From assembly GCA_963971535.1 (NCBI GenBank), contig OZ020586.1, positions 69,733,548-69,797,547 of the forward strand: a stretch of 64,000 nt of DNA. The letters run 5' to 3'. Origin of the DNA: Notolepis coatsorum (taxonomy: Eukaryota > Chordata > Actinopteri > Aulopiformes > Paralepididae). Position 1 is the stretch's first letter; every line of letters begins with the position of its first letter. Positions 1 to 64,000 of the stretch are shown here, piece after piece. Made by a program: the position numbers and the translations under genes. Under the pieces are notes generated by a model that worked only from the letters and a program-made list of their open reading frames with translations, did no database searches and was not told the origin of the DNA.

Positions 1-59
1 CCAGGCTCTGTGGTGCCCTCAGCTGGATGGGGAGGCTGTTCCACAGGCGTGGTGCAGCT

Positions 60-190
60 GAGCAAAGCAGTTTGTGTGTATTATGGTGCCTTTGAGTGAC
101 AGGGACATGCCACTACTTTGAGTGTATTATGGTGTCTTTGAGTGCTAAGTGGCAGGGACATGCCACTAGTTTGTGTGTATTATGAATGAA
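60..190. repeat. Minisatellite fragment, ~50-bp unit
   Basis: Two to three degenerate copies of a unit reading roughly TGTATTATGGTGTCTTTGAG followed by a GGCAGGGACATGCCACTA core. The same unit returns at 4025-4260. No coding potential. Confidence 0.6.
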
Positions 191-1165
191 AGATCTTTAT
201 TGTCATTGTCACAATGGTACAACGAAATAAAAAAATGCAGCCCTAGGTGCTAACACAGAGTCCTAGATAATAAAAACAGTCCTAAAACACAGTATTAAAA
301 TAATAAAGACAAGAGTGAGACATAATAGACATAAACAGGGGGGGTATAAAAGAAAATTGCACTATTCCCTTGGTGTTGTGTGTGCGTGGAGGGGGGGGGG
401 GGATTGTTGTTTTACATTTTAGCTGAGTTTAGTGCACTTATGGCCCTGGGATAAAAACTGAACTTATATCTGTTAGTCCAGGTGGGCATGACGCTGAAAT
501 GCCTGCCCGAGTGCAGCCGTATGAGGTGTTTGTTGCCAGGGTGGTGTGGGTCCTTAGGTATTTTCACTGCTCTTCCAGTGAGGGGAGAGGGCATCCGATG
601 ATTTTTTGGGCCGAGTTGACGACCCTGAGTATTCTCAGGAAGTAGAGTCTCTGTTGTGCCTTCTTCACGATCGCCTTGGTGTTGGTTCTCCAGGTCAGGT
701 CATCCTCCAGGTGGACGCCCAGGAATTTGATGACTGAGACTCTCCACGCATCCCCCGTCGATGTACTGGGGCTGTATGTCGGTCTTCTTCCTCCTGTAGT
801 CCACGATCATCTCCTGGGTTTTTAGCTTATTGAGCTGCAGGTTGTTAGTTTTGCACAGCTGCTCTACCTCATTGCGGTACGCGGTCTCGTCACCTTTTGA
901 GATACAGCCCACCACGGTGGTGGTGTCGTCAACAAACTCGATGATGGCGTTGCTGGGGTGGACTGCGGTGAAGTCGTGGGTGTAAATGGAGTAAAATAAG
1001 GGACTCCGCACACAGCCCTGGGGGGATCCGGTGCCGAGGCTGATGGCTGTGGAGGCCTATCCTGACCCTCTGGAGGCGGTCAGACAGGAAGTCCTTGGCC
1101 CACAGGCAGAGGGGGTGGTTTAGTCCAAGATCTAGGAGTTTGGGCACTAGTCTGTCATAGTCTGT
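181..1165 (-). mobile_element. Rex1/CR1-group LINE fragment, 3' part with RT remnant
   Basis: The minus strand carries reverse-transcriptase remnants in two frames. Recognisable pieces are a DYDRLVPKLLDLGL palm segment near 1120, a PPGL.AESLILL loop, YSIYTHDF, the catalytic box as FVDD (normally FADD) near 930, and KTQEMIVDYRRKK near 800. The 3' end near 181-215 (AAGATCTTTATTGTCATTG on the plus strand) resembles tails of this LINE group. Frameshifts and the altered catalytic box mark it as dead. Its 5' side ends where the 1.3-kb dispersed repeat starts. Confidence 0.75.
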
Positions 1166-1572
1166 AATATAAATATTATCATGTCTTATACAACAGCATG
1201 CAAATTTCTCGATTCTGATTGGCCATTTACACGTCTTTATTGGCAACAATCCACGGTCCTGGGCTCAGGACCCGCCCACAACCGAATCACATATCACTCC
1301 CCGGCTCACTCCGGGAGAAAACAAGATCGCGGACAACAAATGGTTATGTTGAAAGCACCATAACGACTAAATATGAAGCGATTCTGTCAAGGGGAATGTG
1401 TTAGTCCTTTAAACAATGTTGGATGATGTAATTGATGGGTCTTGAGTCAATCTAGAACAAAAGAAAAATCGCGGATTGATTGATTGATTAATTGATTGAT
1501 TTAAATTTCTTCCTTCCTACTTTCTACTGACTGCAGCGTTCTCTCTCACACTGTCCGACGCTGGCGTACCCA

Positions 1573-1737
<165 letters not shown>

Positions 1738-1994
1738 GTCTGCAACAGCGGGGGAGTCAGACTGAGAGAGAAGCAGCGCTGTTTTAAGTGAGCATGGTCT
1801 ATTGAATTGATTGATTGGTTGATTGCTAATTTTATTACTGTACCCCTGGTTTCCAACTGGTTAAGTTTAGGCTAAAAGAAATAAATAAAAAAATAGGGCG
1901 AAGAAAACGTTTTTTTCCTATAGGGCAAAGAAAACGTTTTAATTTGTTTTACCTACTTTATATAGAAGCATCTAAGAATGAAGTTCTATGGAAA

Positions 1995-2085
1995 GTAGGT
2001 CTGCATTCCCTTAACAATTGTGTGTATTGAGCCGTACTGTATTGTACCCATTCTGCATCTGGTAATAAAATTTTCAATCAATCAT
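1995..2085 (+). mobile_element. LINE 3' tail (family with CAAT-type tail)
   Basis: Contains GTCTGCATTCCCTTAACAAT, GAGCCGTACTGTATTGTACC and a CAATCAATCATT tail, the same 3' end as in the longer copies at 2917-3835 and 34627-35425. It is absent from the inverted copy of the surrounding repeat, so it was gained here or lost there. Confidence 0.7.
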
Positions 2086-2382
2086 TCCAATAATACACAG
2101 TTGGATGTGTTAGTTGGTTGGATGCACTTCAAGCTGCTTCCACATGAGGCAACTTCTCTCAATCATTCCAATAATACACAGTTGGATGTGTTAGTTTGGT
2201 TGGATGCACTTCAAGCTGCTTCCACATGGAGGCAACTTGTCTTTTTTGTAGTTGTGGGAACTACTTTTTCTGGCGGATGGTTTTTTCAATAAATCTTCGA
2301 TTAATGTGTGTTTATTGTATAGAAATAAGGTTGGATGAATCTGGCAGTTGTATAAAAGCTTTACACCACTTGTAGTCGTGAT

Positions 2383-2451
2383 TTGTGACCAATAAACCAT
2401 GCCTAGGGGGGTCTAACGACCACCCCTAGGCATGGTTTATTGGTCACAAAC
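2383..2451. repeat. Perfect hairpin at the end of dispersed repeat copy A
   Basis: Arms read GTGACCAATAAACCATGCCT and its reverse complement around a short spacer. The matching hairpin in copy B (45769-45866) has a spacer longer by about 20 bp, holding CCCGAGGCGCAGCCGAGGG. Confidence 0.85.
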
Positions 2452-2476
2452 CACTCCTGCGCGTGATGTAATGCTT

Positions 2477-2810
2477 AAATATAGTTTCTGTGTTAAAATA
2501 CATATTCTATCTCTGATAGCCTTGACTAGTTAATATGATCAACTAGTATACAGCTTTAAGAGACTAGGCGCCAGTCTGATGGTGTCTCTTAAACTCAGCC
2601 AAAGGGCCAGGAGATATGAGAGGTCCAAGGTTATTTTCCTCTTCAGTTCTAGTGTGAAGACATAACATAAGCCCTAGAGCCGTCTTTGTTATTCATTCTC
2701 TCACTAGGGCATATTTTGTTTACCTTTTCTGTCATATCTGGTATCTCATGTACGTACGTTATTTCGATTATGTATTTAATCTAAGTTCTGACCAGAGCTC
2801 TTTCTCACTT
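2477..2810. other. Unassigned spacer
   Basis: AT-rich unique-looking sequence between the dispersed repeat and a minisatellite. No ORF, splice-like exon or repeat signature seen. Confidence 0.4.
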
Positions 2811-3925
2811 TCTGGTCAGACGTTTAGCATGACTGATCACTTTCTGGTCAGACGTTTAGTATGTCTGATCACTTTCTGGTCAGACGTTTAGCATGTCTGA
2901 TCACTTTCTGGCAGGAGCACTCATTCAAGGGTACTACGACTATGCGTGCACCTCATGGTACCAAAGCACCTCAAAGGCACTTAAAACAAGATTACAAACA
3001 TCACAAAACAAACTGGTCCGTCAGACTACTACTTGACCTTACCCCCAGAACCCACCTCACCCCTGCCCACTTTGACAACCTAGGATGGCTTAGAGTAGAC
3101 GACAGAGTACAGCAACTTGCAATGGGCCTGGTCTACAAGATACACTATACGACTAAGGTACCCATGTACATGTCAAAATACTTCCCAAAGGTCAGTGAAT
3201 ACCACAACCACTACACCAGAGGAAGCTCAACAAATCATGTTAAACCCAGATTCGGCTCAAACAAGGGACTAAACACGTTTCGCAATTATGCCACATCAAT
3301 GTGGAACGCCCTACCCAAAGCTGTAAAGGAATGTGAATCCCTACCCACATTCAAAACCGCTCTTAAAGAGCACCTACGGGAGGCTGCAATTCAAAACTGG
3401 CCACCGTAAATGCCCAAAAACCCCACCACCTCCTAATAGACAGTCCCCTCCCCTCCTAATAGACAGTCCCCTCCCCACCGCATGTATATATTCCCTCCCC
3501 GCCGTATGTATATTTCTCTCCCACCCACCCACCCCCTCCTAATGTACAGTCCCATCCCCATCATATGTATATACTCTGTCAGCATCTAGGGGTAACAGTA
3601 CTGTATATTTGAATACCGTTGATGTCACAAATGTATCAGTACTAAATACCTATATGTCATGTATGTTGTGTATGTCATAAATGTCTATATGAATTGAAAA
3701 TGGGGGACCCTGATGGAAACAAGACAAACGTCTTTCTCAGGTCTGCATCCCCTTAACAATTGTGTGTATTGAGCCGTACTGTATTGTACCCATTCTGCAA
3801 TCTGTTAAATAAAGTTTTCATTCATTCATTCAGACGTTTAGCATGACTGATCACTTTCTGGTCAGACGTTTAGCATGTCTGATCACTTTCTGGTCAGACG
3901 TTTGGTATGTCTGATTGTAAACTGA
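2811..3925. repeat. 32-bp minisatellite, split by a LINE
   Basis: The unit reads TGATCACTTTCTGGTCAGAC plus GTTTAGCATGTC. About three and a half copies occupy 2811-2916 and about three more 3832-3925. The two halves continue in register across the LINE inserted at 2917-3831. Confidence 0.85.
2917..3831 (+). mobile_element. Non-LTR retrotransposon, 5'-truncated 3' end
   Basis: Translation gives the C-terminal end of an RT ORF: DLTPRTHLTPAHFDNLGWLR, then YATSMWNALPKAVKECESLP and FKTALKEHLREAA, followed by a stop and a ~400-bp 3' UTR ending in a (CATT)n tail. Other copies of this family lie at 26366-26800, 32165-35425 (split), and as tails near 2000, 37565, 55935 and inside the fold-back at 59256. 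The clade is uncertain; the C-terminal pattern fits the Jockey/CR1 superclade. Confidence 0.8.
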
Positions 3926-4024
3926 GCTCTGTGAAAGCAGATTAATAAACTATGTTCTATATTTTTATATACAAATTGACTCGATCTGAATTCCTACAGT
4001 TTACTGTTTGGCTCATTTGAATAT

Positions 4025-4260
4025 TCCACAACAGTGTCTTTGAATGCTAGGTGGCAGGAACATGCCACTACTTTATGTGTATTATGGTGTCTTTGAGTGC
4101 TATGTGACGGGGACATGCCACTACTTTGAGCATATTGTGGTGTATTGTATATGTATGTATATGGTGTATATTTGGAGTATGGAGTATGAGTATGTTTCAT
4201 GCGGATACAACACAATCTCACTTGTGCAGTCTTTAATTTAGTATGTGTGCATTATGGCTA
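4025..4260. repeat. Minisatellite related to 60-190
   Basis: Degenerate ~50-60 bp copies sharing GTGTCTTTGAGTGCTA and GGACATGCCACTACTTT. The two blocks flank the LINE, dispersed repeat and minisatellite cluster between them. Confidence 0.65.
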
Positions 4261-5689
4261 CTACTGTATATGCAGGCTACAATTGTTAATATAATTTGGC
4301 ATTTTATTTATGAGAGAGAGAGCGGTTTATGCATCAAACATGCATATAACTATTTATATTTTACTTGTGATGATTAAAAATATAAATCAATTAACGTTAG
4401 CTCATATTTAACGTTATATTGATTTTGAAAGCTAAACATCCACATCGGAAGTCTTATTTGTTGATTGTCCTTGCGTATCCGTTTCGCCTTCAAAATAAAA
4501 GCGCAGAACTAGACCATTCCATGTCGTCGCTTATCGGTCAGGTAAGAAACATATCGACCCATGTATGGCTGATCTTGTATAATAGGTTAAATGCCATTAG
4601 TTTACAAATGTATTTAGGCTGTCACGTTGATCACATTTCGTTCGGCTATATTGGAGAGCTTCCACTTACAACGACAATAGCTAACTTGATTAGCTAACTG
4701 GTAGCTAACGTTAACTGGTATCTCGCACAGCTCGCTACCTGATATTATTTCAACCAGGCATCGCAGAGGGCCTTTTAGTTACAAACTATAGTCACCGTAG
4801 ACATCCGTGATATTTGGCCGCTAACTAACAACTAGAGCTGATAAACTGGTATCTCACATGGTGGACGTTAGCCTCGCTAGCTAACGTAGCCCTGTGTGTA
4901 CGAAGAACCCAACCATTCATTGCTACGACTTGCGGTCAGTTCTTGTCATAATAGCATACATTTCCTTTGATAGTTTTGGCATTCAAATCCATTTTTAGTC
5001 AAATATCGGAATATTACTGTTCTATGACTTGTTTACAAGATCAAATAATAATAAATGCCCAATTATGTTTCTCATAAAGTTACTGTAACATCGGCCGTTA
5101 TCTCTTCCATTGCTATGTATAAAACAATGGTTGCTATGTTACAGGCAGCCATGCTGAAAGAAATACAGAACTAAGCATTCAATGCGAGCGAGGCCTATTG
5201 CTGCGAGCGATAAAAGGGAGCTTTGTGTTGCTGTGATTGACATCTGTCGCGCTCACAGAATGTGGCCCTGTGTGAATCTCGTGGAACCGTAGAGATATTT
5301 TATGAAATGTAAAATACTTTAAAAGGAAACTGATACTCCCAAGTTGCTGCAATTAATTATTAGGTGAGTAAAAACATCGGAGACACACTGCATGATCTAT
5401 AGCTGGTATAGAATACATGCAAGGTATTCAGCTAACTAATGTTATCCCAGATGAGTCTCTCTCTCTTGTTTTTCCTGACCATGGTTTGTTTGAGTGAAAG
5501 ACACTTCTCAGCCTCTCTCTTCTCAGTCTCTTTTCATAGATTCATCAGTCTCTCCCTCTTCTCATAGCCTCTCTCTCATCAGTCTCTCTTCTTAATCTCT
5601 CTCTTCGTATAGCCTCCAGCTCTTCTGTCTGGTTTCCATTATAAACTGCTCACTTCAAACTGGTTGTGTCTCATTATATTTTAAACAGG
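4261..5689 (+). other. Upstream region of the zinc-finger gene, possible 5' UTR exons
   Basis: No convincing coding ORF. Two good splice-donor matches lie here: CAG/GTAAGA at about 4541 and TTAG/GTGAGT at about 5362. Either could end a non-coding first exon of the gene whose first coding exon begins at 7311. CpG-containing sequence and GCTAACGTTAGC-like motifs are present. From 5460 it becomes CTCTCT-rich, and this tract resumes at 7238 after the LINE. The first-exon assignment is inference. Confidence 0.35.
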
Positions 5690-7237
5690 CGGTTGTTCAG
5701 CATCTCTTAAAGAAGCTGAACCTTGATCCTTCCCTCCCCCAAAATTACAGGCCCATATCGAAATTGCCTTTCATCTAAAAAAAAAAATCACAAAAGGTTG
5801 TTGCCACTCAACTCACTACTGCTTTAAATGTGCATGCCATTTTTGATAAATTCCAATCTGGTTTCTGTCAGAACTCCACTCTGAACAGCACTCCACCGAA
5901 ACAGCCCTCCTCAGAGTCTCAAATGACACCATGAGATCATCTGATGAGGGAACATTTTGCTGGTGCTATTAGACCTAACTGCAGCCTTTGATACAGTCGA
6001 TCACTGCATTTTGATCGAAAGGCTTAGGCAGTGGGCTGGCATCATTGGGAGTGCTCTGGACTGGTTCTCCTCTTATCTTCAGGATAGGAGTTTTTCTGTG
6101 TCTGCCGGCATTTTCACATCTGAAACTGCGGCCTTGTCCTGTGGTGTGCCCCAAGAGTTCTTTGCTGGCACCTATTTTGTTTGCACTTTACATGCTCCCC
6201 CTGGGAATAATCATTAGCCAATTTAAAGAAGTCTCCTACCACTGTTATGCAGACGATATCCAATTCTACGTCTCATTCAAGCCCGACCAATCTGACAAGT
6301 TGTCTGCCCTATTTGACTGTCTGACTGCTGTCAAGGATTGGATGGCAAACAACTTCCTTCAGTTAAACCCAGATAAAACTGAGGTTCTTATTATAGGTTC
6401 AGACAGTCACCGCAAAAGTTGCCACATGTATGGGGACCCTTTCAACAACATTAAGGTCCATACTCAGAAACCTTGGTGTTATCTTTAACTAGAAAATGCA
6501 CTTTGATCACCACATTATGTCACTGACACATACCAGTCTTTTCCATCTGCGAAATATTGCTAAACTTCTATCTGTTATGTCCCAGGCGGAGTTGGAAATG
6601 ATTGTTCATGCTTTTGTTTCATCCCGCCTGGACTATTGTAACTCCCTGTTCACTTGCCTCGATGCGTCCACCTTGGGCCAGCTATGGTCCAGAATTCAGC
6701 TGCAAGGCTGCTGACTAGGTCCAGAAAGTCATGCCACATCACTCCCATCTTAGCTTCCCTTCACTGGGTCCCCATACAATTTAGAATTAATTTTAAGGTT
6801 CTGGTCGTCACCTACAGAGCACTCCATGGTCAGGCACCTGCGTACATCTCTGACCTACTGCGTCCATACACCACGAGTAGATCTCTCAGGTCGTCTGACC
6901 AGGGCTCGTTGGCCGTCCCCCGGTCTAGATTAAAAACAAAAGGTGACCGAGCCTTCGAAACCGTGGCCCCCAGGCTATGGAATGCTCTGCCCATGGACCC
7001 AAGATCTGTGGTCTCGGTAAACACCTTTTAAAAAGCAGCTGCAGCTAAAGACTGCTGTTCAAACAGGCGTTGTCTTTTTATCGGTTTTGTTTCCCTGTTT
7101 CTTTCACGTTTTTAATTACTTTTCTTTTAACATGCTGCTATCCTTGCACTTTACTGATGTTTTTATATGTGAAGCACTTTGTGACCCTGGTCTGTGAAAG
7201 GTGCTATATAAATAAGCTTTACTTACTTACTTCTCAT
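5690..7237 (+). mobile_element. L2-like LINE, 5'-truncated, frameshifted
   Basis: Plus-strand RT pieces in order: LLDLTAAFDTVDHCILIERL (5957 on), WFSSYLQDR, CGVPQ, YHCYADDIQF with the YADD catalytic box near 6240, then HITPILASLHWVPIQFRINF and RLWNALPMDP toward the C terminus, spread over several frames. The 3' end has CTATATAAATAAGC and a (CTTA)n tail. It interrupts a CTCTCT-rich intron of the zinc-finger gene. Confidence 0.85.
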
Positions 7238-7312
7238 AGCCTCTCTCTTCCCAAGCCTCTCACACACACTTCTTCTCAGTCTCTCTCTTTCTCTCTCCCT
7301 CCGGTGACAGAA

Positions 7313-7528
7313 ATGCCAGGTCAAGGGTCAACATCAAAGAAGTGTGTGTGCCGTCATGCTGCCATCAATGTAGCCTGCAGGAGCTGCAGGAGCTGCCAGG
7401 TGGAGCAGCCACATAAACTGAGGCTAAAGAAAAAGATGGAGAAGTTTGATTTGAAGCGTGAGTGCTGGTTCCAGACCCACAAGAAGAACCACACCTCCTG
7501 TCACATCAGAGATGAAGCCTCTCTCCTG
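7313..7528 (+). CDS. Zinc-finger gene, coding exon 1 (Cys-rich N-terminal module)
   Basis: A pyrimidine-rich tract and GGTGACAG acceptor end at 7310, the ATG is at 7313, and the exon closes at CTCCTG/GTATGT. It encodes 72 residues in phase 0. The N terminus reads MPGQGSTSKKCVCRHAAINV, then a CRSCRSC cluster, a basic KLRLKKKMEKF stretch and HKKNHTSCH. The Cys/His pattern could bind zinc, but no named domain was recognised. Joining to the exon at 14748 keeps the frame (SLL then LEKLQAFGV). An upstream 5' UTR exon is likely because the ATG lies two bases inside the acceptor. The whole gene makes 617 residues. The exon chain is inferred from phase and splice sites, not from transcripts. Confidence 0.75.
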
Positions 7529-7944
7529 GTATGTGATTGATTTCATTGTATTGATCTGGTTTGGTTTCAAATGTTCCTATGAAAATTGTATTAATATTCA
7601 GGGGTAGGCACAGCAGCACCACTATGACAATGTGCCACCATGTGGTTGAAAAATAAACATATATTTATTTATTTATTAAAAACAGAATTGCAGTCAAAGC
7701 TTGGGGCCAGTTTAGAAACACATGCATCATTGTCTAATATGACTGCTGTCTTTTTCTTTATAATTCTCTTTGCCTACCGGATAGGGTCCCCCTCTGGACC
7801 ACCCCCTGGTTGCGACTCAGCACCACCTTGTTTGAAAATCCGGGGGAAAGCCCTGATATTGATAATTGTTTTATTTGTTTACTTGGTCGTATTTTTGAGG
7901 GGGCTAAAATAGTCAAAGTAGAGGTTAAGTACTTTCTTGTGGTA
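7529..7944. other. Intron sequence, nothing assigned
   Basis: Start of the intron between coding exons 1 and 2. Short AT-rich stretches and a GGGTCCCCCTCTGGACCACC patch that may be a repeat fragment. The ORFs here look fortuitous. Confidence 0.4.
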
Positions 7945-8045
7945 CTCAAATGGTCCAGAACGCATCTGCCCGACTTCTAACTCACAGCAAATCCTGGCAT
8001 CACATCACCCCAGTCCCCAGTCCCAAAATACTCCTGTCTCCCACC
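7945..8045 (+). mobile_element. Short L2-like LINE remnant
   Basis: Translates to VQNASARLLTHS then HHITPVPSPKILL, matching the conserved VQNAAARL..HITP block seen in the other L2-like copies here. About 100 bp only. Confidence 0.6.
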
Positions 8046-8187
8046 TCCCAGACCTGGTATTCACTTACAAAGATCAACTGAGTACAGAGAGTAACAGAGT
8101 ACAATAGTAACATACAATGCACAGGTGATTAAACTGGGTATAACTGAGTATTAGTGTTCAACAGATGTATACACAGTTGTAGTACAT

Positions 8188-10985
8188 TTACATTTAGTAA
8201 TTTAGCTGACTCTTTTATCCAAAGCGACTTACAAGTTCTGTACGACAAGTCATCAGGAAGGCACAACTCTATCAGCTGAGTAACAATGTTCATGAAGTGT
8301 TGAGTGCTACAGTGTAGGTTAGTTTATTAGGACAAGTGCATGACAGTAAGGTTAGTTAGGGTTCGATTTATTTTTTATTTTTTTTAATTCAGATAATGGT
8401 TAAAGAAGTGCGTCTTTAGTCAACGGCGAAAGATTGGACGGGTTTCGGCTGTCCTAACTGGGGTGGGTAGTTCATTCCACCATTGTGGGGCAAGGACTGA
8501 GAATAGGCGACTTCTCTTTGATGACCCTCCCGGAGCTTGGATAGGAGTAGGTCTGAGGCGGCCAGAAGATGCAGAGCGTAGGGGTCTTGCGGGTGTGTAG
8601 TTAGAGACCATTGACCGGAGGTAGACGGGAGCGGTTCCCTTTGCCGCACGGTATGCCAGGTCGAGGGCCTTGAAGCGGATTCGTGCAGCAATGGGGAGCC
8701 AGTGCAGGTCCCTAAGAAGTGGGGTGACATGGGCCGACTTCGGTAGGTTTGAGATCAGGCGGGCCGCTGCGTTCTGAATGAGTTGAAGAGGCTTAGTGGC
8801 AGTGGCCGGGAGGCCAGCAAGCAGTGCGTTGCAGTAGTCGAGGCGGGAGATGACTGTTGATTGGACGAGGAGTTGGGTGGCTTCTTTTGTCAGGAAGGGG
8901 CGGATCCTTCGGACGTTGCTCAGGAGGAATCTGCAGGTTCTGGTTGTCGCTGCGATGTGAGCAGAGAAGTTCAACTGGTCGTCAAGGACAACACCAAGGT
9001 TCTTGGCGGTCAGGGACGCGGTCACAGCTGTATTCTCGACTGTGATGGAAAGGTCCGTCAGGGGGGAGGATTTGGCCGGCAAGTGAAGCAATTCTGTTTT
9101 GCTTAGGTTCAGTTTGAGGTGGTTGGTCGTCATCCAGGCGGAGATGTCGGACAGACAGGCCGAGATCCGCTCAGAGACGTGGATATCTGAGGGAGGGAAG
9201 GAGAGGAAGAGTTGAGTATCGTCGGCATAACAATGATAGGAGAAGCCATGAGACCAGGGGAGGAAACAAACTTTTTGGCTTACCAGCCAACTGGCGAGTA
9301 TCTGATTTTTTTTACCAGCCAAACAGATTTTTTACCAGACAAAAAAAATCGCTAATTGTGATAATTACTTCTTTGTATGTCAAGCCGTGTCAATGTTGTG
9401 TATGCATCTGGGTAGGCACACTGTGCCTTTAAGACAGCACGGTGGTCTTACGACAGTGCTGTGAAGTACCGTCAAGTGTTGTGGTAACGTCAGTTGGGTT
9501 GGTGTGCTGTTGTGCACAGTGCACTGGTTGAGCTAGCCCCTTTCGTGACTGCCATGTGCAAGCCAGGGGCTTTTGAGCATGAAATAAAATGTCTAACCTT
9601 ACGTCGTAGTCCGGTGCTTTTTTGGAAACATTAGTCATAACAGATACACCTAGCTGGCTGCTTTGAGCACACGGGGCTAACGTTAGCTAGCAAGCAGCTA
9701 TAGCTAAAACGCTAACTAGAAGCTAACCACTGTATACAGTTCCAGTAGACTAACATTACACCTCTGTGATTTAAATGTGTCCTTAGTAACTTATACTCGA
9801 GGGTTGTACTAGGGTTGGATGCAGTTCCCCGTTGGTCAGTCTGTCTGTTTTCCATCTTCTGCTGTGTTTAACATTATCTGTTTGCGAGTGCTCCTGATGG
9901 CTAGCCTAGTACCGCGGGACTTTTATTATTATATGTCCGCGGGTTGGCCAGTACTGCGCAAACGTTTATTAAACATTATATGTCCGCGGGTGGTCTTGTG
10001 CAGTGCTCTCGTGGCACTGTCAACTAAAGCGAACACTCAGAAGACGCGCACCGTTTGCCAGTGCAGTGATTGCAGAATGTTTTATTTTTTTGTATACTCG
10101 CCAGCAGGGGAGGAAACTAACTTTTTGGCTTACCAGCCAACTGGCGGGTATCTGATTTTTTTTACCAGCCAAACCTAAAAAATACTAGCATTTGGCCAGT
10201 AAAGTGGCCTAATTTCCTCCCCTGCATGAGACGTGATAATGTTACGCTTTTGCTAAGTGAAGTGCCTCTGTGACCGCAATGAGGGCCGTTTCTGTGGGGT
10301 GGCCAGTCCGGAAGCCAGACTGATTAGGGTCTAGGAGGTCATTCTGTAAGAGATAAGCAGTAAGTTGGTTGGATACAGCACGTTCAAGTGTTTTAGAAAG
10401 GAAGGAGAGAAAAGAGACAGGACGGTAGTTGCCTATGACTGTGGGGTTCAGGGTTGGTTTTTTTATGAGCGGCGTGACTCTGGCTTGTTTTAGGGAGGTG
10501 GGGACCACCCCCGAGTTGAGTGAGGAGTTGATGGTTGCAGTTAGGAATGGGAGGATGTCTGGTGCTATGGTCTGGAGGAGTGGGGAGGGTAGCTGGTCCA
10601 GCTGGCATGTAGTCGGACGGTTCGACGTTACCAGTGTCAGGGTCTCGGCTTCTGTAATGGGAGAGAAAGATGACAGAGTGAAGGATGAGGTTCTCGATTC
10701 AGCATTTGGAATGGGTGGGGGTTGGGAGCTGCGGATGTTCTCCACTTTTTCCTCAAAGAAGATCGCGAAGTCTTCGGCAGAGAAAGATGAGGGAGGAGGG
10801 GGTGGGGGGGGGGAGTGAGGAGGGAGGACATGGTAGCATGTTTGCGAAGATTCTTGGCAGAGGCCTCGATCCTATGGTGAAAGAAAGAAGCTTTGGCATT
10901 AGTAATGGTTTTGGAGAATGTTAACAAGAGGTTGTGATATGTGTCGATGTCAGCAGTGAGGCGTGACTTTCTATACTTAGTATTA
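8188..10985 (-). mobile_element. L2 LINE, internally deleted, carrying a hAT insertion
   Basis: The 3' end at 8188 has the typical fish L2 terminus (TTTATCCAAAGCGACTTACA). On the minus strand, 10985-10233 encodes the RT N-terminal part (PTVIGNYRPVSFLSFLSKTL, then QSGFRTGHPTETAL). 9246-8420 encodes YHCYADDTQLFLSF and an open C-terminal half ending APQWWNELPTPVRTAETRPI. Removing the hAT element and one 8-bp duplication joins HLAKA directly to SHGFSYHCYADD. About 130 residues of RT palm were therefore lost before the hAT arrived. The 5' end near 10985 is a truncation. Confidence 0.88.
9255..10224. mobile_element. hAT-type non-autonomous element, TSD CATGAGAC
   Basis: Terminal inverted repeats CAGGGGAGGAAA and TTTCCTCCCCTG are flanked by identical 8-bp sites CATGAGAC (9247-9254, 10225-10232). 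The first ~75 bp (GGCTTACCAGCCAACTGGCG) are repeated in direct orientation at 10105-10180, just inside the right end. The interior has GCTAACGTTAGCTAGC-type sequence and no transposase. The left end resembles that of 30180-31228. Confidence 0.92.
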
Positions 10986-11210
10986 ATATATACAGTAATG
11001 CAGGTATAAAGACCCTATAGTAGTAAGTCATACTGTAGAACATGACATCTTATTTTAGTAGTGTCAATATGGGTACAAGGCCATCCAAAAAAAGCGTCAT
11101 GGGACAAGATAACTGGTGAGTTTAACATGGTGTCAGGATAGGAGTGCACAGCGGCTAAAGTGAAAAAGAAATGGGCTCATGTGAAATTGGAGTCCAAAAA
11201 AAGCCAGGAG
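10986..11210. other. Unassigned spacer
   Basis: AT-rich, no ORF or repeat signature recognised. Confidence 0.4.
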
Positions 11211-11300
11211 CCCAGGAGCACTCTGTATGCATCCTCACCAAGCTGCCTGCATCAGGCTGCTGCATCGTTGCTAATAAGCTATAGATTTATATGGAATTTG

Positions 11301-11776
11301 GCGCGGCTACGTGGCGCAGTGGGCAAGACGCTCGCAACGAATGCTGGAGCTCGGTCTGTGTGCTCGATGCCTCCTGTTCGAGCCCCGCTCTCCACATTGC
11401 TTTCAGTTTAGCTGGTCGTCCACAGTAATACACATTGGCCGTATTACGGGGAGGGAAACTGAAGGGTGGGGATTGGGCGTTGTGGACAGCGACTCCTACA
11501 GGTCAGTTGGTGCGCCTGCGCAGTAGAATCAAGAAGCAACGGGGGCGGGGCCCCTCCAAAGCCCAGACCCCCGACGCTGAAAGATCGAGCCGCGCAGGTG
11601 AAAAGATACCTCAAGTATCGGAGGGGACTCGTGCTATGTATGACTTAGTCCACATTGCAGCCGGCTTGTGGGAGGCAAGAAACAACGTTCGAAGACAGGG
11701 GAGGGTTGAATTGGACGATATGAAAATTGGGATTGGAGAAAAAATAGAAAATGGGAGAAAAAGTGGATACAAAAAA
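11301..11776 (+). mobile_element. tRNA-derived SINE, 18-bp TSD
   Basis: The head has box A-like GTGGCGCAGTGGGC and box B GTTCGAGCCCC. The body contains GGACAGCGACTCCTACAGGT, shared with the SINE at 31593, and the 3' end is A-rich. Flanks AGATTTATATGGAATTTG (11283-11300 and 11777-11794) are an exact duplication. Confidence 0.92.
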
Positions 11777-11905
11777 AGATTTATATGGAATTTGTTAAAC
11801 TTATCCTTTGTGTCTGTTGTCAACTCGTGAACAGTAAGATGAGCGTGTGTTTCTCCACTGGCTCTTACGATGTGCACACTAAGCAATGTAATAAATAAAT
11901 AAAAC

Positions 11906-12813
11906 TAGGGATGCCCCCCGAAACCAGGTTCTAAACAGGAACCGGTACTAAATTAGAAAAAAAATTAGTTATTGATAAGCTCCGACGTTTTCGTTTCTGC
12001 TATTTATACTCGAGAATTTAAATGTTGCGAACTATCTCTCCTCTCTCTGTCTGCAGGAGAAGCAGGGCTGTTAGTTTACACACACTCGCGAGCGACACTC
12101 ACACAAATGCACATACGGGTACTTGGCTCCGTGCTGAAGCGTGCAGCACACAGACCGAGCTCTGCGCTCATGGCGGAGAGAACAAAACGAAAGTCTGGGT
12201 ACACTTTACGAAAGTCGATGCCGACAACGCGCGTTGCCACAAGTGCAATAACACATTTGCAAGTAAGGGTGGGAATACAAGCAATTTGTCAAAACATCCG
12301 TTGTCAAAACACAACATTAGTCTGCAGAAATGCGCCGTTTTCGACTGCTTTGCTTGCAGTGTTCCATCCACGTCCACGTCCACTGCAGGTAAGCCAAGAT
12401 ACGGAGTTAGCTAGGCTAATAACGAATTATTACGAATAGGCTAATAAATTAAATATAATTGCTTAGCTAATTGTTTAGCTACAAATATATTTGAAAGATG
12501 ACACATTTTTATAGATAGTCAATCGTCATCAGGCTGAGGCTGCAGCTACCATGTCCCAGCCCACCCCTCCTCCCTCTACCACCGATCCCAGCCAAGCCCA
12601 AAGTCCCTTCATCCTAGCTATAATATTTATTTATAACGTTATATAAAAGAACATTGCTGCTGTTGCTGAAGAAATAATATTTATTTATAGTTATAAATAA
12701 TAAAGCAATGTCGATTTTGTTCTTAATTAAATGGTATTTCTTTCTGGCAAAATAATCAAAAAGAACCGATAAGAGTAGTAGTATCGATAAAATCCTAACG
12801 ATACCCATCCCTA
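11906..12813 (+). mobile_element. hAT (Ac-like) element with BED-finger remnant, TSD AATAAAAC
   Basis: Starts TAGGGATG and ends CATCCCTA, flanked by AATAAAAC at 11898-11905 and 12814-12821. It contains the 5' part of a transposase gene. The rest of the transposase is gone, so it is an internally deleted derivative. Confidence 0.9.
12170..12414 (+). pseudogene. hAT transposase 5' fragment, BED zinc finger
   Basis: An ATG at 12170 opens MAERTKRKSG. In a shifted frame from 12190 a BED finger follows: VWVHFTKVDADNARCHKCNN, KGGNTSNLSKH and LSKHN, with the expected C-x2-C and H...H ligands. The frame change and the loss of everything downstream make it non-functional. BED fingers are DNA-binding modules of hAT transposases and of host ZBED proteins. 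The flanking TSD shows a transposon origin here. Confidence 0.85.
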
Positions 12814-12821
12814 AATAAAAC

Positions 12822-13433
12822 CAACAATAGAGAACAAGACGGTATATGGAATATTAATAGTCTATATTCCACTATAGCTATATCCACACGATTGGGTTTA
12901 GTTATTTATTTATTTATTCACTGTCATTTGCAGTGTTTGTGTAGTGCTTTTATTTATTTTCGGACATCACAATGCCTCGTTGAGTCATGACTATAAATGT
13001 TTATAAATTATTATTATAATTCACTTTATTAGCAGACATATTGTAAAATCATTAAGTCTGCTATAAGCTATTCTCCCTCTCGTGTGTGTGTGTGTATACA
13101 TTAAATGTACTATAGGCTACTCTTTTTGACATGGATTAGGCTAATTAGCTTTAACAATCCTGATTCCTGAGCCTATTTAATTCAAAAGGAAGATATTGAT
13201 TTAAATCAAATTTAAACATATATAGGCCATATATAAAGTACCATAGCATGGATAGATTACATATAATAACACGTATAATATACTAAAAAGCTATTTATAA
13301 TTTGTGGCCGGTAAAAAAATCTCTGGCTGGTACTTTTTTATTTTTTATTATCTAAATAGTAAATTCTGTTCCCTGTTTTTCATCATTTAGCTACATGCAT
13401 GGATACATACAACAGAAACAAATAATACGTTTA
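12822..13433. other. AT-rich transposon-like sequence
   Basis: No gene. 13020-13110 (AAAATCATTAAGTCTG, then a GTGTGTGTGTATA run) is shared with 47550-47640. GGCCGGTAAAAAAATC at 13306 echoes the ends of the hAT element at 9255. Probably decayed hAT-related sequence. Confidence 0.45.
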
Positions 13434-13929
13434 ACGAATTCCATATAAATCTATAGTTTATTAGCAATGATGCAGCAGCCTGATGCAGATGACTTGGTGC
13501 GGATGCATACGGAGTGCTCCTGGGCAGCTGCGGTCAGCCACACATTCACTCAATATGGCATATCTACTGCTGCTGGAAGATATTAATCATGCACTGAGGA
13601 GCCGGACCAGACGCTCAAACCTGTGCCACCACACGTCCAGGTACTGTCCACCTTGGGCACGTGCGCATCATGGCACCCTGCGTTTCCATATCTCAACAGA
13701 AAGCAATACCACACAAGCAATACCACGCCAAGCCCGTTACAGTCATATTAACGAGCGGGTGTTATATTTCAAGATAATAAAGTAGCTATAATGAGTCAAT
13801 AGATAAGCAGTAATGGCATGTAGGTTGCTCAGCCTACTCATGTACAGTACTAACAGTAGGCTTCCACACTACACAGCATTTTCAGACAATGATAAACTTC
13901 ATGGCTCATCTCCTACTCTGGGTATTCAG

Positions 13930-14130
13930 GAGGTGGTGTCAGATTGGTAACTTCCCAAGTGAAGTGACCTAAGGATACTAGTAAAACATTTTGAAATATT
14001 CAATTGCAAATGGAATCAATTGTTGTTTTTTCTGGTAAATGAATCATTTAGATTAATTGACTAATCAATAATTAATAATCTACAGATTAATCGATAACAA
14101 AATAATCGTTAGTTGCAGCCCTAGTAGGAC
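13930..14130 (-). mobile_element. MITE fragment ending in GCAGCCCTA
   Basis: The sequence up to 14124 (ATCGATAACAAAATAATCGT then TAGTTGCAGCCCTA) is the reverse of a widespread AGGGCTGCAACTAACGATT terminus. The opposite end and a target duplication were not found. Confidence 0.5.
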
Positions 14131-14220
14131 ATAAATATAGGCAATAAAAATGTAATCTGAATATAAAAAGAGAAGATTAAACTAGACACAAAGGTGAAGA
14201 TGAGGCCTAAAAAAAATAAT

Positions 14221-14522
14221 GGTTTGTTTCCGGTTGCCGACCTACCCTGCCGATTTAGGTGCGACCCAATATATTTTGAGTTAAAAAAAATATTTATTTT
14301 TAAATTTTTTATTCTTTATAAAGTTTCATAGAAATCTTAGTCAAACCTTTAGTATTATGGATATTAAACATGCTGGCAGAGTACATGCATCCATGTTGTT
14401 GTGAACATTTTAATTAAATAAAGAAATTCCCTATCCATAGTCGCCGTGGGAAAGAATAAAAAAAAAAAAAAAAAAATTCCCTACCTACCCATGGCCTTAA
14501 CTGACAACCAACAGGAAACGAA
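14221..14522. mobile_element. ~300-bp MITE with 15-bp inverted ends
   Basis: GTTTGTTTCCGGTTG at the left and CAACAGGAAACGAAC at the right are inverted with two mismatches. The interior is A/T-rich with poly-A near 14458-14476. Flanks AATAAT and AATATT are only weakly alike, so the superfamily is not assigned. It lies in the intron before the exon at 14748. Confidence 0.6.
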
Positions 14523-14747
14523 CAATATTTTTTGTTATGCCCGAGGGTTTGTATAACGGTCATATTATAAGTTACAATAAATATAAGCAATACAAATTGT
14601 ATCTGAATATAAACTATGAATAAAAATAAAACTATACACAAAGGTGCAGAAGAGGGTCTGTATCGGTCATAATATACCTATTATGTGGTTCTTCAGTGCA
14701 ATGGTTAAATGATTGATTATTGTTTTATTTTGTTTACTCGTTTCTAG

Positions 14748-14916
14748 CTGGAGAAATTGCAGGCATTTGGAGTGAGGGCTGTTCTGCTGATGTCCAGGCC
14801 CGGCAGGAAGCCTGGCACCTGGGTCTCAGAGCGTCTGTCTCCGAGGTGTTGCCTGACGGACACATCGGCTGCATGCCTGAAACGAATGCAGGGGCTCTTT
14901 GACGTCGTTATTCAAG
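14748..14916 (+). CDS. Zinc-finger gene, coding exon 2
   Basis: Acceptor CGTTTCTAG ends at 14747; donor CAAG/GTAAGG follows 14916. The 169-nt exon is open in phase 0-in, 1-out and encodes LEKLQAFGVRAVLLMSRPGR, then GTWVSERLSPRCCLTDTSAA and CLKRMQGLFDVVIQ. The pattern (hydrophobic VRAVLLM strand, paired Cys, final amphipathic helix) suggests a folded module continuing from exon 1. No named family was recognised. It is residues 73-128 of the predicted 617-residue protein. The intron before it contains a LINE, hAT and SINE cluster of over 7 kb. Confidence 0.75.
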
Positions 14917-15044
14917 GTAAGGTTCTATAGACGGGTTTCTTGTTTGTAAACACGATGTCTTTGAGCCAATCTGCAATACCCGCTGAATCGCATGACTAAG
15001 TTACCCCCTACCTGCGTTGAGCTGTGGCGCTAAAAAGGTACAAG

Positions 15045-15185
15045 TATAATGGGGCTCTATGGAGAAACCATGGCACTACCCTGACTAAAAGTATAATGGA
15101 GCTCTATGGAGAAACCATGGCACTCCCCTAACTAAAATTATAATGGAGCTCTATGGAGAAACCATGACACTGCCCTGACTAAAAG
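15045..15185. repeat. 47-bp tandem repeat, three copies
   Basis: The unit reads TATAATGGAGCTCTATGGAG then AAACCATGGCACT...CTGACTAAAAG, in the intron between coding exons 2 and 3. Confidence 0.85.
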
Positions 15186-15421
15186 TTGTTTAAAACTAAA
15201 ACGGCTGGATGTAATTTTGCCAAGTCAGCATGGATGTGAGTGAGTCTTTCACCTTTTACATATCTAGCTTTGGCATGGATTGATTGTTTAGATCGCTAGC
15301 ATGGCTAACAAATGCAAATATATTGTACTCTGCCCCGTTGTTCTGACCATATCTCACCTGAGATATGATTAACCTGGGAAAGTAATAACACTCTTCATGA
15401 TTCAATCTGTCTCCCATGGAG

Positions 15422-15535
15422 GCTGGACTGAGACAGCGGTGCCAGTAGCCACAGCGGGACCCCCGACCGAACCCCCAGCGGCCCTGATTAGGACCAACAG
15501 CCTTGATTCGCTGGAGTCCGTGGTCAAGGAAATGG
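15422..15535 (+). CDS. Zinc-finger gene, coding exon 3 (Pro/Ala linker)
   Basis: The acceptor is CATGGAG ending at 15421, rather weak in pyrimidines. The donor is ATGG/GTAAT after 15535. The 114-nt exon enters and leaves in phase 1. With its neighbours it encodes GWTETAVPVATAGPPTEPPA then ALIRTNSLDSLESVVKEM, a probably disordered linker ending in a short acidic helix. The split last codon joins the first two bases of exon 4 to make Asp (GAC). The perfect phase match on both sides is the main support. Confidence 0.68.
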
Positions 15536-16184
15536 GTAATTAACTACATTTACACACAATGTGGCATCAATATAGTACCTAATAGTTTGAATTCAGAGGG
15601 ATCATCGCACACAGTTTTGTATTTTTGCTTCTCTGATTGGTTAGAAGGAAGAGCCACGCAGTGTAACTTTAGAACAATATCTCAGCACTACACTGCTAGC
15701 AGACATTAGCCACACTTGCTAATGTTATTCCAACCAGATACACAATATATATATATAAAAGGGATGTTAACAATTAATCGAAAATCGATTGATCGTTTAG
15801 GATTTACTTGAACGTGTGAAATGTACTCCATCTACTATATAGCCTATATGTTCCAATGTTGTCTGTCTCTTAATACATTGTAGCTGTCAGTAGAAATGGT
15901 GTATTTTCAAAGCACGTTTCAATTAACAGATGGAGGGTGCAATATAAGTATGACGAGGAGGCAACTACCTTTGTGTCTGGAAAATAAGCAAAGGGGGAAA
16001 AAACACGAGCAATGGCAACTTGTAAAATGAAGCGGGATAAGATAAGCGTTGCATGATTGATCGTTCGTTACTTATGTGCCGTCTTTGCAGTGGACGAAGT
16101 CATAACATGCACAACATGTTAACTAACTAATCCGCAATGAATGAATGAATGAATCCCATTTGAAATATAAATAACTTCTCTTAA

Positions 16185-16266
16185 CCCTTTCACTACCACA
16201 CTACAGACTGTTAACTGGTTGTAGTGTAGTGAAAGACTAACCTTCTGTAGTGTGGTAGTGAAAGGG
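16185..16266. mobile_element. 82-bp TTAA-flanked MITE with perfect 23-bp inverted ends
   Basis: TTAA at 16181-16184 and 16267-16270 flank an element whose terminal 23 bp (starting CCCTTTCACTACCACACTAC) are perfect inverted repeats. TTAA targets with CCCTTT-type ends fit piggyBac-like transposons. Related direct copies of CCTTCTGTAGTGTGGTAGTG lie at 54598-54645. Confidence 0.85.
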
Positions 16267-16270
16267 TTAA

Positions 16271-16568
16271 ACCACTGTTCGTCATTCTGTCTAAAGCCAG
16301 GACTTGACTGATCTCTCTCCTGAATTCACTGTCATAAACCAGAGAAATAACATGTATGAATTCGGACATTTGAGGGAACTGAATTTGAGATGTTACCTTG
16401 ATGATCAAATGAATGAGGCATTGACTTTATGGAGCCATTTTTGCATTAATGCAAAATATAATGCCAAATATCCATTCAGAAATCAATCATTTGCGTTTGG
16501 GAACCTCTGTTTAAATTACAATTTTGACTTTCCACGATCATGAAAACAAGATCATGGAGATGAAATGA
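16271..16568. other. Unassigned intron sequence
   Basis: Part of the intron between coding exons 3 and 4. The ORFs on both strands look fortuitous. Confidence 0.35.
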
Positions 16569-17154
16569 CTGCTAGGGCTGGGCGATATGGCCAAAAATTA
16601 TATACCGGTAACGATATCGCTAATTATCGATATTGTTATAAGTATTAAAAAATATATATATATTTTTTTTAACAAGATTTATGTTTATTTTGCAGCAATT
16701 CTTTGTTGTTGCCGCCATCTTTAGTGTTACATCCCCTCACACTCATCAACTCTTCAGTTCTCAGGCTGCAGCTGGTTTGAAAGCAAAAGTAAACAAGCTT
16801 CTCTGCTGGCTGTGGCTCCAGGAGAGTTGAATAGGTCTGGCTCTGCTAGTTTTTTTGGTGGACAAACCACCGCACCTGTGCACCGTGACTCGTGACTGGA
16901 GACTAGCTCTGCTAGCACACATAGCCTACTGTGTACAGATGGTTTCAAACTGTATTTTAAATTAGAAAGCAAACAAAATAGAGAAATCTCAATTTGGTCA
17001 GTATTGTCATTTGGACAAGCAAGCCATTACTTTAAGTTGCAAGAAAGACAAGTCTGTCCACTGTCTCTGGTTTTAAAACTGCCCTGTTGCAGGTCACACA
17101 AAATGTAATAAAAAAATAAAGTCGATATTTTTTTTTCCTTCTATATCGATTATT
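16569..17154 (+). mobile_element. hAT-type element left part (TAGGGCTGGGCGATATGG end)
   Basis: Starts TAGGGCTGGGCGATATGG. A matching inverted end (ATATCGCCCAGCCCTA) is present separately at 47960. A less similar end (TTATCGCCCTG) lies near 18130, but its 8-bp flank does not match. It may be a nested or truncated element. Confidence 0.55.
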
Positions 17155-17600
17155 AACACTGTCTGCCACGCAGTTTACCCATCTTATACCACTCTCTGCC
17201 AGTGCTGTAAGCCTATGGAGTCGCTCACCTTCTTTGCAGGGCTATAACTTTTTAAATATAGCTATAGACATTACTATGGCCCATTCAACATCGGGTATCT
17301 ATCGTTCGGGATGTGGGAATGTTATATCTTTCCATTCATACATTGTCGTGTTAATACCGTCGTGAATATAAGTGTTTTTAGAGTGTAGAGCAGTAATTCC
17401 TAGAACGCGAGTTATAGGCCCCGACGCATATTATACATAATTGATTGGCGTTTCGTTCCTATACACGCTATATTAAAAACTTAAATGCATATGATCGGTA
17501 TACATTATGCTCCATCATGCGTGAAGGAAAGGGGGGGGGGGGTCGTTTATGATTCCTTGATTGTCAGTAATGGCTTTCTTTAGTACGACATCATACGTTG
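17155..17600 (-). mobile_element. TTAA-family (piggyBac-like) element end
   Basis: TTAACACTGTCTGCC, then CTTCTTTGCAGGGCTATAAC, matches the reverse complement of the right end of the element at 23676-26033 and resembles the ends at 56291 and 57104. The other end of this copy was not located. It interrupts the hAT-type sequence begun at 16569. Confidence 0.6.
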
Positions 17601-17664
17601 ATCAGATGGATTGGAATGAAATAAATGGACAATCGAGCTGGAATTAACGTTAGATTCCTCTTAC

Positions 17665-17962
17665 CTGTGGCCGATGAGTCTGGAGAAAAAATATTTGATT
17701 TCGATCTGCTATATCCATTTTCCGTTTGTACGACGCAATAAACGCCAAAAGCATATTGATTCTTGCGTCTCGAAAGCGATCCAATGCACTCAAGTGTTTG
17801 TCTGGATCCACATAACAAGATAGCTCTGCCCGGAACATTTTCCCCGATGCACAGAGCGCCCCATCCGGTTTAGAGTGGAGTGCAACTCGCCCGAAATCCA
17901 CCAGGCGGCGGTATTGAGGCGTTGCAATATCAGACAGAGTCAGGGAGGCTCCCACAGCCTTG
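17665..17962 (-). CDS. Unrecognised exon-like ORF with strong splice donor
   Basis: On the minus strand an open frame of 99 codons ends exactly at a consensus donor CAG/GTAAGA (17665/17664). It can begin after a CCAG acceptor at 17963. It encodes AVGASLTLSDIATPQYRRLV, DFGRVALHSKPDG, a FRAELSCYVDPDKHLSALDR stretch and RINMLLAFIASYKRKMDIAD. The composition looks like real protein, with balanced hydrophobics and no low complexity. I do not recognise the family. It sits inside transposon-like sequence in an intron of the zinc-finger gene. It may be a captured host exon, a transposon gene, or an exon of an antisense gene. Confidence 0.45.
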
Positions 17963-18321
17963 CTGGATGAATTATGAATGCCAATAGCGAATAAAGGTAA
18001 TAACGATCATAAAAACTAGTAAACTCGTTGTTGGCGTTATTAGATTGGCGGCCAATAACGGGTACTCGATTTTGGCGCAGAACCAGTTAAAATATATCGC
18101 GATAATTATCATTATCGTTTTATCGCCCTGCCGCATACCATGTTGCCCTCAATTTGTCTTGTGTTGTAAATGCAGCGCACCCTTCCTTCAGAGGTGTACT
18201 CTGCCCCCCTCCCCCATATACTAATATTTCCCTGTTTTAAGGGAACTATTAGTTATATATTAACTATTTTAATGGGATAATAAAAAAAATCACTCATTCA
18301 ATTGTGTGCTTCTACCTCTAG

Positions 18322-19676
18322 ACCCCCCACAGCTCTCTGTCTGTGAAGAGGAGGTTCCCCCTGAGCAGCAGGATGAGCCAGAGCTCCTACAGATTAAAGA
18401 GGAACAGGAGGAACTCTGGACCAGTCAGGAGGGAGAGCAGCTTCAAGGTCTGGAGGCTGACATCATAAAGTTAACATCCACTCCTGTCCCTGTGAAGAGT
18501 GAACATGAAGAGAAACCTCAGTCTTCACAGCTCAGCCAAACCCAGGACCCAAAGCCCCTACAGATTAAAGAGGAACAGGAAGGACTATTTAAAGATCTAG
18601 AGGAGGCTGATGTCATAACGTTCACGTTCAATCCTGCCCCTGTGAAGAGTGAACGTGATGAAGAGAAACCTCACTCCTCATCGTTTAACCAAACTCAGAC
18701 AGAGGAAAATGGAGAGGCAGAGCCTCTAGCCAGCACCTCAACTGAACAGATGAAAACAGAACGTGATGAAGAGGACTGTGGAGTATCAGAACCAGCCAGT
18801 AACTTAGACCCAGCTGGTGATTTAGCACCAACCAGAGATGTCCAGCTCCTCTCTTCAGACTGCTCTGGAACGGAGACCGATGACGACAATGACTTGAGAA
18901 AGTCTAGTGAACCTCACTCAGGTTTAAAGACACTTGAAGCACCTTGTTGTGAAGTGTGTGGAGTATGTTTCCCTAAGAAGTCTTCCTTGGTGAGGCACGT
19001 TCAAGTCCATTCAGCCGACTGCGGCTTGTGCGGAAAACATCTGGAGCTCACAGAGACCTTGAAGCTCCATCTTCAGAGTCACAGGACATGTAGCCTTTGT
19101 AGTAAAACATTTGCTTCCATTGTGGACGTCGAAAGGCACCTGAGAACTCATACCGGGGAGAAACCCTTCGGTTGTGCGGAGTGTGGCAAGCGCTTTAGTC
19201 AGAAACAAAACCTGCAGACGCACATGAGAACTCACACTGGAGAGAAACCCTTTAGTTGTTCAGTTTGTGGCAAAGGGTTCAGTCAGAAGGAAAGTATGCT
19301 GACTCATATGAGAAGCCACACTATGGAGAAACCCTTTGTCTGTACAGTTTGCGGGAACCGGTTTAGTCAAGGCGGGGCGTTGGTCACACACATGAGGGTT
19401 CACACCGGGGACAAGCCTTTCGGCTGCCCGGTTTGTAGCAAAAGCTTCAGCAGGAAAGATATATTAATGACTCACATGAGAAGTCACAGCGGGGAGAAAC
19501 CCTTCGATTGCACATTTTGCTGCAAAAGGTTTAGCGAAAAGGGAACTCTTCAGAAACACATGCGGATTCACACAGGCGAGAAACCGTACGGCTGCGTCGG
19601 CTGTGGGAAAAGGTTCACTCAGATGCCGCACTTAAAAAACCACAAGTGTCGCAGTGATGTCGGCAGCAGCAGCTGA
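18322..19676 (+). CDS. Zinc-finger gene, coding exon 4 (acidic region plus C2H2 array)
   Basis: Acceptor CTACCTCTAG ends at 18321; stop TGA at 19674-19676. The four exons total 1854 nt, exactly 618 codons. Residues 167-375 are acidic and contain a duplicated LLQIKEEQEELW-like block. They carry five psi-K-x-E motifs (IKEE twice, VKSE twice, MKTE), candidate SUMO sites. Residues 376-609 hold nine fingers. The first two have unusual spacers, fingers 3-8 are canonical with TGEKPF-type linkers, and the ninth ends H-x-C. Such proteins are usually nuclear DNA-binding regulators. The acidic/IKEE region plus array is typical of expanded fish zinc-finger families. The N-terminal module from exons 1-3 is the unusual part. 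Specificity cannot be assigned. Confidence 0.92.
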
Positions 19677-19814
19677 CACCTGGAGGCGATGCCAAGCGAA
19701 GCTGCTGTTTTTAGATCCATTGTTTGTCCGCTATGGTGCAAAGAAGAGACCCGAGCCATCTTTACACAAAACATTTATACCAGGTTAAAAGAATAACCTT
19801 GTATACATTTAAAT

Positions 19815-19820
19815 AATAAA
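19815..19820 (+). terminator. Polyadenylation signal candidate, zinc-finger gene
   Basis: AATAAA 139 bp after the stop codon. Further AATAAA copies lie near 20032 and 20051. Confidence 0.55.
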
Positions 19821-20160
19821 TAAGTCCCTTTTAGTCAGTTTTGCAGATTAAAATGGATTTGCCAGAAAACAGATGATTTTGACAGGAACAATTTTCAACA
19901 GAGGATTCAAGAAATCCGTCCTAAATTATGCTGCCACTAAAAGAAAGACTGATCTAAAAATAAACCTACAGTGAAATCAAATGACCGTGTGATGTTTCAG
20001 AACCCCTAAGGGGTTTCAGAACAGATAAGAGAATAAACATTGGCATATAGAGAATAAACATTGGCATATATTGAATCTCAATGGTGTCTTCAAAGAATCC
20101 CTGCTCATGGTCTATGAAAGATGTGAAGACCAGAGAGACCAGCTGCTACTCATATTTACG
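19821..20160. other. 3' flank of the zinc-finger gene
   Basis: Probable 3' UTR and flank. A short tandem GAATAAACATTGGCATATA lies at 20030-20070. No gene. Confidence 0.4.
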
Positions 20161-20395
20161 AGGGGTGGGAATCACCAGAGGCCTCATGATACTAGTCACA
20201 ATATTGTGATTTATAAAAAAAAATCCAACTGCAAATTATGTCCCCAATGGAAAACTTTTAACATCTGCAGCAATAAAAAAAAATCTGTTTCATCTAATAA
20301 GAACATTTTCAGTTTGTTCACCTCATTCCAATAATCTTTATTGTAGTAAAATGGGATTGTCAAATAATATATACATATATATTCCCTCCACCCCT
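20161..20395. mobile_element. Small MITE, AGGGGTGG ends
   Basis: AGGGGTGGGAATCACC at the left and CCTCCACCCCT at the right are partly inverted. The interior has CCTCATGATAC and an A-rich core. The flanks are not a clean duplication. Confidence 0.45.
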
Positions 20396-20462
20396 AATAT
20401 TAACTCCTCAATCAGCACCAGCCCAAGCTACTGAGGGCAGGCACCGCTGTGGTTGTAGTCAG

Positions 20463-21760
20463 CAGTGTTGTAGTACTCGAGTCCAGGACTGATGACTGAC
20501 TCGAGCATTGAGACTAGTGTTGTCACGATACTGGAATTTCGAACTTCGATACGATACCTTGAAAAGTATCGATATTTGATACCATTTGATACCACAGGGA
20601 AAAAGGTTCAATCATAAAATGTAAATAAAAAATATTTTTTTATTTTATTTTTAATAAATTTTGCTTTTGTTGCTGGTTGATTCTCCTCAGCTTCTCTCTG
20701 GTACTATAAGAGAAGATAAATATAACACTTTTAAAACCCTTTGTTTATCTTTAGATCACACATTTAAAAATAACTGTTCATCTCACTTCAATCATTTTGA
20801 TTGCAGAACATGGTATTTTCTCAAGCAGACAGGTGTAAACACTGTAATCTGTGTTGAATGTACCTGACAAACTGAACTGTTTGTATTACAGTCATATTCC
20901 CACTTAACTGAATGCACATGTGTGTGTGGACTACTGTACTATTACAGGTATTGATTTGAAATGAACAATGCAACTTCCTTATACAAAAACCTGACCTCTG
21001 GAACAGCATCCCCATGTCCATTAAATCTTCCCCCTCCATCGAGTCTTTTAAATCAAAACTCAACCCACCTATATCGCCTGGCCTTCCCTGACTCACTTTG
21101 ACTCTTGCCGTACTTGTTGACGTGTTGTTCTGTTTTTCCTTTGTCTATCCGTTGATTTTATTAAACTTTTTTTTTTCAGTTTATTTTATACTTTTTTGTA
21201 CTTAGCTTAGCTATGTGAAGCACAAGCGTCATGTTTAAACGTGCTAAATAAATTTGATTGAAAAAAAGAATCTTTTATTTTTTTATGAATAATTAAATAT
21301 CGATATTTCGGGAAATGAGTATTGAAACCATTTTAAATATCGAGAATCGATATGTCGATTTTTCGATATTTTTGACAACACTAATTGAGACTGCATTCGG
21401 AATTGGAAGGTGCAGACTAGTTATTTATTTAAAAATAAATTGTAATGGACCCTAATCATTTGGCATAAGATATTGATGGCTAGTGCATTTGTTTGGCTAT
21501 TGTGTGTCAAAGTAAATAAACTCCCTTTGAAATGGTGACTGCTGTGTCATTTATGTTTAATGTAGACCTTTTTTTGTTTGTATGTCAGCTCTTTGACTGC
21601 CAGAGTGGAGTGGACTCAACCTTGATGACTCGGACTAGGGTAATGGGGACTCGACTGACTCAACTCTGGCTATTCTTTGGTTACTCAGACTTGGACTCGA
21701 ACACTGGGGACTCGAGACTCTACTCGGGCTCGACTGGTAGTCAGTGTAATTATACTTACC
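20463..21760. repeat. ACTCGAG-rich repeat interrupted by a hAT element
   Basis: 20470-20514 and 21384-21750 share a degenerate ACTCGA/GACTCG motif and belong to one element. Removal of the hAT insertion at 20515-21383 and one copy of ATTGAGAC rejoins it. Confidence 0.6.
20515..21383. mobile_element. hAT-type MITE, TSD ATTGAGAC, with nested LINE tail
   Basis: Ends TAGTGTTGTCA and TGACAACACTA are inverted over 11 bp and flanked by ATTGAGAC (20507-20514, 21384-21391). Inside, ~20985-21265 is a LINE 3' end (SGTASPCPLNL region in one frame, WNSIPMSIKSSP..ESFKSK in another, then AATAAATTTGATTGAAAAAA). Confidence 0.9.
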
Positions 21761-22162
21761 ATTCTAAAAGTTTTAAAACATCCTCAGACAGGTAAAGAGA
21801 TCCCTTTTTAAAAAGGTGTTATTTCATGTCACACTAAGTCAGTAATTTATCACTCTCTCTTGTGGCAAGTCATATGTAGAAAAGACTGAGTAGAGCACTG
21901 AGAACTCATATTGCTGAGCATAGAAGGAATATTGGTAGCAGCACATTTAGTTGAATTGAATCACCCTATTTCTTAGAGATCTAGGTATTGAGAAGGTATC
22001 GCTCCGCCTAAGAGGGGGTAACTTGATTCTATGTCTTCGAGAACCCCGTCACCTCATAGATTTAATAGATTATGATTTATGCGTTTTCTGCTAGTTTAGA
22101 GATGAAGTTGTTTATAATGTCCATCTAGAGCTGAGGTTTAACTTGTTTTCTGTATATCTATT

Positions 22163-22196
<34 letters not shown>

Positions 22197-22775
22197 CTAA
22201 CCAAAGGATTATGACATGATTAAATGTCTACATGATGTGGTATAACAGTCTTTAAAGTTCCTTGTCACTTTGTTTGAAGTGATTTTATCACCCCTAATAG
22301 TAGGGAAGTCAAAGGTTCTGCCGTAATGTAATGAAATGGGAGCTCCATCCTCGATGGAGTTTTGGCCCTTCACAGTTTTGGCCTTTCCGTTTTTGGGCCA
22401 CTTCCCTCACGAACAGCCGAAGTCCCAGACAATACTTTCAATTGGTAGAACAAACAACCACTCAAAATGTAGCCAACTCCTGTACACACACAATGGTGTC
22501 GATGATTTGTTCGAGAAATGCCTGTGAAAATGGCATCTGCATTTCCCATTCAAATGGCAAACCCCCTTAAATAGGAGCCGACAACAAGATTTTTGCATCC
22601 ACATGTTGCCCCAAGTCTCCACTACAACTGCGTGAAATCTGATTATTCTTTCCGTTTGGGACATTTGAGTTTTTAACCAAAAGGCGATGGGTGCGCCATC
22701 GCCCATTAGGAATCCGATTGTGGCCAAAGCAGCGCAAACACTCTGCTGCTATTTACAATCCTGCTCAAAAGGCAG
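21761..22775. other. Unassigned, with (AT)n at 22166-22196
   Basis: No gene seen. 22330-22730 contains a GCGATGGGTGCGCCATCGC palindrome and repeat-like GC-balanced sequence, possibly an old DNA transposon. The ORFs look fortuitous. Confidence 0.4.
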
Positions 22776-22786
22776 TTTCCATGATT

Positions 22787-23238
22787 ATATATATCTTTTT
22801 TTTGTTAAATTTTTTTGGGGGGCTTTCTGTGTTTTTCACCCATCACAATTTAGTTGTTATGCCAATTCCCTTCCTGGTCGTTGTGCGCATTGCCCCACTG
22901 TCGGCCTGGGGAGGGTGTAGAACTACCACATGACTCCTCAGATACATGTGGAGTCGCCAGCCGCTTCTTTTCACCCGATGGCGAGGAGTTTCACTGGGGG
23001 AACTTAACGCATGCAGAGGTTCACTTCACACTATTTCCCCCAGATCCCCTCCCTGCTGAACAGGCGCCCTGACCGACCAGGACACATACCCCGCCAGCTT
23101 CCCACCCACTAACACTGCCAATTGTGTTAGTAGGGACGACTGCCCAAGCCGGAGGTACAGCTGACAGCTGGATTCAATCCCAGAGTCTCTGTGGTGGTAG
23201 GCAAGTGCTTAGTCCACTGTGCTACCCAGCCACGCCGT
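22787..23238 (-). mobile_element. tRNA-derived SINE, same family as 31593, TSD TTTCCATGATT
   Basis: Read on the minus strand it starts GGCGTGGCTGGGTAGCACAG, has box B GGGATTGAATCC and CCTCCGGCTTGGGC, and ends in an A-rich tail (T-run near 22795). Flanks TTTCCATGATT at 22776-22786 and 23239-23249 match. Confidence 0.9.
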
Positions 23239-23249
23239 TTTCCATGATT

Positions 23250-23671
23250 TTAATGGATTATAGCCGGATCAAGTGATTACAGGAAGTTACTGTAACAAAA
23301 TTATTATTTATTTATTTCGCCACAAAAATTTAAGTTTATGTTGTAGACTCTCAGAGGTGGAATATGCCATTTAAATAAATATAAAATGTGGATCTGGATT
23401 GGGTAAAAGATTTATATAATATAGTGTGTATATATATATGTGAGAAACTGGACAGTGATGTGTAATTTTAGCCATTTACTATTTTACAAATAAAAGACAA
23501 TATTGGACTATCAGTGAACTGTGCTGTAGGGGTTGTTTAATTTGTAAACTTTCTTTTATAAAATATCTAATAGCAAACTTGTTTGTTATTGCACTTTGTT
23601 TACTATTTTGTTGACCTTTAATTTGGTAGCTCTAAAATACTGGTTCCAATAATAAAACATTTTCCATAATG
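23250..23671. other. AT-rich spacer
   Basis: No gene or clear repeat recognised, except a short TATATATATATG run near 23430. Confidence 0.4.
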
Positions 23672-23675
23672 TTAA

Positions 23676-26033
23676 CACTTTGACTGCCGGGACACGTCTT
23701 TGCTGGCCATGCTAAAGTTGCCGGATATCAATATTTCAAAAATCTGCGATCGGATTCATATTCCCCCTCCGCTGGCCTGAGATCCACCAGCAGGACCCAC
23801 TGAGCTCTCTGGCGGTTCAGGAGCGCCATCTGGTGGCCGATCGGCGCAATCGCCACACAGGATATTGAATAGAGGTTGTCATGACGACCGTAGTACTTCC
23901 GGGCGCTCGCTATGGTTCATGGGACTCTGGCTCGTCACGCTACACGGTGATTGTTGTGAAGGGCCAGATTAAACCGAATATATATATTTATTTATATATA
24001 TATATTTAATTGTATTTGTATATTCTCTAATATTCCCTGATATCCCTTGTATATTCCTTGTACAATATGCATTGAATATCCATTCTAGCCTACTGAACAT
24101 CCCATAATAGTCTCCATTCTACTATTGGTCGAGACCTTGGTGCCAGGCTGCCATACCCCCCAGACCCAGTTCAGACGTACCGCTCAACATGTACGAACAA
24201 GTCCTAGTTCCGCGTAGGAATCTGGCGACCGCACCACTAACGGTACTATTTGTTCATAGTGCGTATATATACTGCGCTACTAAAGTAGGACTTCCTTTTC
24301 AGTCCAGTTTCTTACCCTCCAATAGAGTGACAGACGTAAAGCCTCCCCGCGACGCCACGTGTGGGAGTAAGGCCAAGTTCGGCCTACCATCGGTATTGAG
24401 ACATCGTGTATATTAATATTTGAATAGTCATATTTGGCACTATATCGTCGAGTTGGACGTAGTCTATTAAGCTAATAATAGTCTGTTAATATATAGTGCT
24501 TCGTACGGTGAGAATACTACCGTAGCCAGCACCCCATCGTTTCGGGCAGAGAACTGGCTGCTTATCCAGGATGGTCGACCCCATGTGAGATTGCACCGGA
24601 GGAGCCCCAGAGCCGACGAGCGAGTGGACCTGCATACCGGATTATTCTACCGACGACAGCCCGCCTTCCCAGGCACGGATTATGCTTTGTATACAGTGAT
24701 TATTCCATGGATAAAGACCCCCGACACTGCCGTGTGTTGGAACCCCCCCCCCTGGAGAGGACGCAAGGTGAGGAGACGCTCTGCAAGACGAGGTCGCTTC
24801 ACGTCTCTCCCCCGTGGACCGGAGAGAGCCGGCTCACAGAGAGTCCAACTGCTTTCATCTGTGGTCCAAGGATCGCTGGCGCACCGAACTGCACAACTGT
24901 GGGTTCACCCAGGATACCCTTGGCCGGACGAGGCAGCCAGACTCTACCCCCCCCCCCCTCCTACTCCTGTTGTCTTACAAGCGACCGGATTACCCCCCTT
25001 AGTGTATCCAGTCTTATAATCATTAAAGTATCATTGCTGTTATTCCTTAACTATTCCAGGTCGTATATTTACCGCCTGCGCCACCAGAGATTGGACATTC
25101 TCTATTGATATACCAACGAATACTCTTTGCCATAAAAGTGCATACTATTTCAATTCATAAATGTAATTAAGTGATTAAGTGCTTGCTCTACACACCATTG
25201 CTGTGTAGTAATAAACGCATACTTCGACTTCGTACATTTGTGTTGGATCCGTTTCATCTACGTGAGAGTGTTTATCATAATATATTTATGCCGAGTACTG
25301 GGTGGCCGAATATTAAGTACAAAGGTAGTGGTAGTAAGTATCATATCTAGTAATACAGTCAGGGAATTGTACCCCTCAGTTACAGTGATCGATTGGCAAT
25401 AACTCGATAAACAACATGATTTGGACGTATATACCATTATACAAGCTGGAGATGGACCGGGTAAAAATATATCCCATAATGATAAAATGTCTACTCGACG
25501 ATGATCGCCCAACGGCGCGCGGAGACTGGGGTGAGTTTTAGCGTGTTATGTTACCGTCTTAGATACTAACTGCTATTATCAACATTTGACCCACATTAGA
25601 TGATTGGTATAACGCTGCCCACGGAATTATAAACGCCCCCTCGCCCATCCGGTCAACATCAGATGACGTGTAGTAACTTCTAGAAGTACGTCTAGTTGGA
25701 ATTTTTTATATCGCGCTGATTGCCATCAAACTGTATTTCATCATCAATATAATGCATTTGGGGCTATATATCACGTTCTGGAGAAAGCTGCAGAAAGAGA
25801 TGAAAACATACTTATACATTAGACCATACTTTACTATGAATATGTGAATGAAAAAGTTTAACGTTGCTACACAATGAACAATACATATAGGACTTTGAAT
25901 GGGCCCTAATAATGGCAATGTAGCAATAGAATTTAAAAAGTTATAGCCCTGCAAAGAAGGGGACTTTCTCCATAGACAAATAGCGCTGGCAATCTATGGT
26001 ATATCATTAATTTAACCCAAGGCAACCAAAGTG
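23676..26033. mobile_element. 2.36-kb TTAA-flanked element (piggyBac-like ends)
   Basis: TTAA at 23672-23675 and 26034-26037 are followed inward by CACTTTGACTGCCG and CACTTTGGTTGCC. The right ~350 bp is shared with 17155-17600 and with 56021-56291. No transposase ORF was found. The middle (23880-25600) has TATATATACTGCG, poly-C patches and AATAAACGCATACTTCG, and may contain a separate insertion such as a solo LTR, not proven. Confidence 0.65.
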
Positions 26034-26119
26034 TTAATAGACCTTTTTTACAGCAGCCATTTTTACTCCTGTTAGATGGATAAATAAATGTCTGAATATT
26101 CCATTTACATGGGTACACC

Positions 26120-26275
26120 CTGCTATAACAAGGTGGCCTAAAGTTTAGAGAAGAGGGTTTGTGACCAGAAGGTCACCGGTTCGACCCCCCAGACCGGCAG
26201 GAAGAATCTGGATGGGGAATTGAATGAATAACGCTCTCCCCTCCCTCAATAACTGCTGAAGTGCCCAACTTGTGG
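26120..26275 (+). mobile_element. SINE-like fragment with box B
   Basis: AGGGTTTGTGACCAGAAGGT then CACCGGTTCGACCCC is a tRNA-like B box. It continues to CTGCTGAAGTGCCCAACTTG and runs straight into the minisatellite, which may have grown from the SINE body. Confidence 0.55.
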
Positions 26276-28078
26276 TTGTACTGGGCAGCTCCTAGTGGTC
26301 AACAGTGTCAGACTATGGTTATACTGGGCAGCTCCTAGTGGTCAACAGTGCCAGACTGTGGAGCTCCACAAATCATGTTAAACCCAGATTCGGCTCAAAA
26401 AAGGGACTAAACACGTTTCGCAATTATGCCACATCAATGTGGAACGCCCTACCTAAAGCTGTAAAGGAATGTGAATCACTACCCACTTTCAAAACCACTC
26501 TCAAAGAACACCTACGGGAGACTGCAATTCGAAACTGGCCCCTGTAAATGTCCTAACCCAACCCCCTCCAATGTACAGTAAATTACCTAGTATGGTTGTC
26601 AATATTCCAATGTACAGTCTTGCTTGTACAGTTGTACTGTGTTTCCCCCCCCAACCCAACCCCACCCAACCTCCAATGTACAGTTTTGACGTCAAATGTA
26701 TATACTACCTTTTCTGGACTCTTTTTGTATCACAAACAGTACTGTATTTGCAAATCTGGTATGTCATAAATGTATAGATGTAGCAGTACCGTCTATCTGT
26801 AGCTCCTAGTGGTCAACAGTGTCGGACTGTGGTTGTACTGGGCAGCTCCTAGTGGTCAACAGTGTCAGACTGGTTGTACTGGGCAGCTACTAGTGGTCAA
26901 CAGTGCCAGACTGGTTGTACTGGGCAGCTCCTAGTGGTCAACAGTGTCAGACTGGTTGTACTGGGCAGCTCCTAGTGGTTAACAGTGGTTGTACTGGGAA
27001 GCTCCTAGTGGTCAACAGTGTCAGACTGGTTGTACTAGGCAGCTCCTAGTGGTCAACAGTGCCAGACTGTGGTTGTACTAGGCAGCTCCTAGTGGTCAAC
27101 AGTGCCAGACTGGTTGTACTGGGCAGCTATTATTGGTTGTACTGGGCAGCTATTAGTGGTCAACAGTGTCAGACTGGGCAGCTCCTAGTGGTCAATAGTG
27201 CCAGACTGTGGTTGTACTGGGCAGCTCCTAGTGGTCAACAGTGTCGGACTGTGGTTGTACTGGGCAGCTCCTAGTGGTCAACAGTGTCAGACTGGTTGTA
27301 CTGGGCAGCTACTAGTGGTCAACAGTGCCAGACTGGTTGTACTGGGCAGCTCCTAGTGGTCAACAGTGTCAGACTGTGGTTGTACTGGGCAGCTCCTAGT
27401 GGTCAACAGTGGTTGTACTGGGAAGCTCCTAGTGGTCAACAGTGCCAGTCCCAGACTGTGGTCGTATTGGGCAGCTACTAGTGGTCAACTGTGTCAGATT
27501 GTGGTTGTACTGGGCAGCTCCTAGTGGTCAACAGTGTCAGACTGGTTGTACTGGGCAGCTCCTAGTGGTCAACAGTGGTTGTACTGGGAAGCTCCTAGTG
27601 GTCAACAGTATCAGACTGTGCAGCTCCTAGTGGTCAACAGTGTCAGACTGTGGTTGTACTGGGAAGCTCCTAGTGGTCAACAGTGTCAGACTGGTTGTAC
27701 TGGGCAGCTCCTAGTGGTCAACAGTGTCAGACTGGTTGTACTGGGCAGCTCCTAGTGGTCAACAGTGGTTGTACTGGGAAGCTCCTAGTGGTCAACAGTG
27801 TCAGACTGTGGTTGTACTGGGCAGCTCCTAGTGGTCAACAGTGTCAGACTGGTTGTACTGGGCAGCTCCTAGTGGTCAACAGTGCCAGACTGTGGTCGTA
27901 CTGGGCAGCTCCTAGTGGTCAACAGTGTCAGACTGTGGTTGTACTGGGCAGCTCCTAGTGGTCAAAAGTGGTTGTACTGGGAAGCTCCTAGTGGTCAACA
28001 GTGTCGGACTGTGGTTGTACTGGGCAGCTCCTAGTGGTCAACAGTGTCAGACTGTGGTTATACTGGGCAGCTCCTGGT
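26276..28078. repeat. ~43-bp minisatellite array (about 30 units), split by a LINE
   Basis: The unit is TGGTTGTACTGGGCAGCTCC followed by TAGTGGTCAACAGTGTCAGACTG, with length variants lacking the TCAGACTGTGG part. Two units lie before the LINE fragment at 26366-26800 and the remainder at 26805-28078. The right edge (GGCAGCTCCTGGTGACCG) abuts the broken zinc-finger exon on the minus strand. Confidence 0.95.
26366..26800 (+). mobile_element. LINE 3' fragment inside the minisatellite
   Basis: Same family as 2917-3831: NHVKPRFGSKKGLNTF, YATSMWNALPKAVKECESLP and the stop, then the 3' UTR. It ends without the usual (CAAT)n tail. Confidence 0.85.
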
Positions 28079-28081
28079 GAC

Positions 28082-28480
28082 CGTACTGTTCCAGAACAGT
28101 CTGAAGAGAGGAGCTGGTCATCTCTCTAGTTGGTTCTAAATCACCAGCTGGATCAAAGTTACTGGATGGTTCCGATACTCCACAATCCTCTCCATCGGGT
28201 TCTGTTTTCATCTGTTCGGTTGAGGTGCTGGCTAGAGGCTCAGTCTGGGTTTGGTTAAACCATGAGGAGTGAGGTTTCTCTTCATCATGTTCACTCTTCA
28301 CAGGGACAGGAGTGGATGTTAACTTTATGATGTCAGCCTCCCCTGGACCTTGAAGCTGCTCTCCCTCCTGAATGGTCCAGAGTCCCTCTGTTCCTCTTTA
28401 CTCTGTGGGAGCTCTGGCTCCTCCTGGCCCCCAAATAAACACTGCTCAGGGGGAACCACGCCACTTGAGCTGTGGGGGGT
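28082..28480 (-). pseudogene. Broken exon 2 of a zinc-finger gene (array missing)
   Basis: The acceptor TTCAATTTAG and start ACCCCCCACAG match exon 4 of the plus-strand gene. Homology continues through QEEPELPQSKEEQ, STPVPVKSEHDEEKPHSSWF, TSTEQMKTEPDGEDCG and FDPAGDLEPT. Small indels near 28460 and 28385 shift the frame, giving stops. Homology ends at about 28082, just before the fingers would start, where the minisatellite begins. Its phase-1 entry fits the exon at 36467-36623. A truncated pseudogene is the simplest reading. Confidence 0.85.
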
Positions 28481-28559
28481 CTAAATTGAACATAAAAAGG
28501 GAAATATATATATATACTGTATATAGAGAATCATCGGCTGCCCCCTCCCCTCCCTGAAG

Positions 28560-29080
28560 GACTTACACAACTCCTGCTGCCTCAACAGAGCAAAAAGAAA
28601 AAAACACAGCTCACACCCTGGCTTCCACCTGTATGACCTGTTGCCATCGGGCAGGCATCAGAGTGCATCAGAGCCAGAACAAACTGGCTCAGAGACAGTT
28701 TCTTCCCCAGAGCCATCACCACCTTGAACTCTAACATGCACCAATAATTCACCTCCCACACTGTGCAACATTCTGATGTGCAATATCCACAGTGCAATAC
28801 CCACAGTGCAATACCCACCCACTACCGTCTGACACTGGGATTGTTATTTGTGTATTGTTATTCTGTATATTGTTCTTATTTTGTATATTGTACAGGATTG
28901 TAATATTGTCTTATTGTATAGTATTTAATGTTTCTGTATAGTATTTTGTTTCTTCTTGTACAGTATTTAATGTTTCTGTATAGTATTTGTTTCTCTTTGA
29001 TTACTTGTGATTTTATTACTGCACCTTAAGTTTGAGTCCCAAATCTCATATGCAAATATGACAATAAAGTTTCAAGTTTC
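28560..29080 (+). mobile_element. Rex1-group LINE 3' end
   Basis: Encodes FHLYDLLPSGRHQ.. (the GRR/GKRYRSL-type C terminus seen in other copies), then GTGCAATATCCACAGTGCAA, repeated TTGTATAGTATTTAATGTTT, and a GACAATAAAGTTTCAAGTTT end. Confidence 0.75.
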
Positions 29081-29095
29081 TTTAATAGTTGTCAT

Positions 29096-29657
29096 TAGGG
29101 ATGGGTACCGAATTCGGTACTTTTGAGGTACCGAACCGAAACACGTCGGTACTACCGAGTATCGAATCAAGTGAGAAACCGAAAAAAAATAAAAAAAAAA
29201 TATATTTTTTATTTATTTTTTATTTTTTTTACTTTTTTCTTTTCATGTCAACGTTCACACGCACAATATATGCTTACCTAGGATTTGACTTGATTCAACA
29301 ACAAAGCAGTCGGAGCAATGACAAGCCGAAAACTGTCGAAATTGTAGTTATTTGAAGTTTGGATTTTTTTTTACGACTGAGGTAGGTAAATAAAATTTCG
29401 ACAGTTTTCGGCTTGTCATTGCTCCGACTGCTTTGTTGTTGAATCAAGTCAAATCCTAGGTAAGCATATATTGTGCGTGTGAACGTTGACATGAAAAGAA
29501 AAAAGGAAAAAAATAAAAAAAAAGGAAAAAAAAAAAAGATTAATAAAAAATATTTTTTTTTATTTTTTTTTAAAGTACCGAAAAAAGGTACCGTTGGGTA
29601 CCGGTATCGATTCACAGGTACCGGTACCGGTTCAAATGTGAAAGGTACCCATCCCTA
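29096..29657. mobile_element. Palindromic hAT-type MITE, TSD GTTGTCAT
   Basis: Ends TAGGGATGGGTACC and GGTACCCATCCCTA, flanked by GTTGTCAT at 29088-29095 and 29658-29665. The interior is a long fold-back: 29220-29345 and 29395-29510 are inverted copies (GATTTGACTTGATTCAACAA, CAATGACAAGCCGAAAACTG). The same peptides therefore appear on both strands as artefacts. Confidence 0.93.
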
Positions 29658-30179
29658 GTTGTCATACAGAAGTACAGAATACTTTTATACAAAATGCTTC
29701 TTACTGTTGCGCTCCAGAGACTGTGCAAGACAAGATAAGTATGAAATAAAATAACATAGTAAAATTAGAAGTAAAAAAAAAATGAGGTCACAGTGTTCAG
29801 TTTAGACATATGTACAATGTTCGATGCAGAATAGACGTAGTTACCATACAATATACAATACTGTGCAGTGTACTAATATACAATACTATATAGTGCAAGG
29901 CAGAAATGGAGAAATGGGACGAGGTGCAATTTAGGTACAATTCACAGTAGGTGTACGAGTTGTAGTGCAAATCCTTTATCAATAAATATAAAGTGTAAGT
30001 GTGTTTGTGTGATCTAAAGTGTGGAGAGTGGGTGCTGCAGTGTGTTGTTTGTTTGAGTGAGTGTGTGCGTGTGGGTGTGTGTGCTGTGTGCATTTGATGG
30101 TTGTTGCATAGTGATTATTGTTCGTTTAGCAGCCTGATGGCCTGGGGATAGAAGCTTCTTCTGAGTCTTTCTGTGCTCG

Positions 30180-31228
30180 CAGGGAGCGAAATTAACTTTG
30201 ACTCACCGGCCAGTGGCGGGTAGATGGGAAGAGTCTACCCGCCAAGCATATTTCTTACCTGCCAAAATAGTTTTGATTAAAAAAAAATATATATATATTT
30301 TATATAAATTTTTTTTTTTAATAAAATATATATTATATAATCATACTTGTAGTTGTATTATCTGCGAGACATCGCCACCACGCAATAAGTCAAAATGCTT
30401 GCTATCTGCAAACAGCTCCACTGTCTGTGTGTATACTTGAGTAGCCTCCAGCAAGGATTCTCCGGCCCTGCAGCTAGACCCTATATTCAGCTAGACCCTA
30501 CATTCAGCATGCAAGGATTCTCCGGCGATGCAGCTGGACCTATTTATAGCGTTACCGTTCTTTTGTCAAATCACATTCAACATGCCCTCAGCTAGAATAC
30601 GCATTCAATCAATGTTATAAGACATTGATATCAGGAGCTATCTGTAGCTACTGCTAGCCCGGTAGATAACGTTAAGACAATTTAGTTTACTGGGACAGAT
30701 GGATCAACGTGAGCTAGCTAAGCTAGCTAACGAGGGACCGGAGGTATTATGCACTCGAGTAGACTATTGCTGGAGCATTTGTTGATATCAGCAGCTATCA
30801 GTAGCTAGCCAGCTAGATACCGTTAGACAATGCCTCGTCATGTATTAAACTAAAAGTGAATAGTTGACTGGGTCATTGTTTAAACAGTAACGTTAGCTCT
30901 TGGAGGTCCGATATAGACTAGAGCAGATGGAAGTAAACAAGCCAAATGATAGCTTCCGATTGGTCATTTGCTTTTTTTCTCATGAAACCAGTCACGTCAC
31001 TCTACTGTGATTGGACCTAGTGCGATGTGGGACTTGTAGTTTTTTAACGATCTCGCGGCGGAGAAAAAAAAGACGAGCGGCTATAATCTGTACTCTCACA
31101 AGAGTATCGTTATGAAGTTATGAACTACACGTCTACACGCCACACGGCGGGCAGCCCTCTAAGTGTCATGCGCCAAAGGTAAAAACAGCCCGCCCCTGGC
31201 GGGCGGCGGGCTTTAGTTTCGGTCCCTG
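30180..31228. mobile_element. hAT-type element, TSD TGTGCTCG
   Basis: Ends CAGGGAGCGAAA and TTTCGGTCCCTG, flanked by TGTGCTCG at 30172-30179 and 31229-31236. The subterminal ACTCACCGGCCAGTGGCGGG region is related to the left end of 9255-10224. No transposase. Confidence 0.93.
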
Positions 31229-31592
31229 TGTGCTCGCCTTAAGACTCCGGTATCGCTTGCCTGACCGCAGCAGTTCAAAGAGGCAGTTGTTCGGGTGGCT
31301 CGAGTCCTTAATAATTCTCTTAGCCTTCCCCTTGCACCGCTTGTTGTAAATGTTCTGGAGGGTGGGAAGCCCTCCAGAACAGTACAATCTAATCTAATCT
31401 AATATATATGTGTGTGTGTGTAGTGAGCCAGTTAGTGATACCAAAGTCTAGGTCTGACCAGGGTCAGCTGATGTGTGGTGTAGGTGTGCCTCATTTCCAG
31501 ATATGTAGCAGCTGTGAGTGATAATACCGATGATCAATAACCTCACCTCTCTGCCTGTTCTTGAAGGGACTCAGTCAAGAGTGCTGAGATAT

Positions 31593-31967
31593 AGCGGCCG
31601 GGTAGCGCAGCGGACTAAGCGGCTGTCTACCACCGCAGAGACACTGGTATCGAATCCAGCTGTCAGTGGTGCCTCCGGCTTGGCCGGTCGTCATACTGAC
31701 ACAATTGGCAGTGTCACCGGGAGGGAAGCCGGTGGGTGGTAATCTGGTCGTTGTAAACAGCGACTCCTACAGGTGTGCCCCTCCCACGCGTTACACTCTG
31801 CTGGCTGTCTCCTATGTATCGGAGGAAGCATGTGATAGACTTCAGGGCTCCCTAGACCGGCAAGTAGGGGGCAAATGCGCGCAAAGACCAGGAAGGGGAG
31901 GGGGGAATTGGCATAACGACTAAATTGGGATGGGAGGAAAATACAAGAAAAATAGGAGGAGAAAAAA
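31593..31967 (+). mobile_element. tRNA-derived SINE, 13-bp TSD
   Basis: The head GCCGGGTAGCGCAGCGGACT is box A-like and TGGTATCGAATCC box B-like. The body has CCTCCGGCTTGGCCGG and GCGACTCCTACAGGTG, and the 3' end is A-rich. Flanks AGTGCTGAGATAT at 31580-31592 and 31968-31980 are identical. Confidence 0.94.
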
Positions 31968-32740
31968 AGTGCTGAGATATGTCATCAGCCCACATGGAGA
32001 GCCGTGGTGCCTGGTGGGCAACTACACTACTATGAAACTATTGATATGACGAGATACAGTAAGACAGGCTACAGAGAGGACCTGCATGTGACATCATGCA
32101 GCCTTCCTCCTGGGTTCCATCCTAGAGGCAAATCTTTCCTGTGACAAAATGGCATCCAATGTAATAAAAAAAAGTCAACCAACGAACTCGATTCTTGTAC
32201 CGGATCTCCTCTCTGGTAAACAAGAATACCCTGAAGACTCTGGCAGGAGCACTCATTCAAGGGTACTACGACTATGCTTGCATCTCATGGTACCAAAGCA
32301 CCTCAAAGGCGCTAAAAGCAAAATTACAAACATCTCAAAACAAACTGGTCAGACTACTGCTTGACTTTACTCCTAGAACCCACCTCACCCCTGCCCACTT
32401 TGACAACCTAGGATGGCTTAGAGCAGTGATTCCCAACCTGGTGTCCGCGGACCCCTGGGGGTCCGCCAGGGGGCGCAGGGGGTCCGCCAGACCACAGATG
32501 ATTTGAGGTCTTTTTTTTTTTTTTTTTTTTTTAAATCATCAGAAGCATGAATAGTCTCTCCACTACAATAAAAAAATAAAGATAAATAAATAAACATCTA
32601 GACATGATTTTTGAATGTTAACAGTAGGCTACCGGGTAGCCGCTAAAACGCGAATCAGTTGACTGTATCACTTTCTGTAGCTAGCCTAGCACGCTAGTTA
32701 ACTTTCTCGGCTCGTCTGCAGTCAGCCGCCAGAGGCGAAA

Positions 32741-33499
32741 ATGTGTGACAAACGAAAAGGAGATGATGGCAGCTCATCTGCAAAAAAAGTTAGGACCTAC
32801 AGCAATCGCGAAAATTACATCACCATGGGCTTCACTGAGGGACCAGACAAACGACCTGAGTGTGTGATTTGTGGAGAAAAGTTGGCAAACTCGAGCCTGA
32901 AGCCCAGCAAGCTGAAGAGACATCAGGCGTCTAAGCACCCAGAAACCGTTGGGAAGGATCCAGACTTTTTTCGGAGGAAAGAACAGTCTCTCAAGGCGAA
33001 CAAGCCTGTTGATGTTAGAGTAGCGTGGAGCAGGGGTGGCAGTGATTTACAGAAGGCTACCGAAGCCTCCTTTGAGTGTTCGCTTTTAATTGCAAAAGCA
33101 AAGAAACCGCACAATATTGGCGAGCAGCTCATCAAACCAGCCTGCATCAAAATGGTTTAGAAACTGTGCGGCCCACAGGTGGCGGATAAACTAAAATCAG
33201 TACCACTCTCGAACAATGTAGTGAAATACCGAATAGATAAGATGTCAAGTGATTGCGAGCAGCAGCTGTCAGAAAAGCTTAGAAAGGGTCCATTTGCCAT
33301 ACAACTTGATGAAACTACAACTGTCGCAGACGAGGCTGTGCTCATCGTTTATGTGCAATATATTGAAAATGAGGATCTGAAGCAGGACATTCTCATGTCA
33401 GTCAACCTTACTACCACCACTCGAGGTGAGGATATTTTTACTGCAGTGGATTCTTACTTCATTCAACATAAATGCAAACCGTTCACCATTAGGGCCTGA
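32741..33499 (+). pseudogene. hAT transposase N-terminal part (BED finger, ZBED5/SCAND3-like)
   Basis: The ATG at 32741 opens MCDKRKGDDGSSSAKKVRTY. A BED-type finger follows (CVICGEKLANSSLKPSKLKR, HQASKHP), then HNIGEQLIKPACIKMV. An in-frame TAG is at 33158-33160, and the same frame continues to 33499 with KLKSVPLSNNVVKYRI and FAIQLDETTTVAD, whose Asp fits the first catalytic residue. The frame ends at the start of the tandem repeat. The rest of the catalytic domain and the dimerisation region are absent, so it cannot be active. Confidence 0.88.
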
Positions 33500-34545
33500 T
33501 TTGAGAGGATGAATACAGGATTTGAATATTGGCCAAAATTTTGAAATGCATATGGTGCAAGATTAGATTTGTTGATTGAAGGCACAAGTCAAAGAAGCAT
33601 AGTGGGTCTAATTATGATGCATATGCCTGTGTATAAGCAGTTTGTTATTAAAATGACAAAAAAAAAGTATTAAACCCAGCTAGGACAGATTCTCTCTGCT
33701 ACTGATTGGAATTTCCTGTCTCATATTTAGTTTAATTTGTTGCATTGATTTGTTCCATAAATGCAAACCGTTCACCATTAGGGACTGATTTGAGAGGATG
33801 AATACAGGATTTGAATATTGGCCAAACATTTTGAAATGCATATGGTGCAAGATGAGATTTGTTGATTGAAGGCACAAGTTAAAGAAGCATAGTGGGTCTA
33901 ATTGTGATGCATATGCCTGTGTATAAGCAGTTTATTAAAATGACAAAAAAAAAGGTATTAAACCCAGCTAGGACAGATTCTCTCTGCTACTGATTGGAAT
34001 TTCCTGTCTCATATTTAGTTTAATTTGTTGCATTGATTTGTTCCATAAATGCAAACCGTTCACCATTAGGGCCTGATTTGAGAGGATGAATACAGCATTT
34101 GAATATTGGCCAAACATTTTGAAATGCATATGGTGCAAGATGAGATTTGTTGATTGAAGGCACAAGTTAAAGAAGCATAGTGGGTCTAATTGTGATGCAT
34201 ATGCCTGTGTATAAGCAGTTTGTTATTAAAATGACAAAAAAAAAGGTATTAAACCCAGCTAGGACAGATTCTCTCTGCTACTGATTGGAATTTCCTGTCT
34301 CATATTTAGTTTAATTTGTTGCATTGATTTGTTCCATAAATGCAAACCGTTCACCATTAGGGCCTGATTTGAGAGGATGAATACAGCATTTGAATATTGG
34401 CCAAACATTTTGAAATGCATATGGTGCAAGATGAGATTTGTTGATTGAAGGCACAAGTCAAAGAAGCATAGTGGGTCTAATTGTGATGCATATGCCTGTG
34501 TATAAGCAGTTTGTTATTAAAATGAAAAAAAAAAAAGTATTTTAT
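33471..34545. repeat. ~289-bp tandem repeat, four copies, inside the hAT element
   Basis: AATGCAAACCGTTCACCATT recurs at 33471, 33760, 34048 and 34339. Each unit carries GGCACAAGTTAAAGAAGCAT and AAACCCAGCTAGGACAGATT. The last copy is cut short. Three repeated minus-strand 65-codon ORFs are a by-product. The first unit begins inside the transposase reading frame. Confidence 0.96.
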
Positions 34546-35425
34546 GGTATCTTATTAGGAGGGGGTCCGCGAATTTCATCAGAGATGTTTGGGGGTCCCT
34601 GGGGGGAAAAAGGTTGGGAACCACTGGCTTAGAGAGTAGTCGACAGAGTACAGCAACTTGCAATGGGCCTGGTCTACAAGATACACTACACGACCAAGGT
34701 ACCCATGTACATGTCAAAATACTTCCCAAAGGTCAGTGAATACCACGATCACAACACCAGAGGGAGCTCCATAAATCATGTTAAACCCAGATTCGGCTCA
34801 AACAAGGGACTAAACACGTTTAGCAATTATGCCACATCAATGTGGAACACCCTACCCAAAGCTGTTTAAAGGAATGTGAATCACTACCCACTTTCAAAAA
34901 CACTCTCAAAAAACACCTACGGGAGACTGCAATTCGAAACTGGCCCCTGTAAATGTCCTAACACAACCCCCTCCAATGTACAGTAAATTACCAAGTATGG
35001 TCTTGTCAATATTCCAATGTACAGTTTTGCTTGTACAGTTGTACAGTGTCCCCACCCCCACCCCTCCTACCCAACCTCCCCCCCCCCACCCACCCACCTC
35101 CAATGTACAGTCCCCCCCCACCTACCCAACCTCCTCCAATGTACAGTTTCTACGTCAAATGTATATACTCTCTTTTCTGGACTATTTTCGTATCACAAAC
35201 AGTACTGTATTTGCAAATCTGGTATGTCATAAATGTATAGATGTAGCAGTACTGCCTATCTGTATGTCATGTGTCATATATATGTTATGATGAATTGAAA
35301 ATGGGGGACCCTGATGTAAACAAGACGAAAGTCTTTCTCTGGTCTGCATCCCCTTAACAATTGTATGTATTGAGCTGTACTATACTGTACCCATTCTGCA
35401 ATCACTGTTAATAAAGTTTTCAATC

Positions 35426-36466
35426 AATCAAACATTCTCACAGCATTGCCAATAAATGCGCACATGGTCATCGTGCCCACGAATAGGCGACCTTCACTTG
35501 TCATGTGGTAGCAACATACTTCTACCAAACAGGGTAATAATGTATATATAATTTAAAACAATCTGGCACTTGAATTGCATCAAGTTTCACAGACAACAAC
35601 ACAGGTTGACTCGGCGTCGCAGTCGCACAGAGGCTCCCAAACGCAAATAATTATTGATTTCTGAATGAATGGATTAATAATTGTTTGGCCTGGCGGGTTC
35701 TCATTGTACAGTTACATGGGACACACTGAATATAATGTGTATCTAGGTAACAAGAGGTTGCAATACAATCATTACAAACATGTTAAGATGGCCGCTTGTA
35801 CAATACTGCCAATGTTATCCAAAATCTTTGTTGCATCTATACAAAATGTGTAGGAATTCTCTCCCCTCTGCCCCCCAAAAAGTCAGGACTGTAATGCACC
35901 AAGCACTTTGAAAATAAACAACCAAACCTCTGCCCCAAAATGTCCAGACTGTTATGCACTGTCTTTGTAATAAGAAAACTAAATAAAACTAATGCTGCTA
36001 AATCCCCTAAGCACTTTGTAATAATAATAAAGAAAGAATAATAATGTTGTTGCTAAATCGCACTCTGCACTAAGCACTTTGACAATTAATTATGGAATGC
36101 TTCTAAATGTCCATCCTGTGAATACATTATGTTACTGCTACCACTACTACACTATTGTTGTTGTTGTTGTTGTTGTAGCTTTTATATCTTGTGTACAACG
36201 GAGATCTGAGAGAAACAAATGTCGATCATATTATGTCCTGTATATTATGGCAGTATTGACATTAAAGCTTGAACTTGGATCATCTTTCACCAGTTGCCTG
36301 CTGAATGTGTGTCAGGCCTGTATTAAGGGACGTTCACTCTGGCTGAAATGCTATAGTGTATCTGAAGACACCACCCGCAAATCGAGAGGAAACTACATGA
36401 CGAGGCAACAAAGATACAGTAGAATATGAGTTTTTGAAACGTCTTAAACATTTTGATTTGACCAAC
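35426..36466. other. Unassigned, intron of the minus-strand zinc-finger copy
   Basis: AT-rich with a (TTG)n run at 36150-36177 and two AGCACTTTGNAATAA-like repeats around 35910-36080. No exon recognised. Confidence 0.4.
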
Positions 36467-36623
36467 CTCTCCTGTGTATCTCGTCAGGCTTCAGAGCGTC
36501 CAGCAGGCGGTCGATCTCTCCTTCGTATTCTTCTATTGTTCTTTCAAATACTTCAAATATGTCTTCAGCAGCTGCAGTCAGTCGCCCGTTGACGAAACTC
36601 CTCAGTATTTGTATTCTTGACAT
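36467..36623 (-). CDS. First coding exon of a zinc-finger gene relative
   Basis: The ATG at 36623-36621 opens MSRIQILRSFVNGRLTAAAE, DIFEVFERTIEEYEGEIDRL and LDALKPDEIHRR (52 residues). It ends at GAGAG/GTTGGT after 36467 in phase 1. The short N-terminal helix RLTAAAE.IF..FE.TI.EYE is the standard first exon of many fish C2H2 zinc-finger proteins. It joins in phase to the broken exon at 28480 on the same strand, giving a normal-looking IHRR-DPPQ junction. The exon itself is intact. Whether it is still transcribed, or spliced elsewhere, is unknown. Confidence 0.82.
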
Positions 36624-36837
36624 TTTCAAATGATATAAGAGTGAAGAGAAATGTTAGCTAATCATCTAGCTCTGCACTGCAGCTAACGTGCTAGCTGCTA
36701 TTGCTTCTTCTTCTTCTTTTCCTTTTTTTTACTGGCGGATTGCAGCGTTATTAATGTCAGCTAGCGCCACCACTTACTGAAGAAGCATGGAAGTGAAATG
36801 GTAAATGGTGGAACCTGCTCATCGAGTAGTTATCAGT
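36624..36837. other. 5' flank of the minus-strand zinc-finger exon
   Basis: GCTAACGTGCTAGCTGC and a CTTCTTCTTCTTCTTTTCC stretch with ACTGGCGGATTGCAGCG, which looks repeat-derived. It would hold the promoter and 5' UTR of the exon at 36467-36623. No clear TATA. Confidence 0.35.
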
Positions 36838-37345
36838 TCAAGTTCAAGTTTCTTTATTAGTTGTCATACAGAAGTACAGAATACTTTTATATAAAATGCT
36901 TCTTTCTGTTTTGCTCCAGATATTGTGCTAGATAAAAATAGATAAGTATAAAAGTATAGTACAAGTATAAAATAGAAGTACGTAGACAAAAAGTGTTCAA
37001 TATATACAATGTACAATGCAGAGTAGAAAGTAACTGAGTTACAATACAATATACTATATACTATACAGTAGGCCTACAATGCAGAAATGGGATGAGGTAC
37101 AATTTAGGTACAATTTACAGTAAGGTGTAATGAGGTATGGGTTGTAGTGCAAATTCTTTGCCAATAAATATAAAGTGTGTTTAGGTGTTCTAAAGTGTGT
37201 AAAGTGGGTGCAGCAGTGAGTTGTTTGTTTAAAGTGAGTGTGTGCGTGTGGATGTGTGTGCTGTGAGTGCATTTGATGGTTGTTATGATTGTTCATTGTT
37301 CAAGCCTTGTTCATTGAGCAATCATTGTTCATTGAGCATCCTGAT
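36838..37345 (-). mobile_element. Rex1-group LINE 3' UTR fragment
   Basis: Same 3' UTR as 29658-30179 and 37795-38267: TCTTTATTAGTTGTCATACA, CAATAAATATAAAGTGTG and CATCCTGATGGGCTGGGGAT. Confidence 0.85.
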
Positions 37346-37564
37346 GGGCTGGGGATAGAACCACTAGAGGTCCTCAGCTCCCCTGACAGCTCACAGGCAT
37401 CACACCATATAACTATACCCACTGTGACAGAAATGTCCCACTGCCATATAGACTGTGATAAAAGTATATTGGATCATGTCTCCAGAACCCCCACAACCGT
37501 AGCTACAACCACTTAATGCCAAGGCTCTCATCCACATTCATTCATTTTCTCCCACCACTCTCTG

Positions 37565-37700
37565 AATTGATTGATTGAAATTCTTTATTAACAGATTACA
37601 GAATGTGTACAGTACAGTACAGCTCAATACACACAATTGTTAAGGGGATACAGACCAGAGAAAGACGTCGTCTTGTTTACATCAGGGTCCCCCATTTTCA
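37565..37700 (-). mobile_element. LINE tail, reverse orientation
   Basis: Reverse complement of the 2917-3831 family 3' end: TTGATTGATTGAAATTC, GAATGTGTACAGTACAG and GGGTCCCCCATTTTCAATTC. Confidence 0.85.
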
Positions 37701-38611
37701 ATTCATAATGAAAAGGATTATCCCATTGTAGACACCTGAATATGTCTAACAATAATTCAATGTGTCTAACTCTAATTCCTTGTACTCAAGTTTCAAGTTC
37801 AAGTTTCTTTAATAGTTGTCATGCAGAAGTACAGAATACTTTTATACAAAATGCTTCTTACTGTTACGCTCCAGAGACTGTGCAAGACAAGATAAGTATG
37901 AAATAAAATAACATAGTATAGCATGTAAATTAGAAGTAAAAAAAAAAAAAAAAAAAAATGAGGTCACAGTGTTCAGTATAGACATATGTACAATGTTCGA
38001 TGCAGAATAGACGTAACTGAGTTACCATATAATATACAATACTATGCAGTGTACTAATATACAATACTATATAGTGCAAGGCAGAAATGGGATGGGTGCA
38101 ATTTAGGTACAATTTACAGTAGGTGTACGAGTTGTAGTGCAAATCCTTTATCAATAAATATAAAGTGTGTTTGTGTGATCGAAAGTGTGGAGAGTGGGTG
38201 CTGCAGTGTGTTGTTTGTTTAAGTGAGTGTGTGCGTGTGGGTGTGTGTGCTGTGTGCATTTGATGGTTGTCAAGTTTGTTCTTAATTTCCCCACTTGAAG
38301 GGCTCAGGCAACGTGATAAAGGAAGGATATAACTCTGTGACTTCTTTGACCTTTGTTTGTCATTTATTTGGTTGACAAATGGTTGTCTCAATAGCAGTCA
38401 CAATAGCAGGTTATAAACCTGAAAGGGTATGAAAGGAAATGTTTCAACATCAACATAAATACATAGGCTATAATAATACCATAAATTATAGTTAACATTA
38501 ATACATTTAGCCTATATTATCAGTTCATTCAAATAAACAATTACCAAATGCATTTTCATTAAGAACATTCATTCAGCATTTACCAATACATTTGACATTT
38601 TGTATTATTCT

Positions 38612-38616
<5 letters not shown>

Positions 38617-38649
<33 letters not shown>

Positions 38650-38815
38650 CCTATATTATATATATATATATTTATCTATTTATTTATTATTTATTTATAT
38701 ATTTATCTATTTATTTATTATTTATTTATATATATATATACCACATATAACCTTTAATATATATATATATACAACATACCATATATAACCTATATTATAT
38801 ATATAGTATTTACTT
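38617..38815. repeat. AT-rich low-complexity tract
   Basis: (TA)n and TATTTATTTATT runs inside the long LTR. The Tyr/Ile ORF over it is an artefact. Confidence 0.9.
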
Positions 38816-38972
38816 ATTTATTTATTACACCAATCAACATTGTTCTTTAAACTTAACCATGTCATGAATGTCATGCATCAAAATGTTTAAACAATATATT
38901 CAAAAACTGTTGTAATGCCAGACATTACAGGCCTACAGAAACACCATTTCCCAGGGTGCACTGGGGCCGCAT

Positions 38973-39215
38973 GTCAAACATAGCATGCTGAGCAGAGCTA
39001 ACATGCTACAAACATTTCATGTTGAGCAGAGCTAACATGCTACAAACATTTCATGTTGAGCAGAGCTAACATGCTAACACAAGCAAAGCACATGAACAGA
39101 GCTAACATGCTACAAACATTTCATGTTGAGCAGAGCTAACATGCTACAAACATTTCATGTTGAGCAGAGCTAACATGCTAACACAAGCAAAGCACATGAA
39201 CAGAGCAAGCAGAGC
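38973..39215. repeat. 33-bp tandem repeat with higher-order duplication
   Basis: The unit is CATTTCATGTTGAGCAGAGC then TAACATGCTACAAA. A three-unit block ending CACAAGCAAAGCACATGAAC is itself repeated once, giving a ~125-bp higher-order unit. Confidence 0.9.
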
Positions 39216-39758
39216 ATATATCATAAAGCAAGCAGGGCACATGCACATTTAAGCAAGCAGGGAAGGTAAAAGTGAACATACCATTGGGTCATCACGTTCC
39301 TGGTTTGATTGCAGCTTAACTCATTGAGCACAATGAGCTGACTCAATGACTGACTGAATCATGGGCTGCCCCCATATATGCCAGATGGTAAACCAGTCAA
39401 GCCCTCCCATGCTGCCCACATAGATGCCAGATGTAAATTATTCTCTTTTTACCCTTAAAGTTCATTTAATTTCTGGTTTACCTTGAAAATAGTTGCAAGG
39501 AGTACATTTGATCATTTAGGGGACATTTAAATTGTACCATTTGTTTTGGATAAATAATATATGTAATTTTGAGTCAATAAAATACATAAAGCTATCTTTT
39601 CTCCTAAAGAGTTCGACACCTCCCACTTAAGTTCCTGATCGCTTGGCTTGATCAGAAACTTACTTCACATCAGAGATTGACCCCTCTTAATGACACCTTT
39701 TTTTTTTTTTTTTTTTTTAATGTCTTCTTTATATATATTTTTTCTTTTTCTTTTTGGT

Positions 39759-40398
39759 TTACGAGTGTGTATGGACGAGCAAGCATAGTCCAAAGCCAGC
39801 TACGTCTCTTGGCAGGTGTGTCTGGTGCCAAGATCGATGTGGGAATGGGGTATGAATGCACTTAGTCTTCTTGTATGACGAGTGTGTGTAGACGAGCAAG
39901 CATAGTACAAAGTCAGCTACGTCTCTTGGCAGATGTGTGTGGTGCCAAGATCGATGGGGCATGGGGTATGGGGCATATCGGGTTAAGCACTTTGTTGTTT
40001 TCGCTTTTATGCTCTCGGCTTCCTCTATCACCTTGGGATCGTCGTTTTCTTCTGCCTCCTCTTCGAGAGCATCGACGTATTCAGTCCCTGTGTCGCTGAC
40101 CCTACCAAAGTCCACAACAAGGCCATTTAGCTCATCAATGAGATTCCTCTCCTTGAGCAGGTGAATCGTAAGAGCCATCCTGTAGGTCCTCTTACTGAAG
40201 GCAGTCTGCGCGACCGCGCGCTTTCCCTTTAGGGATTCCAGCACAGCTGAATCCATCCTCCTTTCTTAGAGCTGTCCAAGGTTTTTCCGACACTGGCAGG
40301 GGGCCTGTTGGACCTTTTCCTCCCTCCGTGGCGCTCCTCTTCCGGGCAACACTCTTCGGGGCAGATTCAGCTGGACGCTTGGGCCCTTGGTTTATAAC
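39759..40398 (-). CDS. gag-like ORF of the LTR retrotransposon (frameshifted)
   Basis: Just inside the 5' LTR the minus strand reads KRPAESAPKSVARKRS in one frame. From about 40256 another frame carries VLESLKGKRAVAQTAFSKRT, LKERNLIDELNGLVVDFG and an acidic DALEEEAEENDDPKVIEEAE. This is similar in style to the charged helical N-terminal region of retrotransposon gag-like proteins. Further on, two tandem copies of an ~80-bp block repeat HRSWH.THLPRDVA.F.LCL. At least one frameshift separates the first two parts. No enzyme domain is present. Confidence 0.55.
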
Positions 40399-40688
40399 TG
40401 TCAAGTTTGTTCTTAATTTCCCCACTTGAAGGGCTCAGGCAACGTGATAAAGGAAGGATATAACTCTGTGACTTCTTTGACCTTTGTTTGTCATTTATTT
40501 GGTTGACAAATGGTTGTCTCAATAGCAGTCACAATAGCAGGTTATAAACCTGAAAGGGTATGAAAGGAAATGTTTCAACATCAACATGGGGGACATTTAA
40601 ATTGTACCATTTGTTTTGGATAAATAATATATGTAATTTTGAGTCAATAAAATACATAAAGCTCTCTTTTCTCCTAAAGAGTTCGACA
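40399..40688 (-). repeat. 5' LTR (290 bp)
   Basis: Starts TGTCAAG and ends TTCGACA on the plus strand. It matches both ends of 38268-39618 but lacks its central block. Confidence 0.88.
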
Positions 40689-41068
40689 ATGGTTGTTGCA
40701 TAGTGTTTATTGTTCGTTTAGCAGCCTGATGGCCTGGGGATAGAAGCTTCTTCTGAGTCTTTCTGTGCTCGCCTTAAGACTCCGGTATCGCTTGCCTGAC
40801 CGCAGCAGTTCAAAGAGGCAGTTGTTCGGGTGGCTCGAGTCCTTAATAATTCTCTTAGCCTTCCCCCTGCACCGCTTGTTGTAAATGTTCTGGAGGGTGG
40901 GAAGCCCCCCTCCAATTGTGCGTTTGGCTGAACGTGTCACTCTTTGTAGTCTGCTACAGTCTTGTGCAGTGCTATTCCCAAACCAGGAGGTGATGTTGCC
41001 AGTCAGGATGCTCTCTATTGTACATGAGTAGAAGTTCCTAAGGATCTTCTGACTGACTTGGAACTTCC

Positions 41069-43753
41069 TTAGGCGCCTGAGGAAGTAGAGGCGTTGTCGT
41101 GCCTTCTATACAAAACACTGTCAATGTGTGTGGTCCATGTCAAGTCCTCAGATATGTGGGCTCCGAGGTACTTGAAACTGTTCACTCTCTCAACCGGTGC
41201 CCCGTCGATGCTGAGGGGGCTGTAGTCCTTGACCCCCGACCTCCTGAAGTCCACAATCATCTCTTTTGTTTTGCTGACGTTCAGGGAGAGGCAGTTCTCC
41301 TGACACCACTGTGCCAGATTCTCTACCTCTTCCAGGTAGGCCCTCTCGTTGTTGGCAGAGATCAGGCCCACCACTACTGTGTCATCAGCAAATTTGATGA
41401 TTGTGTTGTTGTTCCGCTGTGCCACGCAGACGCAGTCATGTGTGTACAGGGAGTAGAGGAGGGGGCTCAGAACACAGCCCTGGGGGGCCCCTATGTTGAG
41501 CGTGATGGATGAGGAGGTGCAGTTGCCTGCTCTTACCACCTGGGGTCTGCCCGTCAGGAAGTCCAAGACCCACTGGCAGAGGTCATAGTTCAAGCCCAGG
41601 TCCCTGAGCTTGGCTATGAGTTTGGAGGGGACTATGGTATTGAATGCTGAGCTGTAGTCGATGAACAGCATTCTCACATAGTTCCCCTGCCTCTTGTCCA
41701 GGTGTGATGCTGCTGTGTGCAGCACATGGGCTATGGCGTCCTCCGTGGACCTGTTGGGGCGATATGCAAATTGCAGGGGGTCCAGGTTGATGGGGAGGGA
41801 GGAACAGATGTAGCCCTTCACTAGCTTCTCAAAGCACTTCATGGCTATGGAGGTGAGGGCTACAGGGCGGTAGTCGTTGAGGCAAGCGGGCGTAGATTTT
41901 TTGGGTACAGGGATGATGGTGGACTTCTTCAGACAGGTGGGGATGACAGCCTGTTCCAAGGACAGGTTGAAGATGTCAGTGAATACCGGGGCCAGTTGGT
42001 CGGCACAGACTTTTAGGACGCGGCCGGGGATGCCGTCCGGTCCTGCTGCCTTCCTGATATTCACTTTTTTAAAGATCCGTCTCACCTCATGCTCACCTCA
42101 TGTTACCCTGAACACTGAGTCTCCATCAGCAGACCCCCCCCCCATTGCCGTGGTTTGTAGGCTGGTGTTGTTATTCACAGCCTCAAACCTCGCATAGAAG
42201 GAATTGAGATCATTTGCTAAGGAGATGTCACTGTTCAGTTTGAGGGAGGTGCCTTTGTAATCTGTCATTGTTCTGAGGCCCTGCCACATGCCTCTAGAGT
42301 CAGCCTGTTCAAACTGAAGTTCAACTTTATCCCTGTAACGCCGTTTTGCCTCTATTACTGCTCTCCTGACGTTGTATCTTGCCGTCTTGTGTTCTTCCAT
42401 GTTGCCTGTCACCAGCCCGGTGTTGTAGGCTGATGTGCGCACTTTCAGAGCCTCACGGACGGATTTATCTACCCAGGGCTTTTGATTTGGGTAGATTCTA
42501 ATTGTGGTAGAGGGGATTGTTTCTTCTACCAGAGTACAGACAAAGTCAAGCACCGTTTCAGTGTATTCGTTAATATTGGCTGTGTTATCACGGAATACCC
42601 TCCAGTCTGTGCATTCAAGTGCAGCTTGGAGTGTCTCCTCTGACGTCACGGTCCAACGCTTAACCTCTCGCGAGACCACCGGCGTTCGCTTGAGACTTTG
42701 TTTATACTTTGGCAAAAGAAAAATGGCGGCGTGATCGGACTTACCGAATGGGCTAAGAGCCTGTGACTTGTACCCATTCTTAAATTGCGAGTATACATGG
42801 TCTAATATGTTCTCGCCTCTGGTGGGACAGGTCACATGCTGATAGAAATTCGGCAACACCTTTTTAAGACGCGCGCTGTTGAAATCGCCCAGAACCAAAA
42901 TGGCAGCGTCAACGCTAGCTATCTGTTGTTTGTTTACCTCGTCGTGCAGTTTTGAAAGTGCGGCCCCAGTGTTCGCGTGTGGTGGGATGTACACTCCGAT
43001 GAGGATGATGGACGTTAACTCTCTCGTTAGAAAGAAGGGTCGTCATTTGAACGTGATGAACTCCAGGTCTGGGGAGCAGTGGTTAGACAATTCCTTTGCG
43101 TTGCCTATATCGCACCACTCCTTGTTTATCATGAAGGCAATGCCGCCTCCTTTCGTCTTTAGTGACTCTGCCGTCCGGTCCTTGCGGAGGACAAAGAAGT
43201 GGTCTGCCGGTTCTATTGCATGATTCGGGACATCTGGAGACAGCCAAGTTTCTGTGAAACAGAGGACATTACAGTCCCTAATGTCCCTCTGGAATTGGAT
43301 CCGTGCTCTGATGTCGTCCAGTTTATTTCCTATCGATTGCACATTGGCCAACAATATGCTGGGCAATGTGGTTCTGTGTCGTTTGGACCTCAGTCTGTTC
43401 CAGACCCCGGCTCTCTTTCCTCGTCGTCGCAGCTTCTCCTGGCTTTGGCCACGGCCACAACAAAGGATCTCGGCGGGCCATTGCTGCTGTTCAGCAATCC
43501 GATCCAGAGAGCAATCCAATCGGTAAGTTTTCCTTAATCCAATGTCAATGATTGACTGACGGTCATACACATATAATGCACCAACAGTTGGTGCAAATAA
43601 AACTCTTAATACTATAAAAATTAACAAAAGAAAGCACAGTCTCGACGGAGCGATCAGAAAGGCAGCCGTTCGGTGCAGCGCCATTATGGTCTCTACTGTG
43701 TTCATGATAATGCTGTGTAACTGAATGACCCGTTTGTGATTTAATATTGACAA
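41069..43753 (-). pseudogene. LINE ORF2: endonuclease plus reverse transcriptase
   Basis: A single frame runs from 43753 to 41069 with only two in-frame TGA stops, near 43044 and 42099. The N-terminal part has an apurinic-type endonuclease: LLANVQSIGNKLDDIRARI, CFTETWLS, GGGIAFMI, VLGDFNSARLKK and the SDHAAIF motif. The RT follows: [72 protein letters not shown], and the catalytic box FADD at about 41390. After [20 protein letters not shown] the frame breaks; the C terminus lies in other frames down to 40707. The endonuclease and RT core residues are preserved, so the copy is comparatively young. It encodes the target-primed reverse transcription machinery of the LINE. Confidence 0.9.
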
Positions 43754-45735
43754 TCAGTAGGGGGACATGGCACTGGACTGTCGCCAGGGGGAGCTGGTGC
43801 GACGTTGGGCTGGTCACGACAGGTGAAGAAGAGGTTGGTAGGAAGGAGGGGCTGGATACACAGGACTTTTTCTTCGTCGGAATTCACGGACGGGAGCGGA
43901 CGTGTTGACGGAGAGCCACACACCTGGATCACACACGGGCTTCCAGGTGTATGCAACCAGCGTGAAGTAGTGACATTGTGCGACGCAAGATTAGCTTAAG
44001 TATAGTGCTTAGGGTACGTTTGAACCAAGAAGAAGACGTTCGACTGCCGGACTGTACTGTGGATATTCCACGCGCTGCGTTTAAGAATGTATAGGCGAAA
44101 GACTAGGGGGTCGCACTGACCCAAGGCTTAGCTTCAAGTATAGGCCTAGTAGCACAGTTAGCTCGCGCGTCGCTCCACCGTCTCCCAGCCCCGCAGCGGA
44201 CACCGCAACAGACGTCGCCGGACCGCACCCGCCTCCAGCATTCTCCTAGCCGACAGCCAGTCCAGCTTTCGCCTGCCTAAACGTCAGCCCAGCCAGCCCC
44301 TTGCTATCACAGGTGACAACCACCGGACCGTTCGGCGGCCATCTCGCGGCACGGACATTCGTTGCGGGAGCAGGCCAGCACTCGGTTGGTACACTCAAGC
44401 CAGGTACTGTTAGCGCTCCGAGCGCTGGAACTTTATCGGCGAACATTCTCCTTTTCGAGAGCATGCCCTCTAAGGGCGAAGAGAATAGATACATTGAACT
44501 GGCACGTGCACCAGTGACTAGGGGCGCCCCGACGTTTGTTGTTTTGGGTAATGCCGGCTTAGATAGGATTTTTGTTTCAACTGTGGGCCCACTGTATTTT
44601 CTGGTTACATGTGTTGTGTGGTTAAGGTGTGCAGACCGCACGTGTGTATAATAATAATCATTCCCATTGAGTAGCTCGTGGAGCTCGCCAGTACCCTCTC
44701 TCTCTCTCCCTGCGGACGAGTGAAAAGTATATTAACCCTTCTACATGTGTAAGATCTAAGTGCCATGCATTGTGCCTTGTATTGATTGCATGCTAACTTA
44801 TATAAAAGGAGAGGCGTACAAATGGGATCACTGTGTGCATGTCCATTAATGTGCATTATTGTTTAACCCCTTCCTTTCGATTAATGTACATTACTGCTTA
44901 ACCCCTTCTTATCCACGGCCTATGTATCATTGGGGCAGGTGTTCTGGACAGGTCTCCGTTTGTCAACAAGGAAAGGTACTGCTTTGGGGAGAAATTATAT
45001 CATCTATCACTACTGCCACTGGGTGTGGGAGGGTGTGGGAAGTATTAGGGGAAGTGTGGGTGTTTGGGGAATTACTGTAAGTCGCCCTGGAGGGCAAGAA
45101 GGACCAGCGCAGCACCCCTAGGTTAGTAAACCCTAGGCCCCATCCGCTCCCTCTGCTAAATCCCAATTCTTATACCCCTACACTGTCAGGATCCGCTTCC
45201 ACAGCCTGGTCCCATTCCCCCTCCGTTTGCCCAGGCTGGTCCCATTCCCCCTCCAGTCCAGAGAGCCTGCCCTACACCCCCCTCTAGTGGAGTGTTCCCG
45301 CTACTCCCGGGACTATTTCCGTTACTCCCGTTCCTGCCACTGCTACTGGCATTTAATGTGTGTTTTCTCCTTATGTCCTTAATGTTCAATGTGTTCAATG
45401 TATTCTTGTCTTTGTTACCCACTCTGTTCCCTGGTCTGGTCTAGTGTGTTGTCGTTTGTATTTGTATATATTGTTATTCAATTCCGGACCCAGATCTGCT
45501 GCGTTCCCACTACCTGGTGACAGTGCACATCTACTCTCATAAAGTAGGGATAATCCACCCTCAGGCCTGTACACTGCGATGATATGATCGCAAATTGCCC
45601 CCTAATTTGGTCCGTGCGAGTTTAAAATAATATCTGGGGGCAAGCTTGCGAGTGGTGATTTCAACCCTTCATTCGCATTTCACTCCTAAATTAATCCATA
45701 CAAATTGTAGTAAAACATTAGCCTACAACCAGGGC
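43754..45735. other. Unassigned GC-richer region
   Basis: No recognised gene. 43800-44650 is richer in CpG than its surroundings and may include the 5' UTR of the LINE (minus) or a host promoter. 45073-45165 has TGTAAGTCGCCCTGGAGGGC and CTCTGCTAAATCCC, loosely like an L2 tail. 45200-45350 has tandem TGGTCCCATTCCCCCTCC. The remainder is unexplained. Confidence 0.35.
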
Positions 45736-45741
45736 TGTACT

Positions 45742-46432
45742 TAAGCATTACATCACACGCAGGAGTGGTTTGTGACCAATAAACCATGCCTAGGGGTGGT
45801 TGTTAGGCCCGAGGCGCAGCCGAGGGTCGTTAGACCCCCCTAGGCATGGTTTATTGGTCACAAATCACGACTGCACGTGGTGTAAAGCTTTTATACAACT
45901 GCCAGATTCATCCAACCTTATTTCTATACAATAAACACACATTAATCGAAGATTTATTGAAAAAACCATCCGCCAGAAAAAGTAGTTCCCACAACTCCAT
46001 GTGGAAGCAGCTTGAAGTGCATCCAACCAAACTAACACATCCAACTGTGTATTATTGGAATGATTGAGAGAAGTTGCCTCATGTGGAAGCAGCTTGAAGT
46101 GCATCCAACCAACTAACACATCCAACTGTGTATTATTGGAATGATTGATTGAAAATTTATTAAAACGTTTTCTTTGCCCTATAGGAAAAAAACGTTTTCT
46201 TCGCCCTATTTTTTTATTTATTTCTTTTAGCCTAAACTTAACCAGTTGGAAACCAGGGGTACAGTAATAAAATTAGCAATCAATCAATCAATCAATCAAT
46301 TCAATAGACCATGCTCACTTAAAACAGCGCTGCTTCTCTCTCAGTCTGACTCCCCCGCTGTTGCAGACAGGAGTGTGTGTGTGTGTGTGTGCGTGTGTGT
46401 GTGTGTGTGTGTCACAGTGTGTGTGTGCGTGT

Positions 46433-46485
<53 letters not shown>

Positions 46486-47005
46486 TGTGTGTGTTTGTGG
46501 GTACGCCAGCGTCGGACAGTGTGAGAGAGAACGCTGCAAGAAAGTAGGAAGGAAGAAATTTAAATCAATCAATTAATCTATCAATCAATCCGCCAGCGTC
46601 GGACAGTGTGAGAGAGAACGCTGCAGTCGGAAAGTAGGAAGGAAGAAATTTAAATCAATCAATTAATCTATCAATCAATCCGCGATTTTTCTTTTGTTCT
46701 AGATTGAGTCAAGACCCATCAATTACATCATCCAACATTGTTTAAAATACTAACACGTTCCCCTTGACAGAATCGCTTTATATTTAGTCGTTATGACGCT
46801 ATCAACATATCCATTTGTTAAAGATTATTGTCCGCCATCTTGTTTTTTCCGACGGAGTGATCCGGCGGAGTGATGTGATTCGGTGGTGGGCGGGTCCTGG
46901 GACCAGGAGCGTGGATTATGAAGGATACATACGTGTAAATGGACTGTTTCAGCCAATCAGAATAGAGAAATTTGCATGCCGTTGTATAAAGTGCAATATA
47001 ATGTT
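45742..47005 (-). mobile_element. 1.3-kb dispersed repeat, copy B (inverted)
   Basis: Reverse complement of 1187-2476, including the hairpin (45769-45866), the duplicated GGATGTGTTAG block and a GT microsatellite. It differs by an extra direct duplication of ~88 bp (CCGCCAGCGTCGGACAGTGT at about 46503 and 46590). TTAA follows the CAGGGCTGTAC segment at the left edge. Confidence 0.75.
46373..46495. repeat. (GT)n microsatellite, interrupted
   Basis: GT repeats broken by GC and CACA steps. It is the counterpart of the CA tract at 1575-1735. Confidence 0.97.
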
Positions 47006-47405
47006 GCGGTTGTAATTTCATTAGACAGACCAGCGCGGACCTTTAATAACATGCAATTTAATTGACACGAGCAATGAGCTAACGGTAGCTGCTAACCAAG
47101 GTTACCATTAGGATTATGCTAAGCTAACTAGCGATCTCTGCTAACCCTGGAAAACGGTCAAAGCGGACTCCACAAGACTAGTTCCATTCGTGAGGAAAGG
47201 GGGTGGGTTATATTGACAACGCTTGACAACAGAAGTTTAAACATAACTTCATATTTATTGGTTATTCATTTCTGTATATCATTGAATTTCCATCTCCGTG
47301 TGTCTCCATCTCTTCCTGTTTACATTCGAGTGTGACGTCATCACCTACGGCAGCTTAGACTATCAAAACGCGAAGGGGGGGGCTGGCTCTCTTGTTCATT
47401 CTCGC

Positions 47406-47454
<49 letters not shown>

Positions 47455-47610
47455 CTCTCTCTACATTCAATGATTTAAAGTAGCCAAATGTTACACACAG
47501 TATAAATACTAACTGGATAGTTGATGATATAAACATTTAATTTCATTATCTGAAATATTCTAAAATCATTAAGTCTGTGTGATTATTATTTTCTCACAGT
47601 AGTGTGTGTG

Positions 47611-47694
<84 letters not shown>

Positions 47695-47945
47695 GCTAAA
47701 GTGGATAGAAAACACAGTACTGTGTAAAAGGCACCCAAGAGTTTTTATATAAATTGTCTTAGATGTAAGTAGACTACTCTTAGTACATTTTCATTAAATT
47801 ATTTTTTAAAGCATCTTCATGGTTTAATAATGCAAACATATGTTGCAGGGACTTATTATAATCATCATATTGGCGTGACTGTATGCATCAAAGGGTTAAA
47901 TCAAGCATTTTTGATGCATGTCAAAATATTGCGATATCATTTAGA
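47006..47945. other. Unassigned with (CT)n 47405-47460 and (GT)n 47625-47690
   Basis: 47040-47130 is rich in GCTAACTAGC-type sequence. 47550-47640 matches 13020-13110. No gene. Confidence 0.45.
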
Positions 47946-48079
47946 GGCCATATCGCCCAGCCCTACTATAATGGTAAAATAGTTATTTAAAAATGTGCCC
48001 CTAAAAAATATTCTTTGCCCCTAAATTTCTCATTTAGGGGCAAGTGTGCCCCTAGTGAAAAAGCTTAGCGTACAGCCCT
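47930..48079 (-). mobile_element. Two hAT-type element ends
   Basis: GGCCATATCGCCCAGCCCTA ends near 47973 and TTAGCGTACAGCCCTG ends at 48079. The second has an internal ATTTCTCATTTAGGGGCAAG hairpin. Partner ends with matching duplications were not found. Confidence 0.5.
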
Positions 48080-48084
48080 GCACC

Positions 48085-48745
48085 CTTCTACACCATGATT
48101 TCAGAATACCGATTCACGGTGGTCTATGGTCTTTTACCATAGGAGTCCTCCGCCAGCTCAAAGAATACAGAGTCAGAAAACATCTCCTGCTCCGTTTCTA
48201 CCAGGCCATCATTCAAAGCATCCTCACCTTCTCCATAACAGTTTGGTACAGCAGTCTGGACATTCACTCCAAAAACAAACTGCAAAGAATAATTAATAAA
48301 TCCTCCAAAATAATCCGCACCCCCCTCCCATCACTCGAATCACTCCACCGCCAAAGCACAATAAGAAGAGCAAGACAAATTATCTCTGACCCCACTCACC
48401 CAGCACACCACATCTTCCAGCTGCTGCCTTCCGGGAGACGCTACAGATCCCTGACCACCAAACATCCCGCTTTAAAAACAGCTTCTTCCCCACTGCCATA
48501 CAGACACTGAACTCCCTGTAGCAACCCCCCCCGCAACCCCCCCTACCTCTGTTGCTATGGACATGGACATAAACTATGATATTGTGGTCTTTGTAATTAT
48601 GTATTTATGTATTTAACTGCATGTAGTATGTATGTATTGTAAGTGATGTTATGGTTCTATGTTCTATGTTGGAACAATGCTGTAACTGCACTGAAAACAA
48701 ATTTCACCAGCCTGGCTGGGTGGTCATTAAATAATCTAATCTCTC
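48085..48745 (+). mobile_element. LINE 3' end (Rex1/CR1-group, different subfamily)
   Basis: Encodes LLRFYQAIIQSILTFSITVW, KLQRIINKSSKIIRTPLPSL and HHIFQLLPSGRRYRSLTTKH, then a frameshift and a 3' UTR with an ATTAAATAATCTAATCTC tail. Confidence 0.85.
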
Positions 48746-49973
48746 AAGGTAATGGCCTGGGTTTATATGGTTCCACTTATTCAATTGGTCTGACATTTGA
48801 CGGGAGCAGAGTTGAGCATAATTAAATGAGATCTACGTTCTTACATTTGACAAAAACAAGAAAAAGTCAAGGATACAAGACTGTACATGTCTGGAGCCGC
48901 TGCACAGCTAAGACGCCGTTACGGAACCAAAATTGTCTAAACAACAGACAGAATACACTATTGGAATTATATATACTTATGATTACCTGACTTGTTTGTT
49001 TTTAAACACCCTCGTTGTCATGTTATTAACGTTTTATTGATGGCTAAAATGAAAACAAAGATGGCTGCTGACCTATACCTCCGTCAAAGATTATGAACAA
49101 GCATAACACGGTTTGGCTGTAATACTTGTAGTTTTGATCTTCAATGGGTGGTGTTGTGGAAAATGATTTTACCAAGTCCGGTGAACTTTGAGAAATTGAG
49201 ATCTAGTCAATGGATATTGGATAGGAACAAATGTAGTTTATTCTGTGCACAGAGTCTCAGTTCGGAAGACAATCTGCGAAGTGAGCCACGAGGCCAAGAA
49301 TACTTTTAGCCATATAGTAAAAGAAATCAAAGTTTTGCATACAGAAAAAATGTCAGGCAGTTCTCATAAGATAACAGTGTGGGATGAATACTGATACGCT
49401 TGCACCTGCATGACTGTGTGGAAACAATGAGAAAGTTGGTTGCGAGAGTGGTTCCAGAAGTAAGCTGATTTATAAAATTAAGTAAAGGAATAGTATGAGA
49501 AATATTGCTTGAAGGGTACAAAGATTTTAAAAGAACACGCCAACATCTTGGGAAATTACTTTATCGTCTTCTCCAGAGAGAGACAATAAGATAGATACCA
49601 GTTTTCTCTCTGTGCGTTCAGTAGAAAGCTTTCCCAAAATGTTGGTGTGTTCCTTTAAGAGGGTGAACATGTGATCTTTCCATAATAGTGGCTACAATGG
49701 GGGAAATCAGGCAGCAGATCCAAGCAGTGTCATCAAAGAGGCTGGATATAGGAAAAGGGAACACAGGCCATGTCCTTACTGAAAATTCAACGCCATGCCA
49801 TTCACATCATTAACAAAACCGACATGTGCAAATAGCAATCAACTGCTTAAATATCAGGAATTTCAATATTGTAAATAAAATATTTTCTCAATTGAATGTC
49901 AAAGCTAGCCAAAATCGTTAGCCTAGCTTCCCCTCGTTGTTCATAAAAAAATGAAATATGATCAGAACTCCCT
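48746..49973. other. Unassigned spacer, possible 3' flank of the lectin gene
   Basis: AT-rich, no exon seen. CTTTTAAAAGAACACGCCAA and TTGGTGTGTTCCTTTAAGAG near 49530 and 49650 are inverted ends of a ~140-bp MITE-like block. Confidence 0.4.
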
Positions 49974-49979
49974 TTTATT
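49974..49979 (-). terminator. Polyadenylation signal candidate, C-type lectin gene
   Basis: AATAAA on the minus strand, about 200 bp after the TAG stop of the lectin exon. Confidence 0.6.
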
Positions 49980-50175
49980 AAAGATCCGCTGAAGTTTAAA
50001 ATGTCAATACGTTTCTAAGACACTAAACATGGCAAATCTGTTGCTCAATCAAATAAGCCTCCTTTACTTTTACTGGTATAAGCAATGTTACGTCTCACTC
50101 CGTTCATTTCGTAGAGTCCCAGGTCTGCTTATTTTCCCAGAGCTGGTGATGGAACCCATGTTCCTCTACTGGTCT

Positions 50176-50323
50176 CTAGTAACACACTGGTCTCTCGCAG
50201 ATCCATGTATTTCTGCCCTTACAGTTGAAGTCGTTCAAACCGGTGAAATTAACTTGGTCCCGGACGTCACCACAATCCTCCCCTCCATAGGATCCGTCTG
50301 GTTGTCCTGGAGCCCAGAGCAGC
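50176..50323 (-). CDS. C-type lectin domain, last coding exon
   Basis: Acceptor TGTGTCTCCAG precedes 50323; stop TAG at 50178-50176. In phase 2 from the exon at 57891 it reads LLWAPGQPDGSYGGEDCGDV, RDQVNFTGLNDFNCKGRNTW and ICERPVCY. This is the C-terminal third of a C-type lectin fold: the GEDC, FNC and WIC cysteines and a QPD motif, which in calcium-dependent members favours galactose-type sugars. The usual WND is LND here. Such proteins are membrane or secreted receptors of innate immunity. Ligand binding is inference. There are no stops or frameshifts, so the exon looks intact. Confidence 0.88.
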
Positions 50324-50658
50324 CTGGAGACACAGAACACAGAATTATAACATTCCTGTTCAAAATAACATCAAGAATCATCAAATTAATTCGTTTTTTT
50401 TGCCTGGTTTAGGTTTAGCCTACTGTTGTGATTGACGAATGCAAGGACCTTGACTAATGAGGTAATGTCCGGTTGTTGTTTGTGTCCGTGCGCTCGTTGG
50501 ATTTAGGATTTTGGATTGGTTGCTTGGTATTGTCGATTTTATTATTTTGACCCCCCGCCTGGACTGCTCTTTGATTCAAGGATTACAGATTTAGTACTGT
50601 GGCTAGGCTAGCTAACTAACCTAGTCTATGTTAACTTTGCGGCTAGGATGGCCTAGTC
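50324..50658. other. Lectin intron, possibly LINE 5' UTR
   Basis: No gene. It probably continues, across the hAT insertion, into the LINE ORF1-like sequence at 51802-52062. Confidence 0.4.
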
Positions 50659-51793
50659 CAGCGGTTCTCAACAGGGGTGCCGCAGAAAGCTGCCAGGGGA
50701 GATAAAAAAATAAATATTTATTCTTTTTGGATTACAGAAAATTATCACTAAAGTGCTATCTGTTGCAGCTGCACTGTTTTCCATGAAAATACCATATTTG
50801 GATAAGTTTGACCATTTCTCAAAATCTGAAAATCATTATTTAATAAAACACAGAAAAGGATCACCAAGTTACTCTGGATAAAAAAAACCTTTACAGACAA
50901 CATTGAGACAAAGCTTCCTGACACATCTCCATCCAAACTCTTGGAAGAACTCATTGAAATCTCATCTGATACCACCTGGAGAGCTCGTTTCAGAGTGTGT
51001 ACCAAGTATTTCATGATGCAGCAGTTAAGGTGTTGATACCATTCAGCACCACATATCTGTGTGAAGCTGGCTTTTCATCCATGACAGCTCTGAAAACAAA
51101 ATATAGGGCCAAGTTGAGCCTTGAGGATGACATGCGTGTTGCCTTGTCAAAGATCTCCCCACGTATTGACCGTATTATTAGCCAGCAGCAGCAGACCTCG
51201 CATTGAGCTAGAAATGTCCACTGAGTGAACGAGTGCTTATTTTCTGTATTTATTTATATTTTTTGAGAAATGGTAACTTGGTGATCCTTTTCTGTGAAAT
51301 GGTCACACTTATCCAAATATGCTATTTTTATGGAGAACAGTGCAGCTGCAACAGATAGCACTTTAGTGATCCTTTTCTGTATTTAAAAAAAAATACATGA
51401 TTTTCAGTTTTTGAGAAATGGTCACACTTATCCAAATATGCAAATTTTTATGGAAAAGAGTGCAGCTGCAACAGATAGCACTTTAGTGATAATTTTCTGT
51501 AATTTTATTTAAAGAAATATGCTATTTGATTTACTATTACAAGCAGTGTAATGTCAACAGTACTAAGCCATTTAGACCTGAAACACCTGTTAATAATGCA
51601 TTATATAGCCTGCATATACACACAAATGTGTTTCCCGGTTTCTTAAATAAACATTATTTTGAAAGCAAGCACTTTTGTCATCATTGTAGCAAAAAAGACA
51701 GGACCGGAAAAGTCTTTATCGTATATAGGGGTGCCCTGGAATATTTTATTGAACACAGGGGTGCCTTGGCAGCAGAAAGGTTGAGAACCCCTG
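50659..51793 (+). mobile_element. hAT (Charlie-like) derivative, TSD GCCTAGTC
   Basis: Ends CAGCGGTTCTCAA and TTGAGAACCCCTG, flanked by GCCTAGTC at 50651-50658 and 51794-51801. The subterminal GGGGTGCC(G/T)..GCAG is also inverted. It retains only the C-terminal end of a transposase. 51250-51500 contains repeats of TGCAGCTGCAACAGATAGCA. Confidence 0.94.
50997..51206 (+). pseudogene. hAT transposase C-terminal dimerisation fragment
   Basis: Reads VLIPFSTTYLCEAGFSSMTA, LKTKYRAKLSLEDDMRVALS and PRIDRIISQQQQTSH then a stop. This is the conserved end of the hAT dimerisation region of the ZBED5/SCAND3/FAM200-like lineage. The upstream sequence is out of frame or missing. Confidence 0.85.
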
Positions 51794-51801
51794 GCCTAGT
51801 C

Positions 51802-52062
51802 GGAAGACCAGAGGAGCTTCAATCTGGAGGATTAATAACTTCAACGTGTCGACAACCGCAGTTGGCCCCCTCGTGTAATAATGCCCCTGGTATCCACCCA
51901 GCCCAACTGCTCTGGCTGTCTACACCTGAGCCAGAGCATTGCAGAGCTAGAGGAAAGAATCTCAACCCTCTACCAAATCAAAGAGGATGAAGAGCTCTTG
52001 GACAATCTGGCCAGCTCAATTCATCAGCCTGCGCCATCCATCATCGTCACCTCCCATGACTC
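51802..52062 (+). mobile_element. LINE 5' region with ORF1 start
   Basis: The ATG at 51881 opens MPLVSTQPNCSGCLHLSQSI, AELEERISTLYQIKEDEELL and DNLASSIHQPAPSI, a short coiled-coil ORF1-like protein. It ends at the CAAGTTCAAG tail of the next LINE. A host gene is less likely because the sequence stops abruptly there. Confidence 0.5.
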
Positions 52063-52327
52063 TCAAGTTCAAGTTCAAGTTCAAGTTTTATTTGTCACGT
52101 ATAAAGTACATGGTTCTGTATGAGTCCCCTGAGAATGTACTTCATACAGTGAAAAAGTTGTATGTTGTATGTAAGTATCCAAACACTACAAAATATACAA
52201 TATACAAACTAAAGTACAAAATGCTAACTTAAAAAAATATGCAAAAATGAGGTATGGATGTTGTGCAAATCTTTTGTAATAAATAGATAGATAAAATATG
52301 GTGTAGTGTTAAAAGTGTTTAAAGTGT

Positions 52328-52571
52328 CGGGGAGCTCCAGTAGCTCACTGCGTACCTCGAACGCTATTTCGGCGTCGGGGACAACCGTGCGCGTCACGGA
52401 TCTGGGGTACACGAGTTTGACTCCCGGACTCGCCGTATTTTCTCAGAGTGTCTTTCCCCCCATCTATACCCCATTCAACCTGTTTCTGTCGGTCATACTT
52501 GACCAGAAAGGGCGATAAACGCGAAAAGAACCAGCTGACTGGTCAAAGTAAAAAAAATAAAAATAAAATAA
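52328..52571 (+). mobile_element. SINE, TSD TTAAAGTGT
   Basis: The head GGGGAGCTCCAGTAGCTCAC has a tRNA-like box A and ACGAGTTTGACTCCC a box B. The 3' part has TCGGTCATACTTGACCAGAA and GCGATAAACGCGAAAAG, then A-rich. Flanks at 52319-52327 and 52572-52580. Confidence 0.88.
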
Positions 52572-52987
52572 TTAAAGTGTCTAAAGTGAATGTTAAAGGT
52601 GAGTGTTTGTTTAAAGTGCATGTGGATGTGCAATGAATGTAGGATGGATGAGTTAGTGTTGCATCGAGTAATTGAGCATCCTGATGGTCTGGGGATAGAA
52701 GCTCCTTTTGAGTCTCTTTACTGACCATGAGACTCTGGTAGCACTTGCCTGACTGCAGCAGTCCAAAGAGGCATTTGTTTGGGTGGCTGGGGTCTTTGAT
52801 TATTCTCTTAGCCTTACCCATGCAGCGCTTGTTGTAAATGTCTTGGAGAGTGGGAAGCCCACCTCCAATTGTGCGTTCGGCTGAACGGGCCACTCTCTGT
52901 AGTCTGCTACGGTCTTGTGCAGTGCTATTCCCAAACCAGGAGGTGATATTGTCAGGATGCTCTCTATTGTGCATGAGTAGAAGTTCT

Positions 52988-53216
52988 TTTTTTTTATTTA
53001 TTTTTTTTAAACTTTATTTTTTAGCGTTTATCGCTTTTCTGGTCAAGCATGACCGACAGATACAGGGTGAAACGGGATATAGAGCAGCGGAAGACATTCT
53101 GGTAAATGACGGCGGGTCCGGGAATCGAACTCGAGTCCACCAGATCCGTGACGCAGCACGGTTTTCCCCGACGCAGAAATAGCACAGAGATATGCGGTGA
53201 GCTACTGGAGCTCCCC
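52988..53216 (-). mobile_element. SINE (same family, opposite orientation), 15-bp TSD
   Basis: Reverse complement of the SINE at 52328: starts GGGGAGCTCCAGTAGCTCAC on the minus strand, box B GAGTTCGATTCCC, A-rich tail at 52988. Flanks ATGAGTAGAAGTTCT at 52973-52987 and 53217-53231 are exact. Confidence 0.93.
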
Positions 53217-53964
53217 ATGAGTAGAAGTTCTTAAGGATCTTCTGACTCACTTGGAACTTCCCTAGGCGCCTAAGGAAGTAGAGGTGTTGCCGTGCCTTCT
53301 TGATGACACTGTCAATGTGTGTGGTCCATGTCAAGTCCTCGGATATGTGGACTCCGAGGTACTTAAAACTGTTCACTCTCTCAACCGGTGCCCCGTCGAT
53401 GCTGAGGGGGCTGTAGTCCCTGACCCCTGACGTCCTAAAGTCCACAATCATCTCTTTTGTTTTGCTGACGTTCAGGGAGAGGCTGTTCTCTTGACACCAT
53501 CCCGCTAGAACCTTTACCTCTTCCAGGTAGAGCAGAGATCAGGCCCACCACTACTGTGTCGTCAGCAAATTTGATGATTGTGTTGTTGTTCCGCTGTGCC
53601 ACACAGTCATGTGTGTACAGGGAGTAGAGGAGGGGACTCAGAACACAGCCCTGGGGGGCCCCTATGTTGAGAGTGATGGATGAGGAGGTGCAGTTGCCTG
53701 CTCTCACCACCTGGGGTCTGCCCGTCAGGAAGTCCAAGACCCACTGGCAGAGATCATAGTTCAAGCCCAGGTCCCTGAGCTTGGCTATGAGTTTGGAGGG
53801 GACTATGGTATTGAATGCTGAGCTGTATATAAATATATATGTCGATAAATAGCATTATCACATAGTTCCCCTGCCTCTTGTCCAGGTGTGATGCTGCTGT
53901 GTGCAGCACATGGGCTATGGCGTCCTCCGTGGACCTGTTGGTTCTCGCATGAGTTGTCAACTCT

Positions 53965-54222
53965 GCTTAATGACAGGAATAAGGCCTGGTCACGTGCTAG
54001 ATGCTCAGGTGATCCACAACACTGGCTTGCCTTTAAACAGCTCAGAAACAGATGTACCACAGCTATGAGAGTCAAAATCTGATTAGATTTAATTCCTACA
54101 CAAACCCGGCTCGGTTTTGGAAGGCAGTTAACTTAAAAAAAACAAGACCTCTAATTCACTACCCACTCATATTAGTGTTGACGATTGTGTTATTTCTAAC
54201 CAAAACTAAATTGTGACCAGGC
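53965..54222 (+). mobile_element. LINE fragment, endonuclease-RT linker
   Basis: Encodes LLNDRNKAWSRARCSGDPQH and WLAFKQLRNRCTTAM, then degenerates. This is the linker typical of fish non-LTR elements. It may belong to the same element as 57178-57460. Confidence 0.65.
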
Positions 54223-55934
54223 ATGGGCTTCAGGGTCATGTTGACGGATCTTACATTTTTTTTACATTTTATGAAAGTACAGATTCATACCTTTAAAATA
54301 AGCCATCACTTGAACATTTTGGTGGGATACTTTTCAAGCTACTTCCTATGAATCATGGTGATATCACAAAACATATTCAGAGAAAAAGGGCCTTCAGCAA
54401 CTACAACACTACCCAGAATGCATTGTAATCCATGGCCCCCCTCTCTCTGGGGCAATTAACACCTGGCAGCGTTCCAGTCTCAGGCTCTTTGTTATGACAA
54501 TGACTCTGTCTTGTGACACTGCAAACACAACACCCAGAGGAAAAAGGAAAAGTCATGATAGTTTATTAAAAAATGTGTGTGGTAATGAAAGGTTAACCTT
54601 CTGTAGTGTGGTAGTGAAAGGTTAACCTTCTGTAGTGTGGTAGTGAAAGGTAGGAACACTTTATACTTTTACTCCACTACATTTCAAAGGAAATATTGTA
54701 CATTTTAATCCACTACATTTATCTGAACACATGAGTTACTAGTTACTTTGAAGAGAAAGATTTAGCATAGAAAACATGCAAAATGTTTGAAGCCTGACAA
54801 CTTTAAGAGGACGTAATCAGAGCAGCATAACTGGACCACATACCACTTTAACATAACCTTTAATCAGAGCAGCATAACTGGAGGTACACTTTGTCATGCT
54901 GCGCCTGTTGATTTCGCAGCATTCAGATCAACGGGGTCGCTCTCTCCCCAATATCATTATGAGTCACAGCTGTCTCGCGCTGAGGGGTTTGTCACAAGCA
55001 ACAAGCTCTCATTTGGCTGGTGGAGATTTCTGATAACTGCAGATTTCTGAGAATTAAAGAATAGGCAGCCGGACCTGTCAAAATGCAGAAACAGCTCGTA
55101 AAGAGCTCCCAGAAAAGACGACAACAGTTGTTGCTAGCAAGAGGGTGTAAGAAAAAATAAACTTCTACTGAAGTAGAATAATATGACATGCCTTCACAAA
55201 GCGCATCGATGCGTAAACTGTCAATTAGAAAGCAGGAGTGTTTAGACAGCGGGGCGGGTGACCAAACACCAAATCTCATCACACAGCAGTGGCTGATAGT
55301 TCACGTGAACCTCTGTCAATAACAGTAGTCAACTGTAGTCGATTAAATTACTTTATTATGACATTAGGTAGCATTAAATCCAATCTAACGGAATTCGTTC
55401 ACTCATAAAATTTGTGACATTTTAAATGTGATTTATAACAGATTGTTGTGTTAATGTCTGGGACAGAAACGGCCGACTCGCATAAATGATATATTCTGAT
55501 GATGTCACACCATGATTCTCAACACACAAAACGGGAGCAGCCCTATGGATAAAGCGATATAAAGAAACGAATAGCCAAATAAATGTGAAGTTATCAGTAT
55601 AACCCCCCCCCCCCCCTTTCCTCACGAATGGAATTGTGCCGCTTGTGTGACTGGGAGACTTGTGTGACTGGGAGACTCGTGTGGGAGACGTGGTAAATAC
55701 ACAGGTCACAACATGTTTACAGGAACGTTTGGGAGTTGTATTTTGGAGTATATTTCCTGACTGTAGTGAACTAGGCTAGATGTCTGCCCCACTTCCAGTG
55801 ATGAAGCTAAGCTAGGCTAACGGTCCAGGCGTTCCCTAAGCCCAATGCATGCAGAGAGACGAAAAAGGTATCTTCTTGTCTAACTCCAGGGAAGATGTTA
55901 AATAAGCTAATTTCCCAAAATGTTGGAGTTTTCC
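54223..55934. other. Unassigned, MITE-like material
   Basis: 54590-54650 holds two direct copies of TTAACCTTCTGTAGTGTGGT related to the MITE at 16185. 54660-54780 resembles a common fish MITE (TTACTCCACTACATT). Poly-C lies at 55602-55616. 55900-55934 carries GGAGTTTTCCTTTAA. The ORFs look fortuitous. Confidence 0.4.
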
Positions 55935-56020
55935 TTTAACAATTGTGTGTATTGAGCTGTACTGTATTGTACCCATTCTGCAATCTGTTAATACAATTTT
56001 CAATCAATCAATTTTCAATC
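55935..56020 (+). mobile_element. LINE tail (CAAT-type)
   Basis: TTTAACAATTGTGTGTATTG through TTTTCAATCAATCAATTTTC, the 3' end of the 2917-3831 family. Confidence 0.8.
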
Positions 56021-56291
56021 TATAAGGCTATTCCTCAGCATTTCAGGAATTACCCCAGACCGATCTAAAAACATACTTATATTCACCACGGTATATCGCG
56101 CGAATGTATGCATGGAAAAATGATCTCTTTTTTGCATCTTGACCAGAAGAAAGTCATTGGCAAATGACCATAGTATTGTATCCATATATATAGAATATAG
56201 GTATAGCTCTACAAACAAGGTGACAGATTCCTATCTATCTAGCGTTGGCCTTGCTACAGAGGGCCGCGTCTAATGGCTGGCACTGAAAGTG
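56021..56291 (-). mobile_element. TTAA-family element end
   Basis: Ends GGCTGGCACTGAAAGTG before TTAA at 56292. Same family as the right end of 23676-26033 (inverted TTAACACTTTCAGTGCC). Confidence 0.6.
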
Positions 56292-56483
56292 TTAATGTTG
56301 ATATAGACACTGATTGTGTGAGTCCCGTGGATCACACCACTCAATTCTCCTTTAGTCCCTTTTCACACGAGTACTAGACACTCTCCAATCAATAGATCCC
56401 AGGACCTCTACTGGTGAGGATAGTTTGGACTATTTTTTTCTAAAACTGGCTGCTCCTTTAACTCACGATGATAGTCGGGTTAA

Positions 56484-57104
56484 CTCGCCATTGTTTGAGC
56501 GCCAATCACGAGTATAGTCAGGTTTTAATCGTTATTTCTTTTATTAGCGATATCCATTCATTTTCATCCATCCAACCTGATGTTATCGTTGGGAATGGGT
56601 CTGACCTCGCAAAAGGGCAAATACCGCCACCTATCATCTCCCGGATGGTATTGCACATCATTGGATTGGATTGGCTGGGGATGTGCATTAAAAAATGTGC
56701 ATAAAAAAAAAATTCAGCACGCTTTTGTATCGTGCATAAGGACACCTATACTATTGATAATCTAGCGTTTATTTGAAAACTATTCATAAATCTGCCAAAA
56801 AATGACAACATGTTTTGTGTATTCCACTAAAGGGCTATTATCGTGTCTTTCTCTGGAATTACTAGAAATCTCCAAAACTATACTCGTATTCAAAACGGTA
56901 TAAAACGGAAATGTACAGATGAAAAAACAATCCGTTTCGTACATGTTGACTGCAAGCAAGTCATTGATAAGTGACGGGTGTATTAGACCCATAGCCATAA
57001 TTTAAGATATATTTTAAGCACTCGCAAATATCCCCGTCCTCCCATTGATTAAAGCGCTGGCGTACTAGGCCTAATTTCCCGGAAGGGGCTCGGCGGTCAA
57101 TGAG
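56484..57104. mobile_element. 621-bp TTAA-flanked element
   Basis: TTAACTCGCCATTG at 56480 and its weak inverse (GGTCAATGAGTTAA) ending at 57108. The right half resembles 56021-56291 in layout (ACGGTATAAAACGG, CAAGTCATTGATAAGTGACG). Only short terminal identity, so the exact ends are provisional. Confidence 0.55.
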
Positions 57105-57177
57105 TTAATTACATTGATGCATGTAATTACATAATTATGCAATTGATGCATATTTCTTATCTTTCTATCTCAACAGG

Positions 57178-57460
57178 AAGATTTCCTAGTGTCTAGAAAT
57201 CTGCCCATGTGATCCCGTTACATAAAGGTGGTGTTAGAGATTATTTAAATAACTACCATCCTATCTCCAAGTTACCCTGCTTAGCAAAAGTCTTGGAGTC
57301 TTCTGTGAATAATCAATTTAAGTCCTTTCTCTCAAATCACTCTGTACTAAGCCCACACCAATCTGGGGTCAGAGCCAATCATAGCATATTATCACCCATC
57401 TCTTTAGTTACTAATGACATAATATCAGCTTTAGACAAGAAGAAACACTGTTTATTGATC
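57178..57460 (+). mobile_element. LINE RT N-terminal fragment
   Basis: Encodes HVIPLHKGGVRDYLNNYHPI, SKLPCLAKVLESSVNNQFKS and LSPHQSGVRANHSI, then NDIISALDKKKHCL. A typical RT entry block; truncated on both sides. Confidence 0.85.
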
Positions 57461-57575
57461 TGTCAAAAATCTGTAAGTAGCAATGGTAAACTACCAAGTG
57501 GTAAATAGCAGTGGTAAACTAACCAAGTGGTAAATACCAGTGGTAAACTAACCATGTGGTAAATACCAGTGGTAA
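57461..57575. repeat. ~33-bp tandem repeat, three copies
   Basis: The unit is GTGGTAAATACCAGTGGTAA then ACTAACCAA. Confidence 0.9.
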
Positions 57576-57883
57576 ACTCGGGCAGGTTCCATGATCACTG
57601 ACCTTTCACCTTTTGTGGTGCAAATATACTTTATTATGAACATGAAGTATCGTGAGACATCATCAGAAATATGATGTTGACACGCTGGGATTCCTAAAAA
57701 TCACTCAAACCACCTGCATCAAAAAAGAAAGGTTGAATAATCTGCCTGAATCTGCTGCCTTTCATCTGACTGTCACTGACTTTACAACCTAACTAGCGCA
57801 TCCGAACGGTAACACCTTGTATATATAAATTGGCCACATGACAAATGTATGACATTAACAAGGATTGAGTGAACGCACCATTA
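57576..57883. other. Intron of the lectin gene
   Basis: No repeat recognised. Unique-looking sequence directly downstream (minus strand) of the lectin exon. Confidence 0.4.
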
Positions 57884-57890
57884 CTCTCAC

Positions 57891-57994
57891 CTGTCAGTGT
57901 CCACCAGAGTGCCATCCACCCATCTCCAAGTTCCCTCCTGTTCCAGGTCAGTCATACCGACCCAGGCTGCCATGTTGAACGTAACAACAAAGTC
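57891..57994 (-). CDS. C-type lectin domain, middle exon
   Basis: Acceptor CAATGACAG precedes 57994; donor GACAG/GTGAGAG follows 57891. The 104-nt exon enters in phase 0 and leaves in phase 2. It reads DFVVTFNMAAWVGMTDLEQE, GTWRWVDGTLVDTD. WVGM corresponds to the WIGL core and GTWRWVDGT to the conserved strand of the fold. It joins in phase to the exon at 50323, making R at the junction. The upstream exons (transmembrane, stalk, first lectin exon) were not found between here and 64000 and may lie beyond the window or be lost. Confidence 0.88.
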
Positions 57995-58014
57995 CTGTCA
58001 TTGAGACAATGATT

Positions 58015-58470
58015 AAAGATTAAAGATTAAGATTAAACTGGACTTTGAAGAAGTCTTTATTCATTGCACACATTGACAATGTTGTCATGCAGTGACACAC
58101 ACATGCGATGGGCGGCACACACAGATACACGCAATTTTCTTTTGGGTCGCCAATAAAATGTTCCTCCGCGTTTGACCCATCCCATCTTCCTTCCCCCCAA
58201 GAGCAGCCGGGAGCAGACATGGGCTGCGACGTGGGGCCGTGCCTGGGGACCAATCCAAGTGCTCCTGTCCGTCTTCGTCAGGGACGTGACAGCGTTAGCA
58301 TTGCGATCTGTTCTGCATGTTTTTCCATTGGGTTTATCTAGTCCTCTGGAGGGGAAACCCTTGCGAGCACGGGGAGAACATGCAAACTCCACACAGAAAG
58401 GCCCGGAAGATACCCCACCTGGGTACCAGGCAACGCGGCAACCTTGTCCCCAGTGTTAACCACAACACCA
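58015..58470 (-). mobile_element. Dispersed fish repeat
   Basis: AAGAAGTCTTTATTCATTGC at one end and GAGAACATGCAAACTCCACA near the other are sequences that recur in fish genomes. No ORF of note. Classification not made. Confidence 0.5.
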
Positions 58471-58569
58471 CCATGCCGCTTGGACCATGGACTTACTCAT
58501 GAACAAAGAGTCCCATGCGCACAAAGACAGCTCCCAGACACACAGGCACACAAAGACAGCTCCCACACA

Positions 58570-58735
58570 CTAATAATAATAATACACTTTATTTGTATAG
58601 CACCTTTCATACAAGAATTGCAGCCCAAAGTGCTTCACAGCAGAACAATTTTCACATTAGGATCTAACATCCCAATAGGCCACCTTGTTTATGGTTTGAT
58701 TCTATGGCAGTTTTAAAATAGACAATAATAGACAG
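58570..58735 (-). mobile_element. LINE 3' tail fragment
   Basis: AATAATACACTTTATTTGTA then TAGCACCTTTCATACAAG and CCCAAAGTGCTTCACAGC, the reverse of a common fish LINE terminus. Confidence 0.6.
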
Positions 58736-59134
58736 AGTAAAATAGTGCAATAGTGCAGTGCAATAAAATAGTAGAATATAATAGACAGAGTAAAATGATG
58801 CAATAGTGCAGAGCAATACAATTGTTCTGAATGACTGTTTAACAGTTTAAAACCGTCTTTATCTTCCCTGTTTGATATCCACTTTGACCCTTCGAACCTC
58901 CCTCTCAGGGCAAACCTCCCTCAGGGCGCAGTTCCCTCTCTCAGGGAGCAGTTCTAGGCCTGGGTCCCCCACACAGTTTTAAAACCTGACAGTCTTTCTT
59001 CCTGCTTGATACCCACACAGTTCAATACCTGACAGTTTAGAACCTGTAATAAAAAGTAATAAAAGCATCAAATAGAATAGGCAGAGTAAAATAGTGCAAT
59101 CTACAGTACAATTAGCAGTGGAGTGTATTAAAAG
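58736..59134. other. Spacer with degenerate tandem units
   Basis: Repeated AATAGACAGAGTAAAATAGT and GTGCAATAGTGCAG, plus two CAGTTCAATACCTGACAG-like copies. No gene. Confidence 0.5.
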
Positions 59135-59700
59135 GCTTCCAGTCTCTACCTATACCAATAACTGCCAGTGCCACTACCTTCTAGAGGTTGGATAAACTCC
59201 TTTCCAAATTTATCTGGCAGAGGAAACGACCTAGAGTAAGGCTCAAAACACTATGGGCTAGATCCACAAAGAGTGGATTGCACGGAGCAAGTTGCACCCT
59301 TACTTACAATTCATCATGAATTGAAAATGGGGGACCCTGATGTAAACAAGACGAAAGTCTTTCTCTGGTCTGCATCCCCTTAACAATTGTGTGTATTGAG
59401 CCGTACTGTATTGTACCCATTCTGCAATCTGTTAATACAATTTTCATTCAATCAATCACAGTGCAGATTGATTGATTGAATGAAAGTTTTATTAACAGAT
59501 TGCAGAATGGGTACAATACAGTACGGCTCAATACACACAATTGTTAAGGGGATGCAGACCAGAGAAAGACTTTTGTCTTGTTTACATCATAATGAATTGT
59601 ATGTAAGGGTGCAACTTGCTCCGTGCAATCCATTCTTTGTGGATCTAGCCCTATGTTTGCCAAAGTACAAGGGTGGTCTTGGTCTGCAAAAAAAAATAAA
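59135..59700 (+). mobile_element. L1 ORF2 fragment split by a fold-back element
   Basis: 59190-59251 encodes LDKLLSKFIWQRKRPRVRLK and 59652-59690 continues with CLPKYKGGLGLQ. This matches the RLISRFIWAGRRPRVRYKTL and LPKEEGGMAV region of the L1 at 62374. The two parts join exactly through TATG. Confidence 0.75.
59256..59651. mobile_element. Fold-back element, ~195-bp arms
   Basis: Left arm 59256-59458 and right arm 59463-59651 are near-perfect inverted copies beginning GGCTAGATCCACAAAG. Each arm has an outer ~70 bp and an inner LINE tail (AACAATTGTGTGTATTGAGC). The right arm lacks ~23 bp. Flanked by TATG at 59252-59255 and 59652-59655; since the ends are GGG/CCC, the true duplication may be TAT. 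Confidence 0.9.
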
Positions 59701-60301
59701 AATACTACGTCACTGGCACGCCGGTTGTCGCGGAGGGGAGGGGGTCCTCCGCGGAGGAGGAGCACACTCTCCAATTGACGGAACACAGCGTGAGGAGAGC
59801 GTTCTTGGGGGTGAACACTGGAAAAGCTGCAGGCCCGGATGCGATAACAGGACGAATACTTAGGTCCTGTGCCAATCAGCTGGCTCCAGTGTTCACCACT
59901 ATATTTAAAGGGGAACTATCTTATAAATGGCCTTTTTGAGTGTTTAGCATTGTTTCCTAGCTATGTGAACTTATATTAATATGATCTATGTCTCAAAATT
60001 CTCATATTGGCGCATTCTTCCAATTCTCCTCTCACAATATTCACCCTCACTGAACTGAGTCATTTGAAAATGTGCCCTATATGTGATGTCATAAAGACAC
60101 CGCTGCATGTTAATGTTCAGGCGGGGCCGGCCCGGCGGCGTGTAACTGTTCCGCAACAGTAAGTGACTTCCGGGGTAGGCCTGATTGGCCCCGACAGGCA
60201 CGTGACGCGCAACTTTCTCTGCCGCGCGGCACGCTCCGCGGAGCCGAGCGGCAGAGCTTACGGAATTACGTAACCGTCCAAATACGCCATGACTCTCATT
60301 C

Positions 60302-60375
60302 GGCGCTATAGCTCACCTGGCAGAGCAGCGGTCCTGCGATCCTGCGGTCCGTTGTTGGTGAGTTCGAATCCCATC
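60302..60375 (+). repeat. tRNA-like sequence (not a functional tRNA)
   Basis: GGCGCTATAGCTCACCTGGC is box A-like and GAGTTCGAATCCC box B-like. The 3' acceptor strand does not pair with the 5' end and runs into poly-T, so it is a tRNA-derived relic or SINE head. Confidence 0.6.
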
Positions 60376-60424
60376 AAATCTTTTTTTTTTTACGTGATTT
60401 TTTTTTTAACGTGTATTCTTTCGC

Positions 60425-60705
60425 CGGTTAAGGTTAGGCATGGTTAAGGTTAAGGTTAAGGTTAGGCATTGTTTCGGAGTTGGTTAAGGTTAGAACGGTT
60501 AAGTTTAGGCGCTGTTAAGGAGCTGGTTAAGGTTAGAGTTTGTCTTAGAGAATGGCAATATTCTTTCTATGGTTAAGGTTAGGCATGGTTAAGGTTAAGG
60601 TTAAGGTTAGGCATTGTTTCGGAGTTGGTTAAGGTTAGAACGGTTAAGTTTAGGCGCTGTTAAGGAGCTGGTTAAGGTTAGAGTTTGTGTTAGAGAATGG
60701 CAATA
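60425..60705. repeat. GGTTAAGGTTAGG-rich block, duplicated (~140 bp x 2)
   Basis: Two long direct copies (about 60429-60560 and 60572-60705), each built of shorter GGTTAAGGTTA units and ending GTTAGAGAATGGCAATA. Confidence 0.92.
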
Positions 60706-61333
60706 GACAGCCTATTTCCGCGCGACAGCTCTCAGCAGCCTCGTTGCGCGTCCTGAGTTTGCCGCGTCACGTGCCTGTCGGGGCCAATCAGGCCTACCCC
60801 GGAAGTCACTTACTGTTGCGGAACAGGTACACGCGGCCCGGCGCAGTGGTTTAGGAGCCCAGGCTCAAAACAGCTCGAGATCTTGAGGTAGAAAAATGCT
60901 GTTTTTGAGGACTTGATTAGAAATACAAAACAATGAATAAAAAAAATATATATATTACAGAGGTGTTCCATAGACTCACAGGAATTGTGTAAAAGTGCCC
61001 AAATAGTGAAAGAAATAGTAAAATAGTTCCCCTTTAACCTATCCCTGGCTGAGTCCGTGGTCCCTGCCTGCTTCAAGGTGTCCACTATAATACCTGTGCC
61101 AAAAAACTCCTCCCCAGCAGGCCTAAATGACTACAGACCGGTGGCACTCACCTCTGTGGTCATGAAATGCTTTGAGCGGCTGGTCAAGGATTACATATGT
61201 GCCTCCCTCCCCAGTAACATGGACACATTGCAGTTTGCATACAGGACAAACAGGTCCACTGACAACGCGGTCTCCCAGGTACTGCACAACACCCTTTCTC
61301 ACCTTGACAGTCAGAAGGGGGGATATGTGAGAT

Positions 61334-61604
<271 letters not shown>

Positions 61605-62109
61605 CAGGACCTGTTCAGAGGATTGCTGTTCATTGAGTATAGTTCAGCTTTCAACACCATAGTCCCCACCAGACTGGTTGACAAGCTGATTTATCTGGGC
61701 CTGAACACCGCCCTGAGCGCCTGGATCCTGGACTTTCTGACCGACAGGCCCCAGGCGGTCAGGGTGGGTGGACACACCTCCAACTCAATCACTCTGAGCA
61801 TCGGGTCCCCCCAGGGCTGTGTTCTCAGCCCTCTGCTGTACTCACTGTACACACATGACTGTGTGGCCAGGTTCAGCTCCAACTCCATAGTGAAGTTTGC
61901 GGACGACACGGTGGTGGTGGGGCTGATCTCTAACAATGACGGAGAAGGCCTACCGGGAGGAGGTTGATGTACTGGCACGTTGGTGCCGGGATAACAGCCT
62001 ACTCCTGAACATTGGTAAAACCAAGGAGCTGATCGTGGATTTTAGGAGAATACAGCAGGGGACACACAAGCCACTGTGGATAAATGGGGCTATCGTAGAC
62101 AGGGTGAGC

Positions 62110-64000
62110 AGTTTTTTTTTTTTTTTAACTTAAATTTTTTTATTAAACATTTATAGACAAACAACACGACACATACAATACCCTCAACAACACTATTAAA
62201 CAGACATAAATAATAAAGAAAAAATGTAATACCCAAAAGACGAAAAATAAAAAATACTGACTTAAGCAAATAAAAAACATAAAACTGTTGTCATACCTTA
62301 AACCAAAATAAAATTAGAAAACATTAAGTGTGTGACATGGGTTCAGAGACCCTCTTTGAACCTCTTTCCTCCTTTACCCTTCGCCCTCTTGTGGTGTATT
62401 TGGTTCTTCCTCTGTGATGTCGTTTTCGTTCCCCTTGTAATCCTCCCACTTACCCCATCTTTCTCCAAATTTCTCTTCCTGTAACCTCAGCATGTGTGTT
62501 ATCCTCTCCATATCCTGTATCTCTTCCACTATTCCTACCCATTGTGCTATTGTCGGTGGGTCTTCCTTGTACCACAGTCTCGTTATTGCTTTTCTGGCCG
62601 CTATCAACATTATCTTTATTAAATATTTGTCCCCCCCTTGTATTCCCTCGTGTGTCAGGTCTCCTAAGTAAAGCACCAGTCCTGTTTGTGGTAACCCGTA
62701 TCCTAATATTCTGATCATTGCCTCCCCTATCTCCTCCCAATACCCCTTCAGCTTCTGACATCCCCAGAATATGTGCGTGTGATTTGCCCCCTCCTTCCCA
62801 CACATCCTCCAGCATGCTCTTTGTGTTGGTGCATATTTTCCCTTCAGCTCTGGGGTTATAAAGAATCTGATTATGTTTTTCCATCCAAACTCTTTCCATA
62901 TCCTCGATCCTGTTGTTGAATGTTGCACCTCGCATATGTTCCCCCATTCCTTCCCTGTTATTTCTATCTCTAGCTCTCTCTCCCATTTCTCCCTTATGTA
63001 ATCGGTCGTGTGTCCCTTGCTGTTCATTATAGCCCGGTATATTGCTGATATTACTCTTCCTTGCCCCCCTTCGTATGCCCATACTATCATCTTTATTATT
63101 CCATTCTGTTCTTCGTCTTTGGCCCCCCTTATTTCTTTGTTGTAGTAGTCTCTAACCTGTAGATATCTGAAGTGGTCCCTGTTTTCTAGTCCAAATTTCT
63201 CCTTTAATTTTTGTAGTGTCTGCATTTCCCCCTTCTCTATCATTTTGCATATCGCTGTTGCCCCCCCCCCCCCCCCCCTCTCCCACCTTCTGAATCCATG
63301 GTCTAACCTCCCTGGTTTGAATCTCTTGTCATGTGCTACCCATCTCAGAACCCCTGACTGCTTCTCCAATTTGTGTGTTTTTACTACTCTGTTCCATATG
63401 GTCAAGGTGCATTTGGTGATTGGATCTAATAGTCCCTCTTTTTCTTTAAATAGTTCCCTATCTCCCACCAGAGCTTGTACCTTGTATCCCTCCCCTTCTT
63501 TTTCAATGTCTTTCCATCTTGCCTCATATCTGTCGTTACACCAGCACGTCACTGCTCTCAGTTGTGCTGCATAGTAATAATCTTGTAGGCTGGGTACTGC
63601 CATCCCTCCCTCTTCCTTTGGTAGTTGTAGTGTTTTATATCTGACCCGTGGTCTTCTCCCCGCCCATATGAACCTCGATATCAGTCTGTCCCACTCCCTG
63701 AATTGATTCTGTGGTATTTGTATCGGTAGTGACTGGAATAGGTACAGTAACCTTGATAGTATGTTCATTTTAATGACCTCTATTCTTGAATTGAAGTCCA
63801 AGGGCATTACTGTCCATCTCTCTAAGTCTCTCTTGATGTTCTGATTTATCTGTGTATAGTTTGCCTCAAACAGTTTCTCCACCCCTCTCGTGATGTTCAC
63901 CCCTAAGTATTTAATCTTGTCCATGTCCCATCTTATCCCGTACTGTTCCCTAATTTCCGTCGTTGGGGTATAGTTCCATGCTAAGGTCTGTGTCTTTGTC
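62110..64000 (-). mobile_element. L1-clade LINE, 3' half, extends past the window
   Basis: A poly-A tail (T-run at 62111-62125) and 3' UTR precede ORF2 on the minus strand. It is inserted into the Rex1-group LINE, so it is the younger element. Confidence 0.9.
62374..64000 (-). CDS. L1 ORF2, C-terminal half (open, partial)
   Basis: An open frame runs from the right edge to the TAA/TGA at 62374, at least 540 codons with no stop. It contains YGIRWDMDKIKYLGVNITRG, WTVMPLDFNSRIEVIKMNIL, SRLLYLFQSLPIQIPQNQFR and FIWAGRRPRVRYKTLQLPKE (the post-RT thumb/linker of L1). Then come PTQRACWRMCGKEGANHTHI and FWGCQKLKGYW, a C-terminal CCHC-like Cys/His cluster typical of L1, ending EEEPNTPQEGEG. A poly-C tract at 63260-63278 codes a GGGGG run. 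The endonuclease and RT core would lie beyond 64000. The intact frame suggests a recent insertion. Confidence 0.9.
   Translation of the reverse strand, partial: TKTQTLAWNYTPTTEIREQYGIRWDMDKIKYLGVNITRGVEKLFEANYTQINQNIKRDLERWTVMPLDFNSRIEVIKMNILSRLLYLFQSLPIQIPQNQFREWDRLISRFIWAGRRPRVRYKTLQLPKEEGGMAVPSLQDYYYAAQLRAVTCWCNDRYEARWKDIEKEGEGYKVQALVGDRELFKEKEGLLDPITKCTLTIWNRVVKTHKLEKQSGVLRWVAHDKRFKPGRLDHGFRRWERGGGGGATAICKMIEKGEMQTLQKLKEKFGLENRDHFRYLQVRDYYNKEIRGAKDEEQNGIIKMIVWAYEGGQGRVISAIYRAIMNSKGHTTDYIREKWERELEIEITGKEWGNICEVQHSTTGSRIWKEFGWKNIIRFFITPELKGKYAPTQRACWRMCGKEGANHTHIFWGCQKLKGYWEEIGEAMIRILGYGLPQTGLVLYLGDLTHEGIQGGDKYLIKIMLIAARKAITRLWYKEDPPTIAQWVGIVEEIQDMERITHMLRLQEEKFGERWGKWEDYKGNENDITEEEPNTPQEGEG

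Follow-up and report, generated by a model that had tools for sequence, protein, structure and literature searches.

The zinc-finger gene at 7313-19676 is probably a true member of a very large C2H2 family of fish; a single-copy module encoded by exons 1 and 2, followed by exon 3, would stand here in place of the usual N-terminal exon. The window is the whole stretch of DNA that was analysed (64,000 nucleotides). The original prediction gave four exons with their coordinates, GT/AG ends and phases, and all of these were reproduced exactly: phases 0, 1 and 1 join the exons into 1854 nt, that is 618 codons including the stop. The gene and the features discussed with it are given below.

7311..7528, + strand: exon 1; coding from the ATG at 7313; first part of the Cys-rich module, 72 aa; unique DNA.
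12022..12388, + strand: rival exon in intron 1; BED-finger ORF (to 12414), zf-BED E 8.5e-9, phase-1 donor of 7.58 bits.
14748..14916, + strand: exon 2; second part of the module (LEKLQAFGVRAVLLM...); entered in phase 0 and left in phase 1.
14925..15349, + strand: repeat in intron 2; found genome-wide, fills most of the intron.
15422..15535, + strand: exon 3; cassette of 38 codons, 114 nt, phase 1-1, weak splice sites.
18322..19676, + strand: exon 4; acidic region, then eight CX2CX12HX3H fingers, a further one that by eye is degenerate, then the stop.
18322..18938, + strand: acidic region within exon 4; residues 167-372, net charge -37, shared with the family.
36467..36623, - strand: copy of the usual first exon of the family (MSRIQILRSFVNGRLTAAAEDIFEVFERTIEEYE...); phase-1 donor read by eye; given as a contrast to the gene.

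To judge from its sequence, exon 4 is certainly an exon of a large fish C2H2 family. The acidic region is matched at least 389 times in the 3.42-Gb genome to which the window belongs (a lower bound: 150 of 2886 candidates were scored), and the phase-1 acceptor of exon 4 lies at the identical base in the 20 best of the 389 loci (the gene and 19 relatives). Membership in the genome's large acidic-exon ZNF family is judged on a homologous acidic region and on the same phase-1 acceptor, and both were found. The C2H2 class is given by eight regular fingers, CX2CX12HX3-4H with TGEKP-type linkers (zf-H2C2_2, E 6.5e-44). The earlier description of this half of the protein as a standard acidic region with a C2H2 array is thus borne out. 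The acidic region carries five psi-K-x-E SUMO-consensus motifs, where shuffled sequences average 0.38 and none of 5000 reaches five; internal repeats of the region mean that the motifs do not count as independent of one another. Five such motifs are found in 16 of the 19 relatives and four in the other three.

Compared with each of the 19 relatives, exon 4 has a dN/dS of ~0.40 (range 0.35-0.44), with dN ~0.107 and dS ~0.27. The relatives compared with one another have a median dS of 0.038 and a dN/dS of 0.64 (ratio from 154 of 171 pairs, the 17 pairs with dS <=0.02 being dropped). These values fit purifying selection on exon 4, which looks alive and apparently kept. Given a dS of ~0.27 to the relatives against 0.038 among them, the gene is best read as an old, separate lineage and the 19 relatives as a recent burst. 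Zinc-finger genes have recently multiplied in a large burst at C21:139-154 Mb, and also on C13, C8 and C91 (same median dS, 19 read).

Exon 4 alone cannot begin the full protein: its first in-frame ATG is at 18750 and not near 18306, the alternative start that the original prediction considered. Because no in-frame ATG precedes 18750, the full exon 4 requires an upstream coding exon that ends in phase 1. In the family this role falls to a short exon that we take to be of the MSKVQ.../TAAAEEIF type. Searched for with this consensus and with the minus-strand copy at 36623-36467, the exon turned up at no fewer than 150 genomic places (150 of the 369 candidates were scored; second search, 150 of 328). 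Within 264 kb round the gene, it occurs on the minus strand only (E<=0.01); the zinc-finger arrays of the same region are likewise all on the minus strand, except that of this gene. On the + strand the exon was not found in the 118 kb upstream, where E<=50 yields three scraps of 6-9 residues; 2500 of the 264,000 bases searched are N, none of them inside the window. Exons 1 and 2 are thus the likely front of the protein, since exon 4 needs an upstream exon ending in phase 1 and the usual one was not found on the + strand.

Exons 1-4 presumably form one transcript. Indirect support comes from the exon 4 phase-1 acceptor common to the relatives, from the failure to find the usual first exon on the + strand in the 118 kb upstream, and from exons 1 and 2, whose phase is the right one. 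One relative on C21 likewise has no usual first exon in its upstream 3.5 kb, and the closest acidic-region relatives (C21) have no entry among the first-exon matches listed. Because of that C21 relative, whose usual exon went unfound (counted against the preferred reading), this exon may be neither universal nor what defines the family, and its lack may not be special here.

The splice signals of the gene are good and not unique: strong splice-like pairs arise by chance too. Ranks were taken within the + strand of the window, with a simple matrix of approximate frequencies. The exon 1 donor is in the top 1.3% of GTs, the exon 2 acceptor in the top 1.1% and the exon 2 donor, the strongest of the gene, in the top 0.1%; the exon 4 acceptor is in the top 2.7%. 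The sites of exon 3 are the weakest (acceptor 15.6%, donor 8.4%). A scan for internal exons over 264 kb, both strands (open frame of 100-300 nt, acceptor and donor each scoring >=3 bits), is passed by 84 candidates, among which exon 2 is 4th and exon 1 (as 7311-7528) 29th; exon 3 fails it. Codon composition does not set exons 1-3 apart from other open windows: for exons 1, 2 and 3, the fractions of open windows that score as high are 0.09, 0.30 and 0.17 in one ranking, 0.08, 0.20 and 0.25 in a second, and 0.13, 0.30 and 0.28 in a ranking matched for G+C. This unremarkable composition, the weak sites of exon 3 and the 84 candidates of the scan are counted against the preferred reading.

An acceptor in the top 0.6% (same matrix, + strand) precedes base 7311, two bases 5' of the ATG at 7313. 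Because of this strong acceptor just 5' of the ATG, exon 1 is suggested to be the first coding exon and not the first exon of the gene. An additional 5' exon, non-coding or coding, is therefore likely upstream of exon 1; none was found there. A LINE-like tail (by eye) stops ~80 bp 5' of exon 1, which is odd for a promoter-proximal exon and is also counted against the preferred reading. An RVT_1 match lies at 6015-6485, upstream of exon 1. A CpG scan for a promoter gave no clear answer; high-ratio stretches lie at ~11900-12100 and 17100-17900 (read by eye).

The module encoded by exons 1 and 2 matches only itself. The 329-bp region 7232-7560 around exon 1 has itself as its sole match in the 3.42-Gb genome, and the protein of exons 1 and 2 has only its own two matches at E<=0.001 (8 of 8 candidates scored). 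At E<=10, the module plus exon 3 gives three own matches and five weak ones (E 2.7-9.2), two of which were read and look chance-like. A recent transposon origin of the module is disfavoured, as neither the DNA of exon 1 nor the protein of the module finds any match but itself.

The original prediction could not name the N-terminal module, and a profile search agrees: in Pfam, NCBIfam and PHROGs no entry reaches its cut-off on residues 1-129. The best matches below cut-off are Laminin_N (E 0.0062, 16.5 of 25.9 bits), DUF7441 (E 0.12) and RNA_pol_Rpb2_7 (E 0.48). No PDB sequence matches residues 1-129 at E<=10. KRAB matches neither the whole protein (E<=1) nor pieces of the module (E<=10), and zf-BED is absent from the 617-aa product, the zf-BED ORF lying in intron 1. 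No module homologue was confirmed in IMG/VR (two pattern stretches; viruses) or in GTDB genomes (48 pattern stretches; prokaryotes), two collections that say little on fish. Rfam has no match on the window. Literature searches gave nothing relevant with peptide strings of the module, and nothing with those of the usual exon and the acidic region. Judged from the domain libraries, the PDB and the literature, residues 1-129 are unnamed.

These residues are basic (net +15). Cysteines stand at residues 11, 13, 22, 25 and 28 and are followed by a Lys-rich stretch; the spacing suggests a putative zinc knot with a basic stretch after it, in what is presumed to be a folded module. Of 3251 open windows in the region, 91 hold five Cys within 18 residues, a frequency counted against the preferred reading, and 31 hold the CX1-2C...CX2C pattern. 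Single-sequence AlphaFold runs, with exons 1 and 2 modelled apart, gave poor models (pLDDT 59 and 55).

Exon 3 is likewise single: its protein matches itself only in the genome. Its GC is 0.62 against 0.39 in the flanks. The repeat upstream of it in intron 2 has at least 352 matches in the genome (40 of 2689 candidates scored). The strongest of these after the self match stop at query 648-651, about window position 15349, and intron 2 minus the repeat comes to about 80 bp. Among the repeat matches listed, none covers exon 3, nor exon 2 past its last few bases. Since the repeat matches spare the exons and the exons match only themselves, exons 1-3 are read from these matches as single-copy islands within a repeat-rich locus. 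Part of this high-copy repeat is internally tandem, and many of its pieces cluster at other places in the genome, for instance on contigs C3740 and C2896.

Whether exon 3 belongs to the main product bears on the first of the rival explanations. Because exon 3 is phase 1-1, skipping it keeps the frame: exons 1-2-4 give 580 codons with the stop, while exon 1 joined directly to exon 4 is out of frame. Exons 1 and 2 could thus be real and exon 3 unused or used only sometimes, in which case the main product would have 579 aa and its module would run straight into the acidic region. The weakest splice sites of the gene are those of exon 3, its omission leaves the frame intact, and the exon 2 donor (top 0.1% of GTs, phase 1) would meet the phase-1 acceptor of exon 4; yet exon 3 is open, GC-rich, self-matching only and phase-symmetric, and it lies in the non-repeat part of intron 2, downstream of the repeat. 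Such skipping as the main mode is unlikely. It is also unlikely, somewhat more so, that the true first coding exon is another one (the BED exon at 12022-12388, a diverged usual exon that escaped detection, or an exon farther upstream) and that exons 1-3 are chance frames. Five single-exon candidates for a first exon with a phase-1 donor exist on the + strand of 1-18321: two are forms of the BED relic, one is the 3' part of exon 2, one has a frame that adjoins an RVT_1 frame and is itself without a Pfam match, and one runs antisense over an RVT_1-bearing frame. The BED-finger ORF, which we take to be a probable relic of a hAT-type transposon, has strong splice-like sites and could in principle splice in frame to exon 4; its phase-1 donor and zf-BED match speak for it, as do the weak composition signal of exons 1-3 and the existence of chance exon candidates. 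Its frame, however, differs from that of the nearest ATG that could plausibly start a BED protein (~12170, by eye), as expected of a decayed transposon, and the usual exon was not found on the + strand in the 118 kb upstream. Two strong, frame-compatible upstream exons are unlikely to arise by chance. Free decay since the split from the relatives (0.10-0.135 per branch) would leave exons 1-3 open in 13-6% of cases when stops alone are counted, and in 0.24-0.03% with indels at an assumed ratio; this estimate presumes that exons 1-3 were coding at the split.

It is improbable that the gene is recently dead, with frames open only for want of time to decay. It does carry the one zinc-finger array in 264 kb that lies on the plus strand, the others all being on the minus strand, its introns are filled with repeats, and the adjoining minus-strand family member (28481-28087) is a pseudogene. 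Against this, all 618 codons are open, the splice ends are intact, the eight fingers are regular, and dN/dS is ~0.40 along a long branch (dS ~0.27).

Under the preferred reading, a family member with a replaced front, the eight C-terminal fingers would attach the protein to a DNA target. The acidic middle part, which has the five psi-K-x-E motifs, may be a SUMO-acceptor platform for corepressors, a role proposed from the motifs only; the motifs suggest SUMO-dependent corepressors as a putative cofactor route. The Cys-rich module (CX1C...CX2C knot, basic stretch, alpha/beta part by eye) might serve for contact with a partner protein or for dimerisation, and would thereby substitute for the cofactor choice of the relatives, so that the cofactor here should differ. 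The outcome would be repression via the recruited cofactor, with zinc binding and SUMO attachment as presumed steps. That the fingers target DNA and the front selects the cofactor is proposed by analogy with FiNZ and KRAB-like ZNFs. A farther-reaching idea is tentative and, taken whole, doubtful: that exons 1 and 2 encode an undescribed zinc-binding effector domain, single in the genome, which displaced the usual N-terminal exon within a ZNF family that silences transposons, and from which one lineage-distinct member acquired a new partner and a stable role unrelated to transposons.

Other elements of the neighbourhood are as follows. A minus-strand copy of the acidic exon (28481-28087) has an early stop and lacks the finger array; a short-repeat array (gaccactaggagctgcccagtacaac...) occupies 27500-28100, where the fingers of this pseudogene would be. 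A minus-strand relative, locus L004 (~5962-6936 in the coordinates of the locus), lies 4.0 to 3.1 kb before the window, with acidic region and fingers open. Its first exon was not found, and the nearest usual one on that strand (window position 36623) lies beyond this gene; because of this, the gene could lie in an intron of the L004 relative, on the opposite strand. The + strand ORF at 32702-33160 has a weak Spin-doc zinc-finger match (E 1.4e-4, under the curated cut-off) and is perhaps a transposon-derived gene piece. A long low-complexity trinucleotide tract at 61308-61690 reads as poly-Leu/Ile/Thr/Val; the frame that adjoins it resembles a reverse transcriptase (by eye).

Fish ZNF families multiply by hundreds round a fixed effector exon. 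A gene that kept the DNA-binding half and carries a unique effector half would be a natural domain swap, suited to probing what the N-terminus contributes; the unique front end could give an ordinary DNA-binding protein a different job. The array of SUMO motifs, which the 19 relatives read also have, points to a cofactor route that can be tested across the family. Automatic annotation could easily drop three of the four coding exons here.

Within its own genome, the gene resembles the C2H2 family with the acidic DPPQLSVCEEEVPPEQQ region (C21, C13, C7, C32 and others) in the base and phase of the exon 4 acceptor, in an acidic region 74-82% identical (best full-length matches), in SUMO-type motifs and in the C2H2 array. 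It differs in standing apart (dS ~0.27) from 19 relatives that are near-identical mutually (median dS 0.038), and in carrying exons 1-3, which are matched nowhere else in the genome. Zinc ribbons and treble clefs are small zinc domains with paired CX1-2C ... CX2C spacing; the module has such a pairing over ~18 residues, without a library match. FiNZ-ZNF (PMC10547256) and KRAB-like ZNF (PMC11603059) are reported to be tied to transposon silencing, and FiNZ-ZNF of cyprinids are described with a Glu-rich domain of 28 aa that one first exon encodes (Wells et al. 2023, PMC10547256). Both groups, as described there, share with this gene an N-terminal part on separate exon(s) before one zinc-finger exon. 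Unlike FiNZ-ZNF (PMC10547256), and compared by the published description only, the present N-terminus is basic (+15), Cys-rich, 129 aa long and encoded by two exons.
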